From Psychrilyobacter atlanticus DSM 19335 (GTDB taxonomy: Bacteria > Fusobacteriota > Fusobacteriia > Fusobacteriales > Fusobacteriaceae), in NCBI RefSeq assembly GCF_000426625.1, contig NZ_KE384547.1, positions 1,541,159-1,605,158 of the forward strand: DNA of 64,000 bases. Direction: 5' to 3'. A program made the position numbers and the translations under genes. The notes beneath the pieces were generated by a model. It did no database searches. It saw only the letters and a list, made by a program, of their open reading frames with translations, and had not been told where the DNA came from. This document shows, one piece after another, positions 1-64,000 of this stretch. Position 1 is the first letter of the stretch. Each line of letters opens with the position of its first letter.

Positions 1-596
1 CCTTCCTTTCCGAACATAGCATTTTTAAAGCCTCCTACAAATCTAATATCATAATCTACACTAGATTCAAATCCTACAACACACCCTGTATCTACTCTTA
101 GCGTTTCTCCATGAGCTAATTTTTTTTCAATTATAGTTCCTCCTGCATGGATAAAGGCCATCCCATCTCCTTTCAATTTTTGAAGGATAAATCCCTCTCC
201 TCCAAAGAATCCTGCTCCTAATTTTTTAGTGAAAGCTACATCTATATCTATCCCATTTGCCGAGCATAGATAGGAATCTTTCTGACATAAAAATTCTCCA
301 TTGAATTTTTTTAGATCTATAGGAATTATCTGCCCTGGATATGGTGCAGAAAATCCAACTCTTGATTTTAGATTCCCTTCATTCAAAAATGTTGTGATGA
401 AGAAACTTTCTCCAGTTATCATCCTCTTAAAACCACCAAAGAGTCCACCCTTGTTTTTTGTCTGCATATCTATCCCATCTTCCATGTAAGTCATAGCTCC
501 TGCTTCTGCTCTAACTCCCTCTCTAGGATCTAACTCTATCTCCACTAATTGGATTCCTTCACCTTTAATTTCATAATCTATTACATCTGCTGACAT
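1..596 (-). CDS. AIM24/TIGR00266-family protein, C-terminus beyond window
   Basis: The minus-strand reading frame opens at an ATG at 596 behind a GGAGGA ribosome site and runs without a stop to the window edge, so about 198 N-terminal residues are present. It is glycine-rich and beta-stranded, with stretches such as EAGAMTYM, GGLFGGFKR and GAGFFGGEGF, which are typical of the TIGR00266/AIM24 family. Members are small bacterial proteins of unclear function with a double-stranded beta-helix-like fold. The C-terminal end is missing because of the window, not because of a mutation. It diverges from the ABC exporter to its right. The family call is firm; the function is unknown. Confidence 0.8.
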   Translation of the reverse strand, partial: MSADVIDYEIKGEGIQLVEIELDPREGVRAEAGAMTYMEDGIDMQTKNKGGLFGGFKRMITGESFFITTFLNEGNLKSRVGFSAPYPGQIIPIDLKKFNGEFLCQKDSYLCSANGIDIDVAFTKKLGAGFFGGEGFILQKLKGDGMAFIHAGGTIIEKKLAHGETLRVDTGCVVGFESSVDYDIRFVGGFKNAMFGKE

Positions 597-789
597 TTTT
601 TCCTCCTAATATTCTTATTTAAAATATTCCATTATCTTTATTTTACTCTTTTTTATTATATTTATTATTACATAACAATTAAAAAATTCAAAATTAATTT
701 TTTTATACTTTTTTTAGATTTAAATGTTATATTTATCAATTATCGGTCTTTTTAAAAATGAGATGATTTTTCCCCTAACTATTAAAATT

Positions 790-817
790 TTGAAGGGGTC
801 AAAAAACATAGTATACT
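790..817 (+). promoter_or_regulatory. Promoter of the ABC exporter operon
   Basis: TTGAAG (790-795) and TATACT (812-817) are separated by 16 bases. Transcription would begin near 824, which leaves a short leader containing AAGGAGG at 830-836. This placement argues that translation starts at ATG 842, not at the in-frame ATG 824, which would lie upstream of the ribosome site. Confidence 0.6.
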
Positions 818-841
818 CTGCTTATGAACAAGGAGGTTATA

Positions 842-2614
842 ATGAATTATTTAAACAAAATCTATACTTATACAATGGGATACCGCAGAGTTTATTTACT
901 TTCCACTCTTACTGTTCTTGGAGCTACTATATTTTCTCTGCTTAATCCCCTTATCATTAAATATACAGTAGATATCATCATACAAAATTCTGATCTATCC
1001 AACTCTTTTTTTGAGAGATCTATGGATTTTTTTATAGGAAAAAGTCTTTTAAATGCATGTATCCTTATAATTTTTATTGCTATTTTCCAAGGTGGCTGCA
1101 CATATTTTAAAGGAAAGTTATCCAGCATAGCCTCTGAAGGGATGGCAAAGACTATCAAAGATAAATTGTATACCCAACTTCAAAATGTCAAATACAGCTA
1201 TTTTAATGATACTGAAACAGGAGACCTTCTCCAAAGGTGTACTTCTGACGTTGAGACAATTCGAAAATTTTTAGCCATACAATTAGTTGAAGTTGTAAAT
1301 ATAATTTTAATGATTACAATCATTTTTTTCACACTGATCAATTTAAATTTAAAACTTTCTATCATCGTTCTGTCTATAGTCCCGTTGATGTTTATATTCT
1401 CATTATATTTTTTTATTGTAGTAAAAAAACATTTTAAAGTTTCCGATGAGGCTGAAGCTAAATTATCGACCATCCTTCAGGAGAATATCCATGGTGTCCG
1501 GGTAGTAAAAGCCTTTGCTAGTGAGGATTTAGAGATAAAAAAATTTCAACGTTCCAATAAACATTATAGTGATGTCACCTACAAACTCATCCAGTTATTT
1601 GCCTACTATTGGCCTGTCTCGTCATTTTTTTCCTTTATACAGATGGGATTAGTCCTATTTTTAGGTATTAGATGGGCTGTCAGCGGCACCATTACTATTG
1701 GTACTGTAATTGCTTTTGGAATGTATGTATGGCAGTTAGAGTTCCCAGTGAGAAATTTAGGTCGGGTACTCAGTGATTTTGGTAAGGCTGCTATCTCATT
1801 TGAGAGGATAGAGGAGATCTTAGACAGTGAAACTGACTTTAATGGTGAACAAGACTTAAAGAAACCCAAAATTAAAGGGAAGATAGTTTTTGAAGACGTT
1901 AAATTTTCTTATGGAGATAAACCGATATTAAATGGAGTTTCCTTTAATTTAGATAGCGGGGAGACCTTAGGTATCTTAGGACCAACAGGGAGTGGAAAAT
2001 CATCCCTTATCCACCTTATCACAAGGTTATACGACTATGACAGCGGTGCCATAAAGATTGATGGTGTAGAGCTAAAGGAGATAGATAAAAAATGGATCAG
2101 AAAAAATATTGGACTGGTTCTGCAGGAAACATTTCTTTTTGCAAAAAATGTCAAAGAGAATATCGGAATCACTAAAAAAACTTTAGATGACCGTGATATT
2201 TTTACTGCAGCTAAAACTGCATCTATCCATGAGGGGATTTTAAATTTTAAAGAGGGATACAACACTCAGGTAGGAGAAAAAGGTGTTTCCCTCTCTGGAG
2301 GTCAAAAACAAAGGATAGCCATAGCTAGAACAATCATTAATAACCATAAGATATTGATCTTTGATGATTCTCTCAGTGCAGTAGATATAGAAACAGATGC
2401 TTCAATCAGACAGGAATTAAAGAAAAAACATGATTCTTCAACAACAATAATCATCTCTCATAGGATATCTTCGATAATGGACTCCGATAAAATAATGGTC
2501 CTAGAGGATGGTAAAATTACTGACTATGGAACTCACAATCAGTTAAAAAATAGGGATGGGCTCTACAAACGAATTTTAAAGATCCAAGAGGATGGAATGA
2601 AGGAAGGGGTTTAA
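842..2614 (+). CDS. ABC exporter subunit with degenerate Walker B (heterodimer partner 1)
   Basis: This is a type IV (ABC-B) half transporter of 590 residues: six membrane helices in about the first 310 residues, then a nucleotide-binding domain. Walker A GPTGSGKSS lies near residue 380, the signature LSGGQ near 483, Walker B ILIFDD near 503 and the H-loop ISHR near 537. The residue after the Walker B aspartate is Asp where the catalytic Glu is expected. That is the pattern of the noncanonical subunit in TM287/TM288- and BmrCD-like heterodimers. I chose ATG 842 because AAGGAGG ends five bases before it. The partner gene follows two bases after the stop codon. The exported substrate is unknown; multidrug or lipid-like export is typical of the family. 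Confidence 0.9.
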   Translation: MNYLNKIYTYTMGYRRVYLLSTLTVLGATIFSLLNPLIIKYTVDIIIQNSDLSNSFFERSMDFFIGKSLLNACILIIFIAIFQGGCTYFKGKLSSIASEGMAKTIKDKLYTQLQNVKYSYFNDTETGDLLQRCTSDVETIRKFLAIQLVEVVNIILMITIIFFTLINLNLKLSIIVLSIVPLMFIFSLYFFIVVKKHFKVSDEAEAKLSTILQENIHGVRVVKAFASEDLEIKKFQRSNKHYSDVTYKLIQLFAYYWPVSSFFSFIQMGLVLFLGIRWAVSGTITIGTVIAFGMYVWQLEFPVRNLGRVLSDFGKAAISFERIEEILDSETDFNGEQDLKKPKIKGKIVFEDVKFSYGDKPILNGVSFNLDSGETLGILGPTGSGKSSLIHLITRLYDYDSGAIKIDGVELKEIDKKWIRKNIGLVLQETFLFAKNVKENIGITKKTLDDRDIFTAAKTASIHEGILNFKEGYNTQVGEKGVSLSGGQKQRIAIARTIINNHKILIFDDSLSAVDIETDASIRQELKKKHDSSTTIIISHRISSIMDSDKIMVLEDGKITDYGTHNQLKNRDGLYKRILKIQEDGMKEGV

Positions 2615-2616
2615 TA

Positions 2617-4431
2617 GTGGAAACAATAAATAAAAAATCATCTATAAATATCATAAAAAATATCTTGCTCTTTCTAAAGCCTTTTAAGGGAAAGATTGCT
2701 GTCATCTTTATCAGTATAATTATTATCTCTGGCTTGGAAGCTTATCTTCCAGTCATGCAAAAAATTGCCATCGATGACTTTATTCTCCGGGGAACTACCC
2801 AGGGAATAAATTTATTTTTAATAAAATATATTGCAATCACCATGAGTCTACTGATTTTAATCTACATCTTTATCTCCTTTGGGGGAAAAGTCGAAATGGC
2901 ACTGGTTTACTCTCTCAGAGAAAAAGCCTTTGAAAAATTACAATATCAATCATTTTCATACTTTGATATCAATGCTGATGGATGGATCATGGCAAGAATG
3001 ACCTCTGATATTAGAAAAATTGGAGAAATTGTAGCTTGGGGATTTGTAGATATGATCTGGAGTATCGGATTTTTAAGTGGTATCTTGGTAATGATGTTTA
3101 GATTAAACTATAAACTGGCCTTGGTCCTTACCCTTTTACTTCCAATTTTAATTATAATAAGTATCTATTTTCAAAGAAAAATTTTGAGAAGCCAAAGAGA
3201 TGTACGAAAAATCAATTCCCTTATTACCGGGGCATACAACGAGGGTATTTTAGGAGCTAAAACATCTAAGATCCTGGTAAATGAAGAAAAAAATATCGAT
3301 GAATTTGAGAATTTAAGTTCTCGAATGAATAGAACATCTGTAGGAGCAGCTATTATTACTGCACTCTACCTTCCTATGATAATAGGATTGAACAGTGTCG
3401 GCCTTGTGGCAGTCTTAGGAATAGGTAAAAATTTTATTTTAAATGGAGTAATCAGTGTAGGAACCTTGGTTCTTTTTATTAACTATACCACCATGTTCTT
3501 TGATCCCATAAAACAATTTTCCCGAGTCTTTACAGAGATGCAGTCAGCTCACGCCTCCTTTGAAAGGGTATTAGAGCTCATTCATTCAGACCTTGAAATT
3601 GAAGATTCTAAAGAAATAATTGAAAAATATGGAGACCTATGTGAGAAAAAAATTCATAACTGGGAAAAAATAGAAGGTAATGTTGAATTTAAAGATGTTG
3701 ATTTCAAATATAATAATGGAGAACCGATCCTCCAAGACTTTAATCTTAAAATATCTTCCGGTGAAACCATCGCCCTGGTAGGAGAAACGGGATCTGGAAA
3801 GTCCACAATTGTAAACCTTGCATGCAGGTTTTATGAACCTACAAAGGGGAGTGTTCTTATAGATGGTACCGATTATAAGGAAAGATCTCAGAGCTGGCTC
3901 CACCATAACCTCGGTTATGTCCTCCAAACTCCTCATCTATTCAGTGGTACAATCAAAGATAATATCTCCTACGGAAAGAGGGAAGCTACATTTGAAGAGA
4001 TTGTAGGAGCAGCCAAATTAGTAAAGGCACATGATTTTATTCATAAATTTAAACATGGTTACGACACAGAAGTAGGAGAGGGAGGAAATAACCTTTCTAC
4101 AGGACAAAAACAATTGATCTCCTTTGCTAGAGCTATTCTAAAAAATCCCAGTATATTTATCTTGGATGAGGCCACTTCCTCTATAGATGCAGAGAGTGAA
4201 AAGATGATTCAAGATGCTACTGATATCCTTTTACATGGAAGAACCAGCTTTATAATTGCTCATAGACTCTCAACTATAATCAATGCTGACAGGATCCTGG
4301 TTATAAAGGATGGAAAGATTATAGAGGAAGGAAATCATCATTTTCTGATGGATAAAAAAGGTAGCTACTTCACCCTTTACACCCATCAATTTACCCGGGA
4401 TAAAGAATCAAAGTTAATGTCACAGAACTAA
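2617..4431 (+). CDS. ABC exporter subunit with catalytic Glu (heterodimer partner 2)
   Basis: This is the second half transporter, 604 residues, started by GTG at 2617 behind GGAAGGGG. It has six N-terminal helices and a nucleotide-binding domain with Walker A GETGSGKST near residue 388, signature LSTGQ near 492, Walker B FILDEATS near 514 with the catalytic Glu, and IAHR near 547. Its altered signature (LSTGQ for LSGGQ) would face the Asp-bearing Walker B of the upstream subunit. The dimer would therefore have one degenerate and one canonical ATP site, as known for TM287/288 and LmrCD. Translation is tightly coupled to the upstream gene. The substrate cannot be deduced. Confidence 0.9.
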   Translation: METINKKSSINIIKNILLFLKPFKGKIAVIFISIIIISGLEAYLPVMQKIAIDDFILRGTTQGINLFLIKYIAITMSLLILIYIFISFGGKVEMALVYSLREKAFEKLQYQSFSYFDINADGWIMARMTSDIRKIGEIVAWGFVDMIWSIGFLSGILVMMFRLNYKLALVLTLLLPILIIISIYFQRKILRSQRDVRKINSLITGAYNEGILGAKTSKILVNEEKNIDEFENLSSRMNRTSVGAAIITALYLPMIIGLNSVGLVAVLGIGKNFILNGVISVGTLVLFINYTTMFFDPIKQFSRVFTEMQSAHASFERVLELIHSDLEIEDSKEIIEKYGDLCEKKIHNWEKIEGNVEFKDVDFKYNNGEPILQDFNLKISSGETIALVGETGSGKSTIVNLACRFYEPTKGSVLIDGTDYKERSQSWLHHNLGYVLQTPHLFSGTIKDNISYGKREATFEEIVGAAKLVKAHDFIHKFKHGYDTEVGEGGNNLSTGQKQLISFARAILKNPSIFILDEATSSIDAESEKMIQDATDILLHGRTSFIIAHRLSTIINADRILVIKDGKIIEEGNHHFLMDKKGSYFTLYTHQFTRDKESKLMSQN

Positions 4432-4448
4432 TTCGGAGGAATACTAAT

Positions 4449-4985
4449 ATGAAAGAATATTATTTAAAAAATAACAGGAACTACACAATTCGAGAGATAG
4501 ATCTTGGAGATGCTAAACATTTTATAAACTATAGAACTACTTTGGCAGATGAGACTACTTATATGAGAGCTTCCAGATCGGAATTAAACCTCAATTTAGA
4601 AGTTCAAAATAAATCTATTGAAAATTTTATAAACTATGAAAATCAATACTCTATTGTTGCAGAATTGAACGGAGTAATCATAGGGAACCTCCAATTTAGA
4701 GGGGGAGAGCGTCAGAGAACCAAACATGCAGGTGAATTTGGAATAAGTGTCTTAAAAAATTATTGGGGTAATCGAATTGGATATAACCTGTTGGCTCACC
4801 TCATTGAGTGGGCTAAAGATAATAAGGTTGTAAAGAAAATTAATCTGGAAGTCCGGGAAGATAATAAGAGTGCTATTGCTCTGTATAAAAAATTAGGTTT
4901 TGAATTGGAGGGAACCATCAGAAAAAATTTCTTTGCCGATGGTAAATATTATGATTCATATATTATGGGAATTATCTTTGAGTAA
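4449..4985 (+). CDS. GNAT N-acetyltransferase (RimJ/RimL-SpeG type)
   Basis: The 178-residue protein fits a single GNAT domain. It has an RGGERQRTKHAGEFGI strand region, the acetyl-CoA loop near NYWGNRIGYNLL, and the conserved C-terminal EVREDNKSAIALYKKLGF motif. This layout is that of RimJ/RimL, SpeG and related acyltransferases that modify protein N-termini, polyamines or small amines. It starts at ATG 4449 after CGGAGGAA, 17 bases downstream of the exporter pair, and is probably co-transcribed with it. The substrate cannot be told from the sequence. Confidence 0.85.
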   Translation: MKEYYLKNNRNYTIREIDLGDAKHFINYRTTLADETTYMRASRSELNLNLEVQNKSIENFINYENQYSIVAELNGVIIGNLQFRGGERQRTKHAGEFGISVLKNYWGNRIGYNLLAHLIEWAKDNKVVKKINLEVREDNKSAIALYKKLGFELEGTIRKNFFADGKYYDSYIMGIIFE

Positions 4986-5002
4986 AATTTAAGGAGCTTT
5001 AT

Positions 5003-5572
5003 ATGAAAAAACTTATCTTGTATTTGTCTATTTTTTCTATACTTTCATATTCCCAGACAATCAATGGTGTAATTTTAAAGGATAAAATTAAAGTCCACGG
5101 CCAGGATCTTGTTTTAAACGGTGCCGGGACTAGAAATAAATTTTTTATGGATATATATGTGGGATCTTTATATGTTGTATTTCCTACAAATGATGCCGTA
5201 TCTATAATTAACTCCAATACCATTAAAAGTATGCACCTTAATATTATATCTAACTGGATCAATCGCAGATTATTAAAAAGTGCTCTCCGGTCTGAATTGA
5301 AAAACTCCTCTACCAAAGAAGAGATGGATCAACTTCAGGATGAGATAGACATTTTTTTATCTACATTTAATGAGGAAATAAAAAAAGGAGATGAATTTAT
5401 CTTTAATATAATTCCCAATATAGGAGTAGAAGTTTATAAAAATAATAAACTGATCAAATCTATACAGGGAAACCTATTCAGTAGAAGATTGATCCAGCTA
5501 TGGATCGGAAATACTCCAGTAGATGAAAAACTAAAAATTGAAATTTTAGGAGGTTCAGAGATAAAATATTGA
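5003..5572 (+). CDS. Secreted chalcone-isomerase-like protein
   Basis: The 189-residue protein starts with a short hydrophobic signal peptide, probably cleaved after SYS near residue 17. What follows resembles the bacterial chalcone isomerase-like domain (PF16036 type), with a characteristic LNGAGTRNKFFMDIYVGSLY strand pair. In bacteria these periplasmic proteins have no proven chalcone isomerase activity and may bind fatty acids. It is the last gene before a strong terminator and follows the GNAT by 17 bases. The fold assignment is reasonable; the function is unknown. Confidence 0.75.
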   Translation: MKKLILYLSIFSILSYSQTINGVILKDKIKVHGQDLVLNGAGTRNKFFMDIYVGSLYVVFPTNDAVSIINSNTIKSMHLNIISNWINRRLLKSALRSELKNSSTKEEMDQLQDEIDIFLSTFNEEIKKGDEFIFNIIPNIGVEVYKNNKLIKSIQGNLFSRRLIQLWIGNTPVDEKLKIEILGGSEIKY

Positions 5573-5584
5573 GTAAAACAGATT

Positions 5585-5619
5585 AAAGTGATCTTTTCAA
5601 CCAAAAAGATCACTTTTTT
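5585..5619 (+). terminator. Rho-independent terminator of the exporter operon
   Basis: The arms AAAGTGATCTTTT and AAAAAGATCACTTT pair around a short CAACC loop and end in a run of T. Confidence 0.85.
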
Positions 5620-5755
5620 ATAGTCTAGAAAACTATAAAAAACTAAGTTGTACATGTCTGGAGGTAACCTCAAGGTACTTTTTATAACTATATTTTATCA
5701 AATTTTATTTCCATAAAATATAGTTTGATTTTTTAATTTTTTATTAGATTTTGAC

Positions 5756-5783
5756 TTGATTCTTTTAGAAAATAGAGTATACT
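5756..5783 (+). promoter_or_regulatory. Promoter of the Xaa-Pro aminopeptidase gene
   Basis: TTGATT (5756-5761) and TATACT (5778-5783) are 16 bases apart. A start near 5790 leaves a short leader containing AAAGGGGG before ATG 5825. Confidence 0.65.
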
Positions 5784-5824
5784 TGGATTGAATAAAATAT
5801 TAAAATTTACTAAAGGGGGTACAG

Positions 5825-7591
5825 ATGTTAAATGATAAACTTTTAAAACTTAGAGATGAAATGAGTAAAAATGGGATAGACGCTTATATTATTCCTAGTT
5901 CAGATGCACATCAAAGTGAATATGTGGCAGAGTATTTTAAAGGTAGAAGATGGATCAGTAACTTTACAGGTAGTGCTGGAACTGCTGTTATCACCTCTGA
6001 TTCTGCTGGTCTTTGGACAGATGGACGATACTTTATCCAGGCTGAAAAAGAACTTGAAGGAAGTGGGTTTGATCTTTTTAAAATGGCTCAAGATGGAGTC
6101 CCTACCTATCCTGAATGGTTAAAAAGCGTTCTAAAGAGTGATAGTATTATTGGGTTTGATGGAAAAGTTATCTCTGTTTCTGCCTACAATGAATTAAAAA
6201 AAGGATTTGATGAAGACAACTTCAAAATTCAGCACGACCTATTGGAATCTATCTGGGATGACAGACCTAGTTTCCCAAAAGAGAATATATTTGTTCATGA
6301 TCTTTGCTATGCTGGTAAGTCTGTTACTCAAAAAATTGATATTATTCGTGGAATATACCATTCCCATGGGGCTGATAGTTATATTCTCAGCTCTTTAGAT
6401 GATATTGCATGGACTTTTAACCTAAGAGGAAGCGATGTATTGAATAACACTACTTTCTATGCATATGCACTTATTGAAGATGATAAGACTACTTTATTTA
6501 TAGATCTAGATAAACTGGATGAACAAACTAAAAGCTACCTTAAAGAAAATAATGTAGTTTTAGAATCCTACGATGAGGTTACGGATGTTCTATCTAATTT
6601 AAAAAACAAGAATATCTATCTCAGCCCGGAAAGAACAAGTATCTATATCCAGTCATTACTTGAAAATAATAAAACTATCCATAATAAGGAGATCACTACT
6701 CATTTAAAAGCTGTTAAGAATGAAATAGAAATAGAAAATTCAAGAGAATGCTATTTAAATGACTCTATAGCTCTCCTAAAAGGATTTAAACATATTGAAG
6801 AAAATTTTAAAGTAACTCCTCTTACTGAACTAGATGTAGAGGATATTATTAAAAATGAAAGATCAAAAATAGATGGGTTTAAAGGAATAAGTTTTGATAC
6901 TATTGCAGGTCACAAAGAGCATGCAGCTCTTATGCATTTTAAAGCCAATGAAAAAAACACATATACTCTGGATTCTTGTGGATTTTTATTGGTAGATTCA
7001 GGGGGTCAATACCTCAATGGAACTACAGATATTACTAGAACATTTTCATTGGGAGATATAACTCCTGAGCAGAAAAAAGATTTCACTCTGGTATTAAAAA
7101 GTGTAATTAACCTTAGCAGAGCCAAATTCTTAAAGGGAACTACCGGTTATAAATTGGATATGTTAGCTAGATATCCACTATGGTTAGAAGGAATAGATTA
7201 TAAGTGTGGAACTGGTCATGGAGTTGGATTTTTTCTAAACATCCATGAGGGGCCACAAGGTTTTTCTGTTAGAAAGAGTCATGATCTTCCACTAGAAGTA
7301 GGGATGAACTTAACTATTGAACCTGGTGTCTATAAAGAAGGAAGACATGGTATTCGTACTGAAAATACAGTTATAGTAAAGGAAGCTTTCACCAATGAAA
7401 GTGGGACTTTTTATGAATTTGAAACTATATCATTCTTCCCGATTGATATAAATTCTATCGATCCTGCTCTATTAAATAGCGATGAATTGGAATGGATCAA
7501 CTCCTACCATGCCACTACATTTAGTAAGCTGTCTCCATATTTAAATGAAGGTGAAACAAACTGGTTAAAAGAAAAAACTAGACAAATATAA
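5825..7591 (+). CDS. Xaa-Pro aminopeptidase (M24B, long form)
   Basis: This 588-residue cytoplasmic metallopeptidase should remove N-terminal residues preceding proline. Two creatinase-type N-terminal domains fill about residues 1-300 (for example YIIPSSDAHQSEY near 20 and FTGSAGTAVI). The pita-bread M24 domain follows. Metal ligands are visible as LLVDSGG and TTDITRTF (two Asp near 390 and 402), GTGHGVG (His near 463), TIEPGVY (Glu near 498) and RTENTV (Glu near 511). The length matches the three-domain eukaryotic-like APP family, not the shorter E. coli PepP. It is monocistronic, with its own promoter and a shared terminator downstream. Confidence 0.93.
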   Translation: MLNDKLLKLRDEMSKNGIDAYIIPSSDAHQSEYVAEYFKGRRWISNFTGSAGTAVITSDSAGLWTDGRYFIQAEKELEGSGFDLFKMAQDGVPTYPEWLKSVLKSDSIIGFDGKVISVSAYNELKKGFDEDNFKIQHDLLESIWDDRPSFPKENIFVHDLCYAGKSVTQKIDIIRGIYHSHGADSYILSSLDDIAWTFNLRGSDVLNNTTFYAYALIEDDKTTLFIDLDKLDEQTKSYLKENNVVLESYDEVTDVLSNLKNKNIYLSPERTSIYIQSLLENNKTIHNKEITTHLKAVKNEIEIENSRECYLNDSIALLKGFKHIEENFKVTPLTELDVEDIIKNERSKIDGFKGISFDTIAGHKEHAALMHFKANEKNTYTLDSCGFLLVDSGGQYLNGTTDITRTFSLGDITPEQKKDFTLVLKSVINLSRAKFLKGTTGYKLDMLARYPLWLEGIDYKCGTGHGVGFFLNIHEGPQGFSVRKSHDLPLEVGMNLTIEPGVYKEGRHGIRTENTVIVKEAFTNESGTFYEFETISFFPIDINSIDPALLNSDELEWINSYHATTFSKLSPYLNEGETNWLKEKTRQI

Positions 7592-7672
7592 AAAGCAACG
7601 TGACGTTGCATCCAGATAAATCTGAATTTTTGATTATGCCCTCTGCGGATATAATCTTCTAAATAATAAAAG

Positions 7673-7703
7673 AAATCCCCCTACTTATAATAGGGGGATT
7701 TTT
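7673..7703. terminator. Bidirectional terminator between convergent genes
   Basis: AAATCCCCCTA and TAGGGGGATTT form a GC-rich stem with T on one side and A on the other. It serves the plus-strand peptidase gene and the minus-strand methyltransferase gene. Confidence 0.85.
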
Positions 7704-7707
7704 AATT

Positions 7708-8271
7708 CTACTTTTCTCCTAATAATCTATCTAAGATTATAGCTACTGCCGATCTTACTGACAGATGATTATACTTTGTCTTACCTCTTATTGGATCTAA
7801 GATATGAGTACAGCTATCCATGATCTCATCTACTAAACCATGTCCTGTACCAAATAATAACAAGTAAACATTGTCATCATTGTAGATCTTTTCACTCATA
7901 TCTTCATATGAGATTGAGTTATCATATACTCTTGCAGAAGTTGTGATAACTACTGGTTTTTTCCCTTCAGCTTTTTCAATCTCTTCTATCGCTTTTTCAA
8001 TACTTTCAGTAACATGAGTACTAGAAAATGCTGCTTCTCTATCTTTATTGAAGTTTCTACCAAATCCATCTTTCCAGTATCCTATTACTCTACTAGTTAA
8101 CTCTACTTGAGCATCTACTGGAGTTATTATATGGTACCCCTTTACGTCATATGTTTTACAACTTCTAGATATGTCATGGATATCGAAGTTTGTTACCGAT
8201 GTTGCTACTGTTTCTTGGTTTCTATTGTATACAGGATAGTGTACTAACCCTAAATATATATTATCTCTCAT
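7708..8271 (-). CDS. SPOUT-type RNA methyltransferase (PF09936-like)
   Basis: The 187-residue protein begins IYLGLVHYPVYN and contains GYHIITPVDAQVEL and LLFGTGHGL. These are features of the small SAM-dependent RNA methyltransferase family PF09936, which in some bacteria is fused to TrmD. The SAM-binding trefoil knot would be in the C-terminal half (GTGHGL, then NHLSVRSAVAIILDRLL). Its location just downstream of a trmD-rimM cluster fits a tRNA or rRNA modification role. Start ATG 8271 follows AAGGAG. The exact modified nucleotide is not known to me. Confidence 0.8.
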   Translation of the reverse strand: MRDNIYLGLVHYPVYNRNQETVATSVTNFDIHDISRSCKTYDVKGYHIITPVDAQVELTSRVIGYWKDGFGRNFNKDREAAFSSTHVTESIEKAIEEIEKAEGKKPVVITTSARVYDNSISYEDMSEKIYNDDNVYLLLFGTGHGLVDEIMDSCTHILDPIRGKTKYNHLSVRSAVAIILDRLLGEK

Positions 8272-8356
8272 TTATTATCTCCTTTTTTCTGTTTTTCCCA
8301 CTAATTGACACCAATTATTTTAATCTTTTAACTAGTGTTGTTCATGATCAAGTTTT

Positions 8357-8878
8357 TTATTTTAGTTCTTCTAATTCTTTTGTATAGATATCAATATCAT
8401 TTATATATACATCCTTTGCATACTTTAGATATTCAATATATTTATCTGATAATTTTTTCTTAACTATAGCAGGATTTCCTATTACTAAGCTTCCCTCTTC
8501 AATCTCTAGGTTAGCTCCTACAACAGATCCAGCTCCTACAAGACAATTTTTAGGTATAGTTGCACCATTTAACAAAATAGATCCCATACCAATCACACAA
8601 TTATCTCCTATAGTACATCCATGGACAATAGCATTATGTCCTACTGTAACTCCCTCTCCTAGTGTAACAGGATAAGGTGCATCTCCATGAACAGTGCAGT
8701 TATCTTGGATATTAGAGGCGTTTCCAATGGTGATCTTACTCATATCTCCACGTAGTACAGCTCCAAACCATATACTTACATCTTCACCTAATTCAATGTC
8801 TCCTACTAAAGTAGCATTAGGAGCTATATAGTTATTTTTTCCAATCTTTGGTGTTTTATCTTTTAAAGAATATATCAT
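8357..8878 (-). CDS. Gamma-carbonic anhydrase family protein (left-handed beta helix)
   Basis: The 173 residues show repeated hexapeptides (for example ITIGNA, CTIGDN, GSILLNGATI) that build a left-handed beta helix. Three histidines that could bind metal are visible: H64 in VHGD, and H81 and H86 in GHNAIVHG. This is the YrdA/PaaY-type branch of the gamma-carbonic anhydrases; many members have weak or no measured activity. It is set apart from trmD by about 200 bases with a hairpin. The family is certain; catalytic activity is inferred. Confidence 0.88.
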   Translation of the reverse strand: MIYSLKDKTPKIGKNNYIAPNATLVGDIELGEDVSIWFGAVLRGDMSKITIGNASNIQDNCTVHGDAPYPVTLGEGVTVGHNAIVHGCTIGDNCVIGMGSILLNGATIPKNCLVGAGSVVGANLEIEEGSLVIGNPAIVKKKLSDKYIEYLKYAKDVYINDIDIYTKELEELK

Positions 8879-8929
8879 AATATATCATCCTTTCCTTAGA
8901 GGTTTCCCTAAAGGGACACCAATTAATAT

Positions 8930-8967
8930 GAATAGAAAAATTGCTAAAGCAATTTTCTATTCTTTTT
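8930..8967. terminator. Terminator-like hairpin in the trmD-carbonic anhydrase gap
   Basis: GAATAGAAAA and TTTTCTATTC form a stem extended by TTGCT/AGCAA. The T-run is on the plus-strand side, where no plus-strand gene ends, so its use as the terminator of the minus-strand trmD operon is uncertain. A smaller imperfect inverted repeat (GGTTTCCC and GGGACACC) lies at 8901-8920. Confidence 0.5.
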
Positions 8968-9075
8968 ATTAAAGTCAAAACCTTTTATGCTTTTCATCCC
9001 TTAAAACCAGTAAACTACCTTCCTTTTATGATTTCCTAGAAAATTAATTTTAGATCGATAAAAAAGCCTAAAAGT

Positions 9076-9789
9076 TTAAAGCTCTTCTACTATCTCTTTT
9101 AATAACTTTTTCTCTTCCTTGGTAAATTCCCTGCCCTCTAATAGATCCGGTCTTCTCAGATAGGTTCTTTTAAGACTTTCCTTTTTTCTCCACAACTCTA
9201 TATTTTTATGGTGTCCAGAAAGTAATATTTCCGGTACTTTCAATCCGTCAATTTCTGCCGGACGAGTATAGTGGGGATGATCTAATAGGCCATTATAAAA
9301 TGAATCCTGTTCATAGGAATCTTTTTTTATTACACCAGGTAGGAGTCTGGCTATGGAATCAGCTATAACCATGGCTGGTAGCTCTCCTCCAGTCAATACA
9401 AAGTCCCCAATGGAGACCTCTAAATCTACTTTTTCCTCTATAACCCTTTCATCTATACCTTCATAATGACCTGCTATTATAGTTATTTCCTCTTCAGCAC
9501 TGAGGTCATTGGATAAGTTTTGGTTCAGGGTCACACCTTGAGGAGAGGTATAGATTACCTTACCAGATGTATTTTCTAATGCCCTAAATATAGGCTCAGC
9601 TTTTAATACCATACCTGCTCCTCCACCAAATGGAGTGTCATCAGCAGTATTATGTTTATCAAAGGTATAATCTCTTATATCTATGATATTTATCTCCAGT
9701 GACCCACTGTTTATAGCTCTTTTAATTATACTTTCACCTTTAAATCCAGCAAACATAGCAGGGAAAAGAGTCAAAATATTTATTTTCAT
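9076..9789 (-). CDS. trmD: tRNA (guanine-37-N1)-methyltransferase
   Basis: The 237-residue enzyme methylates G37 of tRNAs that read CNN codons, using SAM, and so prevents frameshifting. Diagnostic stretches are the N-terminal MKINILTLFPAMF, DDTPFGGGAGMV near residue 51, and the knot motif YEGIDERV followed by SIGDFVLTGGE. Length and order match the family. Its ATG overlaps the rimM stop by four bases, the usual arrangement of the rimM-trmD pair. Confidence 0.97.
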   Translation of the reverse strand: MKINILTLFPAMFAGFKGESIIKRAINSGSLEINIIDIRDYTFDKHNTADDTPFGGGAGMVLKAEPIFRALENTSGKVIYTSPQGVTLNQNLSNDLSAEEEITIIAGHYEGIDERVIEEKVDLEVSIGDFVLTGGELPAMVIADSIARLLPGVIKKDSYEQDSFYNGLLDHPHYTRPAEIDGLKVPEILLSGHHKNIELWRKKESLKRTYLRRPDLLEGREFTKEEKKLLKEIVEEL

Positions 9790-10289
9790 GGTCTCATTCC
9801 CTCTATTAGATCAAAAGTAACTACCCTTTTTTCGAAATCAATATCTTTTACAAATTCGTCTACTGAAGGAACCATTATCTCTTCCTTCCCTGTACCAATT
9901 ACATAGATGTCATGCCCTGCTGTTTCCATCAAGTCAGTAATTTCTCCTAATTCTTCTCCTTCTACAGTGACAGCCATCATCCCAATGATGTCAGAGGCAT
10001 AATATTCATCCTCTTCCAACCCTAAGATATCTTTTCTCACATAGATAGAATATCCAGATAAAGCAGTTCCTTCGGTTTTATTAGTTATTTCTTCAAAGTC
10101 AAAAGCTAATCTTTTAGGACTTATTTTTTTTATATTTGTTACTGTTAATATTCTGCTCATTCCACTGGTGTTTTTTACGATGACCTTTGATCCTACTATT
10201 ATACTTAGGTCTTCAAAGTTTGAAGAAACCTTGACCGTTCCCATTAAGTGATGAGTTCCTGAAATTTTTCCAACTGAAATTAATTCCAT
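9786..10289 (-). CDS. rimM: 16S rRNA processing protein RimM
   Basis: The 167-residue protein has an N-terminal RimM barrel (VGKISGTHHLMGTVKV) and a C-terminal PRC-barrel (EYYASDIIGMMAVTVEG). RimM assists maturation of the 30S head. It lies between khpA and trmD, overlapping trmD by four bases, as in many bacteria. rpsP and rplS, often found in this operon, are absent here. Confidence 0.95.
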   Translation of the reverse strand: MELISVGKISGTHHLMGTVKVSSNFEDLSIIVGSKVIVKNTSGMSRILTVTNIKKISPKRLAFDFEEITNKTEGTALSGYSIYVRKDILGLEEDEYYASDIIGMMAVTVEGEELGEITDLMETAGHDIYVIGTGKEEIMVPSVDEFVKDIDFEKRVVTFDLIEGMRP

Positions 10290-10304
10290 ATTCTTACCTC
10301 CTAA

Positions 10305-10544
10305 TTAATCTAAAAATTCTACATTTACATTTAATTTATCTTTTACTGCTGCTGCCTGCATTACTCCTCTGATAGCATTAGCAGTCAGACCGTTTTTACC
10401 GATTACTTTCCCTAATTCACCATCAGCTACTCTGATTTTAAACACAATAAGGTCTTTCTTTTCCTCATATGTAATATCGATTGCATCTTGTGTTTTTACC
10501 ATTTCTGAAACTATATATTTTAATAACGCTTCTAATTTTTCCAT
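10305..10544 (-). CDS. khpA: KH-domain RNA-binding protein KhpA
   Basis: The 79-residue protein is a single KH domain with the RNA-contacting GKNG loop at residues 49-52 (GKVIGKNGLTANAIR). KhpA with KhpB is known in Gram-positive bacteria and Fusobacterium-like organisms as a small RNA chaperone. It lies 15 bases before rimM in one operon. The ribosome site GGGAGGAA is strong. Confidence 0.92.
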   Translation of the reverse strand: MEKLEALLKYIVSEMVKTQDAIDITYEEKKDLIVFKIRVADGELGKVIGKNGLTANAIRGVMQAAAVKDKLNVNVEFLD

Positions 10545-10628
10545 CTTTATATTCCTCCCTGGCTTTTGGCTAAATTGATAATTTTTTATCTTTCAATTAA
10601 ATTATCTGTTCAATATCTATCAATTTTT

Positions 10629-11036
10629 TTAATTATTTTTTATCCTGTCTACTAATTCTTTAGTGACTCTTTTTGGCCTACCATCCCTATCTGTAAATAT
10701 ATTTGTGGTATTTGCAACTCCAAAAAGAATTTCCATCCCACTGTCATAAAATTCATATCTGAATTTAACTTTAATTCTATTTATCTCCGTCAAGATAGTT
10801 TTTATCTTTAATTCCATATCATATTCTATGGCTTTAAAAAATTTTATATCTATATCCGATACAGGAAGAAAGATTCCATCTTCCTCCAAAGATTTGTAAG
10901 AGATCTTCTTAGTTCTAATAAACTCAGTTCTTCCCTTTTCCATCCAGATAACATAGTTTGAATGATATACCCTTCCCATTTGGTCAGTTTCGTTATAGTA
11001 GACTCTGTGATCTATCGTATGACAACTTTTTTCCAT
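10629..11036 (-). CDS. YbgC/FadM-type acyl-CoA thioesterase (4HBT)
   Basis: The 135-residue hotdog-fold protein carries the 4HBT active-site signature YNETDQMGRVYHSNYVIW, including the catalytic Asp and the HSNY turn. Such enzymes hydrolyse acyl-CoA or 4-hydroxybenzoyl-CoA-like thioesters. The neighbours give no substrate clue. It stands between DUF4911 and khpA on one strand. Confidence 0.88.
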   Translation of the reverse strand: MEKSCHTIDHRVYYNETDQMGRVYHSNYVIWMEKGRTEFIRTKKISYKSLEEDGIFLPVSDIDIKFFKAIEYDMELKIKTILTEINRIKVKFRYEFYDSGMEILFGVANTTNIFTDRDGRPKRVTKELVDRIKNN

Positions 11037-11073
11037 TATTGCCTCCTTTTGATCTTTATTTTACATTTTTCTT

Positions 11074-11316
11074 TTATAATACACCCTTCCAAGGCCCTTC
11101 ATAGGTTATCTTGGCATATACTCCATTTTTATCTAGGTCTTCTACAACAACTCTTACTTCATCAGCATAAAATTCAGTAGATATAATCTTTATTGTTCCT
11201 AATTTAGCATCTAAAGTTCTAACTATTCCTAAACCTTCATAAGCTTCCATTACCTTATTTATAAAATCGATGTGTTTTCTTTCTGTTTGAATGAAAAACT
11301 CGTAACTTCTCATCAT
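11074..11316 (-). CDS. DUF4911 family protein
   Basis: This is an 80-residue acidic small protein, RSYEFFIQTERKHIDFINK at the N-terminus and VRVVVEDLDKNGV near the middle. It resembles the DUF4911 family found in Fusobacteria and Clostridia beside ribosome-maturation genes. No catalytic motif is visible. Two adjacent ATG codons are possible starts behind AGGAGG; I use the first. The function is unknown. Confidence 0.7.
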   Translation of the reverse strand: MMRSYEFFIQTERKHIDFINKVMEAYEGLGIVRTLDAKLGTIKIISTEFYADEVRVVVEDLDKNGVYAKITYEGPWKGVL

Positions 11317-11363
11317 AATTTTTTACCTCCTTCACGCTTCTAGCGATTTATTACCCCATAATA

Positions 11364-11396
11364 AAAAATTCAGAATGGATTTTTATCTCCATTCTC
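11364..11396 (-). terminator. Terminator of the hpt-rsmA operon
   Basis: On the minus strand AGAATGGA and TCCATTCT pair around eight bases and are followed by GAATTTTTTATT. Confidence 0.75.
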
Positions 11397-11409
11397 AATC
11401 CTTTAATTA

Positions 11410-12204
11410 TTATTTTTCTTCTAAGACTCTGATAAGCTCCATATATTCATCGATACTTATTGCTTCAGCTCTTCTGTTTCCCTCTATACCTATAGTTTCT
11501 AATTTTTCTTTTAATTCAGCCTTGCTGAACCCTAGGTTAGATAAGTTATTCAGTATGTTTTTTCTCTTGTTAGCAAAGGCTGCTTTTACATATTTAAAAA
11601 ATGTAGCTTCATCTACTAATTTTTCATACTTATTATCAGCACGAAGTTTAATTGACATAAATGCCGAATCAATCTTAGGTACTGGATCAAAATCTTCCTT
11701 TGGAATAGTAAATAAATATTCTGCATCACCAAAGTATTCAACAGATAGTGTAAGAACACTTCTCTCTTTTCCCGATTTTGCACATATTCTTTCAGCTACT
11801 TCTTTTTGTACCATTATATAAATTTCATTTATAATATTTCTATTTTCTATTAATTTATGAATAATTGGAGAAGTGATATAGTAAGGAATATTAGCTACTA
11901 CCTTTATAGGTTCTCCTATTTTTTCTTGAAAATTTTGCTCTAAAACGTCTCCCATAAGTAAAGTAAACTTAGGGTTGGTATCAAATTTTCTTCTAAGTAT
12001 TTTTTCTAGATCTGTATCTATCTCCATACATGTAACTTTTTTTCCATGCTCCAATAATAGCTCTGTAAGTGCTCCCTCACCAGGTCCTATCTCCACTATA
12101 GTATCTTCAGAATTTACATCTGAAACTTCTATAATCCTGTCTAAAACCTGACCTGCATTGGTTAAAAAGTTTTGTCCATATTTTTTCTTATGTTTAAATC
12201 CCAT
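11410..12204 (-). CDS. rsmA: 16S rRNA dimethyladenosine transferase
   Basis: RsmA (KsgA) dimethylates two adjacent adenines near the 3' end of 16S rRNA during 30S maturation. The 264-residue protein shows KKKYGQNFL at the N-terminus, the SAM-binding VEIGPGEG at residues 37-44 and the catalytic NIPY at 105-108. It follows the two hpt genes and closes that operon at a terminator. Confidence 0.96.
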   Translation of the reverse strand: MGFKHKKKYGQNFLTNAGQVLDRIIEVSDVNSEDTIVEIGPGEGALTELLLEHGKKVTCMEIDTDLEKILRRKFDTNPKFTLLMGDVLEQNFQEKIGEPIKVVANIPYYITSPIIHKLIENRNIINEIYIMVQKEVAERICAKSGKERSVLTLSVEYFGDAEYLFTIPKEDFDPVPKIDSAFMSIKLRADNKYEKLVDEATFFKYVKAAFANKRKNILNNLSNLGFSKAELKEKLETIGIEGNRRAEAISIDEYMELIRVLEEK

Positions 12205-12226
12205 CTTTCACCTGCTTTCCTATAGT

Positions 12227-12760
12227 TTATTTTTCTATAGTTACTTTTCCGATAAACGGTAGTTCTCTATGTTTTTCTGCGTAATCAATTCCATATCCTA
12301 CTACAAATTCATCTGGAATTTGGAATCCTGAAAATTCCACATCAACATTTGCTTCTCTTCTAGCTGGTTTGTCTAAAAGTGTACAAATACTAAGTGATTT
12401 TGGTTCTCTGATTTTTAATATTTCAACAACTTTGCTCAGAGTAAATCCTGTATCTATTAAATCTTCTACAATAAGAACGTCTTTACCTTTAATACAATCT
12501 TCAATATCTTTTTTGATCTTTACGTCTCTAGATGAAGTCATAGAATTTCCATAACTAGATACAGTCATAAAGTCTAATCTTACATTCTCTAATTTTAATT
12601 CACGGGCAATATCTGCCATAAATATTACTGATCCACGTAAAAGAGCGATCAATACTAACTCTTCACTGTTTTTATATTTTTCGTTTATTCTAGCTCCTAA
12701 TTCTGCTACTTTCCCTGCGATCTCTTCTTTTGAGATCATTACATCTACTGAATATTTCAT
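12227..12760 (-). CDS. hpt: Hypoxanthine phosphoribosyltransferase, copy 1
   Basis: The 177-residue enzyme converts hypoxanthine or guanine plus PRPP to the nucleotide. The PRPP motif [11 protein letters not shown] lies at residues 95-105, and the flexible-loop MTVSSYG at 65-71. The purine-binding end has [11 protein letters not shown] paralogue of the same fold lies 14 bases upstream in the same operon. The two clearly differ in sequence, so the pair is an old duplication or two specificities. Confidence 0.93.
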
Positions 12761-12774
12761 TTTCTATTATCTCC

Positions 12775-13338
12775 TTAGTCTTCTAATTCTTCTAAATTTC
12801 CCATGATACCTACGTAAGGGATGTTTCTATATTCTTGCATATAGTCTAATCCATAACCTAATACGAACTCATCCTCTATTTCAAAACCAATATATTGTAC
12901 ATCAATCTCAACTTCCCTTCTAGAAGGTTTGTTTAAAAGTGTACATAGTGATACTGATTTAGGTCCTCTATGTCCTAACATCTTTAATACAGTTTTCAAT
13001 GTATTTCCTGAATCAATTATATCTTCTACTACGATTACATGTTTCCCCATGATATTTTCATCTAAATCTTTTTTGATCTTAACTTCTCTTGTTGATACAA
13101 ATTCATTTCCATAACTAGATACAGTCATAAAATCCATCTTTAGTGGTAATTCAATTTTTCTACAAAGGTCTGCCATAAATATAATCGATCCCTTTAATAA
13201 ACATACTACGATTATATCTTCCTCTTTCTCTTTAAAATCTTTTGTGATTTGAGCTCCTAACTCAGCAACTCTTGCAGCAATTTGGTCCTCTGTAAGCATT
13301 TTTGTGGCAATTCCTTTATCCCAAGGCTTTTTATTCAA
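12775..13338 (-). CDS. hpt: Hypoxanthine phosphoribosyltransferase, copy 2
   Basis: The 187-residue protein has the PRPP motif VIVVEDIIDSG and MTVSSYG as in copy 1, and ends EFVLGYGLDY plus an acidic tail. It starts at TTG 13338, seven bases after AGGAGG, with an N-terminal extension NKKPWDKG not present in copy 1. It is first in the operon. One of the two copies could prefer guanine or xanthine; the sequence does not settle which. Confidence 0.92.
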   Translation of the reverse strand: MNKKPWDKGIATKMLTEDQIAARVAELGAQITKDFKEKEEDIIVVCLLKGSIIFMADLCRKIELPLKMDFMTVSSYGNEFVSTREVKIKKDLDENIMGKHVIVVEDIIDSGNTLKTVLKMLGHRGPKSVSLCTLLNKPSRREVEIDVQYIGFEIEDEFVLGYGLDYMQEYRNIPYVGIMGNLEELED

Positions 13339-13372
13339 TTTATTTCCTCCTAAAGTTAATAATTTACCTCAT

Positions 13373-13402
13373 ATTTTACCATTAATTCTTAGTTTTTTTC
13401 AA
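13373..13402 (-). promoter_or_regulatory. Promoter of the hpt-hpt-rsmA operon
   Basis: On the minus strand TTGAAA (13397-13402) and TAAAAT (13373-13378) are 18 bases apart, just ahead of the TTG start at 13338. Confidence 0.5.
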
Positions 13403-13424
13403 TATTATATTTTAAAATATAATA
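13403..13424. promoter_or_regulatory. 22-bp perfect palindrome abutting the hpt promoter
   Basis: The two 11-bp arms (TATTATATTTT and its complement) meet without a spacer. The site ends one base upstream of the -35 hexamer at 13397-13402. This is where an activator or UP-like element would sit. The rest of the 309-base gap (13339-13647) holds a smaller inverted repeat at 13526-13547 (ACATAAAA/TTTTATGT) and the terminator of the next gene. Confidence 0.4.
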
Positions 13425-13593
13425 CTCACACATTTCATTTTTGTTTTTTCATGATTAATACACTCAGTTTTTTATTCACAAACGTCTTTTTTCATGACGA
13501 ATGAAGCAAAATGTAAACAAAATAAACATAAAAACTTTGTTTTATGTAAATAACAGAAAGATATAGAGCTAAAAATTTATTATTGGTTAAGTA

Positions 13594-13626
13594 TAAAAAT
13601 AGGAGATGACAACTCTATCATCTCCT
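13594..13626 (-). terminator. Terminator of the LysM/M15 peptidase gene
   Basis: AGGAGATGA and TCATCTCCT form the stem; ATTTTTAT follows on the minus strand. Confidence 0.8.
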
Positions 13627-13647
13627 AAAAAATACCCATATTAACTT

Positions 13648-14499
13648 TTATGGCTTGAAAGTTCTCAGCCCTCCTCCATTTCTAATATCTAGATGTACCC
13701 ATGAGACTTCTGTTTCCAGACTTATTGATTTAGAGATTAAAATTCCCTCGTTATACCATCCAATAATTTTTTTCCTGGCCTGGGCAGCCGAAAGTCCTTT
13801 GACATCAAAATCTACAGCTCTTCCAAAAGAATGAGAAGAATAAGATGTATATTCTGGAGACCTAGAAGTTCTAAATCCTCTCCACTGGAATTGACCTCCA
13901 GTTGCCCAGTTATTAATTGTGATCTCACGGCCAAACAATTCCCTTAACTGATTCATTTGATCGATAAGCTCTTTATCTACAAACCAAATACTTCTTGACC
14001 CATATTTTCGATAAGTTTCTCTGTCTACAAATTCTTTAATACTAAAATGATTTTTACTCCTGTGTCCAGAAGCTTTTGGTCTATTGTTTGAAGTAGTTTT
14101 AACCACATTTTTCTGTCTCGAATTCCCTGAAACTTTCAACTTCATGTTAGGATGAATAGTTTGATTTTTCATATTGTTTAAAGCCATTAATTTTGGAGGA
14201 GTCAGATTATATCTAGATGCTATCAATGAAAGATTTTCTCCATATACAACAATATGATACCCATCTCCACCAACATCTATATTTGTTCCTGCAATAATTT
14301 TATTCGCAGCCAAATCATTTCTTGCTTGCAGCTGACTAATACTTATATTATATTTTCTGCTAATCACATCTAAAGTATCCCCCGGTCTTACACGATGTGT
14401 TTTTGAAAAAGAAATAATACTTAGATTAAGCAAAAATAACAAAATGATAGTTTTTTTATAAATTTTTCTCAAATTTAGATAATTGTTCTTATTTTTCAT
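13648..14499 (-). CDS. LysM-containing M15-like peptidoglycan peptidase
   Basis: The 283-residue protein begins with a basic stretch and a membrane-spanning signal near residues 16-32. Two LysM repeats follow (HRVRPGDTLDVISRKYNIS and YHIVVYGENLSLIASRYNL), then a basic linker and a C-terminal domain. That domain has SSHSFGRAVDFDV and WVHLDI, the metal-binding pattern of M15A/DUF882-type peptidases. It likely cleaves or binds cell-wall peptide in the periplasm. It is a single-gene unit between two terminators. Confidence 0.85.
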   Translation of the reverse strand: MKNKNNYLNLRKIYKKTIILLFLLNLSIISFSKTHRVRPGDTLDVISRKYNISISQLQARNDLAANKIIAGTNIDVGGDGYHIVVYGENLSLIASRYNLTPPKLMALNNMKNQTIHPNMKLKVSGNSRQKNVVKTTSNNRPKASGHRSKNHFSIKEFVDRETYRKYGSRSIWFVDKELIDQMNQLRELFGREITINNWATGGQFQWRGFRTSRSPEYTSYSSHSFGRAVDFDVKGLSAAQARKKIIGWYNEGILISKSISLETEVSWVHLDIRNGGGLRTFKP

Positions 14500-14672
14500 T
14501 TATTAGTAGCCCCTTATTATTGTCATTAAAAAAATTAATATTTTTTAATAAATTTTAGCATTTAAATTTATTTTTGTAAAATAAAAAACAACATGATATT
14601 GAATTCAGACAGGCGTAATCTAATTTTTTATAATCTTTTATTTATTATATCAGTTTTGTAATGTTGTAGAAT

Positions 14673-14706
14673 AAAAAATGACTCCTGCATTATGCAGAAG
14701 TCACTA
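14673..14706 (-). terminator. Terminator after the three-domain rhodanese
   Basis: TGACTTCTGCA and TGCAGGAGTCA pair with one mismatch across a short loop, followed by TTTTTTAT on the minus strand. Confidence 0.85.
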
Positions 14707-14714
14707 TCTGTTTT

Positions 14715-16058
14715 TTAATTCATAAAACTCTCTTCATTTAATACTTTAGGTTCACCCTTTAAAACTTTCTTCTGTGTTTCTTTTGTTTCAGACCATTCTT
14801 TCCATCCACCATCATATACAGAAATTCTCTGAAGACCCATAGCCTGTGCATAGAACCATACTTCACTTGCTCTCCATCCTGTTCCACAATAAAATGCCAA
14901 ATGATTTTTAGAATTTATTTTCAATCCTTCCCACATCTTTTGAATCTCAGTATACGGTCTCATATGAAATTGATCCATCCCTCTATAATCTTCTAAGTGC
15001 CAAGGGTCTGATCCTGCCATCCCCCATTTCGCTCCTTCGATTCTTCCTCTGGGTTTAATATAATCATAACCACTAACTTTCCCTAGATACTCTCTCCAGC
15101 TTCTAATACTGATAAGGTCTCCATCTTCAGCTTTCAATAACTCTACAGCTTCAGGAAGATCTATAATAATTTCTGGGTTTTGAGGTACCTCTGCACCAAA
15201 TTCTTTTGCCGGCTTTGGAGTTTTCATCTCAGTTTCCACGGGATATCCTGCATCTTTCCATCCCTTAAGTCCGCCATTTATCATTCTTACATCTTCTACC
15301 CCTGCATATTTAGCTATAACTCCAAATCTTGTAGCAGCTAGAGGGTCACCATAGATAAGCACAAGAGTATTTGTTGTGATCCCTTGTCTTTCCATCTCAG
15401 CTTTAATTCTTACATCATCAACTCTGTTCCAAAGAGGCCCTTCCTCTACCCATCCTGTATGCATCCAGTAAGATCCTGGAATATGTCCCTCTTTATGAGG
15501 TTTTCCTTTTTCACCCCATCCTACATTAAATACTTTTACAGGTCTTCCATCATAGTGATTCACTTTTTTTCCCTCTAAAAGATCTTTTACCCAGCTCACA
15601 GGTACGATAGTTTCATATTTTTTTAATTTTTCAAAAGATAATGAATCTTCTGCCCACTTATCTACTCCTCCGTCAAAGATAGATACTGTATATCCCTTTT
15701 CTATAAGAGCTGCTGCCATAGTTTTAGACTCTTTACCATAAAGAATTATCTCATTGCCCGCTACAATTCCTTTTCTCTCAAGAGCCTTTTCTATATCCCC
15801 GTCTTTTATAGCACTGGTAGGATAATTTACTGCTCCAGGAATATGACCATTAATTCCTTTTCCATCTAAATCCCAACCATTATATTCATCATAACTTCTA
15901 GTATCCATTAAAACTATATTTTTATCTTTTTCTGCTTTTTGTACTTCCTTTACACTAACAGAACCCTTTTTAATAACTTGATCTTTTGGTTCCTCTACTT
16001 TACTGCCGCATCCTATTAAACCAATCGTCAGTGTCAGTATAACAAACAATTTTTTCAT
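14715..16058 (-). CDS. Three-domain rhodanese lipoprotein A
   Basis: A lipoprotein signal (TIGLIGC, lipobox Cys near residue 17) is followed by three rhodanese-like domains, about residues 35-135, 150-260 and 295-430. Only the last keeps an active-site cysteine (FYCGTGWRAS). The equivalent loops in the first two read ILYGKES and LIYGDPL, so they look catalytically dead. Sulfane-sulfur transfer from thiosulfate or a persulfide is the family activity. I start at ATG 16058, because the in-frame GTG nine bases upstream lies within the GGGGTGA ribosome site. It is near two DCC-type reductases and a related rhodanese. Confidence 0.88.
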   Translation of the reverse strand: MKKLFVILTLTIGLIGCGSKVEEPKDQVIKKGSVSVKEVQKAEKDKNIVLMDTRSYDEYNGWDLDGKGINGHIPGAVNYPTSAIKDGDIEKALERKGIVAGNEIILYGKESKTMAAALIEKGYTVSIFDGGVDKWAEDSLSFEKLKKYETIVPVSWVKDLLEGKKVNHYDGRPVKVFNVGWGEKGKPHKEGHIPGSYWMHTGWVEEGPLWNRVDDVRIKAEMERQGITTNTLVLIYGDPLAATRFGVIAKYAGVEDVRMINGGLKGWKDAGYPVETEMKTPKPAKEFGAEVPQNPEIIIDLPEAVELLKAEDGDLISIRSWREYLGKVSGYDYIKPRGRIEGAKWGMAGSDPWHLEDYRGMDQFHMRPYTEIQKMWEGLKINSKNHLAFYCGTGWRASEVWFYAQAMGLQRISVYDGGWKEWSETKETQKKVLKGEPKVLNEESFMN

Positions 16059-16149
16059 GATCTTCACCCCAGTTTATATTTTTATGTCTCAACTTCTAAA
16101 ATTTTATGCATTATCATGCTTTTCCTTCATTTCAGCAGTTATATCTATT

Positions 16150-16177
16150 ATTCTATCATTTTGTTCTATTTTATCAA
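16150..16177 (-). promoter_or_regulatory. Possible promoter of rhodanese A
   Basis: On the minus strand TTGATA (16172-16177) and TAGAAT (16150-16155) are 16 bases apart. An inverted repeat CACTAT/ATAGTG lies just upstream at about 16189-16208. Confidence 0.4.
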
Positions 16178-16243
16178 AGGTATAATTTGCACTATTTAGA
16201 TATAGTGTGCATAACCTCGTTCAATTGTCTAGATTTTAGTTTT

Positions 16244-17401
16244 CTACAACATCTCTATAAATGCCTCTATCCTTGTTTTTATCTGCCCTGTATCCCCAAT
16301 TGAATAGTCTGTTTCAAGGGACATATACGGAACGTCTTTTTCCTTAGTTACAACTCTTTTTATCATGTGAGTTTCTACACTATAAGTATGGCAGGCTTGA
16401 AGAATTACTTCTACAACTCCATCTACCTGATATTCCTCGATAAGTCTCTTTAAAAGATCTTCTCTATCTGTATTCGGCGACATAACAGAACAGGGAATAG
16501 ATAAATATTTTTCCGCCAGTGCCTGGATAGGCTCTATCGTTTCATCCACAAGCCTATCTAAGTTCTTAGCGCCACCACAATTTTCATATGTAACTACCAC
16601 GGCTCCTGCATCCTCAATAGGTTTTATTATTTTTTCTGCTACTCCCCCTATAGGACATCCTGTAATTAATATTCTCGGTGCTTTCACAGAAACCTTAGAA
16701 CTGTTATTCCTGTCAATCTCCTTTAAATTTTCTATTATTTCTCTAATTTTTTCATTTTGCAGTTTCTTATCAAAGGTATAACTTACACCATTCAAAACCT
16801 TATGCATCTCATACCCTGAAAGAGGCGGAGGAGTTAGTTTCCCCAGGCTATAAAACTCCTTTAGAAGTTTTCTCTCATCATTAATCTGGGAGATTGCCTC
16901 TGATATTTTTTCCTTTGAGATAGATGTTTCAAATTTTTTCTCTAATTTTTCCTTAAATCTGGATATTTCCTCTTTCCAAAGATCTAACCCTCTCTCTTTA
17001 TCCTGAGTCTGGGGGAGCTGCATTACATAGGTGTCTTTTAACTCTCCCAAGAGTTCATACATCTTCTTTTTTCCGTCACACGTTGTTTCCCCTACAATCA
17101 TATCCGAAAAATACATATAGGGACATTTATCCGTGAGAGCATAACCATAACTGGCTTTTATTAATGGACATAAGTTTTTAGGCAGGTGTTTCTCTGCTGC
17201 CGGTATAGTTTCTTCACTTAATGAGCAAAGTGATACTGGGACAGCTCCTGCTGCATAGATTAATTCCTTAGGTGTATAGGTACAAAATGTCCCTACTATA
17301 TGTTTCCCGCTGTCTTTGAGTTCTTTTATAGTCAAAAAACCATCTCGTCTGGCTTCTTCAAAATCTTGAAAATTTTCTGGTAATTTATTGATGTCTTTCA
17401 T
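16244..17401 (-). CDS. Double-cubane-cluster protein, YjiM-like, copy 1
   Basis: This 385-residue protein belongs to the 2-hydroxyacyl-CoA dehydratase fold, in the single-subunit YjiM/DCCP branch. Nine cysteines are shared with its paralogue at 20371-21534: FCTYTP, SLCS, NLCPL, DKCPYMYF, TTCDGKKKMYE, TGCPIGG, ENCGG, IPCSVM and QACHTY. The known member from Carboxydothermus binds an [8Fe9S] double cubane and reduces small molecules with ATP-driven electrons from a dedicated archerase. An archerase-like gene is at 22213-22974. The start at ATG 17401 has AAGGGGAG upstream. The physiological substrate is unknown; an acyl-CoA dehydratase role is less likely because no second subunit or CoA-transferase is near. 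Confidence 0.85.
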   Translation of the reverse strand: MKDINKLPENFQDFEEARRDGFLTIKELKDSGKHIVGTFCTYTPKELIYAAGAVPVSLCSLSEETIPAAEKHLPKNLCPLIKASYGYALTDKCPYMYFSDMIVGETTCDGKKKMYELLGELKDTYVMQLPQTQDKERGLDLWKEEISRFKEKLEKKFETSISKEKISEAISQINDERKLLKEFYSLGKLTPPPLSGYEMHKVLNGVSYTFDKKLQNEKIREIIENLKEIDRNNSSKVSVKAPRILITGCPIGGVAEKIIKPIEDAGAVVVTYENCGGAKNLDRLVDETIEPIQALAEKYLSIPCSVMSPNTDREDLLKRLIEEYQVDGVVEVILQACHTYSVETHMIKRVVTKEKDVPYMSLETDYSIGDTGQIKTRIEAFIEML

Positions 17402-17415
17402 CGCTGCTCCCCTTT

Positions 17416-18795
17416 TTATAGTTTTTTATTTCCTCTAGGATCTCCTGTTACGATAGGGTTTTTAGGATCTTGTATCCACTCGTAGAATCCTCCGTCATAT
17501 ACACTCACGTTTTCCCATCCCATTAAATAAGCATCAAAGAAAGCTAATGCTCCTCTCCACCCTGTGGCACAGAAAAAAGAAGATTCATTTTCAGCTTTGA
17601 TATCCCATTCTTTCCACATTTTTTGTATTTGGGTATAGTCCCTCATTGTCCCGTCAGAATCCACAAAATCTTCTGAGTGATATCCATCTGAACCACCGTG
17701 CCCGAATACAGACTCCGGTATACGACCCTTTTCAGTGAAATAAGAATACCCTCCATTATTTATTCCTGCATATTCTTCCCATGAAACTACTGCTACCAAT
17801 CTTCCATTGGGATCTTCAACTAATTCTTTTGCTTCTTCTAAACTTTTTGTATATTCCGGGTGCATAGGTATCTGTCCACCAAAATCACCGTCTGAAACCC
17901 AAATATTCTCGCCTTTCTCCAGAGATAATCCAGCATCTATCAATCCTTTTATATTAGAATTAATTATTCTGACATCTTCAACCCCTGCATACATAAGAAC
18001 ATGCGCTAATCTACCTGATGCCATAGCTTCATCGCTATAAACTATAACCATTTTATCCTTCGTTATCCCTGTTTCATTTAATAATTTTTTTATTTTCTCA
18101 TCTGAAACCACATTCCAAAGAGGTAAACTTTCTATATCGTTTGTATCTATATAAATAGCACCTTTTATATGTCCTTTTTTATATTCTTTTTTTTGTTCAT
18201 AGTTTACATTTACAATGATATATTCCCTTCCATCATAATTTTTTACTTCTTTCCCTTCTGTTAAATCCTTAATCCACTGAGGATAGACCAATTTTTCATA
18301 GTTCTTTAACTTTTCCACCTCTAAAGAATTATCACTGCTCCAGTCCTGCATACCGCCTTCATAATTAGCTATATTTTTATAACCTGACTTTTTTAAGGTA
18401 TTATAAAGTTTTAAACTTTTTTTCCCGTAATTAGAATATACAACTATATTTTTTTCTGGTGATAATCCATTTTTTTCAAATATCTTTTTCATTTCATCAT
18501 TATTTAATCCCTCTAATAATTTAGCAGAAAGGTTTATAGCGCCTGGAATATGTCCGCCTTTTATTCCTTCATTTAAACTCCACCCGTTAAATTCCTCATC
18601 TGTTCTAGTATCGATTATTATAAAATCATCACTTTTAAGATTTAAATTTATATATTCTTTAGTTACTGCCTTTATGGCGTCTTGATTGCTTACCTCTTTA
18701 ACAGGAGCTCTTCTGCACCCATAATTTACAGAACCTAAAATTATCAAAATAGTGATTATAAATACATTTATATTTTTTTTATCCCTTTTTTTCAT
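17416..18795 (-). CDS. Three-domain rhodanese, exported, B
   Basis: The 459-residue protein parallels rhodanese A: a basic N-terminus, one hydrophobic signal with a weak lipobox ending in GC near residue 27, and three rhodanese domains. Only the last has the cysteine loop (FFCATGWRGA). The first two read VVYSNYG and VIYSDEA at the same place. It lies 14 bases upstream of DCC protein copy 1 and is probably co-transcribed with it, which ties sulfur transfer in the envelope to the cytoplasmic reductase. Confidence 0.86.
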   Translation of the reverse strand: MKKRDKKNINVFIITILIILGSVNYGCRRAPVKEVSNQDAIKAVTKEYINLNLKSDDFIIIDTRTDEEFNGWSLNEGIKGGHIPGAINLSAKLLEGLNNDEMKKIFEKNGLSPEKNIVVYSNYGKKSLKLYNTLKKSGYKNIANYEGGMQDWSSDNSLEVEKLKNYEKLVYPQWIKDLTEGKEVKNYDGREYIIVNVNYEQKKEYKKGHIKGAIYIDTNDIESLPLWNVVSDEKIKKLLNETGITKDKMVIVYSDEAMASGRLAHVLMYAGVEDVRIINSNIKGLIDAGLSLEKGENIWVSDGDFGGQIPMHPEYTKSLEEAKELVEDPNGRLVAVVSWEEYAGINNGGYSYFTEKGRIPESVFGHGGSDGYHSEDFVDSDGTMRDYTQIQKMWKEWDIKAENESSFFCATGWRGALAFFDAYLMGWENVSVYDGGFYEWIQDPKNPIVTGDPRGNKKL

Positions 18796-18858
18796 TTCCC
18801 CCCCTAGTGTGTTTTATAGTGTCTCTACCTTAATACAAAATTATTCAAAAGAACAATT

Positions 18859-20214
18859 CTACCCCTTTTCTATATCTGCTTCCCATACCCATGGTTTTTT
18901 CCTCATTAGACCATCTGCAAAAGGTATATGAGTTGAAATTATCACAGATATCAATAGTAACTGTTGATACCATAATAGCGGCATAACTTCTAGTGGTGTT
19001 ACCTTTCCACCTGCAAATCCAACTAAAATAAGCATCTGTGCTCCATATGGAATAAACCCCTGGGCTATACATGAGAAAATGTCTAAGATTGCAGAACTTT
19101 TTCTCGGATCTACATCATATTTTCTACATAGCTTTTTAGCTATAGGACCATTTATAATGATGGCAACAGTATTGTTAGCAATAGCCATATCTGTAAGTCC
19201 TACCAATGCCCCTATCCCTAACTGTGCAGTTTTAGGCCCTCTAATACTTTTTTGTATCTTATCAAGGAGCCACTGAATCCCTCCTGCTTTAGCAACCATA
19301 GTAGCCAGACCACCTGTAAGGAAAGAAAGAAGAAAGATCTCATTCATCCCTGTAAATCCATTATAAATCTCCTTTGAAAAACCAAGAAAATTAAAACTTC
19401 CATAGACAAACCCTAGTATTCCTGAAAGAGCAATTCCTCCGGTTAAAACAGTGAAAACATTCAGCCCTATCAAAGAAAATACCAATACAAAGATATAAGG
19501 CAAAATTTTAATTAAATTGAAATCATAGTTTTGAACTTCAGGCAAGACTTCTGGTCTTCCAAAAACAATTAAGAGTATTATGGTAATAACCGCTGCAGGA
19601 GCCGTAATTAAGATATTCACCCTAAATTTATCCTTCATCTCTACACCTTGTGTTCTCGTCGCAGCAATCGTAGTATCTGAAATTATCGAAAGATTATCTC
19701 CTAACATAGCTCCACCCATAACTGCTGCAAGAACCAATGGCAGAGAGAGACCTCCCTTTTCAGCTAATCCTACAGCTATAGGAGCAATAGCAACAATGGC
19801 TCCTATTGAAGTTCCTGTAGCTGTGGAAATAAATCCAGCTATAATAAATAATCCAGCAGCTATATACTCTGCAGGAATGTAAGTAAGTCCCAGATTAACC
19901 GTGGAATCCACTCCTCCCATGGCCTTAGATACTCCGGCAAATGCCCCGGCAAGTAAATAAATTATACACATGATTACTATATCTTGGTGACCACATCCGC
20001 TGATAAATGTATTAAATTTCTCAGTAATCGTTCCTTTAAAAAGAATAAACGCACTGACAATTCCTGCAAATGCCGCAATAGGAGCAGGCAGCTGATAAAA
20101 TGCTAACTCTACACCCTGGGATTGGAGAACCAAACCGCTTCCTAAATAAAGACCAATAAAGATAAAGAAAGGTATCAACCCCTTAAAACTCCCTTTTATA
20201 TTTTCCTGTTTCAT
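18859..20214 (-). CDS. NhaC-family Na+/H+ antiporter or substrate exchanger
   Basis: The 451-residue polytopic protein has about 11-12 hydrophobic segments. Conserved NhaC-type stretches are present: ATGTSIGAIVAIAP, GGAMLGDNLSIISDTTIAAT near the middle, and GLTDMAIANNTVAI later. NhaC relatives include true Na+/H+ antiporters and organic-anion exchangers such as MleN. Placed between rhodanese B and the second DCC protein, it may move the substrate or product of the reductase; this is inference. The start at ATG 20214 follows AGGGGGAG. Confidence 0.87.
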   Translation of the reverse strand: MKQENIKGSFKGLIPFFIFIGLYLGSGLVLQSQGVELAFYQLPAPIAAFAGIVSAFILFKGTITEKFNTFISGCGHQDIVIMCIIYLLAGAFAGVSKAMGGVDSTVNLGLTYIPAEYIAAGLFIIAGFISTATGTSIGAIVAIAPIAVGLAEKGGLSLPLVLAAVMGGAMLGDNLSIISDTTIAATRTQGVEMKDKFRVNILITAPAAVITIILLIVFGRPEVLPEVQNYDFNLIKILPYIFVLVFSLIGLNVFTVLTGGIALSGILGFVYGSFNFLGFSKEIYNGFTGMNEIFLLSFLTGGLATMVAKAGGIQWLLDKIQKSIRGPKTAQLGIGALVGLTDMAIANNTVAIIINGPIAKKLCRKYDVDPRKSSAILDIFSCIAQGFIPYGAQMLILVGFAGGKVTPLEVMPLLWYQQLLLISVIISTHIPFADGLMRKKPWVWEADIEKG

Positions 20215-20257
20215 AACTCCCCCTGTATTTTGTATTTCAAATATAGTTAAGTAATAG

Positions 20258-20296
20258 ATTTAAGTTCCTCTTACCTCAAATAAGATGAACTTAAAT
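20258..20296 (-). other. Long hairpin in the leader of the NhaC gene
   Basis: ATTTAAGTTC and GAACTTAAAT (10-bp arms) enclose a second stem TCTTA/TAAGA. No U-run follows, so it is more likely an mRNA-stability or regulatory stem between DCC protein 2 and the antiporter than a terminator. Confidence 0.45.
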
Positions 20297-20370
20297 TATC
20301 AATGATACTCCTGTAGTATTAAAAAAATTCAAAAACTTTTTTTAACATCGATTTGTTTTAATTTCAATTC

Positions 20371-21534
20371 TTACAGCATCTCAACAAATGCTTCCATCCT
20401 TGTTTTTATCTGTCCTGCATCTCCTGTAGAATAATCTGTTTCAAGAGCAATATATGGAACATTTCTTTCCTTTGTCAAAAATCTTTTTATGCTATGACTT
20501 TCGATACTATAGGTATGACAGGCTTGAAGGATCATATCTACTACACCATCTACCTTATATTCATCTACCATATCTTTTAATAACTCTTCCCTCCCTTTAT
20601 TTGGAGTCATTACAGAACATGGAATATTTAGATATTTCTTGGCAATAGCTTCTACAGGATCTATAGTTTCATCTACTTCCTCATGAAGTTCCTTATATCC
20701 CTGACAGTTTTCCAATGCTACTACTACAGCTCCTGCGTCTTCAATGGCTTTTATAACTTTTTCAGCAACTCCACCTATAGGACATCCTGTTACCAGTATT
20801 CTTGGCGTTGTTTCTGTATATGTACTATTATTTTCTGCCTGTTTTTTCTTTAAATCTCCTATAAGTTCCCTTACATTACTTCTCATCTTTTCCTTATCAA
20901 ATGTATAGTTGGCACCATTTAAAACAGTAAACATATCAAATCCTGATATAACCGATGGTTTTATCTTCCCAAGTTCGTGGAACTCCTTTAATAATCTTCT
21001 ATCTTCATTGCATGATTTGATCGATTCTTTTAATCCCTCTTCTGTAACCTTTACATCAAATTTATTCTCTAATTTCTTTATTAAAAACCTGATCTCACTC
21101 TTCCAAAGATCCATTGCATGTTCCTTATCCTGGGTCTGTGGCAGCTGCATTACATGGGTATCTTTTATCTCTCCTAAGAGTTCATACATCTTCTTTTTCC
21201 CGTCACAAGTCGTTTCCCCAACTACCATATCGGCAAAATACATATACGGACATTTATCAGTAAGAGCAAATCCATAACTGGCTTTTACAAGTGGACATAG
21301 ATTTTTTGGCAGATGCTTTTCCGCTGCCGGAATAGTCTCCTCACTGACAGAACAAAGTGATATAGGATGAGCATTGGCTGCATATATAACTTCCTTTGGA
21401 GTATATGTACAAAAAGTTCCCACAACATTTTCACCTCTGTCTTTAAATTCCTTTACAGTAAGAAATCCATCCCTTCTTTTTTCCCCGAATTCCTCAAATT
21501 TTTCCGGTAAGCTATTTTCATTTAATTTTTTCAT
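20371..21534 (-). CDS. Double-cubane-cluster protein, YjiM-like, copy 2
   Basis: This 387-residue paralogue of the protein at 16244-17401 aligns over its full length with it. All nine shared cysteine positions are kept (for example TTCDGKKKMYE, TGCPIGG, QACHTY), and it has one extra Cys in SCNEDRRL. Divergence is greatest in the middle helical part. It starts a unit of its own behind a terminator that closes the corrinoid operon. Both copies probably depend on the single activase at 22213-22974. Whether they act on different substrates or form mixed dimers cannot be seen. Confidence 0.85.
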   Translation of the reverse strand: MKKLNENSLPEKFEEFGEKRRDGFLTVKEFKDRGENVVGTFCTYTPKEVIYAANAHPISLCSVSEETIPAAEKHLPKNLCPLVKASYGFALTDKCPYMYFADMVVGETTCDGKKKMYELLGEIKDTHVMQLPQTQDKEHAMDLWKSEIRFLIKKLENKFDVKVTEEGLKESIKSCNEDRRLLKEFHELGKIKPSVISGFDMFTVLNGANYTFDKEKMRSNVRELIGDLKKKQAENNSTYTETTPRILVTGCPIGGVAEKVIKAIEDAGAVVVALENCQGYKELHEEVDETIDPVEAIAKKYLNIPCSVMTPNKGREELLKDMVDEYKVDGVVDMILQACHTYSIESHSIKRFLTKERNVPYIALETDYSTGDAGQIKTRMEAFVEML

Positions 21535-21573
21535 TTTTTATCCCCCTAAAGTTTATTTTTTATTATCTAAATA

Positions 21574-21602
21574 ATTATAATTTTCTTAATTAATCAAGTT
21601 TA
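21574..21602 (-). promoter_or_regulatory. Possible promoter of DCC protein 2
   Basis: A perfect TATAAT (21574-21579 on the minus strand) is preceded at 17 bases by a poor -35 (TAAACT). The ribosome site AGGGGG follows. Confidence 0.35.
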
Positions 21603-21663
21603 TGAAACCCCTTTAACTAATTGAATACACCATCATTTTGCTTTTTTATCTAAATATTTGCAG

Positions 21664-21709
21664 AAAAAATAGAGGGGGGTGAAAATTGGTGGTATCCACC
21701 TCTCCCTCT
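21664..21709 (-). terminator. Terminator of the corrinoid-methyltransferase operon
   Basis: On the minus strand AGAGGGAGAGGTG pairs with CACCCCCCTCT across a loop and is followed by ATTTTTTCTG. It closes the unit that starts with the corrinoid protein at 29113. Confidence 0.8.
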
Positions 21710-21746
21710 TTTATCATAACTACTCTCTAAAAGTTTCTATTTTTAG

Positions 21747-22190
21747 TTATTTAACTACAACTATATTTGTAGAAACTCCTCCCCACTCTTTCATACTTCC
21801 CTTATAATTATTTACATCAGAATATCCCAACCTTACTAATTCTTCTGCTAAAACCTGACTTTTTCTACCTGTATTACAATAAGTAATAATTTTAGTTTTC
21901 ATATCCACCCCTTTAGACCTGAGGAGTTCTAGTTTTGCTGAATCATCTTCTATATCCATAAATGTGTCCAAAGGTACATTTATTGCTCCTGAAATATGTC
22001 CACCTTTTATTCCTCTTCCAGGTGTTTTCCCATTGTATACCTCTTCACTTCTCACATCTATAATGACTACATTTTCAGTATTTAATCTTTCCGTTACATA
22101 GTTCATGTCCACAATTTTAATTCCATTTGATGCCATTACTTGAACTGCCATCACAACCATAATTCCTAAAACCAATAATAATTTTTTCAT
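21747..22190 (-). CDS. Single-domain periplasmic rhodanese
   Basis: The 147-residue protein has a cleavable signal peptide (MKKLLLVLGIMVVMAVQVMA) and one rhodanese domain with the active-site loop YCNTGRKS near residue 105. The IDVRSEE and GGHISGAINVP motifs are typical. It should move sulfane sulfur in the periplasm. It is the last gene of the corrinoid operon, after the activase, and resembles the two larger rhodaneses across the terminator. Confidence 0.9.
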   Translation of the reverse strand: MKKLLLVLGIMVVMAVQVMASNGIKIVDMNYVTERLNTENVVIIDVRSEEVYNGKTPGRGIKGGHISGAINVPLDTFMDIEDDSAKLELLRSKGVDMKTKIITYCNTGRKSQVLAEELVRLGYSDVNNYKGSMKEWGGVSTNIVVVK

Positions 22191-22212
22191 TTTATCTTCC
22201 CCCTTTATTTTT

Positions 22213-22974
22213 TTACTTCTTTATTTTTTTAGCCAAAATAGCAGCTCCGATAGCTCCTGCATATCTTCCCAATTCATGGGTTACAACTTTTTTTCCCATA
22301 GCTTTAGACAGCTCATCCAATATATATGGATTTCTTGAAAGTCCGCCTGTAAGGAAGTATGCCTCTGATTCCCCGTGTCTTGAACACAATGAATTTACTT
22401 TTTTTATTACAGAATCCACTATTCCAAATGCTATATTTTCTCTTTTCTCTCCTCTTCCGATAAGGCTTATAACCTCTGATTCAGCAAAAACAGTACACAT
22501 AGAAGTTATCTCTATTCCATTACCTTCCCTGGCTAAATCTGTCAAAGTATCTATATCTACCCCTAGAGAGTTTGACATAACCTCTATAAATTTACCTGTT
22601 CCGGCAGAGCATTTATCATTCATGGTAAAATCTTTAACCACGCCATCTTCTAATGAAATAACCTTGGTATCCTGTCCTCCAATGTCTACAACTGTTGTAT
22701 TCTCTCCAATAAAGTGTTTTGCCCCTACTGCATGACAGGTTATTTCTGTAATTGTCTTATCAGCAAATGGAACTGAAACCCTTCCATAACCTGTAGCAAC
22801 AACTTTAGAGTTTGATTCTTCTACCCCCATATCACTCAATCTTTTTTTTATATTATTAGCGGTATCTATACTGCTCCACCCCGTTGGCAGAACAAAAGTT
22901 TCCAAGATGTCTGTTTTTTTCATAACCGCAACCTTGGCTGCTGTAGATCCAATATCTATTCCAATTTGATACAT
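22213..22974 (-). CDS. Archerase: ATP-dependent activase of the HgdC/YjiL family
   Basis: The 253-residue ASKHA ATPase has GIDIGSTAAKVAV at the N-terminus, VVDIGGQDTKVI near residue 95, and the two cysteines that bind the intersubunit [4Fe4S] cluster in NDKCSAGTGKF and TSMCTVFAESE. Such homodimers use ATP to push electrons into double-cubane or dehydratase clusters. The two DCC proteins nearby (20371 and 16244) are the obvious clients. It is encoded in the corrinoid operon, not next to either client, and is the only such gene in the window. Confidence 0.92.
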   Translation of the reverse strand: MYQIGIDIGSTAAKVAVMKKTDILETFVLPTGWSSIDTANNIKKRLSDMGVEESNSKVVATGYGRVSVPFADKTITEITCHAVGAKHFIGENTTVVDIGGQDTKVISLEDGVVKDFTMNDKCSAGTGKFIEVMSNSLGVDIDTLTDLAREGNGIEITSMCTVFAESEVISLIGRGEKRENIAFGIVDSVIKKVNSLCSRHGESEAYFLTGGLSRNPYILDELSKAMGKKVVTHELGRYAGAIGAAILAKKIKK

Positions 22975-22990
22975 TGCTATCCCCCTGTTT

Positions 22991-24025
22991 TTATTTTTCT
23001 CTAAAACGACTGTACAGTCTGGCTGCTTCCATAAAATATTCTACATTTTTAGGAGATGCATTTATAGGTATATCACATCCTGTAGCCAGAACAAATCCCT
23101 TAGGATTATTGTACGCTTTATCTATACACTTTTTTACTTCCCTATAGATACTTTCCCTTGTCCCATTTAACACGACATTTACAGGGTCAACATTTCCTAT
23201 GATACAAAATTTATCCCCTAGAGTTTCACAGGCTTCCCCTATATCGTCGATATTATCCAGACTGAGAGCTGACAAATTAAGTTTTTTTATCTCCAGCCAA
23301 TGTTTTTTTGTAGTCCCGCATATATGAAGAGCCGGCCCCCTTCCCATCCTATTCCTAATATGTTCTACACATATCTCCAAATAGGGCAGTGCAAATTCTC
23401 TGAAAGTTTTTGTACTTATGAGGGTTCCCGAAGCTACAGGATCAGGCATACTAGGAACTATTCCCATATCCATCACAGCATCCATATAGTTGAGTACACT
23501 TTTGGTGACTCTCTCCAAAAGCTTGTGAATACCCTCTGGATTTTTTCTTATATCCTTTAAGAATTTTTCTGTTCCTATAATCGTTGCGGCAGTACTAAAT
23601 GGTCCTGCGACGCTACTTCCCACAGAAACTTCACCTGAAACTTCGTCTATGAGTATCCTTACTCCCTCTAAAAAAATAGGCAACCTTCCGTCTGATTTAG
23701 AGTCACATATAGGTAGGAGGTCTATATTATCATAGTCTACTTCTACACATCTTTTTACATATGGATAACTGGTCTCTGGCAGATCCAAAACTACTCCTAA
23801 AGCCTCTGGTACTCCATATAATCCAGGTCCTACACTGACACCGTCATGGCCAAAAATTTTATAAGCTTCTATTTCAAGATCTGCCATGAGTCTTCCTGAT
23901 AAATTTACTTCCCTGATATTTTTATTGATGAGCTGAGCTCCAAACATATCTATAAAGGGGCAGGTTAAAATCCTGTCTGCACTTCCTGTTTTTTCTATCA
24001 TCTTTTCTCTTTCTAACGGTTTCAT
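22991..24025 (-). CDS. UroD-family corrinoid methyltransferase 1
   Basis: The 344-residue protein is of the uroporphyrinogen-decarboxylase-like methyltransferase group (MtaA/MtbA/MtsA type). The zinc triad is visible as HICG near residue 245 and ATGCDIP near 320. It also has FAGQ-like early motifs in GPFSTAATIIGT. True UroD enzymes lack this cysteine pattern. These proteins move methyl groups onto or off a corrinoid protein. It is closely like the protein at 27407-28465. The substrate and the direction of transfer are unknown. Confidence 0.88.
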   Translation of the reverse strand: MKPLEREKMIEKTGSADRILTCPFIDMFGAQLINKNIREVNLSGRLMADLEIEAYKIFGHDGVSVGPGLYGVPEALGVVLDLPETSYPYVKRCVEVDYDNIDLLPICDSKSDGRLPIFLEGVRILIDEVSGEVSVGSSVAGPFSTAATIIGTEKFLKDIRKNPEGIHKLLERVTKSVLNYMDAVMDMGIVPSMPDPVASGTLISTKTFREFALPYLEICVEHIRNRMGRGPALHICGTTKKHWLEIKKLNLSALSLDNIDDIGEACETLGDKFCIIGNVDPVNVVLNGTRESIYREVKKCIDKAYNNPKGFVLATGCDIPINASPKNVEYFMEAARLYSRFREK

Positions 24026-24088
24026 ACTCTCTCTCCCTCTTTTTACTGATTTACAAATTCAAAATACTTATCTAGTTTAATTTTAAAG

Positions 24089-24098
24089 GCGATATCGC
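24089..24098. promoter_or_regulatory. Palindrome in the only sizeable gap of the corrinoid operon
   Basis: GCGATATCGC is a perfect palindrome in an AT-rich gap of about 120 bases ahead of methyltransferase 1. It lies between a possible TTGTAG and TAAAAT, a spacing of 15. An internal promoter with operator is possible but weakly supported. Confidence 0.3.
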
Positions 24099-24145
24099 TT
24101 CTACAAATTTTATTCTACCGAGAACGATATATGAATTAACTCCAT

Positions 24146-24862
24146 TTAAAAATAAAAATATAATGCTTCATTTTTATTTTTAATACAGCTGCCTCCTACT
24201 ACTTTAAAACCTTTTTCATTGAAAAATTCATCCTGATAAGATTCCACCGGATAATTTTTCATATCCAGTCTTTTTTTTAGGTCATTGAATAAAACCGGGC
24301 ATATATGAACCACTATATCCAGGTGGGATAATTTATCCAAAAGATCTATAAACCTCTCTACAATCCATCTTTCATGGTGCTTTCCTAATATTTCAGGCAT
24401 GGCAGATGGATCGGCATAAGAAAAGTGTCTTACACCATTTAAATTCAGGGTCTCTACAAATAAAATAAAATTCCTTTCTATTTTTTCAAATGCTGTTTCT
24501 AATTTATCTGTATCTTTTCTCATAAGTCTCAACACTTTACTCATTTCAATAAATGAAATTAAGGTTGTAAATATTCCATCCAGGGAATAAACCTTTGCTT
24601 TTGAGATGGCTTCAATATCTATATTTTCTTTTTTTAAACCTTCCAGATTTAAGAATTCATCTACATTACTACACATTATTTCTTTTACCTTATTATATTC
24701 TGTCATGCCTCCCATGGCACTGAATAATGAATTAGAGAATAAAGGAAAGAACCCTTCTTTTTCCTGTAGAATATAATCTAGCCTACCCTCAGGTATTTCT
24801 AAATTATATCTGTCCATTATTTGTTTTGATATTTCCAGGTCGTTCTGTCTGATACATTTCAT
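24146..24862 (-). CDS. Short, divergent UroD-like protein
   Basis: The 238-residue protein is shorter than its neighbours by about 100 residues. It still shows the family stretch FSYADPSAMPEILGKHHE, which matches AMSDPSATGEILGKKN in the methyltransferase at 26369, followed by VVHICP and a late GGSCIKN. The His-x-Cys and a distal Cys of the zinc site are thus kept while the glycine after HIC is lost. The N-terminal half of the barrel is barely recognisable. It sits between the reactivator and methyltransferase 1 with a good ribosome site. It may be an accessory or catalytically altered subunit, or a decaying copy. Confidence 0.65.
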   Translation of the reverse strand: MKCIRQNDLEISKQIMDRYNLEIPEGRLDYILQEKEGFFPLFSNSLFSAMGGMTEYNKVKEIMCSNVDEFLNLEGLKKENIDIEAISKAKVYSLDGIFTTLISFIEMSKVLRLMRKDTDKLETAFEKIERNFILFVETLNLNGVRHFSYADPSAMPEILGKHHERWIVERFIDLLDKLSHLDIVVHICPVLFNDLKKRLDMKNYPVESYQDEFFNEKGFKVVGGSCIKNKNEALYFYF

Positions 24863-24871
24863 ATTTTTCTC

Positions 24872-26362
24872 CTAAAATTGTAGTTCTTTTATAAAAACAT
24901 CTTGAAATTTTGCACTCTTAGATAGCTCCATTACATCGATCTTAGTAGTCCTTATTTTTTCTCTCATCTCTTTATTGACCAAGTACCCAATACAACCATT
25001 TAATGATGTGTTCCCTGCAAAACTTATTTTCCCGTCAAAATCAGAGATAATACCTATATTTAATATGCTCTCAGCATTCAGGTGGTATCCGAATGATCCA
25101 GCTATTATTACCTCATCGATATCAGATATATCTTTTTCTACTTTTAAAAGGAGTAATTTTACTCCTGCTGCGATGGCTCCCTTGGCTAATTGTATCTGTC
25201 TGATGTCCCCCTGGCTCAAATATATATTTTCAGTTATATAAAACTTTTTATCCCTTAACTTTTCTTTGAATTCTGGTTTCATTCGGGGATTAAGCTTTCC
25301 ACTTTTTAAGACAATCTTGTGTTTTACAAATTCAGACATGATATCTAATAATCCGCTTCCACATATTCCTGTAGGAGTCTCTCCTATTGTTTTTATATTA
25401 AACTTATTATCTGTCTCATCTATCTCAAAACCTTCAATAGCACCATTTCCTGCCCTCATTCCACACTCTATATTCATACCTTCAAATGCAGGCCCGGCAG
25501 CAGTTGATGTCCCATGTAGTTTCCCGTCAATAGATAAAACCATCTCACCGTTTGTTCCAATATCTATAAACAGGGTATTATTCTTTTCCTCTAATTTTAT
25601 AGCTGCTACACCGGAAACTATATCGGCTCCCACATAACTGGAAGCATTGGAAAGTAAGGTTGTCTGTATATTATCTATAAAAAATGATTTTTCCTCTAAA
25701 AATACAGGTTCATAGGGTGAGATCGCAAGTGACTTAGGGTTTTCTCCATAGATCAGATGCTGCATCGTAGTGTTTCCGGCAATTGCTATCCTGTCTGTAG
25801 TTCCTACTTTTTTTATGATATCTTTTATTTGACTTAAGATCGCATTTTGTAAGTTTGAAACATCATTCTGTATACAATATGTAATTCGGGATAGTACATC
25901 TGCTCCATATTCACTCTGATAGTTTAAACCTGAATAATTTCCTGTTATTCTTTTTTTATCCAAATCAATTAACCTGGCCGAAACACCTGTTGTCCCTACA
26001 TCTATAGCAAGTACCCTTCCCTTCTCCTCGGTATCTATATCAAGGTTTATCTCTTCTTCAGATATTTTTAATTCCGAGTCTGTAAGTTCAAAAACCTCTA
26101 CATCTCCTAATACCTTTGTTATACAGGCTAATCGAACTTCTTTAGGGAGATTTTCCTCTATTTTTTCTTTAGGAGATAGATTCCCATTGACTTTTATCTG
26201 ACACTTTTTACAGATCCCCATACAATTGCATGGTGTCTCTATTTTTTCCTCCATAAATCTTATGGCGTCACTTAATATAATTCCTTTTTCTACCTTTATT
26301 TTTTTATTTTTATATCTGACTGTTACCAGACTATGATTCTCTTTCTTATAATTATCTCTCAC
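24872..26362 (-). CDS. RACE-type corrinoid reactivation ATPase/ferredoxin
   Basis: The 496-residue protein joins an N-terminal 2Fe-2S ferredoxin domain (TPCNCMGICKKC near residue 42, further Cys in RLACITK near 75) to a DUF4445/ASKHA ATPase. The ATPase has LAIDVGTTGVSARL, LFIDIGTNGEMVL and CGMRAGNGAIEG. RACE proteins re-reduce accidentally oxidised Co(II) corrinoid to Co(I) with ATP. It starts with GTG, and its frame begins right after the methyltransferase at 26369. One reactivator appears to serve the single corrinoid protein at 28466. Confidence 0.9.
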   Translation of the reverse strand: MRDNYKKENHSLVTVRYKNKKIKVEKGIILSDAIRFMEEKIETPCNCMGICKKCQIKVNGNLSPKEKIEENLPKEVRLACITKVLGDVEVFELTDSELKISEEEINLDIDTEEKGRVLAIDVGTTGVSARLIDLDKKRITGNYSGLNYQSEYGADVLSRITYCIQNDVSNLQNAILSQIKDIIKKVGTTDRIAIAGNTTMQHLIYGENPKSLAISPYEPVFLEEKSFFIDNIQTTLLSNASSYVGADIVSGVAAIKLEEKNNTLFIDIGTNGEMVLSIDGKLHGTSTAAGPAFEGMNIECGMRAGNGAIEGFEIDETDNKFNIKTIGETPTGICGSGLLDIMSEFVKHKIVLKSGKLNPRMKPEFKEKLRDKKFYITENIYLSQGDIRQIQLAKGAIAAGVKLLLLKVEKDISDIDEVIIAGSFGYHLNAESILNIGIISDFDGKISFAGNTSLNGCIGYLVNKEMREKIRTTKIDVMELSKSAKFQDVFIKELQF

Positions 26363-26368
26363 CCATAC

Positions 26369-27358
26369 TCACCCTTTACTCTTTACTGTATCTGTCATTA
26401 CTTTTAAATTCTTGATAGATGTACTCATGGCCAGTCCGCAGGCTGGCGATACAATGCTGGTTCCGTCTTTTATAGCTGTCTCTGTATGTAATTTAACTTT
26501 TTCATCCTCTCCCTGGTCTAAAAGCTGAGTACTCACATTCCCCATGATTGGAGCCTGGATTATTTCTTTAGCCTGCCTTACCCCTACTGCTGAATCAAAA
26601 CTGAGGGAATCTGCTCCAGATTCATTTAAGCTTTCTAAAATACTCTTACTCTTGCCACATATATGAATAATTATTTTTATTCCTTTTTCATGTACTGCTT
26701 CTGAGATCTTTTTATACATAGGTATCATAAATTCTTCAAAATTTTTCTTCCCTAAGATCTCCCCTGTAGCACTTGGATCAGACATAGCTATAAGATCAGC
26801 ACCACTTTCTATCATCTCAGCGGCAAATTTGATTAAATAATCTGTAACGACTTCTAAAAATTTCATAGCCATAACTTTATCTTTTCTCATCATCTTATAA
26901 TAGTCCGTTGGTTCAATAACAGATGTCACCACACTCATGGGACCTGTTATATTACCGATTACCGGGATCTCATCATTTTTTAGCTTTGAGATTGCTTCCA
27001 GCACAACCAAGGCCCTTTTAGAATGTTTTACTTTTATCACATCTAAATGATTTAAGATATCCTCATTATATTTAGTTATTCTCGGTTCAACTAATTTACT
27101 TCCCAAATCCACTTCCACATCAAAAGGTTCACTCTCTATTGTCATACAAAAAGGGACTCCATAATTTTCAAACCCTGTTATTTCATGTACTTTTACAGCA
27201 GCTTCTACCATTGCATCTACATCACTGTTATGATTTTTTTTCATCCCTTCTACAACTTCTGTTACCGCAGCATTCATCATCCCTCCCGGGCAGATAACAG
27301 GCGGCCTGTCTGTATTCTTTCCATTTAAGACATCTATTAGTCTTTGTTTTTCAGTCAT
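26369..27358 (-). CDS. UroD-family corrinoid methyltransferase 2 (MtbA-like)
   Basis: The 329-residue protein has ADLIAMSDPSATGEILGKKNF and the zinc site HICGKSKS near residue 225. The distal cysteine lies in VSPACGLAMST, which is the MtbA/MtaA arrangement. MtbA-like enzymes pass the methyl group from methyl-corrinoid to a thiol or other acceptor. Coenzyme M is not expected in this organism, so the acceptor may be tetrahydrofolate or another thiol (inference). It is seven bases from the reactivator start. Confidence 0.88.
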   Translation of the reverse strand: MTEKQRLIDVLNGKNTDRPPVICPGGMMNAAVTEVVEGMKKNHNSDVDAMVEAAVKVHEITGFENYGVPFCMTIESEPFDVEVDLGSKLVEPRITKYNEDILNHLDVIKVKHSKRALVVLEAISKLKNDEIPVIGNITGPMSVVTSVIEPTDYYKMMRKDKVMAMKFLEVVTDYLIKFAAEMIESGADLIAMSDPSATGEILGKKNFEEFMIPMYKKISEAVHEKGIKIIIHICGKSKSILESLNESGADSLSFDSAVGVRQAKEIIQAPIMGNVSTQLLDQGEDEKVKLHTETAIKDGTSIVSPACGLAMSTSIKNLKVMTDTVKSKG

Positions 27359-27406
27359 ATTCCCTCCATATTTAGGATAAAAAGTTTTTTTATCTTCTGC
27401 TAAAAA

Positions 27407-28465
27407 TTATTCGGTCTCACTCTTAAAATCATAAGCACCATAACTTCTCGCTGCATCCATCATTGCGTCTATATTTTCAAATGGTACTTTTTTTGGAATT
27501 TCACACCCTGAAGACAATACAAAACCACCTTCATACCCTTCCATCTCTTGTAATACTTTTTTACAGACCTCCATTATATCTTCCCTTGTTCCAAATAATA
27601 ATTCATCTGCCGGCGTTATATTTCCCAGTATTGCTGATTTCCCAGCTACCTTTTCCCTGGCAACACTTAAATCACAGATATCTATACTTAAAATATCTGC
27701 TTTTGTATTTGCCATGAGATCAATAATTTTATGTGTCTTCCCACAGATATGAAGAGCTATAAGGGAGTTCATCTCATGAGCTAAGTCTACTAATTCTTTA
27801 GTAAATGGTAATGAAAATTTCTTATATAATTTAGGACTTAGTATACTTCCAGAAGAAATCGGCTCTAAAATTATAGGCAACGCATTATGATCTATGCATT
27901 CCTTCATGAAATTTTTACAGCTTTCGGTTGTCATTTTAAGTAAATCCATACAAAACTCAGGATCATTATACATCTCCTTCACAAAATCCTGAGTTCCTCT
28001 CAAAGTAGCAGCAGTAGATAACGGACCAGAAAAACATACAGCTGAAATTACCTCATCTCCGACTTTTTCACTTAATATATCCAAAGCTTCAAAAAAGATA
28101 GGGAATTTCCCGTCATTTTTATCTGCGACCTTAATCTTATTCAGATCTTTTCTTGATTGTATAACAGGATTATGAGTGCATGCTGGTTCATCGTCATAAT
28201 AGACTAATTCCTGCCCCATGGCTTCTGCAACATAAGAAGTATTGGTAAATAAATATGACAAATCATACTTATATCTTTCATATGCAGCAATATAGGAGTC
28301 AGCCATAACCTTCGGATCTAGTTGAAATTCATTGATAGTTCTGCCTATTAGATGAGATGCATTTGATGTTACTATGGGCATACATGGAACCCTGTCCATA
28401 GGCTTCCCCTGTAAAAATGCCATAACTCTTTCTTTAGATGTCAATATATCATTTTTTACTTCCAT
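27407..28465 (-). CDS. UroD-family corrinoid methyltransferase 3
   Basis: The 352-residue protein carries the zinc site HICGKTHK near residue 245 and SSGCEIP near 318, and CFSGPLSTAATLRGT in the barrel. Its ATG begins directly after the stop codon of the corrinoid protein, so the two are translationally coupled. Pairing with a dedicated corrinoid protein is typical of the substrate-specific first methyltransferase. I therefore suspect it is the substrate enzyme and that methyltransferase 2 faces the acceptor; the sequence does not prove this. Confidence 0.87.
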   Translation of the reverse strand: MEVKNDILTSKERVMAFLQGKPMDRVPCMPIVTSNASHLIGRTINEFQLDPKVMADSYIAAYERYKYDLSYLFTNTSYVAEAMGQELVYYDDEPACTHNPVIQSRKDLNKIKVADKNDGKFPIFFEALDILSEKVGDEVISAVCFSGPLSTAATLRGTQDFVKEMYNDPEFCMDLLKMTTESCKNFMKECIDHNALPIILEPISSGSILSPKLYKKFSLPFTKELVDLAHEMNSLIALHICGKTHKIIDLMANTKADILSIDICDLSVAREKVAGKSAILGNITPADELLFGTREDIMEVCKKVLQEMEGYEGGFVLSSGCEIPKKVPFENIDAMMDAARSYGAYDFKSETE

Positions 28466-29113
28466 CTATGCAGCCTCATGTATTTCTTTTATCTTTCTGA
28501 CAGCTTCATTGGCATCCTTAGTATACAGATCTGCTCCGATCTCTGTTGCAAACCTCTGGGAGATAGGCCCTCCTCCTATGGCAACCTTTACAGATTCTCT
28601 CATACCTTCAGATTTTAATTTTTCAATAACAGTTTTCATACCTTCCATGGTAGTTGTCATGAGGGTAGACATAATAATAAAGTGAGCCTCTACTTCCTTT
28701 GCTTTATTTACAAATTCATCTAGTATTACATCTCTTCCCAGGTCATGGACCTCTATACCTCCGGCTTCTAACATGATTTTAACCAAATTCTTTCCGATAT
28801 CATGGGTATCCCCTTCTACTACACCTATTACTGCTCTTATTTTATCGCTAGATACATCTCCTTCTAAGTGAGGTTTTAATACGTCTATTCCCATATTCAT
28901 AGCATCTGAACAGATTAACACTTCAGGCAGAAAATATTCTTCCTCTTCATACAGCTGACCTACAACTTCCATTCCTGCGATCAAACCTTCCTGGATAGTT
29001 TCTTTTGCCGGTATTCCCATTTCAAGTGACTTTTTACATAGTTCCTCTACAACTTCTTCTTCCATCTCAATTAAATTGTTTTTAATTTCTTCAAATAATT
29101 CTTTTTTAGTCAT
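28466..29113 (-). CDS. Corrinoid (cobalamin-binding) methyl carrier protein
   Basis: The 215-residue protein has an N-terminal four-helix cap (GMEVVGQLYEEEEYFLPEVL) and a Rossmann B12 domain with VEGDTHDIGKN. The His of DTHDIG is the lower cobalt ligand. A later IGGGPI completes the nucleotide-tail pocket. This is the MtmC/MtbC/MtaC type of methyl carrier. It is the first gene of the operon, behind AAGGGAG and a long conserved leader. It is the only corrinoid carrier for at least four methyltransferases in the window. Confidence 0.95.
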   Translation of the reverse strand: MTKKELFEEIKNNLIEMEEEVVEELCKKSLEMGIPAKETIQEGLIAGMEVVGQLYEEEEYFLPEVLICSDAMNMGIDVLKPHLEGDVSSDKIRAVIGVVEGDTHDIGKNLVKIMLEAGGIEVHDLGRDVILDEFVNKAKEVEAHFIIMSTLMTTTMEGMKTVIEKLKSEGMRESVKVAIGGGPISQRFATEIGADLYTKDANEAVRKIKEIHEAA

Positions 29114-29216
29114 TTTTTCTCCCTTTTTTTTATTTTATTTTTTTACACATAACTGAAACTTAGAGTTATAAATATGACTCTATAGTTGAACTTAGTCAGA
29201 TACATTCAGATTGTTA

Positions 29217-29232
29217 TGACATTACAATGTCA
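29217..29232. promoter_or_regulatory. Inverted repeat TGACATT-AC-AATGTCA in the leader
   Basis: Seven-base arms lie around two bases, about 110 bases ahead of the corrinoid gene. A further inverted repeat TAGAGT/ACTCTA is at 29161-29182. Either could be an operator or part of leader RNA folding. Confidence 0.35.
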
Positions 29233-29334
29233 GCATTCCTATAGATTTAAACCTTACAACCTTTTCGTTATTAACCACACTAAACTCACTAAGTTTTAGA
29301 TATTTTTGTTTTCTTCACGTTCTAACCTGTTTCT

Positions 29335-29364
29335 GCTTAGTCTTTGCCTAATTCGTGACTAAGC
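29335..29364 (-). other. Leader hairpin GCTTAGTC/GACTAAGC
   Basis: Perfect 8-bp arms surround a 14-base loop in the long 5' leader of the corrinoid operon. No U-run follows on the minus strand. A stem of different sequence occupies a similar place in the leader of the ABC operon (37804-37835). Confidence 0.4.
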
Positions 29365-29808
29365 CTTTTTCTTTCACTTCACCTTTGGTTTATTTTTATA
29401 TTTTTGCATCAAAAAAGGTGACATAAATAACTACTATAAATTAATAGTTTCATATGTATTGTGTGTGTTTTATATTTTTGCATTAAAAAATATAAAGGTT
29501 TCTATTTTAACTAATTTATATAACTAGTTGTAATATTGTATTGTTTATTTGTTGTTCTTTTTATAATGATTGTTGGAACTAGGCGTTCCGAAAATAATTA
29601 TTTAGGAATAGATAAAATATTAAGGTCAAAATTTCTCGTTAATATATTTATTTATATCCATCATAATTTTAAAATGGGTCGAAAGTTAAAGAGTGAAAAG
29701 AAATATATGTTTATAATATTGAAGCAATAGGTCCACCTAATATATAATTTTTTCAAATTCTAAAAATTTCATTATGACTTCATCCAGAAGTTTATAATCT
29801 ATTCAGGC

Positions 29809-29832
29809 TCAATTGAATCTTAATTTAAACAT
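29809..29832 (-). CDS. Leader ORF MFKLRFN, copy 1
   Basis: ATG at 29832 stands six bases after AAAGGAG and is followed by six codons and TGA. The same peptide, start context and stop occur at 38565-38588. TTC replaces TTT for the second Phe, a silent change. A second in-frame TGA follows after one codon in both copies. It could be a leader peptide that couples translation to folding of the downstream RNA. Confidence 0.45.
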   Translation of the reverse strand: MFKLRFN

Positions 29833-29863
29833 AGTTTTCTCCTTTAAAAATTTATTTACATAA

Positions 29864-29892
29864 TTTATACCATTTTTTTCCCGACTTGTCAC
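29864..29892 (-). promoter_or_regulatory. Promoter of the corrinoid operon leader
   Basis: On the minus strand GTGACA (29887-29892) and TATAAA (29864-29869) are 17 bases apart; the start would be near 29857. The -35 hexamer overlaps the base of the terminator of the upstream CobW gene. The equivalent site at 38621-38649 has the same spacing. Confidence 0.65.
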
Positions 29893-29925
29893 TAAAAACT
29901 AGGATTTTCTCACTAGTTTTTAGTG
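29890..29925 (-). terminator. Terminator-like hairpin after the CobW gene
   Basis: Perfect 13-bp arms CACTAAAAACTAG and CTAGTTTTTAGTG surround a 10-base loop. The minus-strand tail is GACAAGTCGGGA, poor in U, so termination may be incomplete and the ABC operon might read into the corrinoid operon. Confidence 0.6.
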
Positions 29926-29937
29926 GTCTTTTTCTCT

Positions 29938-30732
29938 TTATTTAAATAATTTTCTTATATTTTCCCTATCTAAATCCCCTATAAGAATTAATTTATTGTT
30001 TCTTTTCACCCTTTCTTCAACTAGTTCATATTCTCCATTTACAATATTAAATGAACAATTCCCCAAAAAACCCTTTCCTCTGAGGACCTTTCCATACTGC
30101 TCAGAGGACAATGTTTCCAATATCTGTTTTAATCTTTCTATGTCTATTTTAAAATCCGTTATAGACATACTTTTTATGTCTTTAATTTCAAAAATAGTTT
30201 TTGCTTTGGAGTTTATTTCTTTCAGTGATCTTTCTATTTCAGAGATATTTTCAACTTCTAGATCATCTATTTTACTTATATAGAGGGTTTTGGCATTTTC
30301 TATTTGATCCATGAAGAAACTACCGAATATCTCTATCTGCTCCAGATAATTTTTTCCGTCAATAACCGTAGTTACCGCAACAATCTCGCATCTTTTGGAT
30401 ATCTTTTTACTTTTTAATATCTTTAATATTTCTCCTAATATCCCCAAGCCTGTAGGCTCAATTATTATCCTGTCGATATCATTTTCTATTATCTTTTCCA
30501 GAGATTCCTTAAAGTTTTCCTTTAAGACACAGCAGATACATCCGCTGGAGATCTCTTCTATTTTTACCCCTTCCACTATAAATTCACTGTCTATGGATAT
30601 ATCCCCGAATTCATTTTCAATTAAAACTATTTTTTCTTCACTAAACTCTTCTTTCAACTCTTTTAATCTCTTGTTTATAAAAGTGGTTTTCCCCGCTCCT
30701 AAAAATCCAGAAACAATTTCAACCTTAATCAT
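29938..30732 (-). CDS. CobW/COG0523-family GTPase
   Basis: The protein of about 264 residues has the P-loop GFLGAGKTT at residues 9-17, the metal-binding SGCICC near 62-67, and the switch EPTGLG near 95. COG0523 proteins hand zinc, cobalt or other metals to client enzymes with GTP. Zinc-dependent UroD methyltransferases and a corrinoid pathway next door make either metal plausible. I start at ATG 30732 because TAGGTG lies at ribosome-site distance and the P-loop position then fits the family. A GTG nine bases upstream is also possible. Confidence 0.88.
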   Translation of the reverse strand: MIKVEIVSGFLGAGKTTFINKRLKELKEEFSEEKIVLIENEFGDISIDSEFIVEGVKIEEISSGCICCVLKENFKESLEKIIENDIDRIIIEPTGLGILGEILKILKSKKISKRCEIVAVTTVIDGKNYLEQIEIFGSFFMDQIENAKTLYISKIDDLEVENISEIERSLKEINSKAKTIFEIKDIKSMSITDFKIDIERLKQILETLSSEQYGKVLRGKGFLGNCSFNIVNGEYELVEERVKRNNKLILIGDLDRENIRKLFK

Positions 30733-30784
30733 CCTCATCACCTACTTTGATATTGTTATAATCCCATCTATACAAACCTTTTTT

Positions 30785-31795
30785 TTATTTATTATTTTCT
30801 ATAAAAATTCTTATCTCTTCATAACTAGCTCTTCCCCATTTAGATACAGTCTCTAAATTTTCGATAGGAGTCGTATTGATACAAGAACACCCAAATGCCA
30901 TAAGATAATTGTCATATTTTCTCATTTTATTATGTAGTTCAGCGGTTTTATCAGTTACCTCATCCACACTACCCCTTCCAAGAAGATATATAGGGTCTAG
31001 ATTTCCTATAACTACTTTATCTTTAGGAAAAATTTCTATAATCTCTTCCATATCCATTATTTGATCAAAACTAAATGCATCTATTGGAGTCTCTAATATA
31101 TAAGGATAAATCCTACTTGTATCTCCACATATATGCACACATTTCCAGCAGTCTAAATTTTTGAAAATTTTATTTAGATTATCTAATACCATCTCAGGAA
31201 ACTTTTTTGGTGCCAACATAACTGTAGATGGTTCTGCTATAGATATCATCTTTACACCTGCTCCTACTATGGCTTTTGCATATCTATCCACTACCTCACC
31301 TGTAAATTCTAAAAGTTTTTTTACAAAGTCAGGATTTTTTATGGTTGCCTTGAGTAATCCTGTGGCTCCAGCTAACTGTACAGCCATCGTAAAAGGTCCT
31401 TGTAGAGATACAAACAATGGTTTATCTATATTTTCTGAAATAAGATTTAACGATTTCAAATTAGTTTTCATCCTTTTATTTGTATATGGATCAGGAATCT
31501 CTAATTTTTCTAAATCTTCCACAGTTTTTATCGGATGATCCATTACCATGGAAAAGTCATACCCTGGCTTTTTAAGAGCAACTCCCATAACATCACAGAA
31601 TAGATTTCCTTCATCTAAAGCATAGATAAAATCACTAGGAAATTTTTCCTCCATCTTCTTTGCCAGCATCAACTGCTCTTCGGGAGAAGCATAGATCTCT
31701 TCCATGGGTTTTTCTACCATAATAGGTCCATTGGCTCCCATAAATGGCAGGAGATATCCCCTTTCCTCCCGATTTATATATTCCATTAAAGTCAT
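30785..31795 (-). CDS. UroD-family corrinoid methyltransferase 4
   Basis: The 336-residue protein has VSLQGPFTMAVQLAGATG, the zinc site HICGDTSR near residue 220, and a distal FGCSCINTTP near 312. It is encoded in the ABC-importer operon, three bases from the DUF4091 gene, not in the corrinoid operon. This placement suggests that it acts on a product of the imported compound, with the corrinoid protein supplied from the other operon. Confidence 0.88.
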   Translation of the reverse strand: MTLMEYINREERGYLLPFMGANGPIMVEKPMEEIYASPEEQLMLAKKMEEKFPSDFIYALDEGNLFCDVMGVALKKPGYDFSMVMDHPIKTVEDLEKLEIPDPYTNKRMKTNLKSLNLISENIDKPLFVSLQGPFTMAVQLAGATGLLKATIKNPDFVKKLLEFTGEVVDRYAKAIVGAGVKMISIAEPSTVMLAPKKFPEMVLDNLNKIFKNLDCWKCVHICGDTSRIYPYILETPIDAFSFDQIMDMEEIIEIFPKDKVVIGNLDPIYLLGRGSVDEVTDKTAELHNKMRKYDNYLMAFGCSCINTTPIENLETVSKWGRASYEEIRIFIENNK

Positions 31796-31798
31796 AAT

Positions 31799-33514
31799 TT
31801 ATCTCCTCTTTATAATTTCTACAAGTTTATCCTTTATAACCATATATTTGTTGTAATCTACAGAATAATTCATATCTACAGTAAATTCTTCCGTAGCTTT
31901 CATGTCTTTTTTATCTCCTAAAACTTCCATCATAAGAGTCTCTATTCTTTCCCTTCCGATCTTCTTTTCAGCCATCTTCATTATTTCCTGATCCTGAATT
32001 CCAAACCTCAGATTTTCCCACCTTATAGATCTTATAGGTTTCATATCTTTCCCAGGATAAACAAAGAACATATCTCCTGCCTTCCATCTGGGATATTTAT
32101 AGCTGACATTTTCAAAGGGCTTGCTTGTCCAGAGTGCATAGTCCCATCTTAAAAAACCATTTAGTCCCATATAGTAGGAGTACCAGCCTGTCAACCTACT
32201 TTCCATCAGTGGTGAACTTATGAAGTGGTTTAATTTATCCGGGAACCAGCATACATACCAGGTTAATTTTCCTTTTATTTTTTCTTCTATATCTTTTAAA
32301 ATGTTTTTACTTTTTAATAGTAGAGGCAGAGAAAGAGATACATCTGAAATCCCATCCAATCTATCGGTAAAACTATCTTCATGGAGGGCAGTTTTTATAA
32401 GAAGATCCATTTCAGCTGAATCCTTTAAAAATTTTGACCATTTTTTAAAGGACTCTGGATTTTTAGGCATATCGCTGATTACCCTTACTCTGTCCATAAG
32501 GTTCTTTTCATTAAAAAATTCAAATACCTGTCTGATATATTCTCCCAGATCTTTTTTATTGTCTATGTAGCCATGGGTTCGACTCTCTTCTGAAAAGAAA
32601 CTTATCCTTATATAATCGTCATAATCCTTTAGAGGGTTCCCAAAATCTGTCCTCTGCCAGCTTGCCAAAAGACCAAAGATATCAATCTCATTTTTCATCC
32701 CGTATTTAAAGCAAATCTCCAAATATCTTTCCAAGGCAGTAAAGTCACACTGTATCTTCCCTTTTATATCTTTTTTTACTCCTATGATATTATGTTCAAA
32801 GAGATTTGAACAATTTTCCTCTACCTGGAAGCATCCCTGTCCCTCCCAGGAAAAATCAGAAGCCACCACAGTGATCACTTTTTCTCCCAGTGAAGCCAGC
32901 TCCGCTGTATAATTCTCTATTATCTTAAAGTGATCATCACTCCAAAATTCTACCTCATACATCCTTGCCCAAGATGAAAGGTGCTGCCATAGATCCAGGT
33001 GAAAGTCAGATTCTTTCAACTCAGGGAGAATTTTATCTACTACAGCGATATCTAAGTTTATAACCTGCTCCTTTATCTCTGTATCATACCCTTCCTGACT
33101 CAATAAATTTATGGTAATATTCAGGTTATCTCCACAATATTCTTTATCCACTCTTCCCTCTACCCAGATCATAGTCGGTTTACCTGCCTCATTGTATAGA
33201 TACTCCTTCTTCAATATAGGATCTGTTATGAGGGTCTTTGAATCATCATCCAATACATATCCCAGAAAATATCCTTTAAGGTCTGTATTTTCTCTTTTTT
33301 CAAGGTCTATTCTCACCCTTTTTTTCAATCCTTTATAACCTATGTGGTTATGAGATCCCAGAGAGAGCAGTATACTTTCTTCACTGGTTAGGGCTATCTG
33401 AAATGCAAATTTCTCACCCTTTAATACCCTTAAATTTAATTTATCTTCCACAGGAAGACTGGTACCGTCTATATGTTTGAATGCTGAATTATAAAGTTTA
33501 TATTGAATATTCAT
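31799..33514 (-). CDS. DUF4091 protein, glycoside-hydrolase-like, cytoplasmic
   Basis: The 571-residue protein starts without a signal peptide. An N-terminal beta domain (about 1-180) is followed by a TIM-barrel-like region with DFHLDLWQHLSSWA and VVASDFSWEGQGCF. A DUF4091 region follows with WYVCWFPDKLNHF, GFLRWDYALW, GDMFFVYPG and SIRWENLRFGIQDQE. DUF4091 is linked to GH123-like N-acetyl-hexosaminidase folds. A cytoplasmic glycosidase acting on the sugar brought in by the adjacent ABC permeases is likely; the sugar itself is unknown. It is tightly packed between the GNAT and methyltransferase 4. Confidence 0.82.
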   Translation of the reverse strand: MNIQYKLYNSAFKHIDGTSLPVEDKLNLRVLKGEKFAFQIALTSEESILLSLGSHNHIGYKGLKKRVRIDLEKRENTDLKGYFLGYVLDDDSKTLITDPILKKEYLYNEAGKPTMIWVEGRVDKEYCGDNLNITINLLSQEGYDTEIKEQVINLDIAVVDKILPELKESDFHLDLWQHLSSWARMYEVEFWSDDHFKIIENYTAELASLGEKVITVVASDFSWEGQGCFQVEENCSNLFEHNIIGVKKDIKGKIQCDFTALERYLEICFKYGMKNEIDIFGLLASWQRTDFGNPLKDYDDYIRISFFSEESRTHGYIDNKKDLGEYIRQVFEFFNEKNLMDRVRVISDMPKNPESFKKWSKFLKDSAEMDLLIKTALHEDSFTDRLDGISDVSLSLPLLLKSKNILKDIEEKIKGKLTWYVCWFPDKLNHFISSPLMESRLTGWYSYYMGLNGFLRWDYALWTSKPFENVSYKYPRWKAGDMFFVYPGKDMKPIRSIRWENLRFGIQDQEIMKMAEKKIGRERIETLMMEVLGDKKDMKATEEFTVDMNYSVDYNKYMVIKDKLVEIIKRR

Positions 33515-33523
33515 CGATTTCTC

Positions 33524-34597
33524 CTATTGGTAATTTAAATTTTCTGTCCATGGAAAGGGAAGTGGAAATACCGTATCTATTAACTCATCCAATTTCCCTC
33601 CATCTATACTTTTTTTATCTTCTTTTTTCTCAAAAATTAATTCGAGGAGTTCCCTATGAGATTGTATTTCCAATTTTTCTGATCCTAAACTCAGTTGATA
33701 TTTACCATTTTTTTCCATAACTTGTAATTTTTCTATCTCTTCATCTATACAGTATTGTTTAAAATATGGCTTTAACTCCTCCATGAGGCCCACAAAGTCT
33801 ACTATCTTTAGAACTCCCGAAAGATACTCCTCTTCTCCTCGGTATCCTGCAGGAGCTACTTCTCCATGAGGTAGAATATAATCAATTTTATCCACTCCTA
33901 ATTGATTTCCTAGAAGAGCCAGAGCATCAAATATTTCACTCTTGTCTCCGACAGCTTCCTTTACTACTATTCTTTCAGGTATTTTTTTCAGGATTATATA
34001 TCCCCTTAGACCATCTTTATCTTCCAGTACATATCTTTTATACGATGTATTTCCAAAGGGAAAGGTTCCTGAATCTATAAGAGTTTCAAAATCTCTACCC
34101 AGCCTTAAATACCTGGTCCCTTGAGAATTATAGATCTTCTTTATAGGTAAAATATCCTCTTCCCTATACTCTCTAACAATAAACTTTAAAGTCGGAAGAC
34201 CAGCAGAAATTTTGTATCTCCTGCAATTTTTTACCTCACTGGCTCCCCAGTTTTTATACAAACTTCTCGTGCTGGATATAAGGCATAGATTTACTCCTAT
34301 CTCCTTCATTCTATTTTCCACATCTTTTAAAACTTTTGAAGAATATCCCCTTCCCCTATAATTAGGATGGGTACATACAGCCCCTATAGATCCTGCCGAT
34401 ATGGGTATTCCCTCTATCAAGATCTTTTGAGGGAGGAAATTTACAATAGAGATTATATCTTTATCATCTTTTATTATCCTCATATTTTCCCTATTTTCAG
34501 ATAAAAGCAGCAACGGGAATTCCTTCTCCATTGTGTGAGGAAGATCTCCCCTGCCGGTCCTGAATACACAATTTATAAGATCGATTACCTCTTCCAC
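33524..34597 (-). CDS. GNAT acetyltransferase, Eis-like long form
   Basis: The 357 residues include an N-terminal GNAT domain with the acetyl-CoA loop CTHPNYRGRGYSSKVL near residue 75. A second GNAT-like part and a C-terminal sterol-carrier-like region give the Eis arrangement. The GTG at 34597 is the first ordinary start codon, but it has no ribosome site at proper distance. The frame stays open upstream, and residues such as IEVRGTEKNEVEEV look like the usual start of the fold. Initiation from ATA or ATT near 34615-34630, overlapping the permease end, is possible. The substrate is unknown, perhaps an amino sugar. Confidence 0.75.
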   Translation of the reverse strand: MEEVIDLINCVFRTGRGDLPHTMEKEFPLLLLSENRENMRIIKDDKDIISIVNFLPQKILIEGIPISAGSIGAVCTHPNYRGRGYSSKVLKDVENRMKEIGVNLCLISSTRSLYKNWGASEVKNCRRYKISAGLPTLKFIVREYREEDILPIKKIYNSQGTRYLRLGRDFETLIDSGTFPFGNTSYKRYVLEDKDGLRGYIILKKIPERIVVKEAVGDKSEIFDALALLGNQLGVDKIDYILPHGEVAPAGYRGEEEYLSGVLKIVDFVGLMEELKPYFKQYCIDEEIEKLQVMEKNGKYQLSLGSEKLEIQSHRELLELIFEKKEDKKSIDGGKLDELIDTVFPLPFPWTENLNYQ

Positions 34598-34632
34598 CTC
34601 ATTTTTTTCGGTTCCTCTTACCTCTATAGTTT

Positions 34633-35433
34633 CTATCCCTTTAATCCTGATAGTGCCACCCCCTCTTCAAACTGTCTCTGAAGGAGGATATAAAATAGAA
34701 ATGAAGGTAAAAATGTCATAGTAGCTCCCGCCATGACCAACCCGTAATTAACAGTATACTGGGCATTCATACTGGCCATCCCCACTGTAAGGGTTCTCAT
34801 AGGATCTGATGTAGTAGCTATAAGAGGCCACAAAAATTCATTCCAAGCCCCTATAAATGTGAATATTGAAAGAGCTATTATTGCCGGTTTTATAAGCGGC
34901 AGCACTATCTCCATAAATATTTTAAATTCTGAGCATCCATCTATTCTGGCAGAGTCCATGAGATCTCTCGGTACCTTTAAGATACTCTGTCTCATTATGA
35001 ATACTCCCACAGCAGTTGGAAGAGGAAGTATTAACGCCATATAAGTATTTAACCACCCTAGATGCCTCATTATTACATAGAGAGGCAGGAGAGTTACCTG
35101 GGAAGGTACAATAAGAGTTAATAACATAAAGAAAAATATCTTTTCCCTCCCCTTAAACTCTAATTTTGCAAAGGCATACCCTGCCATAGAACTAAATATC
35201 ACATTTAAAACTACTCCGCTCAGGGAAATAAATAAACTATTTAGAAAATATCTAATAAAATTTGTGTTATAAAAAATCTCTTTATAATTTCTCAATGTCA
35301 AATCGTCTAGAGCAAACTTAAAATTATAAGCCGTATAAGTTACCCTTAGAGATGTCATAAACATATAGAGAAATGGAATTATCATAAAGCTGGAGATTAA
35401 TATTAAAATCAGCCTGCCTAATTGTTTTTTCAT
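34633..35433 (-). CDS. Sugar ABC permease, MalG/UgpE type
   Basis: The 266-residue protein has six membrane helices and the EAA loop near residue 160 (DSARIDGCSEFKIFMEIVLP), which docks the ATPase. This is the CUT1 family. It follows its MalF-like partner by nine bases. The operon contains no ATPase, so the pair probably uses a shared MsmX/MalK-like ATPase encoded elsewhere. Confidence 0.93.
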   Translation of the reverse strand: MKKQLGRLILILISSFMIIPFLYMFMTSLRVTYTAYNFKFALDDLTLRNYKEIFYNTNFIRYFLNSLFISLSGVVLNVIFSSMAGYAFAKLEFKGREKIFFFMLLTLIVPSQVTLLPLYVIMRHLGWLNTYMALILPLPTAVGVFIMRQSILKVPRDLMDSARIDGCSEFKIFMEIVLPLIKPAIIALSIFTFIGAWNEFLWPLIATTSDPMRTLTVGMASMNAQYTVNYGLVMAGATMTFLPSFLFYILLQRQFEEGVALSGLKG

Positions 35434-35442
35434 CCTTTCCTC

Positions 35443-36378
35443 CTAATAAACTTCTGATTTATCTTTCTTTAAAAATCTTTTCTGAACTATCGCTGCAAGA
35501 GCCGAAAAGAAAAGTAATATATTGGCGATTGTCATAGCATACCCTGCATTTAAATTTTTAAATGCATTGTTATATATATGGAGGACAAGGGTCATAGAAG
35601 AATTTCCAGGCCCTCCTCCTGTCAATGTATAGATTAGATCAAAGGTCTGAAGTGACCAAACCATACCTAAAAAAACTACCATAATTGTCGTAGGTTTTAA
35701 TAATGGAAGAGTTATATGATAAAAAACACTCCACCTACCTGCTCCATCTACCTTGGCAGCCTCTGTATAATTTTTAGGGATTTCCATCAACCCGGCGATA
35801 TATAGGATCATAAAGTAACCTGTATTCTTCCATACTGTTATTCCCATAAGAACAAATAACACTATAGACGAATCTCCTAACCAGTTAGGTTGTGTTATAT
35901 TTAATATATTAAGGATCATATTAAGGGGAGAACTTTCTCCATTTAATAGTATTCTCCATACAATACTTACTAATACCATAGATGAGATTACAGGAACAAA
36001 CATAGCTCCCTTTACAAATTCTGTCAATCTGCTTTTCCCTCTGCTTACCAGCCAGCTAGCCATAAATAAAGAAAATATAGTTTGAGCAGGAACTACTCCC
36101 AATGTAAATAAAAAAGTATTTTTCAGAGATGCCTTAAAAGTTTTATCTAAAAGAAGATCTTTATAATTTGAAAGGCCTACAAATCCTGGCGCCTTTATGA
36201 TGTTATAGTCTGTAAAACTAAAATATATTGAAAGAAAAATAGGAATCACATAAAAAGTAAACAGTAGGAGGCTGAGGGGCCCTATAAAACCATAGGGCTT
36301 TCCTTTACCTGCTAACCTTTTTATGCAAAATCTTTTCTTAGGTTGTTCATTACTTAAAAGAATTTCTACGTTTTGCAT
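35443..36378 (-). CDS. Sugar ABC permease, MalF/UgpA type
   Basis: The 311-residue protein has an N-terminal cytoplasmic stretch, six helices and the EAA loop near residue 215 (EAAKVDGAGRWSVFYHITLP). A GGPGNSSMTLV turn is typical of CUT1 permeases. It is the second gene of the operon, 14 bases after the binding protein. Confidence 0.93.
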   Translation of the reverse strand: MQNVEILLSNEQPKKRFCIKRLAGKGKPYGFIGPLSLLLFTFYVIPIFLSIYFSFTDYNIIKAPGFVGLSNYKDLLLDKTFKASLKNTFLFTLGVVPAQTIFSLFMASWLVSRGKSRLTEFVKGAMFVPVISSMVLVSIVWRILLNGESSPLNMILNILNITQPNWLGDSSIVLFVLMGITVWKNTGYFMILYIAGLMEIPKNYTEAAKVDGAGRWSVFYHITLPLLKPTTIMVVFLGMVWSLQTFDLIYTLTGGGPGNSSMTLVLHIYNNAFKNLNAGYAMTIANILLFFSALAAIVQKRFLKKDKSEVY

Positions 36379-36391
36379 ATCCAGCTCCTTA

Positions 36392-37660
36392 TTATTTAGC
36401 TAATAATCTATTAGAATACTCTGCTGCTTCATCTAAAGATTCCTTAGCACTTTTTTCTCCAGCCATCATCATTTGAAGCTGTTTCCAAAGATATTCATAT
36501 ATCTCTACTCCATGAGGTCCTACTACAAGTGGTCTATATACTCCTTCTTGAGTTTCGATCATCTTTTGTAATCTTGGGTCTCCTTGATATGGCTCTCCCT
36601 TAGCAATAGGTGCTCTTGGGTGATGTTTATGGAATTTAGTCATAGATTCAGTACTTAACATATGTTCGATTAATCCAAAAGCTAATTCTTTATCTTTAGC
36701 ACCTGACATAAGTACTAATTGATCTACTGATGCAAAAGTTCCTTTATCTTCATCTTCAAGGGAAAGAATTATTCCATAGTTTAAATCAGGAAATGATTTA
36801 TCTAAGATCTCTCCTGCTGCTGAAGATAAATATATAGAAAATAGTGATTTTCCAGGACCAAATGTTGTTTGTAACATCTCTTTATTAGTTTGTGCCATAT
36901 AGTATGAAGGCAATACATCATATTTAAATTTTAAGTCTTTTAAGAATTTAGCAGTTTTTACTCCAGCTTCATTATTAAATTTTACAGATTTTAAATCATC
37001 ATTGAATATGTCTCCACCTGCCTGCCAAAGGAATCCATACCAGTTCCAGTTAAGATCTCCAAAATAAGGTGCTCCCCATCCTTGAGAGAATCCCCATTGA
37101 TCTGCTTTTCCGTCTTTATTTGTATCTTGAGTTGCTTTTACTGCACATCTTATAAAATCTTCCCATGTAACAGGAACATCTTCACCTATAGATGCAAGGA
37201 TATCTTTATTATAGTAAATAACTGCAGGGTTAGCTGCTTCTATCCCAAGTCCATACATCCCCCCCATCATCTTTCCATGTTTGATGTATATATAATTTTC
37301 ATAGTCTTCCTTTGTAAGGTAAGGTGTAAGATCTTCAACTGCTCCCATTTCTATAAATTGTGGGAACATTTCAGCATACATATACCCGATATCCGGACCT
37401 TGTCCTGAAGCTATTCCAGCAGCATATTTTTCAGAATAATTTTCCCATGGAATAATCTCTAATTCTACATCTACATTATTTGCTTCTCCATATTCTTTCA
37501 TGATTGGTCCCCATACAGCTTGATCATTTTCTCCGATAGGTGGTAACCATACAACTAATTTTTCCTTCTTCTCCTTCTTCCCCCAAAAAGCCATGGCCTC
37601 TGTACTTGTTACTGCAGTCAATAAAACTATCGACAATATTAACGCTAATATTTTTTTCAT
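36392..37660 (-). CDS. Extracellular sugar-binding protein (family 1)
   Basis: The 422-residue protein has a cleavable signal peptide ending TEAMA near residue 24 and no lipobox Cys, so it should be free in the periplasm of a diderm cell. The mature part begins KLVVWLPPIGEND and shows SGQGPDIGYMYAEMFPQF and a tryptophan-rich stretch NWNWYGFLWQAGG typical of oligosaccharide binding. It is first in the operon, behind AGGGAGG and a leader of about 950 nt. The ligand is likely sugar-like. Confidence 0.92.
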   Translation of the reverse strand: MKKILALILSIVLLTAVTSTEAMAFWGKKEKKEKLVVWLPPIGENDQAVWGPIMKEYGEANNVDVELEIIPWENYSEKYAAGIASGQGPDIGYMYAEMFPQFIEMGAVEDLTPYLTKEDYENYIYIKHGKMMGGMYGLGIEAANPAVIYYNKDILASIGEDVPVTWEDFIRCAVKATQDTNKDGKADQWGFSQGWGAPYFGDLNWNWYGFLWQAGGDIFNDDLKSVKFNNEAGVKTAKFLKDLKFKYDVLPSYYMAQTNKEMLQTTFGPGKSLFSIYLSSAAGEILDKSFPDLNYGIILSLEDEDKGTFASVDQLVLMSGAKDKELAFGLIEHMLSTESMTKFHKHHPRAPIAKGEPYQGDPRLQKMIETQEGVYRPLVVGPHGVEIYEYLWKQLQMMMAGEKSAKESLDEAAEYSNRLLAK

Positions 37661-37803
37661 TTTTTCCTCCCTATTTTTTGTTTTATGTAAAAAGATAATA
37701 TATTTACTCTATTTATGAATATTTAAAGCAACCACTCTCTTTTTAGATACAGATAGTTCTTTCTTTCACTTTATTTTTATTTCACATTCCTCTCCTTTTC
37801 TTA

Positions 37804-37835
37804 TTACCTGTTTATTTTAAGGCACAAACAGGTAA
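37804..37835 (-). other. Leader hairpin TTACCTGTTT/AAACAGGTAA
   Basis: Perfect 10-bp arms surround a 12-base loop, about 145 bases ahead of the binding-protein gene. No U-run follows. It is in the unshared, gene-proximal part of the leader. Confidence 0.45.
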
Positions 37836-37968
37836 CGAGAAAAAGGCTAATGCCTGATTCATTTTCTATATTTAATCTTAAAATATTTATTGTTATATGA
37901 AATATTCTGAATTATTTGAAGATATGGCTCTTATCACTCAAGATTTATAAATTTAATCTATCCTGGCA

Positions 37969-38032
37969 ACATCCTTCCAGAATCAACTGAGGCTTGAAAG
38001 TTATGGATAAATTTTTAAAATTAATAATTTAT
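37969..38032 (-). repeat. Leader direct repeat, unit 1
   Basis: This unit matches 38101-38162 in the blocks AATCAACTGAGG, TTGAAA and TTAAAATTAATAATTTAT (plus-strand reading). A weaker match to the GCCTGAG...TTCTGGATGAAG block of the conserved leader element suggests that it is a third, degenerate version of the same module. Confidence 0.6.
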
Positions 38033-38100
38033 CAGAATTGCTTTAAAATACAATAGTTAGCATTGACAAAGTTTATTAAATTTTAATATCTAATTCAATA

Positions 38101-38162
38101 ACACCCTTCTAAAATCAACTGAGGTTTGAAAAAATGAATGAAATTTAAAATTAATAATTTAT
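38101..38162 (-). repeat. Leader direct repeat, unit 2
   Basis: This is the partner of 37969-38032, about 70 bases away. Together they lie between the conserved leader element and the binding-protein gene. Confidence 0.6.
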
Positions 38163-38201
38163 ATTTTTATGATAACTTTGAATTTAATGCATAACAAGTG
38201 A

Positions 38202-38221
38202 CCCCCTGGTTTACCAGAGAG
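38202..38221 (-). other. GC-rich hairpin at the end of leader element copy 2
   Basis: On the minus strand CTCTCTGG and CCAGGGGG pair (with two G-U pairs) around TAAA. It is the most GC-rich stretch of this AT-rich leader. A longer stem TCACCTTT/AAAGGTGA occupies the same relative place in copy 1 near 29377-29422. Confidence 0.45.
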
Positions 38222-38564
38222 GATATATTTTTGCATTAAAAAATATGGCATAAATAACCAGTATAATTTAATAGTTTAATATGCATTCAAATTAAATTTT
38301 CTTCGTTTTTTACAATGATTGTTAGTTGGAACAGAGTTGTTCCGAAAGTAATTATTTTAGGAATAGATAAAGTATTAAGGTCATAATATCTCGTTAATAT
38401 CTTTATTTATATCCACAATAATTCTAAAATGGATTGGAAGTTAAAGAGTGAATTGGAATAAATGTTTATCATATTGAAATAGTTAGCACTACCTAATATA
38501 TCCTTTTTTCAGATTCTAAAAGTTCCATTATAACTTCATCCAGAAGTTTATCAGCTACTCAGGC

Positions 38565-38588
38565 TCAATTAAATCTTAATTTAAACAT
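38565..38588 (-). CDS. Leader ORF MFKLRFN, copy 2
   Basis: ATG at 38588 follows AAAGGAG by seven bases and encodes the same seven residues as copy 1, then TGA GCC TGA. Conservation of ribosome site, start and stop in two diverged copies suggests that translation of this short frame matters. Confidence 0.45.
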   Translation of the reverse strand: MFKLRFN

Positions 38589-38620
38589 AATTCCTCTCCT
38601 TTAAAAATTTATTTACATAA

Positions 38621-38649
38621 CTTATACCACTTTTTGCTTGATTTATCAA
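38621..38649 (-). promoter_or_regulatory. Promoter of the ABC/DUF4091 operon leader
   Basis: On the minus strand TTGATA (38644-38649) and TATAAG (38621-38626) are 17 bases apart; the start would be near 38614. Position and spacing match the copy 1 promoter. Confidence 0.65.
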
Positions 38650-38778
38650 TTAAAAAATGAAATTCACTTGAATTATTGCTCTATTTAGTTCTTAAATCCA
38701 CTCATTATGATCAATTAAAAAGCAAAGTAACATTATACACAAGCAACATTCTATATTTGTAAAATAAACTATAAGAAT

Positions 38779-38808
38779 AAAAATAGTGCCCATCAGGGCA
38801 CCATTTTT
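38779..38808 (-). terminator. Terminator of the diguanylate cyclase gene
   Basis: GTGCCC and GGGCAC form the core stem, flanked by AAAAAT/ATTTTT pairing, with a U-run on the minus strand. It overlaps the last codon. Confidence 0.85.
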
Positions 38809-40393
38809 ATTCTTGATATTCCACCCTGTTTCTTCCATTTTTTTTTGCTCTATACAATAAATTATCGACTCTTCCCAGGATTAAATCTAGAGTATCATTG
38901 GGTGTGTTTTTTATAACTCCCATGCTAACTGTAATTATAGTATCGTATTCCCACGTCATTTTTTCTATAGTCTGTCTCAGTCTGTCTGCAATTATAATCC
39001 CCTCTCTTAACTTTGTATTAGGTAATAAGATTAAGAATTCTTCCCCACCGTACCTACCGAATATATCTGTAGTTTTTATGTTATTTGATATAGCCTTAGA
39101 TATGTCTTTTAAAACTGTATCTCCAAATAGATGGCCATAGGTATCATTTATTTTTTTAAATTTATCTAGATCAAACATAATTAAAGAAAAATTCAAATTA
39201 AAGTTTTTTGACTGTTCTATTTCTTTTTCAATTAAATCTATGATGGCTCTCCTATTATAGCATCCTGTCAACGGATCTGTTTCAGAGATATATTTCAAGT
39301 TATTTTCTCTTTTTATTACCTCATAATTCATTTTTTTTATGGCACTATTGATAAAACTTAATTCATTTTTTTCATCTATTACCTCAGTTAATTTATCTAT
39401 ATTTTTACTATAGTTCCCTTGAGAAATACTGTCGATAACACAAGATAATTGATTTAAAGAGCTGTCAAAATTTTTACTTAGAACAGATAAAACAATGAGA
39501 ATAAAAACTATAGTCAATATAACTATACCAATGATGTAGAATCTCAACCTTAAAATTGTATTATTTATATCTTTTTCATCGACACTTCCAATTAGGAGAA
39601 TATCCAAATCTTTGATTTTTTTTATATGGTACAGTTTTTTACCCATAGGAGTCTTTTTTATAATTTTAAAATGATCCCTTGAAAATAAGTTCATTTTTGA
39701 AATATAATCAAAATTTTTCTTGTTGTCTCCTCCATCTACTAAAATTTTATTATTTTTATCCACTATGAAAAATGATCCTGTATTCTCAATTTTAAATTTT
39801 GAAATTTCATTCCCTATATAAGACAAATCAATCATCGCTAACAACACGCCTATTATTTCACCATCTAATTCAATTTTTTTAGACAGAGTTACTATTGGAT
39901 TCCCTGTCCCTGCATGGATAAAAACTTTCGATAGATAGGTTCCTTTAGAATTAAGAGCCCCTCTATACCACGGCCTTGTTGTTGGGTCATAATTAGGTGG
40001 TAAATTTTGATCCTCCGCCAGATTATCAAATATCATTTTTTTATCAGAACTTCCAAAGGCTATAAATTTTATAGCCTTTTTTTCCTCTGCCAGATTCTGC
40101 ATATGATAAGTCATATGTTTAAGTCTATACTTATCATTTATTTGAAAGTTTAAAGAGGTTAACCCTTCATGCTCTTCGTTATATGTATCTGCTACATGTT
40201 CAATAGTTTCTCCGATAGAATTGATTTTATTTTGAATAGACTGCTCTATGTTTTGACTGATTAAGTCCATTTTTTGACTTTGTACTTCCTTCATTTCCCC
40301 AGAAAATATAAAAAATGTAATTACAGAAATGATCAATATAGGTATTGTTGCTGTAAAAAAAGTTAATGTAAAAATTTTTCTTTTAAGACTCAT
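38807..40393 (-). CDS. Membrane diguanylate cyclase with Cache sensor
   Basis: The 528-residue protein has a first membrane helix near residues 8-30, a periplasmic dCache-like sensor (for example NYDPTTRPWYRGAL near 140) and a second helix near 278-300. The GGDEF domain follows, with DPLTGCYNRRA near 370 and the active-site GGEEF near 447. It should make c-di-GMP on ligand sensing. The inhibitory site reads KTTD where RxxD is expected, so feedback inhibition may be weak. It is monocistronic and next to, but separate from, the ABC operon. Confidence 0.92.
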   Translation of the reverse strand: MSLKRKIFTLTFFTATIPILIISVITFFIFSGEMKEVQSQKMDLISQNIEQSIQNKINSIGETIEHVADTYNEEHEGLTSLNFQINDKYRLKHMTYHMQNLAEEKKAIKFIAFGSSDKKMIFDNLAEDQNLPPNYDPTTRPWYRGALNSKGTYLSKVFIHAGTGNPIVTLSKKIELDGEIIGVLLAMIDLSYIGNEISKFKIENTGSFFIVDKNNKILVDGGDNKKNFDYISKMNLFSRDHFKIIKKTPMGKKLYHIKKIKDLDILLIGSVDEKDINNTILRLRFYIIGIVILTIVFILIVLSVLSKNFDSSLNQLSCVIDSISQGNYSKNIDKLTEVIDEKNELSFINSAIKKMNYEVIKRENNLKYISETDPLTGCYNRRAIIDLIEKEIEQSKNFNLNFSLIMFDLDKFKKINDTYGHLFGDTVLKDISKAISNNIKTTDIFGRYGGEEFLILLPNTKLREGIIIADRLRQTIEKMTWEYDTIITVSMGVIKNTPNDTLDLILGRVDNLLYRAKKNGRNRVEYQE

Positions 40394-40520
40394 CTAACCA
40401 CCCCTCATTGTTAGGATTTATTCGCTAAAATCATATTTTTCCTTTTTTTTTTAGTATGCTATACTTATAAATATAAAAAATTCAAATTAAATGAAAAACT
40501 ATAAAAAAGGAGATATATCA

Positions 40521-41693
40521 ATGAAAAAAAATATACTATTAGGAATTACTGGAGGTATTGCAGCCTATAAGTCTGCTAATATCTGTTCTCTTTTAAAGAA
40601 AAATGGATACAATGTAAAGGTCATAATGACCAAAAATGCTACTGAAATAATTACCCCTCTTACCTTGGAAACTCTCTCTAAAAACAGAGTAGCCATTGAC
40701 ATGTGGGCAGAAAAATCAAACATAGATGTGGAACACATAAACTTAGCTGACTGGGCTGATTTAGTTTTAATAGCTCCTGCTACCTATAACATCATTGGAA
40801 AGGTTGCAAATGGTATCGCTGATGATATGCTCTCTACTGTAATCTCTGCATCTTGTGCTCCTACTTATTTTGCCCTGGCTATGAATGTAAATATGTATAA
40901 CAATCCTATCCTAAAAGATAATATTAAAAAATTAGAAGGATATGGATACAACTTTATCGATGCAGATTCAGGCCAGCTTGCCTGTGACTGGGTTGCCAAA
41001 GGGAGACTCAAGAAGGAAGTCGATATAGTCGATATAGTAAATAACTATTTTGAATCTTTAGAAAGGGAAAGGTTTTTAGAGGGAAAAAATATCTTGATTA
41101 CTGCCGGTCCTACTGAAGAAGCTATCGACCCTATCAGGTATCTGAGTAACCGATCTACAGGTAAGATGGGTTATGCCCTGGCAGCTGCAGGTGCTCAATT
41201 AGGAGCTAACGTTACCTTGGTCAGCGGACCTACTAATCTTGAAGTTCCAAATGGTGTAGAATTTATATCTGCAAAGAGTGCTATCGATATGTATGAGGCT
41301 GTCTTTAGTAAGTTTGAAAATATGGATATTGCCATTGGCTGTGCAGCTGTTGCAGATTATAGGATAAAGGAGTATTCATCTTCTAAAATCAAAAAAAATG
41401 ATGGAGATCTAGTTTTTGAATTAACTAGAAACCCTGATATTCTAATGGAAATGGGTAAGAGAAAAAAAGAACAAACTCTTATTGGATTTGCTGCTGAATC
41501 AGATAACCTAATTGAAAATGCCATGAAAAAATTAGAGAAAAAAAATCTAAATCTAATAGTTGCTAATTCCACCAATGCTTTTGGAAATGACAGCAATGAA
41601 GTATTTTTCATTGACAAGGAAAAAAATATTTTAGAAATTCCACAAATGAAAAAAGATGACCTTGCATTTAAAATTTTAGAGACATTAAAATAA
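40521..41693 (+). CDS. coaBC: Phosphopantothenoylcysteine decarboxylase/synthetase
   Basis: This bifunctional CoA-biosynthesis enzyme has 390 residues. The flavin-dependent CoaC half begins ILLGITGGIAAYKSA and includes the MNVNMYNNP substrate loop. The CoaB half begins after KNILITAGPTEEAIDPIRYLSNRSTGKMG near residue 193. I start at ATG 40521, 7-8 bases after AAAAAGGAG, which drops the ten extra codons of the longest open frame. Confidence 0.96.
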   Translation: MKKNILLGITGGIAAYKSANICSLLKKNGYNVKVIMTKNATEIITPLTLETLSKNRVAIDMWAEKSNIDVEHINLADWADLVLIAPATYNIIGKVANGIADDMLSTVISASCAPTYFALAMNVNMYNNPILKDNIKKLEGYGYNFIDADSGQLACDWVAKGRLKKEVDIVDIVNNYFESLERERFLEGKNILITAGPTEEAIDPIRYLSNRSTGKMGYALAAAGAQLGANVTLVSGPTNLEVPNGVEFISAKSAIDMYEAVFSKFENMDIAIGCAAVADYRIKEYSSSKIKKNDGDLVFELTRNPDILMEMGKRKKEQTLIGFAAESDNLIENAMKKLEKKNLNLIVANSTNAFGNDSNEVFFIDKEKNILEIPQMKKDDLAFKILETLK

Positions 41694-41715
41694 TTTAATA
41701 AACTTAAGATTTAAA

Positions 41716-41744
41716 TTGACTAATTCCTAATTATGGACTATACT
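41716..41744 (+). promoter_or_regulatory. Promoter of the LysM lipoprotein gene
   Basis: TTGACT (41716-41721) and TATACT (41739-41744) have a 17-base spacer. Confidence 0.8.
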
Positions 41745-41777
41745 CATATAAATATCGAATTAATTAGGAGGATTTTA

Positions 41778-42143
41778 ATGAAAAAATTATTAATATTATT
41801 AGCAGCTCTATCACTTGTAGCATGTAGCAGTAATGAGCCAAAGGAAGAAAAGGTTGAAACTACACCTGTAGTTACTGAGGTTGTTGTTGAAGAGACTCCA
41901 GCAGTTGTTGAAGAAGAAGCTCCAGTTGTTGTTGAAGAGACTACTATGGAAGAAGAAGTTATTGTTGAAGATGTTCCAATGACAGAAGAAGCTCCTACTA
42001 GCTATACTGTTGTAGAGGGAGATAACTTATTCAGAATAGGATTAAAATACAATATGTCTTGGGAAAAATTAGCTGAAGAAAATAATATCTCTAATCCAGA
42101 CGTTATTGAAGCTAGTCAAGTATTAACAATCCCTACAAAATAA
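41778..42143 (+). CDS. LysM lipoprotein with acidic valine/glutamate-rich linker
   Basis: The 121-residue lipoprotein has lipobox LVACSS near residue 15, then a low-complexity linker of about 55 residues rich in Val, Glu, Pro and Thr (repeated VVEE and EEAP). One C-terminal LysM follows (YTVVEGDNLFRIGLKYNMSW). It would anchor in a membrane and reach the peptidoglycan. I start at ATG 41778 behind TAGGAGG and just after the promoter. Confidence 0.88.
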   Translation: MKKLLILLAALSLVACSSNEPKEEKVETTPVVTEVVVEETPAVVEEEAPVVVEETTMEEEVIVEDVPMTEEAPTSYTVVEGDNLFRIGLKYNMSWEKLAEENNISNPDVIEASQVLTIPTK

Positions 42144-42172
42144 ACTTTTAATAGCCATCTATTGACTAAAAT

Positions 42173-42208
42173 AAAAGATGATCTCTATATTAAGAGATCA
42201 TCTTTTTT
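42173..42208. terminator. Bidirectional terminator between LysM lipoprotein and kdsB
   Basis: AAAAGATGATCTCT and AGAGATCATCTTTT pair around ATATTA, with T on both exits. Confidence 0.88.
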
Positions 42209-42227
42209 ATTAACTTATACAAAGTTT

Positions 42228-42965
42228 TTATATAGTGATGTTACCTTCTTTCACTATTTTTTTAACTCTTTCTAGATCCTCCGCAGTATCAACTCCTACA
42301 ATTTTATAGGGAGTTTCTAAAACTTTTATCCTATAACCATTTTCTAAAACTCTAAGCTGCTCCAGTGATTCAGAAATCTCTAAAGGTGTCTGATCCATCT
42401 GTGAATATTTGATAACAAAGTCTCTTCTATATCCATATATTCCTACATGTTTAAAGTAGTTTTTCATATCCAATTCCCTTGGATACGGAATAGGTGATCT
42501 AGAAAAATAAATTCCATAGTCATCTTTAGTTGTAACCACCTTTACATTGTTTGGATTTTCAACCTCTTCTAGAGTATCTATCCTATGTTTTAAAGTCGCC
42601 ATACTTAATTCTGGTTCCTTTAAAAATGGAGTAATCAAAGCATTAATCATCTCTTTTTCTATAAGGGGTTCATCTCCCTGTACATTTATAATCACATCAA
42701 ATTCACTATAAATTTCTGCAACTTCCGCTATTCTAGAGGTTCCGTTAGGATGATTCTCAGAGGTCATAACAACTTCCCCTCCAAAAGATTTTACTTTATC
42801 ATATACAAGTTGATTATCCGTCGCTACAACAACCATATCTAAGTTCGATAAAAGGGTACGTTTATATACCCACTCAATCATAGAATGACCATCTATATCA
42901 GCTAAAGGTTTTCCTTCTAACCTCGTTGAAGCATATCGTGCCGGAATAACTCCTAAAAATTTCAT
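42228..42965 (-). CDS. kdsB: CMP-KDO synthetase (3-deoxy-manno-octulosonate cytidylyltransferase)
   Basis: The 245-residue enzyme activates KDO with CTP for LPS inner-core synthesis, which shows that the organism makes LPS. Motifs: GVIPARYASTRLEGKPL at the N-terminus, NVQGDEPLI near residue 95, and YFSRSPIPYPR near 155. ATG 42965 is the start, because the open frame further upstream begins with the TTG inside the GGAGGG ribosome site. Confidence 0.96.
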   Translation of the reverse strand: MKFLGVIPARYASTRLEGKPLADIDGHSMIEWVYKRTLLSNLDMVVVATDNQLVYDKVKSFGGEVVMTSENHPNGTSRIAEVAEIYSEFDVIINVQGDEPLIEKEMINALITPFLKEPELSMATLKHRIDTLEEVENPNNVKVVTTKDDYGIYFSRSPIPYPRELDMKNYFKHVGIYGYRRDFVIKYSQMDQTPLEISESLEQLRVLENGYRIKVLETPYKIVGVDTAEDLERVKKIVKEGNITI

Positions 42966-43087
42966 ATTTCCCTCCAATTATAATTTTTTATTAATTATAC
43001 AATATAATTGCCTAAAAAAAAAGGAAGTTGATTTTATTTAGAGTATACTAATTAGCGATCTTTTATTTAGGGGAAATAAATTAACTG

Positions 43088-43116
43088 TTGATTTATTAAG
43101 AGTTAATATTTATAAT
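43088..43116 (+). promoter_or_regulatory. Promoter of the winged-helix protein gene
   Basis: TTGATT (43088-43093) and TATAAT (43111-43116) have a 17-base spacer. Confidence 0.7.
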
Positions 43117-43178
43117 GTAATAAATAAAGATATTTTAGTTAAATTAGTATTGTTTTGAAATAATAGGGCGGTGAAAAA

Positions 43179-43814
43179 ATGAATAAAAATATATCCGAGG
43201 ATATAGCTTTTTTTAATTTGTTAAAGGGATTAATTGCACCAAAATTAGGAAATGAAACATTGAATTATAGTATATCTATAAGTGATCTTTCCAATAAAAT
43301 GGAAATAGACATTAAAATAATTTCTAAATTTTTAAGAAAATTACAAGAAAACGGGTTAGTTGAAGTATTAAAAGAGGTCGATGGAAATGTTTATCTCCAT
43401 TTTGAAAAAACACATGATAAACTTTTAGAGATCATCTCTATCGATGCAGTAGAAGAAAAAATTTCTAATATGAGTGATTTTATAAAGAAAAAAATATCAT
43501 ACTTCAATGTTAACAATACAAATGAATATATCCAACGATATGCTCTTGAAATCAAAAATTTGATGGATCAAAATGGACCAAATGCCGATATAAGTGACAT
43601 TATTTCTAAAGGGGTCAAAGATATATTAAGTGAAGAAAAAAATAGAACTTTATTAAATAAAACTATATTTGAAATTGCTAAAGAAGCTGATGAGGATGAC
43701 TTAAAAAGTCTAGAAGAAATCATCTATTATAAATTAAATTTACCTGTAGAAGAGAATCCATTTTATGTAACCTTATTTTTAACAGCTATATCTTACAAAA
43801 TTCAATATCTATAA
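43179..43814 (+). CDS. Uncharacterised protein with N-terminal winged-helix-like region
   Basis: I do not recognise this 211-residue protein. Residues about 25-75 (ISISDLSNKMEIDIKIISKFLRKL, then ENGLVEV and a short strand pair) look like a winged helix-turn-helix. The rest is predicted helical and acidic, with no signal peptide or metal-binding motif. A strong promoter, GGGCGGTGA ribosome site and its own terminator show that it is expressed alone. It could be a transcription factor with a helical sensor half. Confidence 0.65.
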   Translation: MNKNISEDIAFFNLLKGLIAPKLGNETLNYSISISDLSNKMEIDIKIISKFLRKLQENGLVEVLKEVDGNVYLHFEKTHDKLLEIISIDAVEEKISNMSDFIKKKISYFNVNNTNEYIQRYALEIKNLMDQNGPNADISDIISKGVKDILSEEKNRTLLNKTIFEIAKEADEDDLKSLEEIIYYKLNLPVEENPFYVTLFLTAISYKIQYL

Positions 43815-43821
43815 GATTTTA

Positions 43822-43845
43822 GGGGCATACTTTATGCCCTTTTTA
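43822..43845 (+). terminator. Terminator of the winged-helix protein gene
   Basis: GGGCATA and TATGCCC pair over a three-base loop; TTTTT follows. Confidence 0.85.
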
Positions 43846-44003
43846 TATGAGTATAAATAAACTTCGAAGATAAAATCTTAAATACAAAGTAATGCAGTGG
43901 GAATAAAGATCCACATAAACATAATGAAAAAAAGGAAACTGATAGGTCAAATAGAATAAATATCTGTATAGGGATAAAATAAATTAAAAAAGGATGATTT
44001 TAT

Positions 44004-45260
44004 ATGAAAAAAATAATATTGATATATATAATTATAAGTTTATGGAGCTATGGATATGATTATCCATATAAAGATCCATATTTAGCAACAGTGTTAGCCA
44101 CTCCTACTAAAGATATGGCACCATTTAAAAATACAAGTTTCAAGGAGATAAAATTAAACTTAAAGAATGAAAAAGCACCGCCTAATCTGTGGTATTTAGA
44201 TGGATTTAGATTTGGATTGATGGCTCAAGATCATGAAGCACCCCTGATATTTTTATTGGCTGGAACAGGGTCTAAATATAATTCTCCTAAGATGCTGACC
44301 ATGAGCAGGATCCTATATCAAAATGGATTTAGTGTTATTATGCTCCCTACCAGCTTTGATTATAACTTTGTTATTTCTGCTTCGAAAACCCATGCTCCCG
44401 GTTTTTTAGAAAAAGACAGCAATGAGATATACGATATCATGGGTTTAGCTCTGGATAAAATAAAGGACAAGATTCAGTATAAGGAAACCTATGTTACCGG
44501 GTACAGTCTTGGAGGCACTGTTGCACTTGCAGTAGGAGAGATAGACAGTCGAAAAAAGCATTTCAACTTTAAGAGGATTATGTCTGTCAATCCAACAGTA
44601 AATTTATATGAATCTGCTAAAATTTTAGACCATCTACTGGATGATAATATGAAAACCGAAGAAGAATTAGATCGATTATTACAGAGGATAATTTTAGGTA
44701 TAATGCAATATAGTGAGCAAAATGGAAAGATGAAGATAGATGAAGCTGCCATTTATGCCCTCTTTAAAGAATTAAATATGAATGATGAAGAGTTAAAGAT
44801 TCTTATCGGCATTGCATTTAGATTTATAGCGATAGACATCAACTATATCAGTGATCTCATGACTAAAAGCGGAGTATACACAGATCCTGATAAAAAACTA
44901 ACTAAATTCCAGAGTATGAGTGAGTACTACAGTGCTGTTAATTACAGTAACTTTCAAAATTACATAGACAGAATTGGATTTAAAACATATAAAAAACTAG
45001 ATAAAACCCTTACTATGGAGAAAATGATAGAGAACAGCAGTCTAAAATCTATAGAAAGTTATCTAAAAGGGGCTCAAAATATTGCAGTAGTTACCAATGA
45101 AGATGAATTGATATTGACATCAGAAAATATAAATTATTTAAAGGAAACTATGGGCAGCAGGATAAAAGTTTATCCCTATGGGGGACACTGTGGAAATATG
45201 TTCTATAAGGATAATATAGTTTCTATGATAGATTACCTTAAAAGAGGTGAGTTAAAATGA
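44004..45260 (+). CDS. Exported alpha/beta-hydrolase (serine lipase/esterase-like)
   Basis: The 418-residue protein has a signal peptide (IILIYIIISLWSYG) and an alpha/beta-hydrolase core. LIFLLAGTGSKY is the oxyanion loop, the nucleophile elbow GYSLGG lies near residue 165, and a late GGHCGN probably carries the catalytic His. A helical insertion of about 120 residues lies between. Its last bases overlap the mlaA start (ATGA). Coupling with an outer-membrane lipid-asymmetry lipoprotein suggests phospholipid or lipid-ester turnover in the envelope. Confidence 0.82.
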   Translation: MKKIILIYIIISLWSYGYDYPYKDPYLATVLATPTKDMAPFKNTSFKEIKLNLKNEKAPPNLWYLDGFRFGLMAQDHEAPLIFLLAGTGSKYNSPKMLTMSRILYQNGFSVIMLPTSFDYNFVISASKTHAPGFLEKDSNEIYDIMGLALDKIKDKIQYKETYVTGYSLGGTVALAVGEIDSRKKHFNFKRIMSVNPTVNLYESAKILDHLLDDNMKTEEELDRLLQRIILGIMQYSEQNGKMKIDEAAIYALFKELNMNDEELKILIGIAFRFIAIDINYISDLMTKSGVYTDPDKKLTKFQSMSEYYSAVNYSNFQNYIDRIGFKTYKKLDKTLTMEKMIENSSLKSIESYLKGAQNIAVVTNEDELILTSENINYLKETMGSRIKVYPYGGHCGNMFYKDNIVSMIDYLKRGELK

Positions 45261-46033
45261 AAAAAATACTTATTTTAGTAACTTTAATCTTTATAGGTTG
45301 CAGCAATGTAAAAGTAGAGGAAGACATTTCTTATAATAGAGGAGGAAAAATAGATGTAGCAGAGAAACCTAAACTTCATTTAAATGATGGGGAATCTAAT
45401 ATCATGGATGCATATGATCCATTTGAACCACTAAACAGAAGAATATATTATTTTAACTATCAATTCGATAACTGGGTAGCCTTACCTGTCTCTAATTCAT
45501 ATAAATTTTTCCTCCCGCAAACAATTAGAACTGGTGTAGGTAATTTTTTTAGCAATTTATATGAACCTATTAGTGCAATAAACGGAGTATTAATTTTAGA
45601 TTATAAAACTGTATTTACAGGAATAGGAAGATTTTTTATAAATACCACAGTAGGAGTTGCTGGTTTATTTGATGTAGCAACCCTTGTAAAGATCCCTGAA
45701 CACAAGGTTACTTTAAACGATACCCTGGCGATATATGGAGTAAAGGACGGTCCATATCTAATTCTTCCATTTTTGGGACCCAGCGACCTCAGGAATGCCA
45801 GTTCCCTGCTAACAACCTTTGTTTTAAGAGCTCCTCTCGATCCTACTAATGTTTATGGTGGTTCCGAAACCTTATGGAAAGACCTTTCCATCAAAGGATT
45901 AGAAGCAGTAGATGTTAGAAGTGAAGTTGACTTTCGATATTACAGCCTTGGAACTCCATTTGAATATGAATATGTTAGGCTCCTTTATTTAAGATCTATG
46001 GAGATAAGAAAAACAAACATTAAAAAAAATTAA
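45257..46033 (+). CDS. mlaA: MlaA/VacJ-family outer-membrane lipoprotein
   Basis: The 258-residue lipoprotein has lipobox LIFIGC near residue 15. Its MlaA core has DPFEPLNRRIYYFNY near residue 55, FFSNLYEPISAING, RFFINTTVGVAGLFD, and LPFLGPSDLR. MlaA removes mislocalised phospholipids from the outer leaflet and passes them to MlaC. It is translationally coupled to the hydrolase upstream; no other mla gene is present. Confidence 0.93.
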   Translation: MKKILILVTLIFIGCSNVKVEEDISYNRGGKIDVAEKPKLHLNDGESNIMDAYDPFEPLNRRIYYFNYQFDNWVALPVSNSYKFFLPQTIRTGVGNFFSNLYEPISAINGVLILDYKTVFTGIGRFFINTTVGVAGLFDVATLVKIPEHKVTLNDTLAIYGVKDGPYLILPFLGPSDLRNASSLLTTFVLRAPLDPTNVYGGSETLWKDLSIKGLEAVDVRSEVDFRYYSLGTPFEYEYVRLLYLRSMEIRKTNIKKN

Positions 46034-46042
46034 TCTTTTAAA

Positions 46043-46071
46043 TTGACACCGACCGATAGGTAGGCTATAAT
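46043..46071 (+). promoter_or_regulatory. Consensus promoter with TetR-type operator in the spacer
   Basis: TTGACA (46043-46048) and TATAAT (46066-46071) are both perfect, 17 bases apart. The spacer 46049-46065 is filled by the inverted repeat CCGACC-GATA-GGTAGG (one mismatch). A TetR dimer bound here would block RNA polymerase, so the downstream regulator probably represses itself and perhaps the efflux genes. Confidence 0.8.
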
Positions 46072-46097
46072 GATTAAGTTATTGTAGGAGGGGAAGA

Positions 46098-46649
46098 ATG
46101 AACAGCACAGAAAGGGAAATAATCAGAGTAGCACTGAGGATGGTCAGTGAAAAGGGATACGAATGGCTAAGTTTTCAGAAAGTTGCAGACGAGGTAGGGA
46201 TTGCAAAATCCAGTATCTATCACTATTTTAAAAGGAAAGAAGATTTAGGAATTGCGATAATGGAACTGATAGAGCAAAGGGTACAAAAGAAAAAGGAGGA
46301 AATATTAACTTATGAAAGTGAAAAGGAAAAATTAGATGCCTTTTTAATAAAAGCGAATACAGAAGAAACATTATACTATGAGGTCATCGCAAAATTAAGT
46401 TTTGATTTTAACGGGTTACCCTTAAAACTTCAAAACAAAATAAGAGAGCATTCTATTAGAACTCATAAATTTGTCTTGGAAATATTAAAAAGAGGAACAG
46501 AAAAAAAAGAATTTAATATAACAAAGGATTTAGAAGAAACTACAACAGGAATAATTCTTATGAGTATTGGAGGCTATATTTACGGAAGAGTCTTTGATGA
46601 TCTAGATTTAGATATCGGCAAGTATATCACTAACAGCATAACAGATTAA
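46098..46649 (+). CDS. TetR-family repressor of the RND efflux operon
   Basis: The 183-residue protein has the TetR helix-turn-helix at residues about 25-50 (FQKVADEVGIAKSSIYHYFKRKEDL) and a helical ligand domain after it. Its promoter carries an operator-like repeat, and the RND genes follow on the same strand, so local control of efflux is likely. The inducer is unknown. An inverted repeat GGAAAT/ATTTCC lies in the 124-base gap before the TolC gene. Confidence 0.9.
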   Translation: MNSTEREIIRVALRMVSEKGYEWLSFQKVADEVGIAKSSIYHYFKRKEDLGIAIMELIEQRVQKKKEEILTYESEKEKLDAFLIKANTEETLYYEVIAKLSFDFNGLPLKLQNKIREHSIRTHKFVLEILKRGTEKKEFNITKDLEETTTGIILMSIGGYIYGRVFDDLDLDIGKYITNSITD

Positions 46650-46773
46650 AATTAATTAATTTATAGGAAATTCAAATATTTCCCATATAATATAAATTAG
46701 AAAAATTATAAAAGGGGGCGAAAAAAAGTTAACTACTAATTTAAATAAAAAGAACATATAGGAGGAGATAAAA

Positions 46774-49074
46774 TTGATAAAAAAAATAAGTTTAATCATT
46801 ATGTTATTCATCATAAATGTTTGCACCTTTGCTAAAGAAGTTGTGAATATTGCTGTATTATACAGTCAAAAAAGCAGTAATAATATAAAAAATTCTCAAA
46901 GTGTCATCGAAAAAGAATTTACAGATGTTTTAGGAGGAAATTATACTATAGTTTTTCCAAAGGAATTACAAGTTATAGCCAAAGAAGGAAATGAAGAAAT
47001 TGATAAAAGTTATTCAGCTTTAACTAAAAATAAAAAGGTCGATGTAATTATAGGTGGAGATCACTCAGTGTCTAACCAAATCATAAGCAAAGAGAGTGTA
47101 AAAAAATTGAGTATTATGCCTTTTGCTCAATATATATCCCACGGTGAAACTAGTCAGGTCGAAAATCTTACCTACAGTGTCCAAGAGATTGGATTTGATA
47201 AGATCTTCCAACTTCTAAGAAGTGTGGATAAGGATTTCTCAGAAATTGCCCTTATAGCTCCAGAAGAATTTTTTGATGTAGATCAAAAAATGTTTTCTTA
47301 TATAGAGAAAGAGGTCAAAAAAAATGGGGTATCCAAGGTCAAATGGATTCCTTTTAATGGAGATTATGAAAAATTAGCTGCAGATGTTAAAGGAGAAACT
47401 GTGGCACTTTTAGGCGGCTTTTCAGATCAAGATAAATTTGTCCAAGTTATGGATGTTTTAAACAATGAAAAGATAGTAACATATGCAGATGGATATGGCA
47501 CAGGCATCAGTGAAAAAGCTTATCTATCTTTTGAAGTAGATACAAATATCCAAAGAAGACTTCGAAAATCAGCTATCTCCCTCTTGGAAATATTAGATGG
47601 AGGAAGTGCAAAAGATCAGAAAGTTTATGTAGTTGGTGGAGAGATGAGACCAGTTATAAATCAATCTGTGGCTGAAAAAATAGAAAAATGGCCAAATTGG
47701 AGAACAACAGTAGCAGCTAAAATAGTTGGAAAGGAAAATTTAGGAGAAGAACTAACCCTTTATTCATCTATAAGAAAAGGATTAGAAGATAACCTGCAAC
47801 TGACAATAAATAAAAATGACCTGAATATCCAAGAATATCAAGTAGATGCAGCTAAGTCATCTAGACTGCCTCAAGTAGTGGCAGCAGGTGGATACAAGGC
47901 AGTAGACCAGGGGCAGGCAGATGCTCAAAATGATGTAAAAAAAGATAATACTTATGTAGGTGTAGGATTAAAACAGGTAATATGGAACGATAAATTAAAT
48001 TCATCGGTATCTATAGAAAAAAGTATTTATAATGCAGAAAAAGAGAGTTATAAGCAAAGTGAACTGGATACAGTCTTAAAAATTTCTACAGCTTATTTTA
48101 ATGTATTGAAACTAAAAGCTTCTCAAAGCATTCAATACAGCAACTTAGAACTGACTAAAAAGAATTTAGAATTAGCCAGAGTGAGAGAAAAAGTTGGATA
48201 TTCTAGAAAGTCAGATGTATACAGATGGGAAAGTAAGCTAGCTACAGATATCAGCAAGTTAAGTGATTCTCAGGCTAAACTTCAAAATGCCAAGGAACAG
48301 TTGATGAGAATTTTAAACAACGATCTTAATACAAACTTTCAACCGATAGATATCTTAGATACTGAAGAGTTTTTAGGAATAGCAGGTTTGGAGTTAACTA
48401 AGAAAAATGTAATGGATGATACCCTAGATAAATTAATAAAATTAGGTCTTGAAAACTCTACCGAGATCAAACAAATTGAAAATTATACGATAGCAGCTGA
48501 AAGAAAACTGAAGGAAGCTAATAGAAATTTCTACAGTCCTGAAGTAGCATTAACTGCTGACTATAACTACTATATGGATAGAAAGGGTAGTGGAGAATTA
48601 TATTCTACTGATGGAGACCCTAGAAAGGAAGCTTGGACTGTAGGAGTACAGGTAAGTATCCCATTATTAGAAGGCGGAGAAAGGATAGCTAAAAGAAATA
48701 CGGCTACAGAACAGGTCCAAAAATTAACACTTCAAAAAGAAGATGTTGAAAATAGTGTAAAACAAAATATCAGAGCTTCTCTAACAGATTTAGTAACAGC
48801 TAAAATAAGTGTTGAAACTTCAAAAGATGCAAGAGTTGCAGCAGTTAAAACTCTTGAATTAGTAACCGATTCATATTCAAGAGGAGAGGTATCTATAACT
48901 GAGTTATTAGATTCTCAAAATGTCGCAATTCAAGCTAAAGAAAGTGAAAGTGCATCTAAATATGATTATTATACTAAGTTGATGATAACAGAAAGAGCAG
49001 TAGGAGCTTATCACCTATTAAATCCTGAAGCATATTCAGAATTATTAGATGAAACTAATTTAAAAGTACAATAA
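46774..49074 (+). CDS. TolC-type outer-membrane factor fused to an N-terminal binding-protein-like domain
   Basis: The 766-residue protein begins at TTG 46774 behind TAGGAGGAG and has a signal peptide ending CTFA. Residues about 20-320 do not look like TolC. They alternate strands and helices (NIAVLYSQKSSNN, DVIIGGDHSVSN, EIALIAPEEFF, VALLGGFSDQ) like a type-1 periplasmic binding protein or ABC_sub_bind fold. Residues about 330-755 are a TolC/OEP pair of repeats, ending GEVSITELLDSQNVAIQAK. TolC proteins are usually about 430-500 residues, so this is a real fusion in one open frame. The front domain might sense or gate the exported substrate. Confidence 0.85.
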   Translation: MIKKISLIIMLFIINVCTFAKEVVNIAVLYSQKSSNNIKNSQSVIEKEFTDVLGGNYTIVFPKELQVIAKEGNEEIDKSYSALTKNKKVDVIIGGDHSVSNQIISKESVKKLSIMPFAQYISHGETSQVENLTYSVQEIGFDKIFQLLRSVDKDFSEIALIAPEEFFDVDQKMFSYIEKEVKKNGVSKVKWIPFNGDYEKLAADVKGETVALLGGFSDQDKFVQVMDVLNNEKIVTYADGYGTGISEKAYLSFEVDTNIQRRLRKSAISLLEILDGGSAKDQKVYVVGGEMRPVINQSVAEKIEKWPNWRTTVAAKIVGKENLGEELTLYSSIRKGLEDNLQLTINKNDLNIQEYQVDAAKSSRLPQVVAAGGYKAVDQGQADAQNDVKKDNTYVGVGLKQVIWNDKLNSSVSIEKSIYNAEKESYKQSELDTVLKISTAYFNVLKLKASQSIQYSNLELTKKNLELARVREKVGYSRKSDVYRWESKLATDISKLSDSQAKLQNAKEQLMRILNNDLNTNFQPIDILDTEEFLGIAGLELTKKNVMDDTLDKLIKLGLENSTEIKQIENYTIAAERKLKEANRNFYSPEVALTADYNYYMDRKGSGELYSTDGDPRKEAWTVGVQVSIPLLEGGERIAKRNTATEQVQKLTLQKEDVENSVKQNIRASLTDLVTAKISVETSKDARVAAVKTLELVTDSYSRGEVSITELLDSQNVAIQAKESESASKYDYYTKLMITERAVGAYHLLNPEAYSELLDETNLKVQ

Positions 49075-49096
49075 TCAAAAAATGAGGAGGAAACAA

Positions 49097-50179
49097 ATGT
49101 CATTATATAAAAAAACATTACTAATTGGATTTATAGTAGTTACCCTTGCAAGCTGCGGGACTAAAAAGGAAGAGGAAAAAATAAATTTAAGATCTGTTAG
49201 ACATGAAACTATAGAATTAAAAAGTCCAGTAGAAGCTCTTAGCTTTACAGGAGATATAAAATCTGCTGTAGAACCTGAGGTGAGTTTCAGAGTACCTGGA
49301 AACATTGAAAAAATGAATTTTAAATTAGGACAGTCTGTGAAAAAAGGAGATGTTTTAGCTACCTTAGATAAGATTGACTATGAAATTCAATTAAGAAAGG
49401 CAGAAAGTTCTTATGAAACGGCAAAAGCATCACAAATAGAAGCTCAATCAAGCTACAATAGAATAAAAGAACTATATCAAAATGACAGTGTCTCTAAAAG
49501 TGAATTTGACAGTGCAAAAGCTAGGATGGATTCTACATCTGCATCTCTAAGAGTTGCATCGGAAGGTATAAAATATGCAAAACGTCAATTAAAATATACT
49601 GAATTAAAATCTTCTATAGATGGAACAGTGGCTGTAAAAGTCTCAGAAGTAAATGAAAATGTAGCTGCTGGTCAATCTGTGTATATTTTAAATACTGATA
49701 CAGATTTAGAAGCAATATCATTTGTTCCAGAAAGTGCTATCGGGCAAATAAATATTGGATCACAGGTTAATATATATGCAGGAGCTATAGGGAAAAATTA
49801 TTTAGGTGAGGTTGTAGAAGTAGGTACTTCATCTCTACAATATGGATCTACATACCCTGTAAAAGTAGCTATCTTAGGTATGGATAAAAGCTTGAGAAGT
49901 GGAATGTCTGTTGTAGTAGATTTTAATAAAGATATATTAAGTGAAAAGAATAAGATATTCATACCTTTAAATGTAATCTTAAAGGATGTAAATACTAACT
50001 ACGTCTTTATCGTAGAAAAAGATGGAGAAGGTGTAGGAGTTGTCAGAAAAGTTGAAGTTAAAACAGGAATGGTTACCAACAAAGGTTTGGAAATTTTAGA
50101 TGGTTTATCAGAGGGAGACGAATTAATTACTGCTGGAATGACTAAATTAGAAGACGGTCAACAGGTAAAATTAAAATAG
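49097..50179 (+). CDS. RND efflux periplasmic adaptor lipoprotein
   Basis: The 360-residue membrane-fusion protein has lipobox LASC near residue 18. The barrel-sandwich part begins VSFRVPGNIEKMNFKLGQSV, a coiled-coil hairpin covers about residues 100-155, and beta-barrel and membrane-proximal domains end GDELITAGMTKLEDGQQVKL. I start at ATG 49097 behind GAGGAGG, five codons inside the longest frame. It bridges the TolC upstream and the RND pump downstream. Confidence 0.94.
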   Translation: MSLYKKTLLIGFIVVTLASCGTKKEEEKINLRSVRHETIELKSPVEALSFTGDIKSAVEPEVSFRVPGNIEKMNFKLGQSVKKGDVLATLDKIDYEIQLRKAESSYETAKASQIEAQSSYNRIKELYQNDSVSKSEFDSAKARMDSTSASLRVASEGIKYAKRQLKYTELKSSIDGTVAVKVSEVNENVAAGQSVYILNTDTDLEAISFVPESAIGQINIGSQVNIYAGAIGKNYLGEVVEVGTSSLQYGSTYPVKVAILGMDKSLRSGMSVVVDFNKDILSEKNKIFIPLNVILKDVNTNYVFIVEKDGEGVGVVRKVEVKTGMVTNKGLEILDGLSEGDELITAGMTKLEDGQQVKLK

Positions 50180-50191
50180 GGAGGAATTTAC

Positions 50192-53100
50192 ATGAATTTA
50201 ACAGAGATAGCAATTAAGAAAAAAGTAGTCACATTTACTTTTATATTGCTTTTAGCATTAGCTGGAGTTTCTACCTACTTTAAATTACCAAAGGCAGAGG
50301 ATCCAGGATATGTAGTAAGAACTGCTACAGTGGCTACTCTATATCCAGGGGCCAGCCCAAGCAGGGTAGAGAACTTAGTGACAGATAAAATTGAGCAAAG
50401 AATTCAAGAGATGCCGGAAGTTGACTATATTGACAGTGAAAGTAGAGAAGGATTCTCATATATTACTGTACAATTTAAGGACGAGTATAAAGTAATGAGA
50501 CCAATCTTTGATAAGTTAAGAAGAAAGGTAGATGACGCTGTTAAAGATCTTCCTAGCGGAGCAATGTCACCATTTGTAAATGATGATTTTGGTGATGTTT
50601 ACGGTACAATGATAGCTGTAACAGCTGATGGATATTCACCTGAAGATCTGAGAAGGATCGCAAAATTTACAATGGAAGAACTATTAACTATGAAAAATGT
50701 AGGTAAGGTAGTTAAATATGGAGTTAGACCGGAAAATGTATTTATAGATTATGATAATGCTAAACTAGCACAGTTTGGAATTTCTCCAGGATATTTAAAA
50801 AATGCTCTAGAGAGTACAAATATACTATCTCCCGGAGGACAAATACTTTTAGGGAAAGAAAGATTAAGTTTTGAACCTAGTGGAAACTTTGATTCTGTAG
50901 ATGATATAAGAAATACAGTTATCAGACTTCCAAAGGGAAATTTAGTGAGGGTAGAAGATATTGCCAAAGTAAGAAGAGCATATCAGGAACCTATTCTTAC
51001 AAGGGAAAAATTTAATGGAAAAGATACTATCTTCATTGCAATCTCTTTAAAAGAGGGAGGAAATATCTTAGACCTTCAAAAAGAGATAGATGAAAAAATT
51101 GGAGCTGTAGAATCTAGTTACCCTATAGGAGTAGATTTTACATATTTAACACAGGAAGCTGCAAGGGTAGATAAGAGTGTTCAAAGTTTCCTATCTAATG
51201 TAGCCCAATCTATACTCACAGTAATGGTAGTATTAATAGTATTTTTAGGAGTTAGAATCGGAGCTATCGTAGCATCATTAATTCCTATAGTAATGGCATC
51301 ATGTATGGTGTTTTTAAGTTATTTCGGACTGAGTCTGGACCAAATTTCACTGGCAGCCCTGATAATTGTATTGGGAATGCTGGTAGATAACGGAATAGTA
51401 ATCTCCGAAGCCATCATGGTAAATATGGAAAAAGGAATGGAGAAAATTGATGCAGCCTTGGAAGCAGCAAGAACTCTCAAAGGACCACTTATGATATCTT
51501 CTATGGTTACCATATCAGCATTTTTACCAATTGTGCTGGCAGAAGGAACTATGGGAGAATATACAGGACCTATAACCTATGTAGTTGCCATTTGTTTAGC
51601 ATTATCATGGGTATTAGGGATAACCCTTATTCCTCTACTCTGTGTATTATTTTTAAAGGTAGAGAAACAAGAAGCCGGTTATAACAGTAAGTTTTATAGA
51701 CTTTATAGAGGTTCTCTTCTAAAAGCACTAAAACATAAATTTATGGCAGGAATCATTATCCTTGGGATATTCTTCATATCTTTATTTGGATTTAAAACCT
51801 TTGTTAAGGTAAAATTTATGCCAGACAAAGATATACCACTTTTAACAGTCGAAGCAGAACTTCCATTCGGAACTTCTATAGAAACTACAACTAATATGAT
51901 ATTAGATGCAGAAAAATATATCCGAAAAGAATATTTATTAGATCATCCAAAACAAGTAAAACCACCATTAATTGCAAATATCTTAGCAGGTGGAACTTTA
52001 GTTAAATACGAAAAAGAAGGAATATTAAATGCAGGAACATTTATAGGAGAGAGTGCACCAAGATATATATTATCTCATACTCCTAAGATGAGTCAGCCAA
52101 ATTTAGCTTTTGCAATAATCAATGCTACCAGTTTTGATATTATAAAATCTGAGATACAGCCTAAACTTATAACCTGGTTTGAAGAAAACTATCCAGATGC
52201 TAATATTAAGATCGATACTCTGCAAAATGGAGCTCCAAGTGACCGTCCAATAGAAATTAGATTAAAGGGTAGAGATACAGATAAATTATACGAATATATT
52301 GACCAAATAGAAAAAATAGTAAAAGAAAATATTGTAGGTTTGGCTGATATAAAAACTGATTGGGGTGTAAAAAATAGAAAATTCACAGTTAATATCGACC
52401 AGCAAAGAGCACTTAGAGCTGGGCTTACAAGTCAAGATATAGCAATATCTTTAAACAGTATCTTAAGCGGGATAAAGCTTACAGACTATAGAGAGGAAGA
52501 CAGACTGATTCCAGTAATGTTGAGATCTCAAGGAACTTCTAGAGAAGATATAGAGGTATTAAAAAATACACCTATATATAACCAGACTACAGGTAAATCA
52601 GTTGCTTTAGGACAGGTAGCTGATATAAAAACCGTTTGGGAAGCCCCTAAAATAGTTAGAAAAGATAAGATCAAAGCTATCCTATACCAAGTAGGATTAA
52701 GAGATACCACAACAGCTATGGAACAGACATTAAAAATTAAACCACTATTAGATGAAGCTGCATCTAAATGGGATTATGGTTACAGTTATGAATTTAAAGG
52801 AGAATACTATAACAGTAAAAAAGCAAACGATGCATTATCTTCAAAATTCCCTATAGCAGGAATTTTTATATTATTATTACTTATAATCCAGTTTAATTCA
52901 TATACTATATTAATCACAATTTTAGCAGCACTGCCACTTATCTTATCAGGAATAACATTTGGATTGGGGTTAACTCAGCTTCCATTTGGATTTATGCCGA
53001 TATTAGGTGCACTATCTCTAGTTGGTATCATGATAAACAATGCCATAGTATTGATAGACAGGATAAATATTGAAAGAGATGAAGAGGGACGGGAACTCCC

Positions 53101-53356
53101 AGATGCAATAGTACATGCTGCACAAGCAAGATTTAGACCAATAGTTCTTACTACAGCTACTACAGTGTGTGGACTGATTCCATTATGGTTAGGTGGAGGA
53201 GTTATGTTCGCAGGAATGGCCGTAACTATGATTTTTGGACTTATTTTCTGTTTAGGTATAACACTAGGTATAGTACCTATCTTATTTGCAATTTTTCATA
53301 GAGTTTCCTACAAGGAATATGAATATGAAGATGAAGATGAAGTTATAGAAGGATAA
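50192..53356 (+). CDS. RND-family efflux pump
   Basis: The 1054-residue inner-membrane pump has twelve expected helices and two large periplasmic loops. Diagnostic stretches are GASPSRVENLVTDKIEQ near residue 54, the helix-4 proton-relay segment LIIVLGMLVDNGIVISEAI near 394, and GVMFAGMAVTMIFG near the end. It belongs to the proton-driven HAE1-like drug/solvent exporters, closer in layout to the MexK/TriC side than to AcrB. It is the last gene of the TetR-TolC-adaptor-pump operon, followed by a terminator. Confidence 0.94.
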   Translation: MNLTEIAIKKKVVTFTFILLLALAGVSTYFKLPKAEDPGYVVRTATVATLYPGASPSRVENLVTDKIEQRIQEMPEVDYIDSESREGFSYITVQFKDEYKVMRPIFDKLRRKVDDAVKDLPSGAMSPFVNDDFGDVYGTMIAVTADGYSPEDLRRIAKFTMEELLTMKNVGKVVKYGVRPENVFIDYDNAKLAQFGISPGYLKNALESTNILSPGGQILLGKERLSFEPSGNFDSVDDIRNTVIRLPKGNLVRVEDIAKVRRAYQEPILTREKFNGKDTIFIAISLKEGGNILDLQKEIDEKIGAVESSYPIGVDFTYLTQEAARVDKSVQSFLSNVAQSILTVMVVLIVFLGVRIGAIVASLIPIVMASCMVFLSYFGLSLDQISLAALIIVLGMLVDNGIVISEAIMVNMEKGMEKIDAALEAARTLKGPLMISSMVTISAFLPIVLAEGTMGEYTGPITYVVAICLALSWVLGITLIPLLCVLFLKVEKQEAGYNSKFYRLYRGSLLKALKHKFMAGIIILGIFFISLFGFKTFVKVKFMPDKDIPLLTVEAELPFGTSIETTTNMILDAEKYIRKEYLLDHPKQVKPPLIANILAGGTLVKYEKEGILNAGTFIGESAPRYILSHTPKMSQPNLAFAIINATSFDIIKSEIQPKLITWFEENYPDANIKIDTLQNGAPSDRPIEIRLKGRDTDKLYEYIDQIEKIVKENIVGLADIKTDWGVKNRKFTVNIDQQRALRAGLTSQDIAISLNSILSGIKLTDYREEDRLIPVMLRSQGTSREDIEVLKNTPIYNQTTGKSVALGQVADIKTVWEAPKIVRKDKIKAILYQVGLRDTTTAMEQTLKIKPLLDEAASKWDYGYSYEFKGEYYNSKKANDALSSKFPIAGIFILLLLIIQFNSYTILITILAALPLILSGITFGLGLTQLPFGFMPILGALSLVGIMINNAIVLIDRINIERDEEGRELPDAIVHAAQARFRPIVLTTATTVCGLIPLWLGGGVMFAGMAVTMIFGLIFCLGITLGIVPILFAIFHRVSYKEYEYEDEDEVIEG

Positions 53357-53364
53357 AAGATTCA

Positions 53365-53402
53365 GAGGGGTTTGCCTAGTTTTAGGCAGACTCCTCCTTT
53401 TT
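53365..53402 (+). terminator. Terminator of the RND operon
   Basis: GAGGGGTTTGCCT pairs with AGGCAGACTCCTC across AGTTTT; T-run follows. Confidence 0.85.
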
Positions 53403-53444
53403 AAAAAATATAGAATAAAAAATTGATTTTTAGGAGGCTTTTAT

Positions 53445-53729
53445 ATGGAAAAAATTATAATTATACACTCATTGGACGAGAAGAAATTTTTAGCTATGGA
53501 TGGAGACGTCAAGGTGGGACAATTAGGATATCAATTAAAAGATAAGGTTATCTACATCAACAGCACCTATGTAGATCCAGAATATAGAAATAGATTTTTA
53601 GGAAAAAAATTATTGGATCAGTGTGTAAGTTATGCCAGAGAAGAAAAATTTAAAATCTCCCCTGTATGCTCATTTGCAGTAAGACTATTTGAAAAAACAG
53701 ATAGATATAATGATGTAAAAATTATTTAA
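53445..53729 (+). CDS. Small GNAT-like protein (YjdJ/COG2388 type)
   Basis: The 94-residue protein matches the short GNAT family. It has INSTYVDPEYRNRFLGKKLLDQCVSYA, with the acyl-CoA-binding turn, and SPVCSFAVRLFEK at the end. Such proteins bind acetyl-CoA; few have known substrates. It has AGGAGG 8-9 bases before ATG and stands alone between two terminators. Confidence 0.85.
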   Translation: MEKIIIIHSLDEKKFLAMDGDVKVGQLGYQLKDKVIYINSTYVDPEYRNRFLGKKLLDQCVSYAREEKFKISPVCSFAVRLFEKTDRYNDVKII

Positions 53730-53730
53730 A

Positions 53731-53772
53731 AAAAAGAGGTGATTTCTGATAATACAGAAATCACCTCTTTTT
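53731..53772. terminator. Bidirectional terminator between GNAT and alkylsulfatase A
   Basis: AAAAAGAGGTGATTTCTG and CAGAAATCACCTCTTTTT form a long stem with A and T flanks, ending both convergent genes. Confidence 0.9.
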
Positions 53773-53782
53773 AATTGAGTTA

Positions 53783-55810
53783 CTATCCCTTAGTTCCTGG
53801 TAAGATTTCAAAACCTTTATCAAATGTATCTAAAGAATCTTCTAATTTTTTAATTACCGATGTATCCCCAGTACTCTTCGCTGCCCCTTCTTCTAAAAGC
53901 TGCGTAATAGTTTTTTGCCCCATCATAACTGAGTTTAAGTCACTTCTGTTAACTGTAATAGTTAAATCCGGATTTTTATGCTGGAATCCTTTTATATTAG
54001 TTAGAGTTGAATTATTTAATTCTACAATATATTCTTCTTTATTGTCCGGTGTTTTTAAATTTGCAATAAATTTAGTATCTCCTATCTTATCGCTATTCAG
54101 CCTAATAGATAAGAAATCCAGCCACGATCCTGTATCCATCCCTTTAATAAAATCAGGACCAGTTGTGTCTGCTGAATTTCCTGTCGGTACACCATTTCTA
54201 AGTTCAGATGCTCCCTCTAAGAAACTATTTCTTACACTTGGACTTTCCTGCTGATATCCTATCTGTTCAAACACATCTGCTAATAGATCTTTGGCTGCTT
54301 GATTCTCAGGTTCTGCATAAACCAGTTTATTTAATATTTCCTGAGCCAATTTATATTCTCCCTTATCGTATAATTCCTGTCCTTTTTTAATTATTTTTCT
54401 ACTTCCACCCATCATCTCTACATATAGTGGTGCTGAGTCTCCAGGTGATAACGGAATCAATGTGGCTGGATTGGCATCCCAATAACCTAAATATCTGTTT
54501 ATTACCGCTCTACTATTGTGCTGTACCGATCCATGGTAACTTCTTGCATGCCATTTATTTTGAAGACTTTCAGGAACCTCATATTCATTATGTATTTCAT
54601 TGATTGTTACACCTTTATTAGCCAAATTTAATACTCCGTTATTTAAATTAGCATATGTATCTCTTTGGTCTCTCATGACTTCCTGTATCCTGTCATTTCC
54701 AAATCTCGGCCAGCTGTGAGATGCCATCATATAATCTGCATCTTGTCCAAACATATATAGAGCTTTATCGATCTCTTTTGACCACAGAAGGGAATCTCTT
54801 ACCAAGGCCCCCCTTAATGTATAAATATTATGAATTGTTGCTGTAACATTTTCTGCTGCCCAGAATGTTTTTAAATCAGGAAAATATGTATTCATCTCAG
54901 CTGGTGCCTCTGTCCCAGGTGTATTTTGGAATACCATTTTTACACCATCTATAGTCATTTTTTCTATATCCTTTGATATAATTACATTTGGAGCCAATAA
55001 CCCGACCTGACCCTTAGATACGTTTTTACCTATGGATTGGTCTACATGTCCATGGGGATCTGCCGGTAAAAGCACTCCATATTGAAAATATAAACGACGA
55101 TTCATAGCGTTTCCTGATGCTAAATTTTCCGATATAGCATGTTCCATAAATCCTTCTGGAGCTATTACTTTTACCTTTCCGCTAGCCACATCTTTATCAT
55201 CGATTACTCCTCTAGCACCACCAAAATGATCTGCATGACAATGAGAATATACTACTGCAACTACAGGTCGTTCTCCTAACTGTTCATTTATAAATTTAAG
55301 AGCCGCTGATGAAGTTTCTGGTGATGTCAATGGATCAAATACAATCCATCCTGTTTTACCTTTAATAAATGTGATGTTGGCTAGATCAAAGCCTCTAATC
55401 TGATAAACTCCATCCCTTACTTTATATAATCCATAATTCATATTGAGAATTGCCTGCCTTTGCAGTGAAGGGTGAATAGTATTATACTCCTCTCCCTCTT
55501 TCAGTAAAAAATCATAGCTTCCCATACTCCATACAACGTTTCCATCTTTATCTTTAATTTCCCTATAATCAGGTGCAGCTATAAATCCTTTTTGCTGATC
55601 TTCGAAATCCCGCTTATCCTCAAATGGCAGAATATTCTTTTGTTCTTCCCATTTTGCAACGGTAAATGTCGATGCAGGCTTCCCTTTAGCATCAAAATGG
55701 TTATTAGGAACCTCAGCAGTATTTTGTGTATTTTTACCCATATTTAGGTTATTACACCCTGCAGCTGATACTAACATTAAAGCCAATAATGCAAATTTAA
55801 TTTTTTTCAT
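53783..55810 (-). CDS. Alkylsulfatase lipoprotein A (SdsA1-like)
   Basis: The 675-residue lipoprotein (lipobox SAAGC near residue 19) is a type III linear primary-alkylsulfatase. A metallo-beta-lactamase domain carries HCHADH near residue 188 and further ligands in NTPGTEAPAEMN and MASHSWPRFG. A dimerisation helix bundle follows, then a C-terminal SCP2-like domain (NLKTPDNKEEYIVEL). The family hydrolyses alkyl sulfates such as dodecyl sulfate to alcohol and sulfate. It ends the operon that begins with a beta-barrel protein at 58420 and includes a FadL porin, which fits uptake of hydrophobic substrates. A near twin lies at 61270-63297. Confidence 0.92.
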   Translation of the reverse strand: MKKIKFALLALMLVSAAGCNNLNMGKNTQNTAEVPNNHFDAKGKPASTFTVAKWEEQKNILPFEDKRDFEDQQKGFIAAPDYREIKDKDGNVVWSMGSYDFLLKEGEEYNTIHPSLQRQAILNMNYGLYKVRDGVYQIRGFDLANITFIKGKTGWIVFDPLTSPETSSAALKFINEQLGERPVVAVVYSHCHADHFGGARGVIDDKDVASGKVKVIAPEGFMEHAISENLASGNAMNRRLYFQYGVLLPADPHGHVDQSIGKNVSKGQVGLLAPNVIISKDIEKMTIDGVKMVFQNTPGTEAPAEMNTYFPDLKTFWAAENVTATIHNIYTLRGALVRDSLLWSKEIDKALYMFGQDADYMMASHSWPRFGNDRIQEVMRDQRDTYANLNNGVLNLANKGVTINEIHNEYEVPESLQNKWHARSYHGSVQHNSRAVINRYLGYWDANPATLIPLSPGDSAPLYVEMMGGSRKIIKKGQELYDKGEYKLAQEILNKLVYAEPENQAAKDLLADVFEQIGYQQESPSVRNSFLEGASELRNGVPTGNSADTTGPDFIKGMDTGSWLDFLSIRLNSDKIGDTKFIANLKTPDNKEEYIVELNNSTLTNIKGFQHKNPDLTITVNRSDLNSVMMGQKTITQLLEEGAAKSTGDTSVIKKLEDSLDTFDKGFEILPGTKG

Positions 55811-55911
55811 TTCTTACCTCCTATGAAAATAACTTTATTTACTTCTACAACTATTAATTACTAACTAAAATGTTATTTCCTTTTTATAACAGATTGATTT
55901 TATACAAGAGA

Positions 55912-57063
55912 TTATAGCTTGTACGATATTCCTAAACTACCTATTGTTATCCCCGTTTCACTTGTCCCACCTATCAAGCTTTTTGTATTCTTTTGATTAT
56001 TGTTAAATGCATATTCCAATGACCCATTTACAGTTAGATTTTCAGAATATTCATATCCTATACCTGCTGTAATATGGTGTTCTGTTATTAAAGATAAAAT
56101 AGGCATAACTGTAGCGGATGGAATAGGATTGGCTCCATAATTATAACCAGCTCTTAATTTTATTTTTTCTGTAGCACTATATTCAAGACCTATAGCGTAT
56201 ACAATTTGATCTTTCCAATCTAATGGAATAGATTGATCTTTTGCACCTTCTAACTTTATATCCATACTTTTCATAGCATTTGACCAATCAATAAATTTGA
56301 TATCAGCTGCCAAAAGTAATTTCTCAGTTAATTTATATGAAGTTCCTAAAGCTAATTCTGACGGCCATGAAAGATTAGTCTCGGCACTTCCTTCATTACT
56401 TCCTATGGCATAATACTTACCTTCATAATCCAATTGATCTTCTACTGTATATTTAAGAGCAACATTCCATCTCTCGTTAATAGAATATATTGTTCCTATT
56501 TTTATTCCATAACCAGATGCCTTCATCTCCTCTAGTTTTATTTGATTTCCTATCTCCATATTCATAGCTGAATATGACAAATACGGAGTTACTCCTACTG
56601 ACCATTTATCGTTTATTTTATAAGCTGCCGTAAAATTTAAAGTAGCATAGGCTAAATCAGAAGAAAATTTTTGATTTAAAACACCACTATTATATTCTGT
56701 TCCTAGGCCCCCTTCTCCTATTAGAGATATTCCTAATACCAAATCTGAATTTTCTACCCTATGAGCATAGGAAAAACTAGGTAATGGTATGATCATAGAC
56801 TCACCATTAATTTTTTGATTTGGTCCCTCAAAAGAAGTTTTAGGGGAGATTAATCCAAGATCAAATTGAAGAACTGACCCCTCTATATATGATAATGATG
56901 CTGGATTAGAATCTGAGCTAGATACATCTTCATTTATAGCTATCCCAGAGCCTCCCATCCCTGAAGATCTAGTTGTCTGTCCAATCATTTTTGAGCCATT
57001 TGATCCATATGCACTTATTCCTAATGTACAAATTAAAACCCATAATATTACTTTATTTTTCAT
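55912..57063 (-). CDS. FadL/OMPP1-family outer-membrane porin
   Basis: The protein of about 383 residues has a signal peptide, then the FadL N-terminal stretch RSSGMGGSGIAINEDVSSSDSNPAS. Many amphipathic strands follow, ending in an aromatic/hydrophobic strand GSLGISYKL typical of outer-membrane barrels. FadL proteins let long-chain fatty acids and other hydrophobic compounds through. I start at ATG 57063 behind GGGAGTGA. Co-transcription with alkylsulfatase A suggests transport of alkyl sulfates or the resulting alcohols. Confidence 0.9.
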   Translation of the reverse strand: MKNKVILWVLICTLGISAYGSNGSKMIGQTTRSSGMGGSGIAINEDVSSSDSNPASLSYIEGSVLQFDLGLISPKTSFEGPNQKINGESMIIPLPSFSYAHRVENSDLVLGISLIGEGGLGTEYNSGVLNQKFSSDLAYATLNFTAAYKINDKWSVGVTPYLSYSAMNMEIGNQIKLEEMKASGYGIKIGTIYSINERWNVALKYTVEDQLDYEGKYYAIGSNEGSAETNLSWPSELALGTSYKLTEKLLLAADIKFIDWSNAMKSMDIKLEGAKDQSIPLDWKDQIVYAIGLEYSATEKIKLRAGYNYGANPIPSATVMPILSLITEHHITAGIGYEYSENLTVNGSLEYAFNNNQKNTKSLIGGTSETGITIGSLGISYKL

Positions 57064-57105
57064 CTTCACTCCCGAATTTTCTGATTTAATTATACACTTC
57101 AAAAC

Positions 57106-57594
57106 TTAATCAATTATTGATTTAGATATATTAAAAAATGGGAATATTGGTAAAAATCCATCTGGTGAATAGTTTAGGAAACCTATTTGAAAACCATTTA
57201 ATTTCTTTGCTGTATTTATTAATCCCCACTGAGCACCTTTAACACTTTTCCCTATGTTAATAGCTCCAATCTGTACTCCTTCACTTTTCCCCTTATGATA
57301 ATTTACCATTCCTTGACCTAAACCAGTAAAATCTCCTTCAACTTTATTCATTCCAAAAATTGAAAATTGATACCCAGTAAAATCTCTTGATTTAGATAAA
57401 GAAACTAGATTTAAATCTAATCCATGATAGTCTCTTTCTTTATTCCCTTCTCCTGCTTCGATTTCACCGTCTAAAGTCCCCCCTGCAGTCCAAAATAAAA
57501 CATTTAATCTTGCCCCTGTATTTGATTCATCCATTCCACTTGCCATAGAAATATATCCTATTGTTAACATTAATATTAATACTATCTTTTTCAT
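57106..57594 (-). CDS. Exported surface-repeat protein, LA_2272-like
   Basis: The 162-residue protein has a signal peptide ending ISMASG and a glycine-rich repeat region: GVQIGAINIGKSV, GAQWGLINTAKKL, GFQIGFLNYSPDG, then FLPIFPFFNIS. The pattern G-x-Q-x-G-x-x-N recurring every 14-15 residues is that of LA_2272-type surface-repeat proteins. The function is unknown, probably outer-membrane-associated. It lies between two outer-membrane barrel genes. Confidence 0.75.
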   Translation of the reverse strand: MKKIVLILMLTIGYISMASGMDESNTGARLNVLFWTAGGTLDGEIEAGEGNKERDYHGLDLNLVSLSKSRDFTGYQFSIFGMNKVEGDFTGLGQGMVNYHKGKSEGVQIGAINIGKSVKGAQWGLINTAKKLNGFQIGFLNYSPDGFLPIFPFFNISKSIID

Positions 57595-57613
57595 TTTCCC
57601 TCCTTATTTCCAC

Positions 57614-58420
57614 TTAAAAAAAGTAACCTATTCTAAATTCTAATTCATTATTATATTCTTTATTTTTATCGTATATTGGTGTTTTATACTCTAAAGAAAC
57701 TACAGTTTTTGGTGTTACCATCTTTCCAACTAAAATACTAAATGGAACAAACCATTCTCCATCCTCTAATTTCATTTCAGGTGCAATTGTTATAAACCTT
57801 CCTTTGGAAAAATTAAAGTTAATCGCTGGTTGAACTATTAGGTAATCTTGTTTTTTTCGATCACTGTCTCCTCCAATATCATTATGATCCCTTATTAGTA
57901 AATAGGTAAATCCTTTTAATCTCTCTGTTTTAAAATCTGCTTTAATTCCTAATAGTGGTGCTAACTGATTTCTACCTGTTCCTAAATTATCTTCACTTGC
58001 AGTATTAAAAACAGTCTGAGCACCATAACCCCAAGTCCAATTTTTATCTCCTTGAGGAGCTATTACTATTAGCTGTCCCAATAGATCCCCGGAACCAAAT
58101 GTATCTTCATTTGATCTATTTGAAAATCCAACTGGTATATCTGTTCTAAATGCCAATTTCCATTCATTTTCCAAAACAACTGGTTTATCCATTCTGAATA
58201 CTGTAAGTGCATTTGATTCATTACCGTCAAAACTTTGATATTTCCCTCTGATATCAAATCTTGTAAGTGGCTTAGTAAAATCCTGACCAGTATTAACTTC
58301 TTCATTTTGCTCCTTATTCACTATCTCTATTTTTTTCTCGTCTATTTCTTTTAAATTTTCAGCAAATAAAAAATTATTTATAACTATCAATAACAATAAC
58401 ATTCGACTTATCTTCTTCAT
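57614..58420 (-). CDS. Outer-membrane beta-barrel protein
   Basis: The 268-residue protein has a signal peptide ending LFA near residue 20. Strands such as KLAFRTDIPVGFSN, GSGDLLGQLIVIAP, YGAQTVFNTAS and FVPFSILVGKMV follow, ending ELEFRIGYFF with the C-terminal Phe of outer-membrane proteins. It resembles the MetA-pathway/transporter-like barrels. First gene of the alkylsulfatase operon, with a good promoter upstream. Confidence 0.75.
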   Translation of the reverse strand: MKKISRMLLLLIVINNFLFAENLKEIDEKKIEIVNKEQNEEVNTGQDFTKPLTRFDIRGKYQSFDGNESNALTVFRMDKPVVLENEWKLAFRTDIPVGFSNRSNEDTFGSGDLLGQLIVIAPQGDKNWTWGYGAQTVFNTASEDNLGTGRNQLAPLLGIKADFKTERLKGFTYLLIRDHNDIGGDSDRKKQDYLIVQPAINFNFSKGRFITIAPEMKLEDGEWFVPFSILVGKMVTPKTVVSLEYKTPIYDKNKEYNNELEFRIGYFF

Positions 58421-58515
58421 ATTCTTCCTCCTAGTGTACTACGGACTATTTTTCTAATTTCGTTTAATTTTTTTAGTTATGTTTTAATAATCCCATTGAT
58501 TTAGATCTATTTTTT

Positions 58516-58544
58516 ATAATAATTTCGCTAGAATTTTGGTTCAA
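58516..58544 (-). promoter_or_regulatory. Promoter of the barrel-FadL-alkylsulfatase operon
   Basis: On the minus strand TTGAAC (58539-58544) and TATTAT (58516-58521) are 17 bases apart. The remaining gap 58421-58773 contains the terminator of the next gene and nothing else that I recognise. Confidence 0.55.
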
Positions 58545-58560
58545 CCCTTTTTCTCCGAGT

Positions 58561-58614
58561 AAAGAAAAGCATGCCAGAACCTCTAATGCTTAATGAGAGG
58601 GTTCTTGACATGCT
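58561..58614 (-). terminator. Terminator of the DUF1254 lipoprotein gene
   Basis: On the minus strand AGCATGTCAAGAACCCTCT pairs with AGAGGTTCTGGCATGCT with few mismatches; TTTTCTTT follows. Confidence 0.85.
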
Positions 58615-58773
58615 AAAATTTAAATACTATGCTAATGATATATAGGACCATGAAAATCCTAGTTAAATTTAAGTTTCTAGCAGGAAGCAATTCACTTATT
58701 ACAAAAAAATCTCGTACTTTCATTTTCTGATTTTTTTTGAAATCATTTATAAGTAAATATTATTCCATGTCTA

Positions 58774-60369
58774 TTAATTAGATTCTATTTCTATAAACTC
58801 ACCAGGAATCCATTCTCCAGTGAACAAACTCTTCTTAGGACCGTATAGTCGTATTAAAGAGAACCAATTTTTGTCTTTTGGAATATGAACATAATTTTCA
58901 GTATAAGCTCCTTCAGGTAATGATGGGCCAAACCATAAAGTTGTCGAACCATCAGGATTTTTAATAGGGTTGTCTCGGTCACCAATCGATGGATACTTAT
59001 TATTACTTGGCACTCCAGCAGCAGTCTCTGCATCATATGCAGTTAACGACCAAAATAGTCCTGCAGGTACGTTCTTTGGAAGTGTTATTGAATATGTTCG
59101 TTCACCACGCAGATATTCACCATTTGAATCTTTATATGCCCCTGCATACTTAGCTCCTCTGCCAATTTTAGCATTTATCATTCCATCGGATATAGAGAAG
59201 TGGTTGATGTACATATGTATCTTAGCATCTACATTTGTGTGCCCTGTTTCAATTGAATTATACGAAGTATCAGACATTGAAGCATACTGATTACCATCCT
59301 CATCAACTAAGGCATGAGCTACCCATGAAGGAGATTCCTCCCAAAAGATTGTACGCCCAACAGTATCACGTCCTTTTTCATCAAAGTTTAATGCAACTTC
59401 TTTTGCTATTTTCCAACCAGTTTGTGCTGCAAGTGTTAACATTTCTTTTTCAGCATCCGATGGGTTGAACTTATATCCCTTCTTGATACCTAAAGAAGCA
59501 AGAATACCATTCATGTAAGGATCAACCTCTAATATTGGTTCAGCTTGAATAGTACGATCCAACTGTTCAAAGTAAGTCCAGTCTTTAGGGGAGAGAGAGT
59601 TACTTGGTATATCTGAAACTTCATAATATTCCATTGGCTTAGCTTCTCCAATTAATGGATAAATCTTAGTTTTTTTCATAAGATCAACTGCAGGAGCTGT
59701 GTTATTTATATCCATAAAAAATGATCTAAGGAGCAAGAATACTTCATATGTATTTGATTCATAAATGAAATATTTATTAGAATCATAATTCGCTCGTGAT
59801 TCCCCTGGAGGAAGAATTAAGAATGTTCCACCCTTACCTTGATCAGGACCAGCAATTCCTATATCTCCAGAATAATGGGTACCATCTTTCTTTTTAGGAC
59901 CAACCAATGCATCATGCAACATATTATCTACAAGAGATTGTAATCCAGCTGGCGCTTCAATAACTAAAGGTCCTGTATCCTTCATATCTAACCATGCTAA
60001 ACCATAGATTACATCACTATTAGGTGTAGCAATAATCGTATTTGGTTTTAACCTGTCTTCGTAAATAGCAATTTTATTATAAGATGTGCCACCCATAAGC
60101 TCTGCGTGTCCTTCTTGCATAGCTCTCATGTTTGTAATTGGAAGTGCCCAAAGATATGCTTGGGTAGCTCTTTGAAAAGCTAGCTCCTGTTGAAGAGCTT
60201 CAGCTGAATCAGCCGTTGGATAACCACGATCAAACTCTAAATTTGCTAAGGTTTTGTGACGCTGAAACGTTAATTCACTTGATTTACTTGATTTATTCGT
60301 GCACCCAGTAAAAACTAATACTATAGCACTTATTAATATACTACTTTTTAATATGTTCTTTTTTTTCAA
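58774..60369 (-). CDS. DUF1254/DUF1214 lipoprotein
   Basis: The 531-residue lipoprotein has lipobox VFTGC near residue 23. The DUF1254 domain has AYLWALPITNMRAM and PNSDVIYGLAWLDM, and the C-terminal DUF1214 domain has TYSITLPKNVPAGLFWSLTAYD and NWFSLIRLYGP. These envelope proteins are often near alkylsulfatases and hydrophobic-compound genes, but no activity is established. I prefer TTG 60369, nine bases after AAGGAG, because the ATG at 60378 directly touches the ribosome site. A remnant of a similar gene lies immediately upstream. Confidence 0.85.
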   Translation of the reverse strand: MKKKNILKSSILISAIVLVFTGCTNKSSKSSELTFQRHKTLANLEFDRGYPTADSAEALQQELAFQRATQAYLWALPITNMRAMQEGHAELMGGTSYNKIAIYEDRLKPNTIIATPNSDVIYGLAWLDMKDTGPLVIEAPAGLQSLVDNMLHDALVGPKKKDGTHYSGDIGIAGPDQGKGGTFLILPPGESRANYDSNKYFIYESNTYEVFLLLRSFFMDINNTAPAVDLMKKTKIYPLIGEAKPMEYYEVSDIPSNSLSPKDWTYFEQLDRTIQAEPILEVDPYMNGILASLGIKKGYKFNPSDAEKEMLTLAAQTGWKIAKEVALNFDEKGRDTVGRTIFWEESPSWVAHALVDEDGNQYASMSDTSYNSIETGHTNVDAKIHMYINHFSISDGMINAKIGRGAKYAGAYKDSNGEYLRGERTYSITLPKNVPAGLFWSLTAYDAETAAGVPSNNKYPSIGDRDNPIKNPDGSTTLWFGPSLPEGAYTENYVHIPKDKNWFSLIRLYGPKKSLFTGEWIPGEFIEIESN

Positions 60370-60382
60370 AATAACCATCTCC

Positions 60383-60547
60383 TTAATTATTTATTTTCAA
60401 CCTTCTATAAGAACCTAAAAATTGCTTTATTTCAACTAACTTTAATTCAGGCAATTTATAATTTTCAACTGATTCTATATTGGGAACATAAAATCTCATC
60501 AATGTGTTCCAACCTTCCTCAACTGATATAATATTCTTTAATCCCAT
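60383..60547 (-). pseudogene. C-terminal remnant of a DUF1214 protein
   Basis: A 54-codon frame reads EEGWNTLMRFYVPNIE and ends LPELKLVEI. This corresponds to the last part of DUF1214, compare NWFSLIRLYGPKKS and GEFIEIE at the end of the intact neighbour. Just upstream an AGGAGG ribosome site leads into ATG AAA AAA CAT and a stop, which looks like the original gene start after a large deletion. Its stop lies in the ribosome site of the intact gene. A decayed tandem paralogue is the best explanation. Confidence 0.65.
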
Positions 60548-60682
60548 ACCTAATCAATGTTTTTTCATTTTATTCCTCCTGTTTAATTTTATTGACAATT
60601 TAATTCTTATAGATTACATTAATAGTAAAATATAAGAAAAAAAAACTCTAGTGGGGGGGCTCCCCATAGTAAGGAGGATATG

Positions 60683-61164
60683 ATGAAAAATAATAACAAT
60701 TTAAAAAATCATTTAGATTTTTTTGAAAGTATGATCACTATTAATATTGAATTAGAATATATTATTAATAAGGAAGTCGCAAAGTTCAATCTAAATAAAG
60801 GTGATGTTTTCTTTTGCAGAGAATTGACATAAATAAAGGTGCTCATCAATATTTTTTGATAAAAAATTATAATCTAGATAAAAAATCTACTCGAAATAGA
60901 ATAAATAAAATGCATGATATGGATCTTATTCAAATTAAAATAGAGAAAAGAAAGAAGTCGATTTTTCTAACTGAAAAAGGAAAAAATATTGTAACTCAGC
61001 TTTTACAAATGAGAGTATTATTTTTTAATGAAGCTGTCGAAGAAATTGGAATAGATGATCCTGAAAAATTTTTAGAAAATATAAAAAAATTAAAAAATTG
61101 GTTAAAAAATAAAAGTCAAAGAACATTGGGTTTATCTGACTATTCTAAAGATAATTTATTGTAA
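60683..61164 (+). pseudogene. MarR-family regulator broken by a frameshift
   Basis: Frame 1 opens at ATG 60683 behind AAGGAGG and encodes 49 residues (FFESMITINIELEYIINKEV, then KFNLNKGDVFFCREL) before TAA at 60830. The reading continues without loss in another frame from about 60815: RIDINKGAHQYFLIK, KKSTRNRINKMHDMDLI (recognition helix) and KRKKSIFLTEKGK (wing). Joined by a one-base shift, this is a full-length MarR protein of about 160 residues. It may be a disrupted gene, a sequencing error, or less likely a programmed shift. Confidence 0.7.
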
Positions 61165-61220
61165 ATTCTATTTTTATAAAATTTTATTTTTCAATGTTCT
61201 TAATAATTTCATTGTAGATA

Positions 61221-61248
61221 TAAAAAGCATGAGAATTTACTCATGCTT
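61221..61248 (-). terminator. Terminator of alkylsulfatase B
   Basis: AAGCATGAG and CTCATGCTT pair over six bases; TTTATA follows on the minus strand. Confidence 0.8.
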
Positions 61249-61269
61249 CTTATTTTTTATTTTTAACTT

Positions 61270-63297
61270 TTATTTTTTAGTCCCTGGTAAGATTTCAAAT
61301 CCTTTTTCAAATGTATCTAAAGATTCTCTTACTTTTTTTATTGCTGATATATCTCCTGTACTCTTTGCGATACCTTCTTCTATCAATTGCTCAATCGTTT
61401 TTTGACCCATCAATACAGGATTCAAATCCTTTCTATCTACTGTAATAGTGAATGTAGGACCTTTATGTTGAAACCCTTTTATTGTTGTCAAAGTTGAGTT
61501 ATTTAACTCTACAATATATTCCTCATTATTATCCGGTGTCTTTAGATTAGCAACGAACTTAGTATCTCCGATTTTTTTACTATTCAATCTAATTGATAAG
61601 AAATCTATCCATGATTCTGTTTCCATCCCCTTAATAAAGTCAGGTCCAGTTGTATCTACAGAACCTCCTGTTGGTATACCATTTCTAAGTTCATAAGCCC
61701 CTTCTAAGAAACTATTTCTTACACTTGGACTCTCCTGCTGATATCCTATTTGTTCAAACACATCTGCCAAGAGATCTTTTGCTTCCTGATTTTCAGGCTC
61801 TGCATATACTAATTTATTTAATATTTCCTGAGCTAATTTGTATTTCCCAGCATCATATAGTTCTTGTCCTTTTTTAATAATTTCCTTACTTCCACCCATC
61901 ATCTCTACATATAGCGGTGCTGAATCTGATGGAGATAGTGGAATCAATGTAGCTGGATTGGCATCCCAGTATCCTAAGTATCTATTTATTACAGCTCTAC
62001 TGTTATGCTCTACTGATCCGTGATAACTTCTTGCACTCCATTTATTTTGAAGACTTTCAGGAACCTCATATTCATTATGAACTTCGTTGATTGTTACACC
62101 TTTATTTGCTAAATTTAATACTCCATTATTTAGATTGGCATAGGTATCTCTCTGATCTCTCATAACTTCTTGAATCCTGTCATTTCCAAATCTAGGCCAA
62201 GTATGGGATGCCATCATTACTTCTGCATCTTGTCCAAACATATATAGAGCTTGATCAATGTTCTTTGACCATAATAATGCATCTCTTACTAATGCTCCTC
62301 TCAATGTATAGATATTATGAATTGTTGCAGTTATATTTTCTGCTGCCCAGAAAGTTTTTGTTTCTGGGAAATAAGTATTCATTTCCGATGGTGCCTCTGT
62401 TCCAGGGGTGTTTTGGAATACCATTTTTACGCCATCTACAGTCATATTTTCTATGTGCTTTGAAACTGTTACATTTGGAGCTACTAATCCAACCTGACCC
62501 TTTGATATGTTTTTTCCTATTGATTGGTCTACATGGCCATGAGGATCTGACGGTAAAAGTACACCATATTGGAAGAATAAACGACGATTCATAGCATTTC
62601 CTGTAGCAAGGTTTTCAGATACAGCATGTTCCATAAATCCAACTGGAGCAATTACTTTTACCTTTCCACTCTTTACATCCTTTTCGTCAACTACACCTCT
62701 AGCGCCTCCAAAATGATCTGCATGGGAATGTGAATATATTACTGCTACTACAGGACGTTCTCCTAACTGCTCATTGACAAATTTAAGTGCTGCTGATGAA
62801 GTCTCTGGTGATGTCAAAGGGTCCATTACTATCCACCCTGTATCACCTTTAACAAATGTTATATTTGCTAAGTCAAAACCTCTAACCTGATAAATCCCGT
62901 CTGCTACCTTATACAAACCATAGTTCATATTAAGAATTGCTTGTCTCTGTAATGAGGGATGAATTGATTTATAATCTTCCCCTTCTTTTAATAAATAATC
63001 ATAACTTCCTATATTCCAAACTACTTTTCCGTCTTTATCTTTAATTTCCCTATAATCTGGGGCAGCTATAAACCCTTTTCTCTGCTCATCAAAATCTCTC
63101 TTATCTTCAAATGGTAGTTTATTTTTTTGCTCCTCCCATTTTTCAATTGTATATTTTGATGCACCCTTTCCCTTTGGATCAAAATGGGCAGAGCTAACCT
63201 CTGTTTTCTCCTCTCCTTTAACCTCTGTCTTAGTCTCATTACATCCAGTAACTGCTACTAGCATCAGTGCCACTATTGCAAACTTCATCTTTTTCAT
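61270..63297 (-). CDS. Alkylsulfatase lipoprotein B (SdsA1-like)
   Basis: The 675-residue twin of alkylsulfatase A has lipobox AVTGC near residue 19 and the metal-binding HSHADH near residue 187 (A has HCHADH). The MBL, dimerisation and SCP2-like domains are the same, and by eye over 80 percent of residues are identical. Differences cluster in the lipoprotein linker and the C-terminal domain. Unlike A, it is a single-gene unit with its own terminator and faces a MarR gene across a 200-base divergent gap. It is perhaps the inducible copy. Confidence 0.92.
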   Translation of the reverse strand: MKKMKFAIVALMLVAVTGCNETKTEVKGEEKTEVSSAHFDPKGKGASKYTIEKWEEQKNKLPFEDKRDFDEQRKGFIAAPDYREIKDKDGKVVWNIGSYDYLLKEGEDYKSIHPSLQRQAILNMNYGLYKVADGIYQVRGFDLANITFVKGDTGWIVMDPLTSPETSSAALKFVNEQLGERPVVAVIYSHSHADHFGGARGVVDEKDVKSGKVKVIAPVGFMEHAVSENLATGNAMNRRLFFQYGVLLPSDPHGHVDQSIGKNISKGQVGLVAPNVTVSKHIENMTVDGVKMVFQNTPGTEAPSEMNTYFPETKTFWAAENITATIHNIYTLRGALVRDALLWSKNIDQALYMFGQDAEVMMASHTWPRFGNDRIQEVMRDQRDTYANLNNGVLNLANKGVTINEVHNEYEVPESLQNKWSARSYHGSVEHNSRAVINRYLGYWDANPATLIPLSPSDSAPLYVEMMGGSKEIIKKGQELYDAGKYKLAQEILNKLVYAEPENQEAKDLLADVFEQIGYQQESPSVRNSFLEGAYELRNGIPTGGSVDTTGPDFIKGMETESWIDFLSIRLNSKKIGDTKFVANLKTPDNNEEYIVELNNSTLTTIKGFQHKGPTFTITVDRKDLNPVLMGQKTIEQLIEEGIAKSTGDISAIKKVRESLDTFEKGFEILPGTKK

Positions 63298-63439
63298 CTT
63301 TTCCTCCTTATTCTATCAATTAATTTTTATAAATCTAAGTTTTATGAAAAAATTCTAACAAAATTTATCTCCTCTGAAAACGGGTGAATACTTCATCCTT
63401 TAATTTGAAATAAAAAAATATCCCTACCAATAACTCGTT

Positions 63440-63467
63440 TTGAATTTTTAATTATTTGTGCTAATAT
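63440..63467 (+). promoter_or_regulatory. Promoter of the MarR gene
   Basis: TTGAAT (63440-63445) and TAATAT (63462-63467) are 16 bases apart. GGAGGA precedes ATG 63499. Confidence 0.5.
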
Positions 63468-63498
63468 TCATTAATATAACAAAAATCATGGAGGAATT

Positions 63499-63978
63499 AT
63501 GGAGAAAATAACAAGTAAATTTGCTGGACTGGTTAAAATATTTTCATCTATTGATAAAGAAATAAATTATACGGCCAAAGAAAGATTAAAATTGTTAGGG
63601 ATAACCAAGGCAGAAAGTGTATATATCAAGCTGATCTATGAGGCAGAAGGACTAACCCAGTATGAGATAGCAAAATCTCTCCACATGAGCAAAACCCTTA
63701 CAATAAAACACATCAGCAGTTTAGAGAAAAAAAAGATCATATATAAAGTAGAAGCTGATTTAAATAAAAAACAAGTTTACCTGACAGATAAAGGTGTGGA
63801 GATCTATAAAAGTTTTAATGAAATTTTAGAACTCCTAGGAAGTATTATGTTTGAGGAGTTTCCTGAAAAAAAAGTAGACGAATATATAATTATATTAAAT
63901 TCTATAAAAAATAATTTAAATAAATTTAATAAAAGAAGAGTCAATGAGTCTGATATTAACCATAATAAATTTGAATAA
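63499..63978 (+). CDS. MarR-family transcriptional regulator
   Basis: The 159-residue protein has a MarR winged helix: GLTQYEIAKSLHMSKTLTIKHISSLEKKKII at about residues 50-80 and the wing ADLNKKQVYLTDKG. Helices at both ends form the dimer interface. It is divergent from alkylsulfatase B, a common arrangement for a regulator and its target, so control of that gene by a hydrophobic or anionic ligand is likely. The gene is complete within the window. Confidence 0.9.
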   Translation: MEKITSKFAGLVKIFSSIDKEINYTAKERLKLLGITKAESVYIKLIYEAEGLTQYEIAKSLHMSKTLTIKHISSLEKKKIIYKVEADLNKKQVYLTDKGVEIYKSFNEILELLGSIMFEEFPEKKVDEYIIILNSIKNNLNKFNKRRVNESDINHNKFE

Positions 63979-64000
63979 TTTTTATAAAAACACAGGGAGA

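Follow-up and report, generated by a model that had tools for sequence, protein, structure and literature searches.

A conserved leader RNA of Psychrilyobacter that may act as a selenocysteine-sensing attenuator

How bacteria measure selenium and tune the expression of their Sec-related genes is poorly understood, and a short cis element reading charged tRNA-Sec would therefore be a direct and testable answer. Some very short leader peptides are known to act by arrest, and for the SECIS-like element located before selAB of E. coli a model was proposed in which SelB binds without Sec insertion. We are aware of no natural leader peptide in which a recoded stop codon does the sensing. Our literature search for such a peptide returned none, the sole match being an engineered transcriptional switch for unnatural amino acids, which carries a UAG in a leader peptide ahead of a rut site (PMC6412442). 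For the SECIS elements of bacterial selenoprotein genes (bSECIS), a minimum free energy (MFE) of -7.5 kcal/mol or lower was given as the limit (PMC13188914). An asnA gene within the genus Psychrilyobacter is preceded by an attenuator leader of the classical type (L062), MFKLIMIS-(Asn)n.

Three operons of Psychrilyobacter atlanticus DSM 19335, here called corr, sug and tvp, are preceded by one conserved RNA leader. The corr and sug leaders are located in the window, the 64,000-nucleotide stretch of DNA analysed here, and the homology first proposed for 29401-29892 and 38226-38650 on the minus strand was confirmed, with about 81% identity over about 425 nt. The third copy lies on another contig of the same bacterium (G000:C3:121811-122164) and is 85-91% identical, and the sug and tvp leaders are homologous past position 38226. 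Orthologous leaders were detected ahead of the same operons in three further genomes of the genus (G002, G007 and G006), which gives 11 copies in all. Among 98 genomes of the phylum, searched at the DNA level with the most divergent copy as query, no copy was found elsewhere, a plasmid search returned no match, and a pattern scan of genome contigs had UBA2433, apparently G006, as its sole match. The equivalent promoters with 17-bp spacing are present as predicted, TGN-TATAA occurs in all 11 copies, and the distances to the first gene, 744 nt for corr (29857 to 29113) and 954 nt for sug (38614 to 37660), agree with the 740-950 nt reported before. A sigma-54 promoter (TGGTATAA-N4-ATGTA) was rejected because one copy carries TGTTATAAA and the TTGAYA-17 spacing is preserved.

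Table 1. Positions of leader elements and associated operons in the window.
Feature	Position	Strand	Remark
corr promoter, sigma-70-type	29864..29892	-	GTGACA, 17 bp, TATAAA, extended -10 TGG
corr Shine-Dalgarno AAAGGAG	29839..29845	-	also 5' arm of helix H1
corr leader ORF, MFKLRFN-UGA-A-UGA-IDYKLLDEVIMKFLEFEKIIY-stop	29737..29832	-	same ORF in 11/11 copies
corr first in-frame UGA (codon 8)	29809..29811	-	invariant 11/11
corr second in-frame UGA (codon 10)	29803..29805	-	invariant 11/11
corr SECIS-like hairpin, ACTTC-TGGAT-GAAGT	29777..29791	-	loop 16 nt after second UGA
corr H2 5' arm (ORF codons 21-28)	29750..29771	-	
corr region 3	29680..29713	-	C-rich, nearly G-free, rut-like; 3' arm common to H1 and H2
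corr domain II	29596..29668	-	long conserved AU-rich hairpin
corr GGAAC/GTTCC hairpin	29575..29589	-	
corr operon	20371..29113	-	gene content
sug promoter	38621..38649	-	TTGATA, 17 bp, TATAAG, extended -10 TGG
sug Shine-Dalgarno	38602-38596	-	
sug leader ORF, MFKLRFN-UGA-A-UGA-VADKLLDEVIMELLESEKRIY-stop	38493..38588	-	
sug in-frame UGAs	38567-38565 and 38561-38559	-	
sug SECIS-like hairpin	38533..38547	-	
sug H2 5' arm	38508..38527	-	
sug region 3	38435..38468	-	C-rich, 3' arm for both helices
sug domain II hairpin	38350..38423	-	
sug GGAAC/GTTCC hairpin	38328..38343	-	
sug operon	29938..37660	-	gene content

The leader had been described as noncoding, a view contradicted by the Shine-Dalgarno sequence and short ORF found in every copy. 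As in known attenuators, this leader ORF is translatable and conserved: the Shine-Dalgarno, the start codon and the frame MFKLRFN-UGA-GCC-UGA are kept in the 11 copies, with a few residue changes before the UGAs and a GTG start instead of ATG in one of them. The corr ORF would yield 31 amino acids with both UGAs read as Sec and 7 with UGA as stop. The in-frame UGAs are invariant (22/22), and UGA is the rarest stop here, ending 6 of the 69 long ORFs near the leaders; in two of these six the UGAs are Sec codons themselves. After the UGAs, the codons display no excess of synonymous changes and most changes alter the residue, two of them being accounted for by helix pairing. Selenoprotein genes are characterized by conservation of the protein before and after the UGA, which is absent here, and because there is no synonymous bias after codon 10 we did not class the ORF as a functional seleno-peptide.

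The hairpin that follows the UGAs has a TGGAT loop, which contains GG, on a stem of 5-6 bp, at 16 nt from the second UGA and 22 nt from the first. Such a hairpin occurs at the two leaders only among the 63 TGANNNTGA sites of the window, and at 9 of all 2246 TGAs. In GrdB of this genome the same test detected a loop of 5 nt, TGGAA, at a distance of 17 nt; FdhH and PrdB do not score under these strict settings, and a SECIS model with loose criteria accepts 8-30% of random TGAs. The MFE of the leader hairpin, -4.2 to -7.1 kcal/mol, does not reach the bSECIS limit, and we therefore term it SECIS-like and not a proven SECIS; the hairpin of the organism's own Sec-rhodanese, at -6.9 kcal/mol, also misses this limit.

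If the UGAs were ordinary stops, the 7-residue peptide MFKLRFN would sense another signal in the manner of TnaC, by arresting the ribosome or terminating slowly, and the helices described below would respond to it. The absence of synonymous bias, the fact that a single UGA stop would be enough and the precedent of very short arrest-type peptides are all consistent with this explanation, which we nevertheless consider unlikely, since neither the second in-frame UGA nor the hairpin at SECIS spacing is explained by it. In addition, the UGAs never became UAA or UAG, the common stops, and the peptide itself is variable, with L replaced by S, R by K, F by S and N by K.

Analysis of the RNA structure indicates that region 3 can pair either with the Shine-Dalgarno of the ORF (helix H1) or with its late codons (helix H2), and that the two helices, which are 93-100% paired and have columns 187-196 in common, are mutually exclusive. 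In G006b, U has become C at column 192, and both partner positions, column 41 in H1 and column 123 in H2, show the corresponding change from A to G; another H2 pair changed from G-C to A-U in two copies. These are the mutually exclusive helices, one of them inside the ORF, and the compensatory change expected of an attenuator, although the events are few: the covariation amounts to a handful of events among 11 related copies, and RNAalifold gave no net covariation term. The original prediction expected homologues and covariation for a genuine leader; the former were found, and the latter to a limited extent. The two internal stems that it listed, GGAAC/GTTCC and ATATTTTT/AAAAATAT, are both present.

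Region 3 contains 0-2 G and 13-16 C per 60 nt and 7-11 YC steps in all copies, which corresponds to the C-rich, G-poor, rut-like segment of Rho-dependent attenuators. The intrinsic terminator typical of trp-type attenuators was sought between the leader ORF and the first gene and was found in neither leader, the sole minus-strand terminator site being that of the upstream GGDEF gene. Two further candidate elements were discarded: a second ORF in domain II (MDINKYINEIF), in which neither start nor stop is conserved, and a boxA/Nus element for CTCTTTAAC, because the rrn loci examined have no boxA-like match upstream of 16S.

The genome encodes tRNA-Sec and SelB, together with the selenoproteins FdhH, GrdB and PrdB, and SelB is present in all four genomes that have the leader. 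The corr operon comprises genes for a corrinoid protein, MtaA-like URO-D methyltransferases, a RACo-like activator, a BcrAD ATPase, a rhodanese and a double-cubane reductase. The sug operon encodes an SBP, two permeases, a GNAT protein, a GH123 protein, an MtaA-like URO-D methyltransferase and a CobW GTPase; in its GH123, encoded at 31799-33514, a Met replaces the acid/base Glu, and viral contigs scanned with this protein gave no relative. In the operon of the third leader (TVP38/Sec-rhodanese), the rhodanese has a UGA at the catalytic position that is conserved in 4/4 genomes. The sug operon of G007 has inserted SaoE, C, X, B, P, A and L, with an in-frame UGA in SaoB and SaoP. Sec readthrough fusing UroD2 to RACo at 26369 was rejected, as this is merely an in-frame TGA stop ahead of the next gene.

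The idea of a shared, conserved regulatory leader coordinating several operons, including the attenuator option, is upheld by these data, whereas a ligand-binding or trans-regulated RNA is unsupported. A new riboswitch, or the site of a trans-acting protein, with the ORF being incidental, would account for a conserved structure of this length, of which domain II and the GGAAC hairpin are parts. We regard it as quite improbable, given that Rfam returned 0 matches over the gathering score in the window, as anticipated by the claim that no known riboswitch is present, that the Shine-Dalgarno and ORF are conserved, and that H1 uses this Shine-Dalgarno and H2 the codons of the ORF. There is also little likelihood of a block of translation or transcription by SelB bound to the hairpin, whether alone or together with Sec-tRNA, with no Sec being inserted; the conservation of the SECIS-like hairpin and the presence of a SelB gene agree with such a block, which leaves unexplained both the late-codon helix H2 and the occurrence of two UGAs in frame after a strong Shine-Dalgarno. 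The similarity among the leaders is far above chance and, as judged from the alignment, the leader is under selection, because 75-97% of its core columns are identical across species, against 0-40% for much of the intergenic DNA around it. The functionless remnant of a recent duplication or mobile element, suggested by three similar copies in one genome and a family restricted to one genus, is hardly credible, since each copy is kept at the same operon in other species, with four genomes covered, while the adjacent intergenic DNA is not, and compensatory changes are present.

We therefore favour, with a probability of roughly 0.6, a ribosome-read leader-peptide attenuator in which selenocysteine UGAs are the sensing codons and which controls organoselenium/organometal operons; the sensing codons are tentatively assigned on the basis of the two invariant UGAs, the Sec machinery and the Sec genes in the operons of the leader family. 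Transcription would begin just upstream of the strong Shine-Dalgarno and the short ORF MFKLRFN-UGA-Ala-UGA, and the hairpin 16 nt past the second UGA would serve as SECIS. With plentiful Sec-tRNA, SelB would deliver Sec and the ribosome would cross both UGAs and cover codons 21-31, whereas with scarce Sec translation would halt at codon 8 or 10 and leave codons 21-28 free. As codons 21-28 (H2) and the Shine-Dalgarno (H1) are predicted to compete for one C-rich, rut-like downstream segment, the stopping point of the ribosome would select the helix, and this choice would determine, presumably through Rho, the passage of RNA polymerase through the long untranslated leader into the three operons. 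Region 3 is sequestered in H1 and H2 alike, so that structure alone leaves the direction of the switch undefined. We lean slightly towards ON when Sec-tRNA is limiting, because H2 would then be free to hide the rut-like segment and because acquisition or demethylation is what the operons seem to serve; the Sec-rhodanese and the Sao selenoproteins favour the opposite direction, ON with Sec available. The fuller proposal, that a natural attenuator senses the 21st amino acid, gauging charged tRNA-Sec by leader-peptide Sec-UGAs with their own SECIS and setting an organoselenium/organometal regulon that includes a predicted seleno-glycosidase for methylseleno-GalNAc, has in our view somewhat better than even odds.

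The leader may thus be a natural switch that senses the cellular selenium supply. If so, selenium status could readily be reported with it, it would join in one regulon the putative corrinoid demethylation, GH123/sugar-ABC/methyltransferase/SAO and TVP38/Sec-rhodanese operons, and it would predict a route by which methylated selenium compounds are used, for example the selenosugar that mammals excrete. Like the trp, his and leu attenuators and the asnA leader, it has a short ORF with a strong Shine-Dalgarno and early candidate sensing codons, the ribosome position would pick the alternative pairing, and the genes would relate to the amino acid sensed; it differs in that the sensing codon would be UGA, a recoded stop that has a SECIS-like hairpin to itself, that an intrinsic terminator is absent, and that one leader precedes three different operons. 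With the Rho-dependent leader ORFs (tnaC, speF orf34 and the topAI uORF) it shares a C-rich segment downstream of the ORF and a long untranslated stretch that lacks an intrinsic terminator, but here the switch would be UGA decoding and not an arrest peptide, and the role of Rho is inferred. Its hairpin resembles bSECIS in the small apical loop with GG 16 nt past the UGA, and differs from it in lying in a leader ORF of about 31 codons instead of an enzyme gene and in having a stem weaker than the published limit (PMC13188914). The accessible text on the Sec-assisted organometallic, or SAO, operon (Haft and Gwadz 2023, cited in PMC13188914) names no shared regulatory leader; seven SAO genes stand behind the sug leader of G007, while the sug operon of the window has none. 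In the engineered switch (PMC6412442), as proposed here, a recoded stop in a leader peptide governs transcription via a rut site; that system is synthetic and uses UAG, whereas the Psychrilyobacter leader would be natural and would read Sec-UGA.

The leader shared by the operons of the corrinoid protein (corr) and the sugar-binding protein (SBP; sug) is more likely a selenocysteine-codon leader-peptide attenuator, for which we infer UGA decoding, than a ligand-binding RNA. The original prediction had proposed a homologous noncoding leader of two operons acting as a ligand-binding RNA or a trans-regulated attenuator; the shared regulatory leader is upheld and the ligand form loses ground. Confirming their homology, the two minus-strand stretches align at 81% over about 425 nt, and promoters, 17-bp spacing, leader lengths and named stems are all as described there. 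The phenomenon extends further than was reported: a third copy (tvp) lies on another contig (C3) of the genome (G000), about 460 nt ahead of a TVP38/DedA-like gene, and three further genomes of the genus (G002, G006 and G007) contain eight more; in 98 genomes of the phylum, no copy was found beyond this genus. Columns identical between species reach 75-97% in the leader core versus 0-40% in much of the adjacent intergenic DNA. Gene order is kept between genomes, both at sug/corr (GGDEF / leader-SBP-permeases-GNAT-GH123-...-URO-D-CobW / leader-corrinoid protein) and at tvp (rhodanese-TVP38 / leader-TVP38-Sec-rhodanese).

Analysis of the 11 copies revealed a Shine-Dalgarno directly 3' of every promoter (AAAGGAG or a near variant, AAAGGGAGG in one copy), followed by an ORF starting with ATG (GTG in one copy) and stopping near codon 31-32 in nearly all of them. 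The peptide, MFKLRFN-UGA-GCC-UGA-(I/V/A)..KLLDEV..E(F/L)L(E/G)SEK..., shows a few residue changes, and both in-frame UGAs are kept in 11 of 11 copies. Of the 69 long ORFs counted across the window and the region around the third copy, only 6 end with UGA, and two of these are Sec codons. The loop of a hairpin, ACTTC-TGGAT-GAAGT, lies 16 nt past the second UGA. Applied to selenoprotein genes of the genome, the same strict pattern detects a TGGAA loop at 17 nt in GrdB and misses FdhH and PrdB. This pattern occurs at 9 of the 2246 TGAs of the window and, among 63 TGANNNTGA sites, at the two leaders only. Loop, stem and spacing agree with the published bSECIS model, whereas the energy of -4.2 to -7.1 falls short of its limit of -7.5 (PMC13188914).

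The genome encodes tRNA-Sec (65.7 bits, above cutoff) and SelB (369 bits), together with the selenoproteins FdhH (...HCARL-U-HSATVAG), GrdB (...TST-U-GTCTRCG) and PrdB (...TAG-U-GTCHR). SelB is present in all four genomes with leader copies, common but not universal within the family, and absent from five tested genomes of the order's other families. In addition, the operon of the third leader contains a double-domain rhodanese whose catalytic position is an in-frame UGA (...DDFTLY-U-TMGIRSG), a feature kept in four genomes (loci L079, L055, L057 and L059).

The C-rich region 3, almost without G, can form two mutually exclusive helices that share columns 187-196: H1, of 17 bp, with the ORF Shine-Dalgarno and first codons, and H2, of 14 bp, with codons 21-28. 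Paired cells make up 93-98% in H1 and 99-100% in H2, and 10 of the 11 copies have H1 as the stronger duplex. Copy G006b has C for U at column 192, and both pairing partners, column 41 in H1 and column 123 in H2, have changed accordingly from A to G. In two corr copies another H2 pair has switched from G-C to A-U, and one compensated pair each was found in the AU-rich domain II and the GGAAC hairpin. Since RNAalifold gives an overall covariation term of zero, covariation is supportive, not decisive. Constraint on the late part of the ORF seems to act on the RNA and not on the protein, because helix-compensating changes alter residues (E25G, E22K).

Leader features and operon genes, with their coordinates
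Feature	Location	Strand	Remark
corr leader	window 29892-29401	minus
sug leader	window 38650-38226	minus
tvp leader	G000:C3:121811-122164
Region 3	window 29713-29680; 38468-38435	minus
ATATTTTT/AAAAATAT stem	window 29401-29494; 38225-38248		3' of core
TTTCAAGCCTCAGTTGATTCTGGAAGGATGTT repeat	window 37968-37999; 38100-38131		32 nt; 132 nt apart, 88% identical
GH123	window 31799-33514	minus	DE pair = DM
GH123 (G007)	L056:6433-8148		DE pair = DM
GH123 (G002)	L054:6457-8160		DE pair = DM
CobW-family GTPase	window 29938-30741	minus
SAO insert (G007)	L056:8522-14036
Sec-rhodanese	L079:17987-18934 (G000:C3)
Asn-run leader, asnA	L062:3806-3500	minus
Asn-run leaders	L060 near 3967; L061 near 4145

The ATATTTTT/AAAAATAT stem, present in corr and sug leaders, is not evident in the tvp leaders and therefore lies outside the minimal element. 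Further down the sug leader, the two-copy repeat TTTCAAGCCTCAGTTGATTCTGGAAGGATGTT is a second conserved element; G002 and G007 have a similar stretch in their tvp leaders.

A ribosome stopped at codon 8 or 10 would leave codons 21-28 free, and one past both decoded UGAs would cover them. Bacterial UGA decoding varies with selenium supply, and ribosomes not inserting Sec terminate (PMC4513850). As decoding depends on selenium and ribosome position would decide the state of codons 21-28, the leader has the parts of a Sec-sensing leader-peptide attenuator. No intrinsic terminator was found between leader and gene, which makes Rho-dependent termination the likely output, either at region 3 or beyond it in the long untranslated stretch. 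The direction is uncertain; we lean towards scarce Sec-tRNA allowing H2 to form and hide the rut-like region 3, which would give de-repression. The Sec enzymes encoded in some of these operons would fit the opposite direction as well.

The corr operon encodes the corrinoid protein, several MtaA-like methyltransferases, a reductive activator, a rhodanese and a double-cubane reductase; sug, a sugar-type ABC transporter, GNAT, GH123, an MtaA-like methyltransferase and CobW; tvp, TVP38, the Sec-rhodanese and an ABC transporter. The CobW-family GTPase weakly matches the NCBIfam CobW-related selenoprotein model (71 bits versus a cutoff of 180). Between GH123 and the URO-D gene, the G007 sug operon carries a 6-kb insert, absent from the window, with SaoE, SaoC, SaoX, SaoB, SaoP, SaoA and SaoL above NCBIfam cutoffs and in-frame UGAs in SaoB and SaoP; in G002 (L054), a similarly sized gap at the same point probably represents a corresponding insert.

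In all three GH123 orthologues, the Asp stabilising the 2-acetamido group is retained and Met replaces the acid/base Glu. Where a thio- or seleno-glycoside offers a good leaving group, an enzyme can do without the general acid, as in myrosinase. The sequence predicts GH123 to be a thio- or seleno-glycosidase, with methylseleno-GalNAc as a candidate substrate. In PMC11087588, the source for the roles of the two residues, DE is kept in 94% of related sequences. The selenosugar of mammals is methylseleno-N-acetylgalactosamine (PMC5372522). Should GH123 release methylselenol, the operon methyltransferases could demethylate it, a predicted role that, like those of the operons, we infer from gene content.

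Asn-run leaders occur at three loci of the genus. The one ahead of asnA, a classical attenuator, encodes MFKLIMIS-(Asn)n, with a run of AAT codons for the Asn residues, and suggests that leader-peptide control exists in these bacteria. It resembles the leader studied here in promoter, Shine-Dalgarno and first codons, and both peptides start with MFKL.
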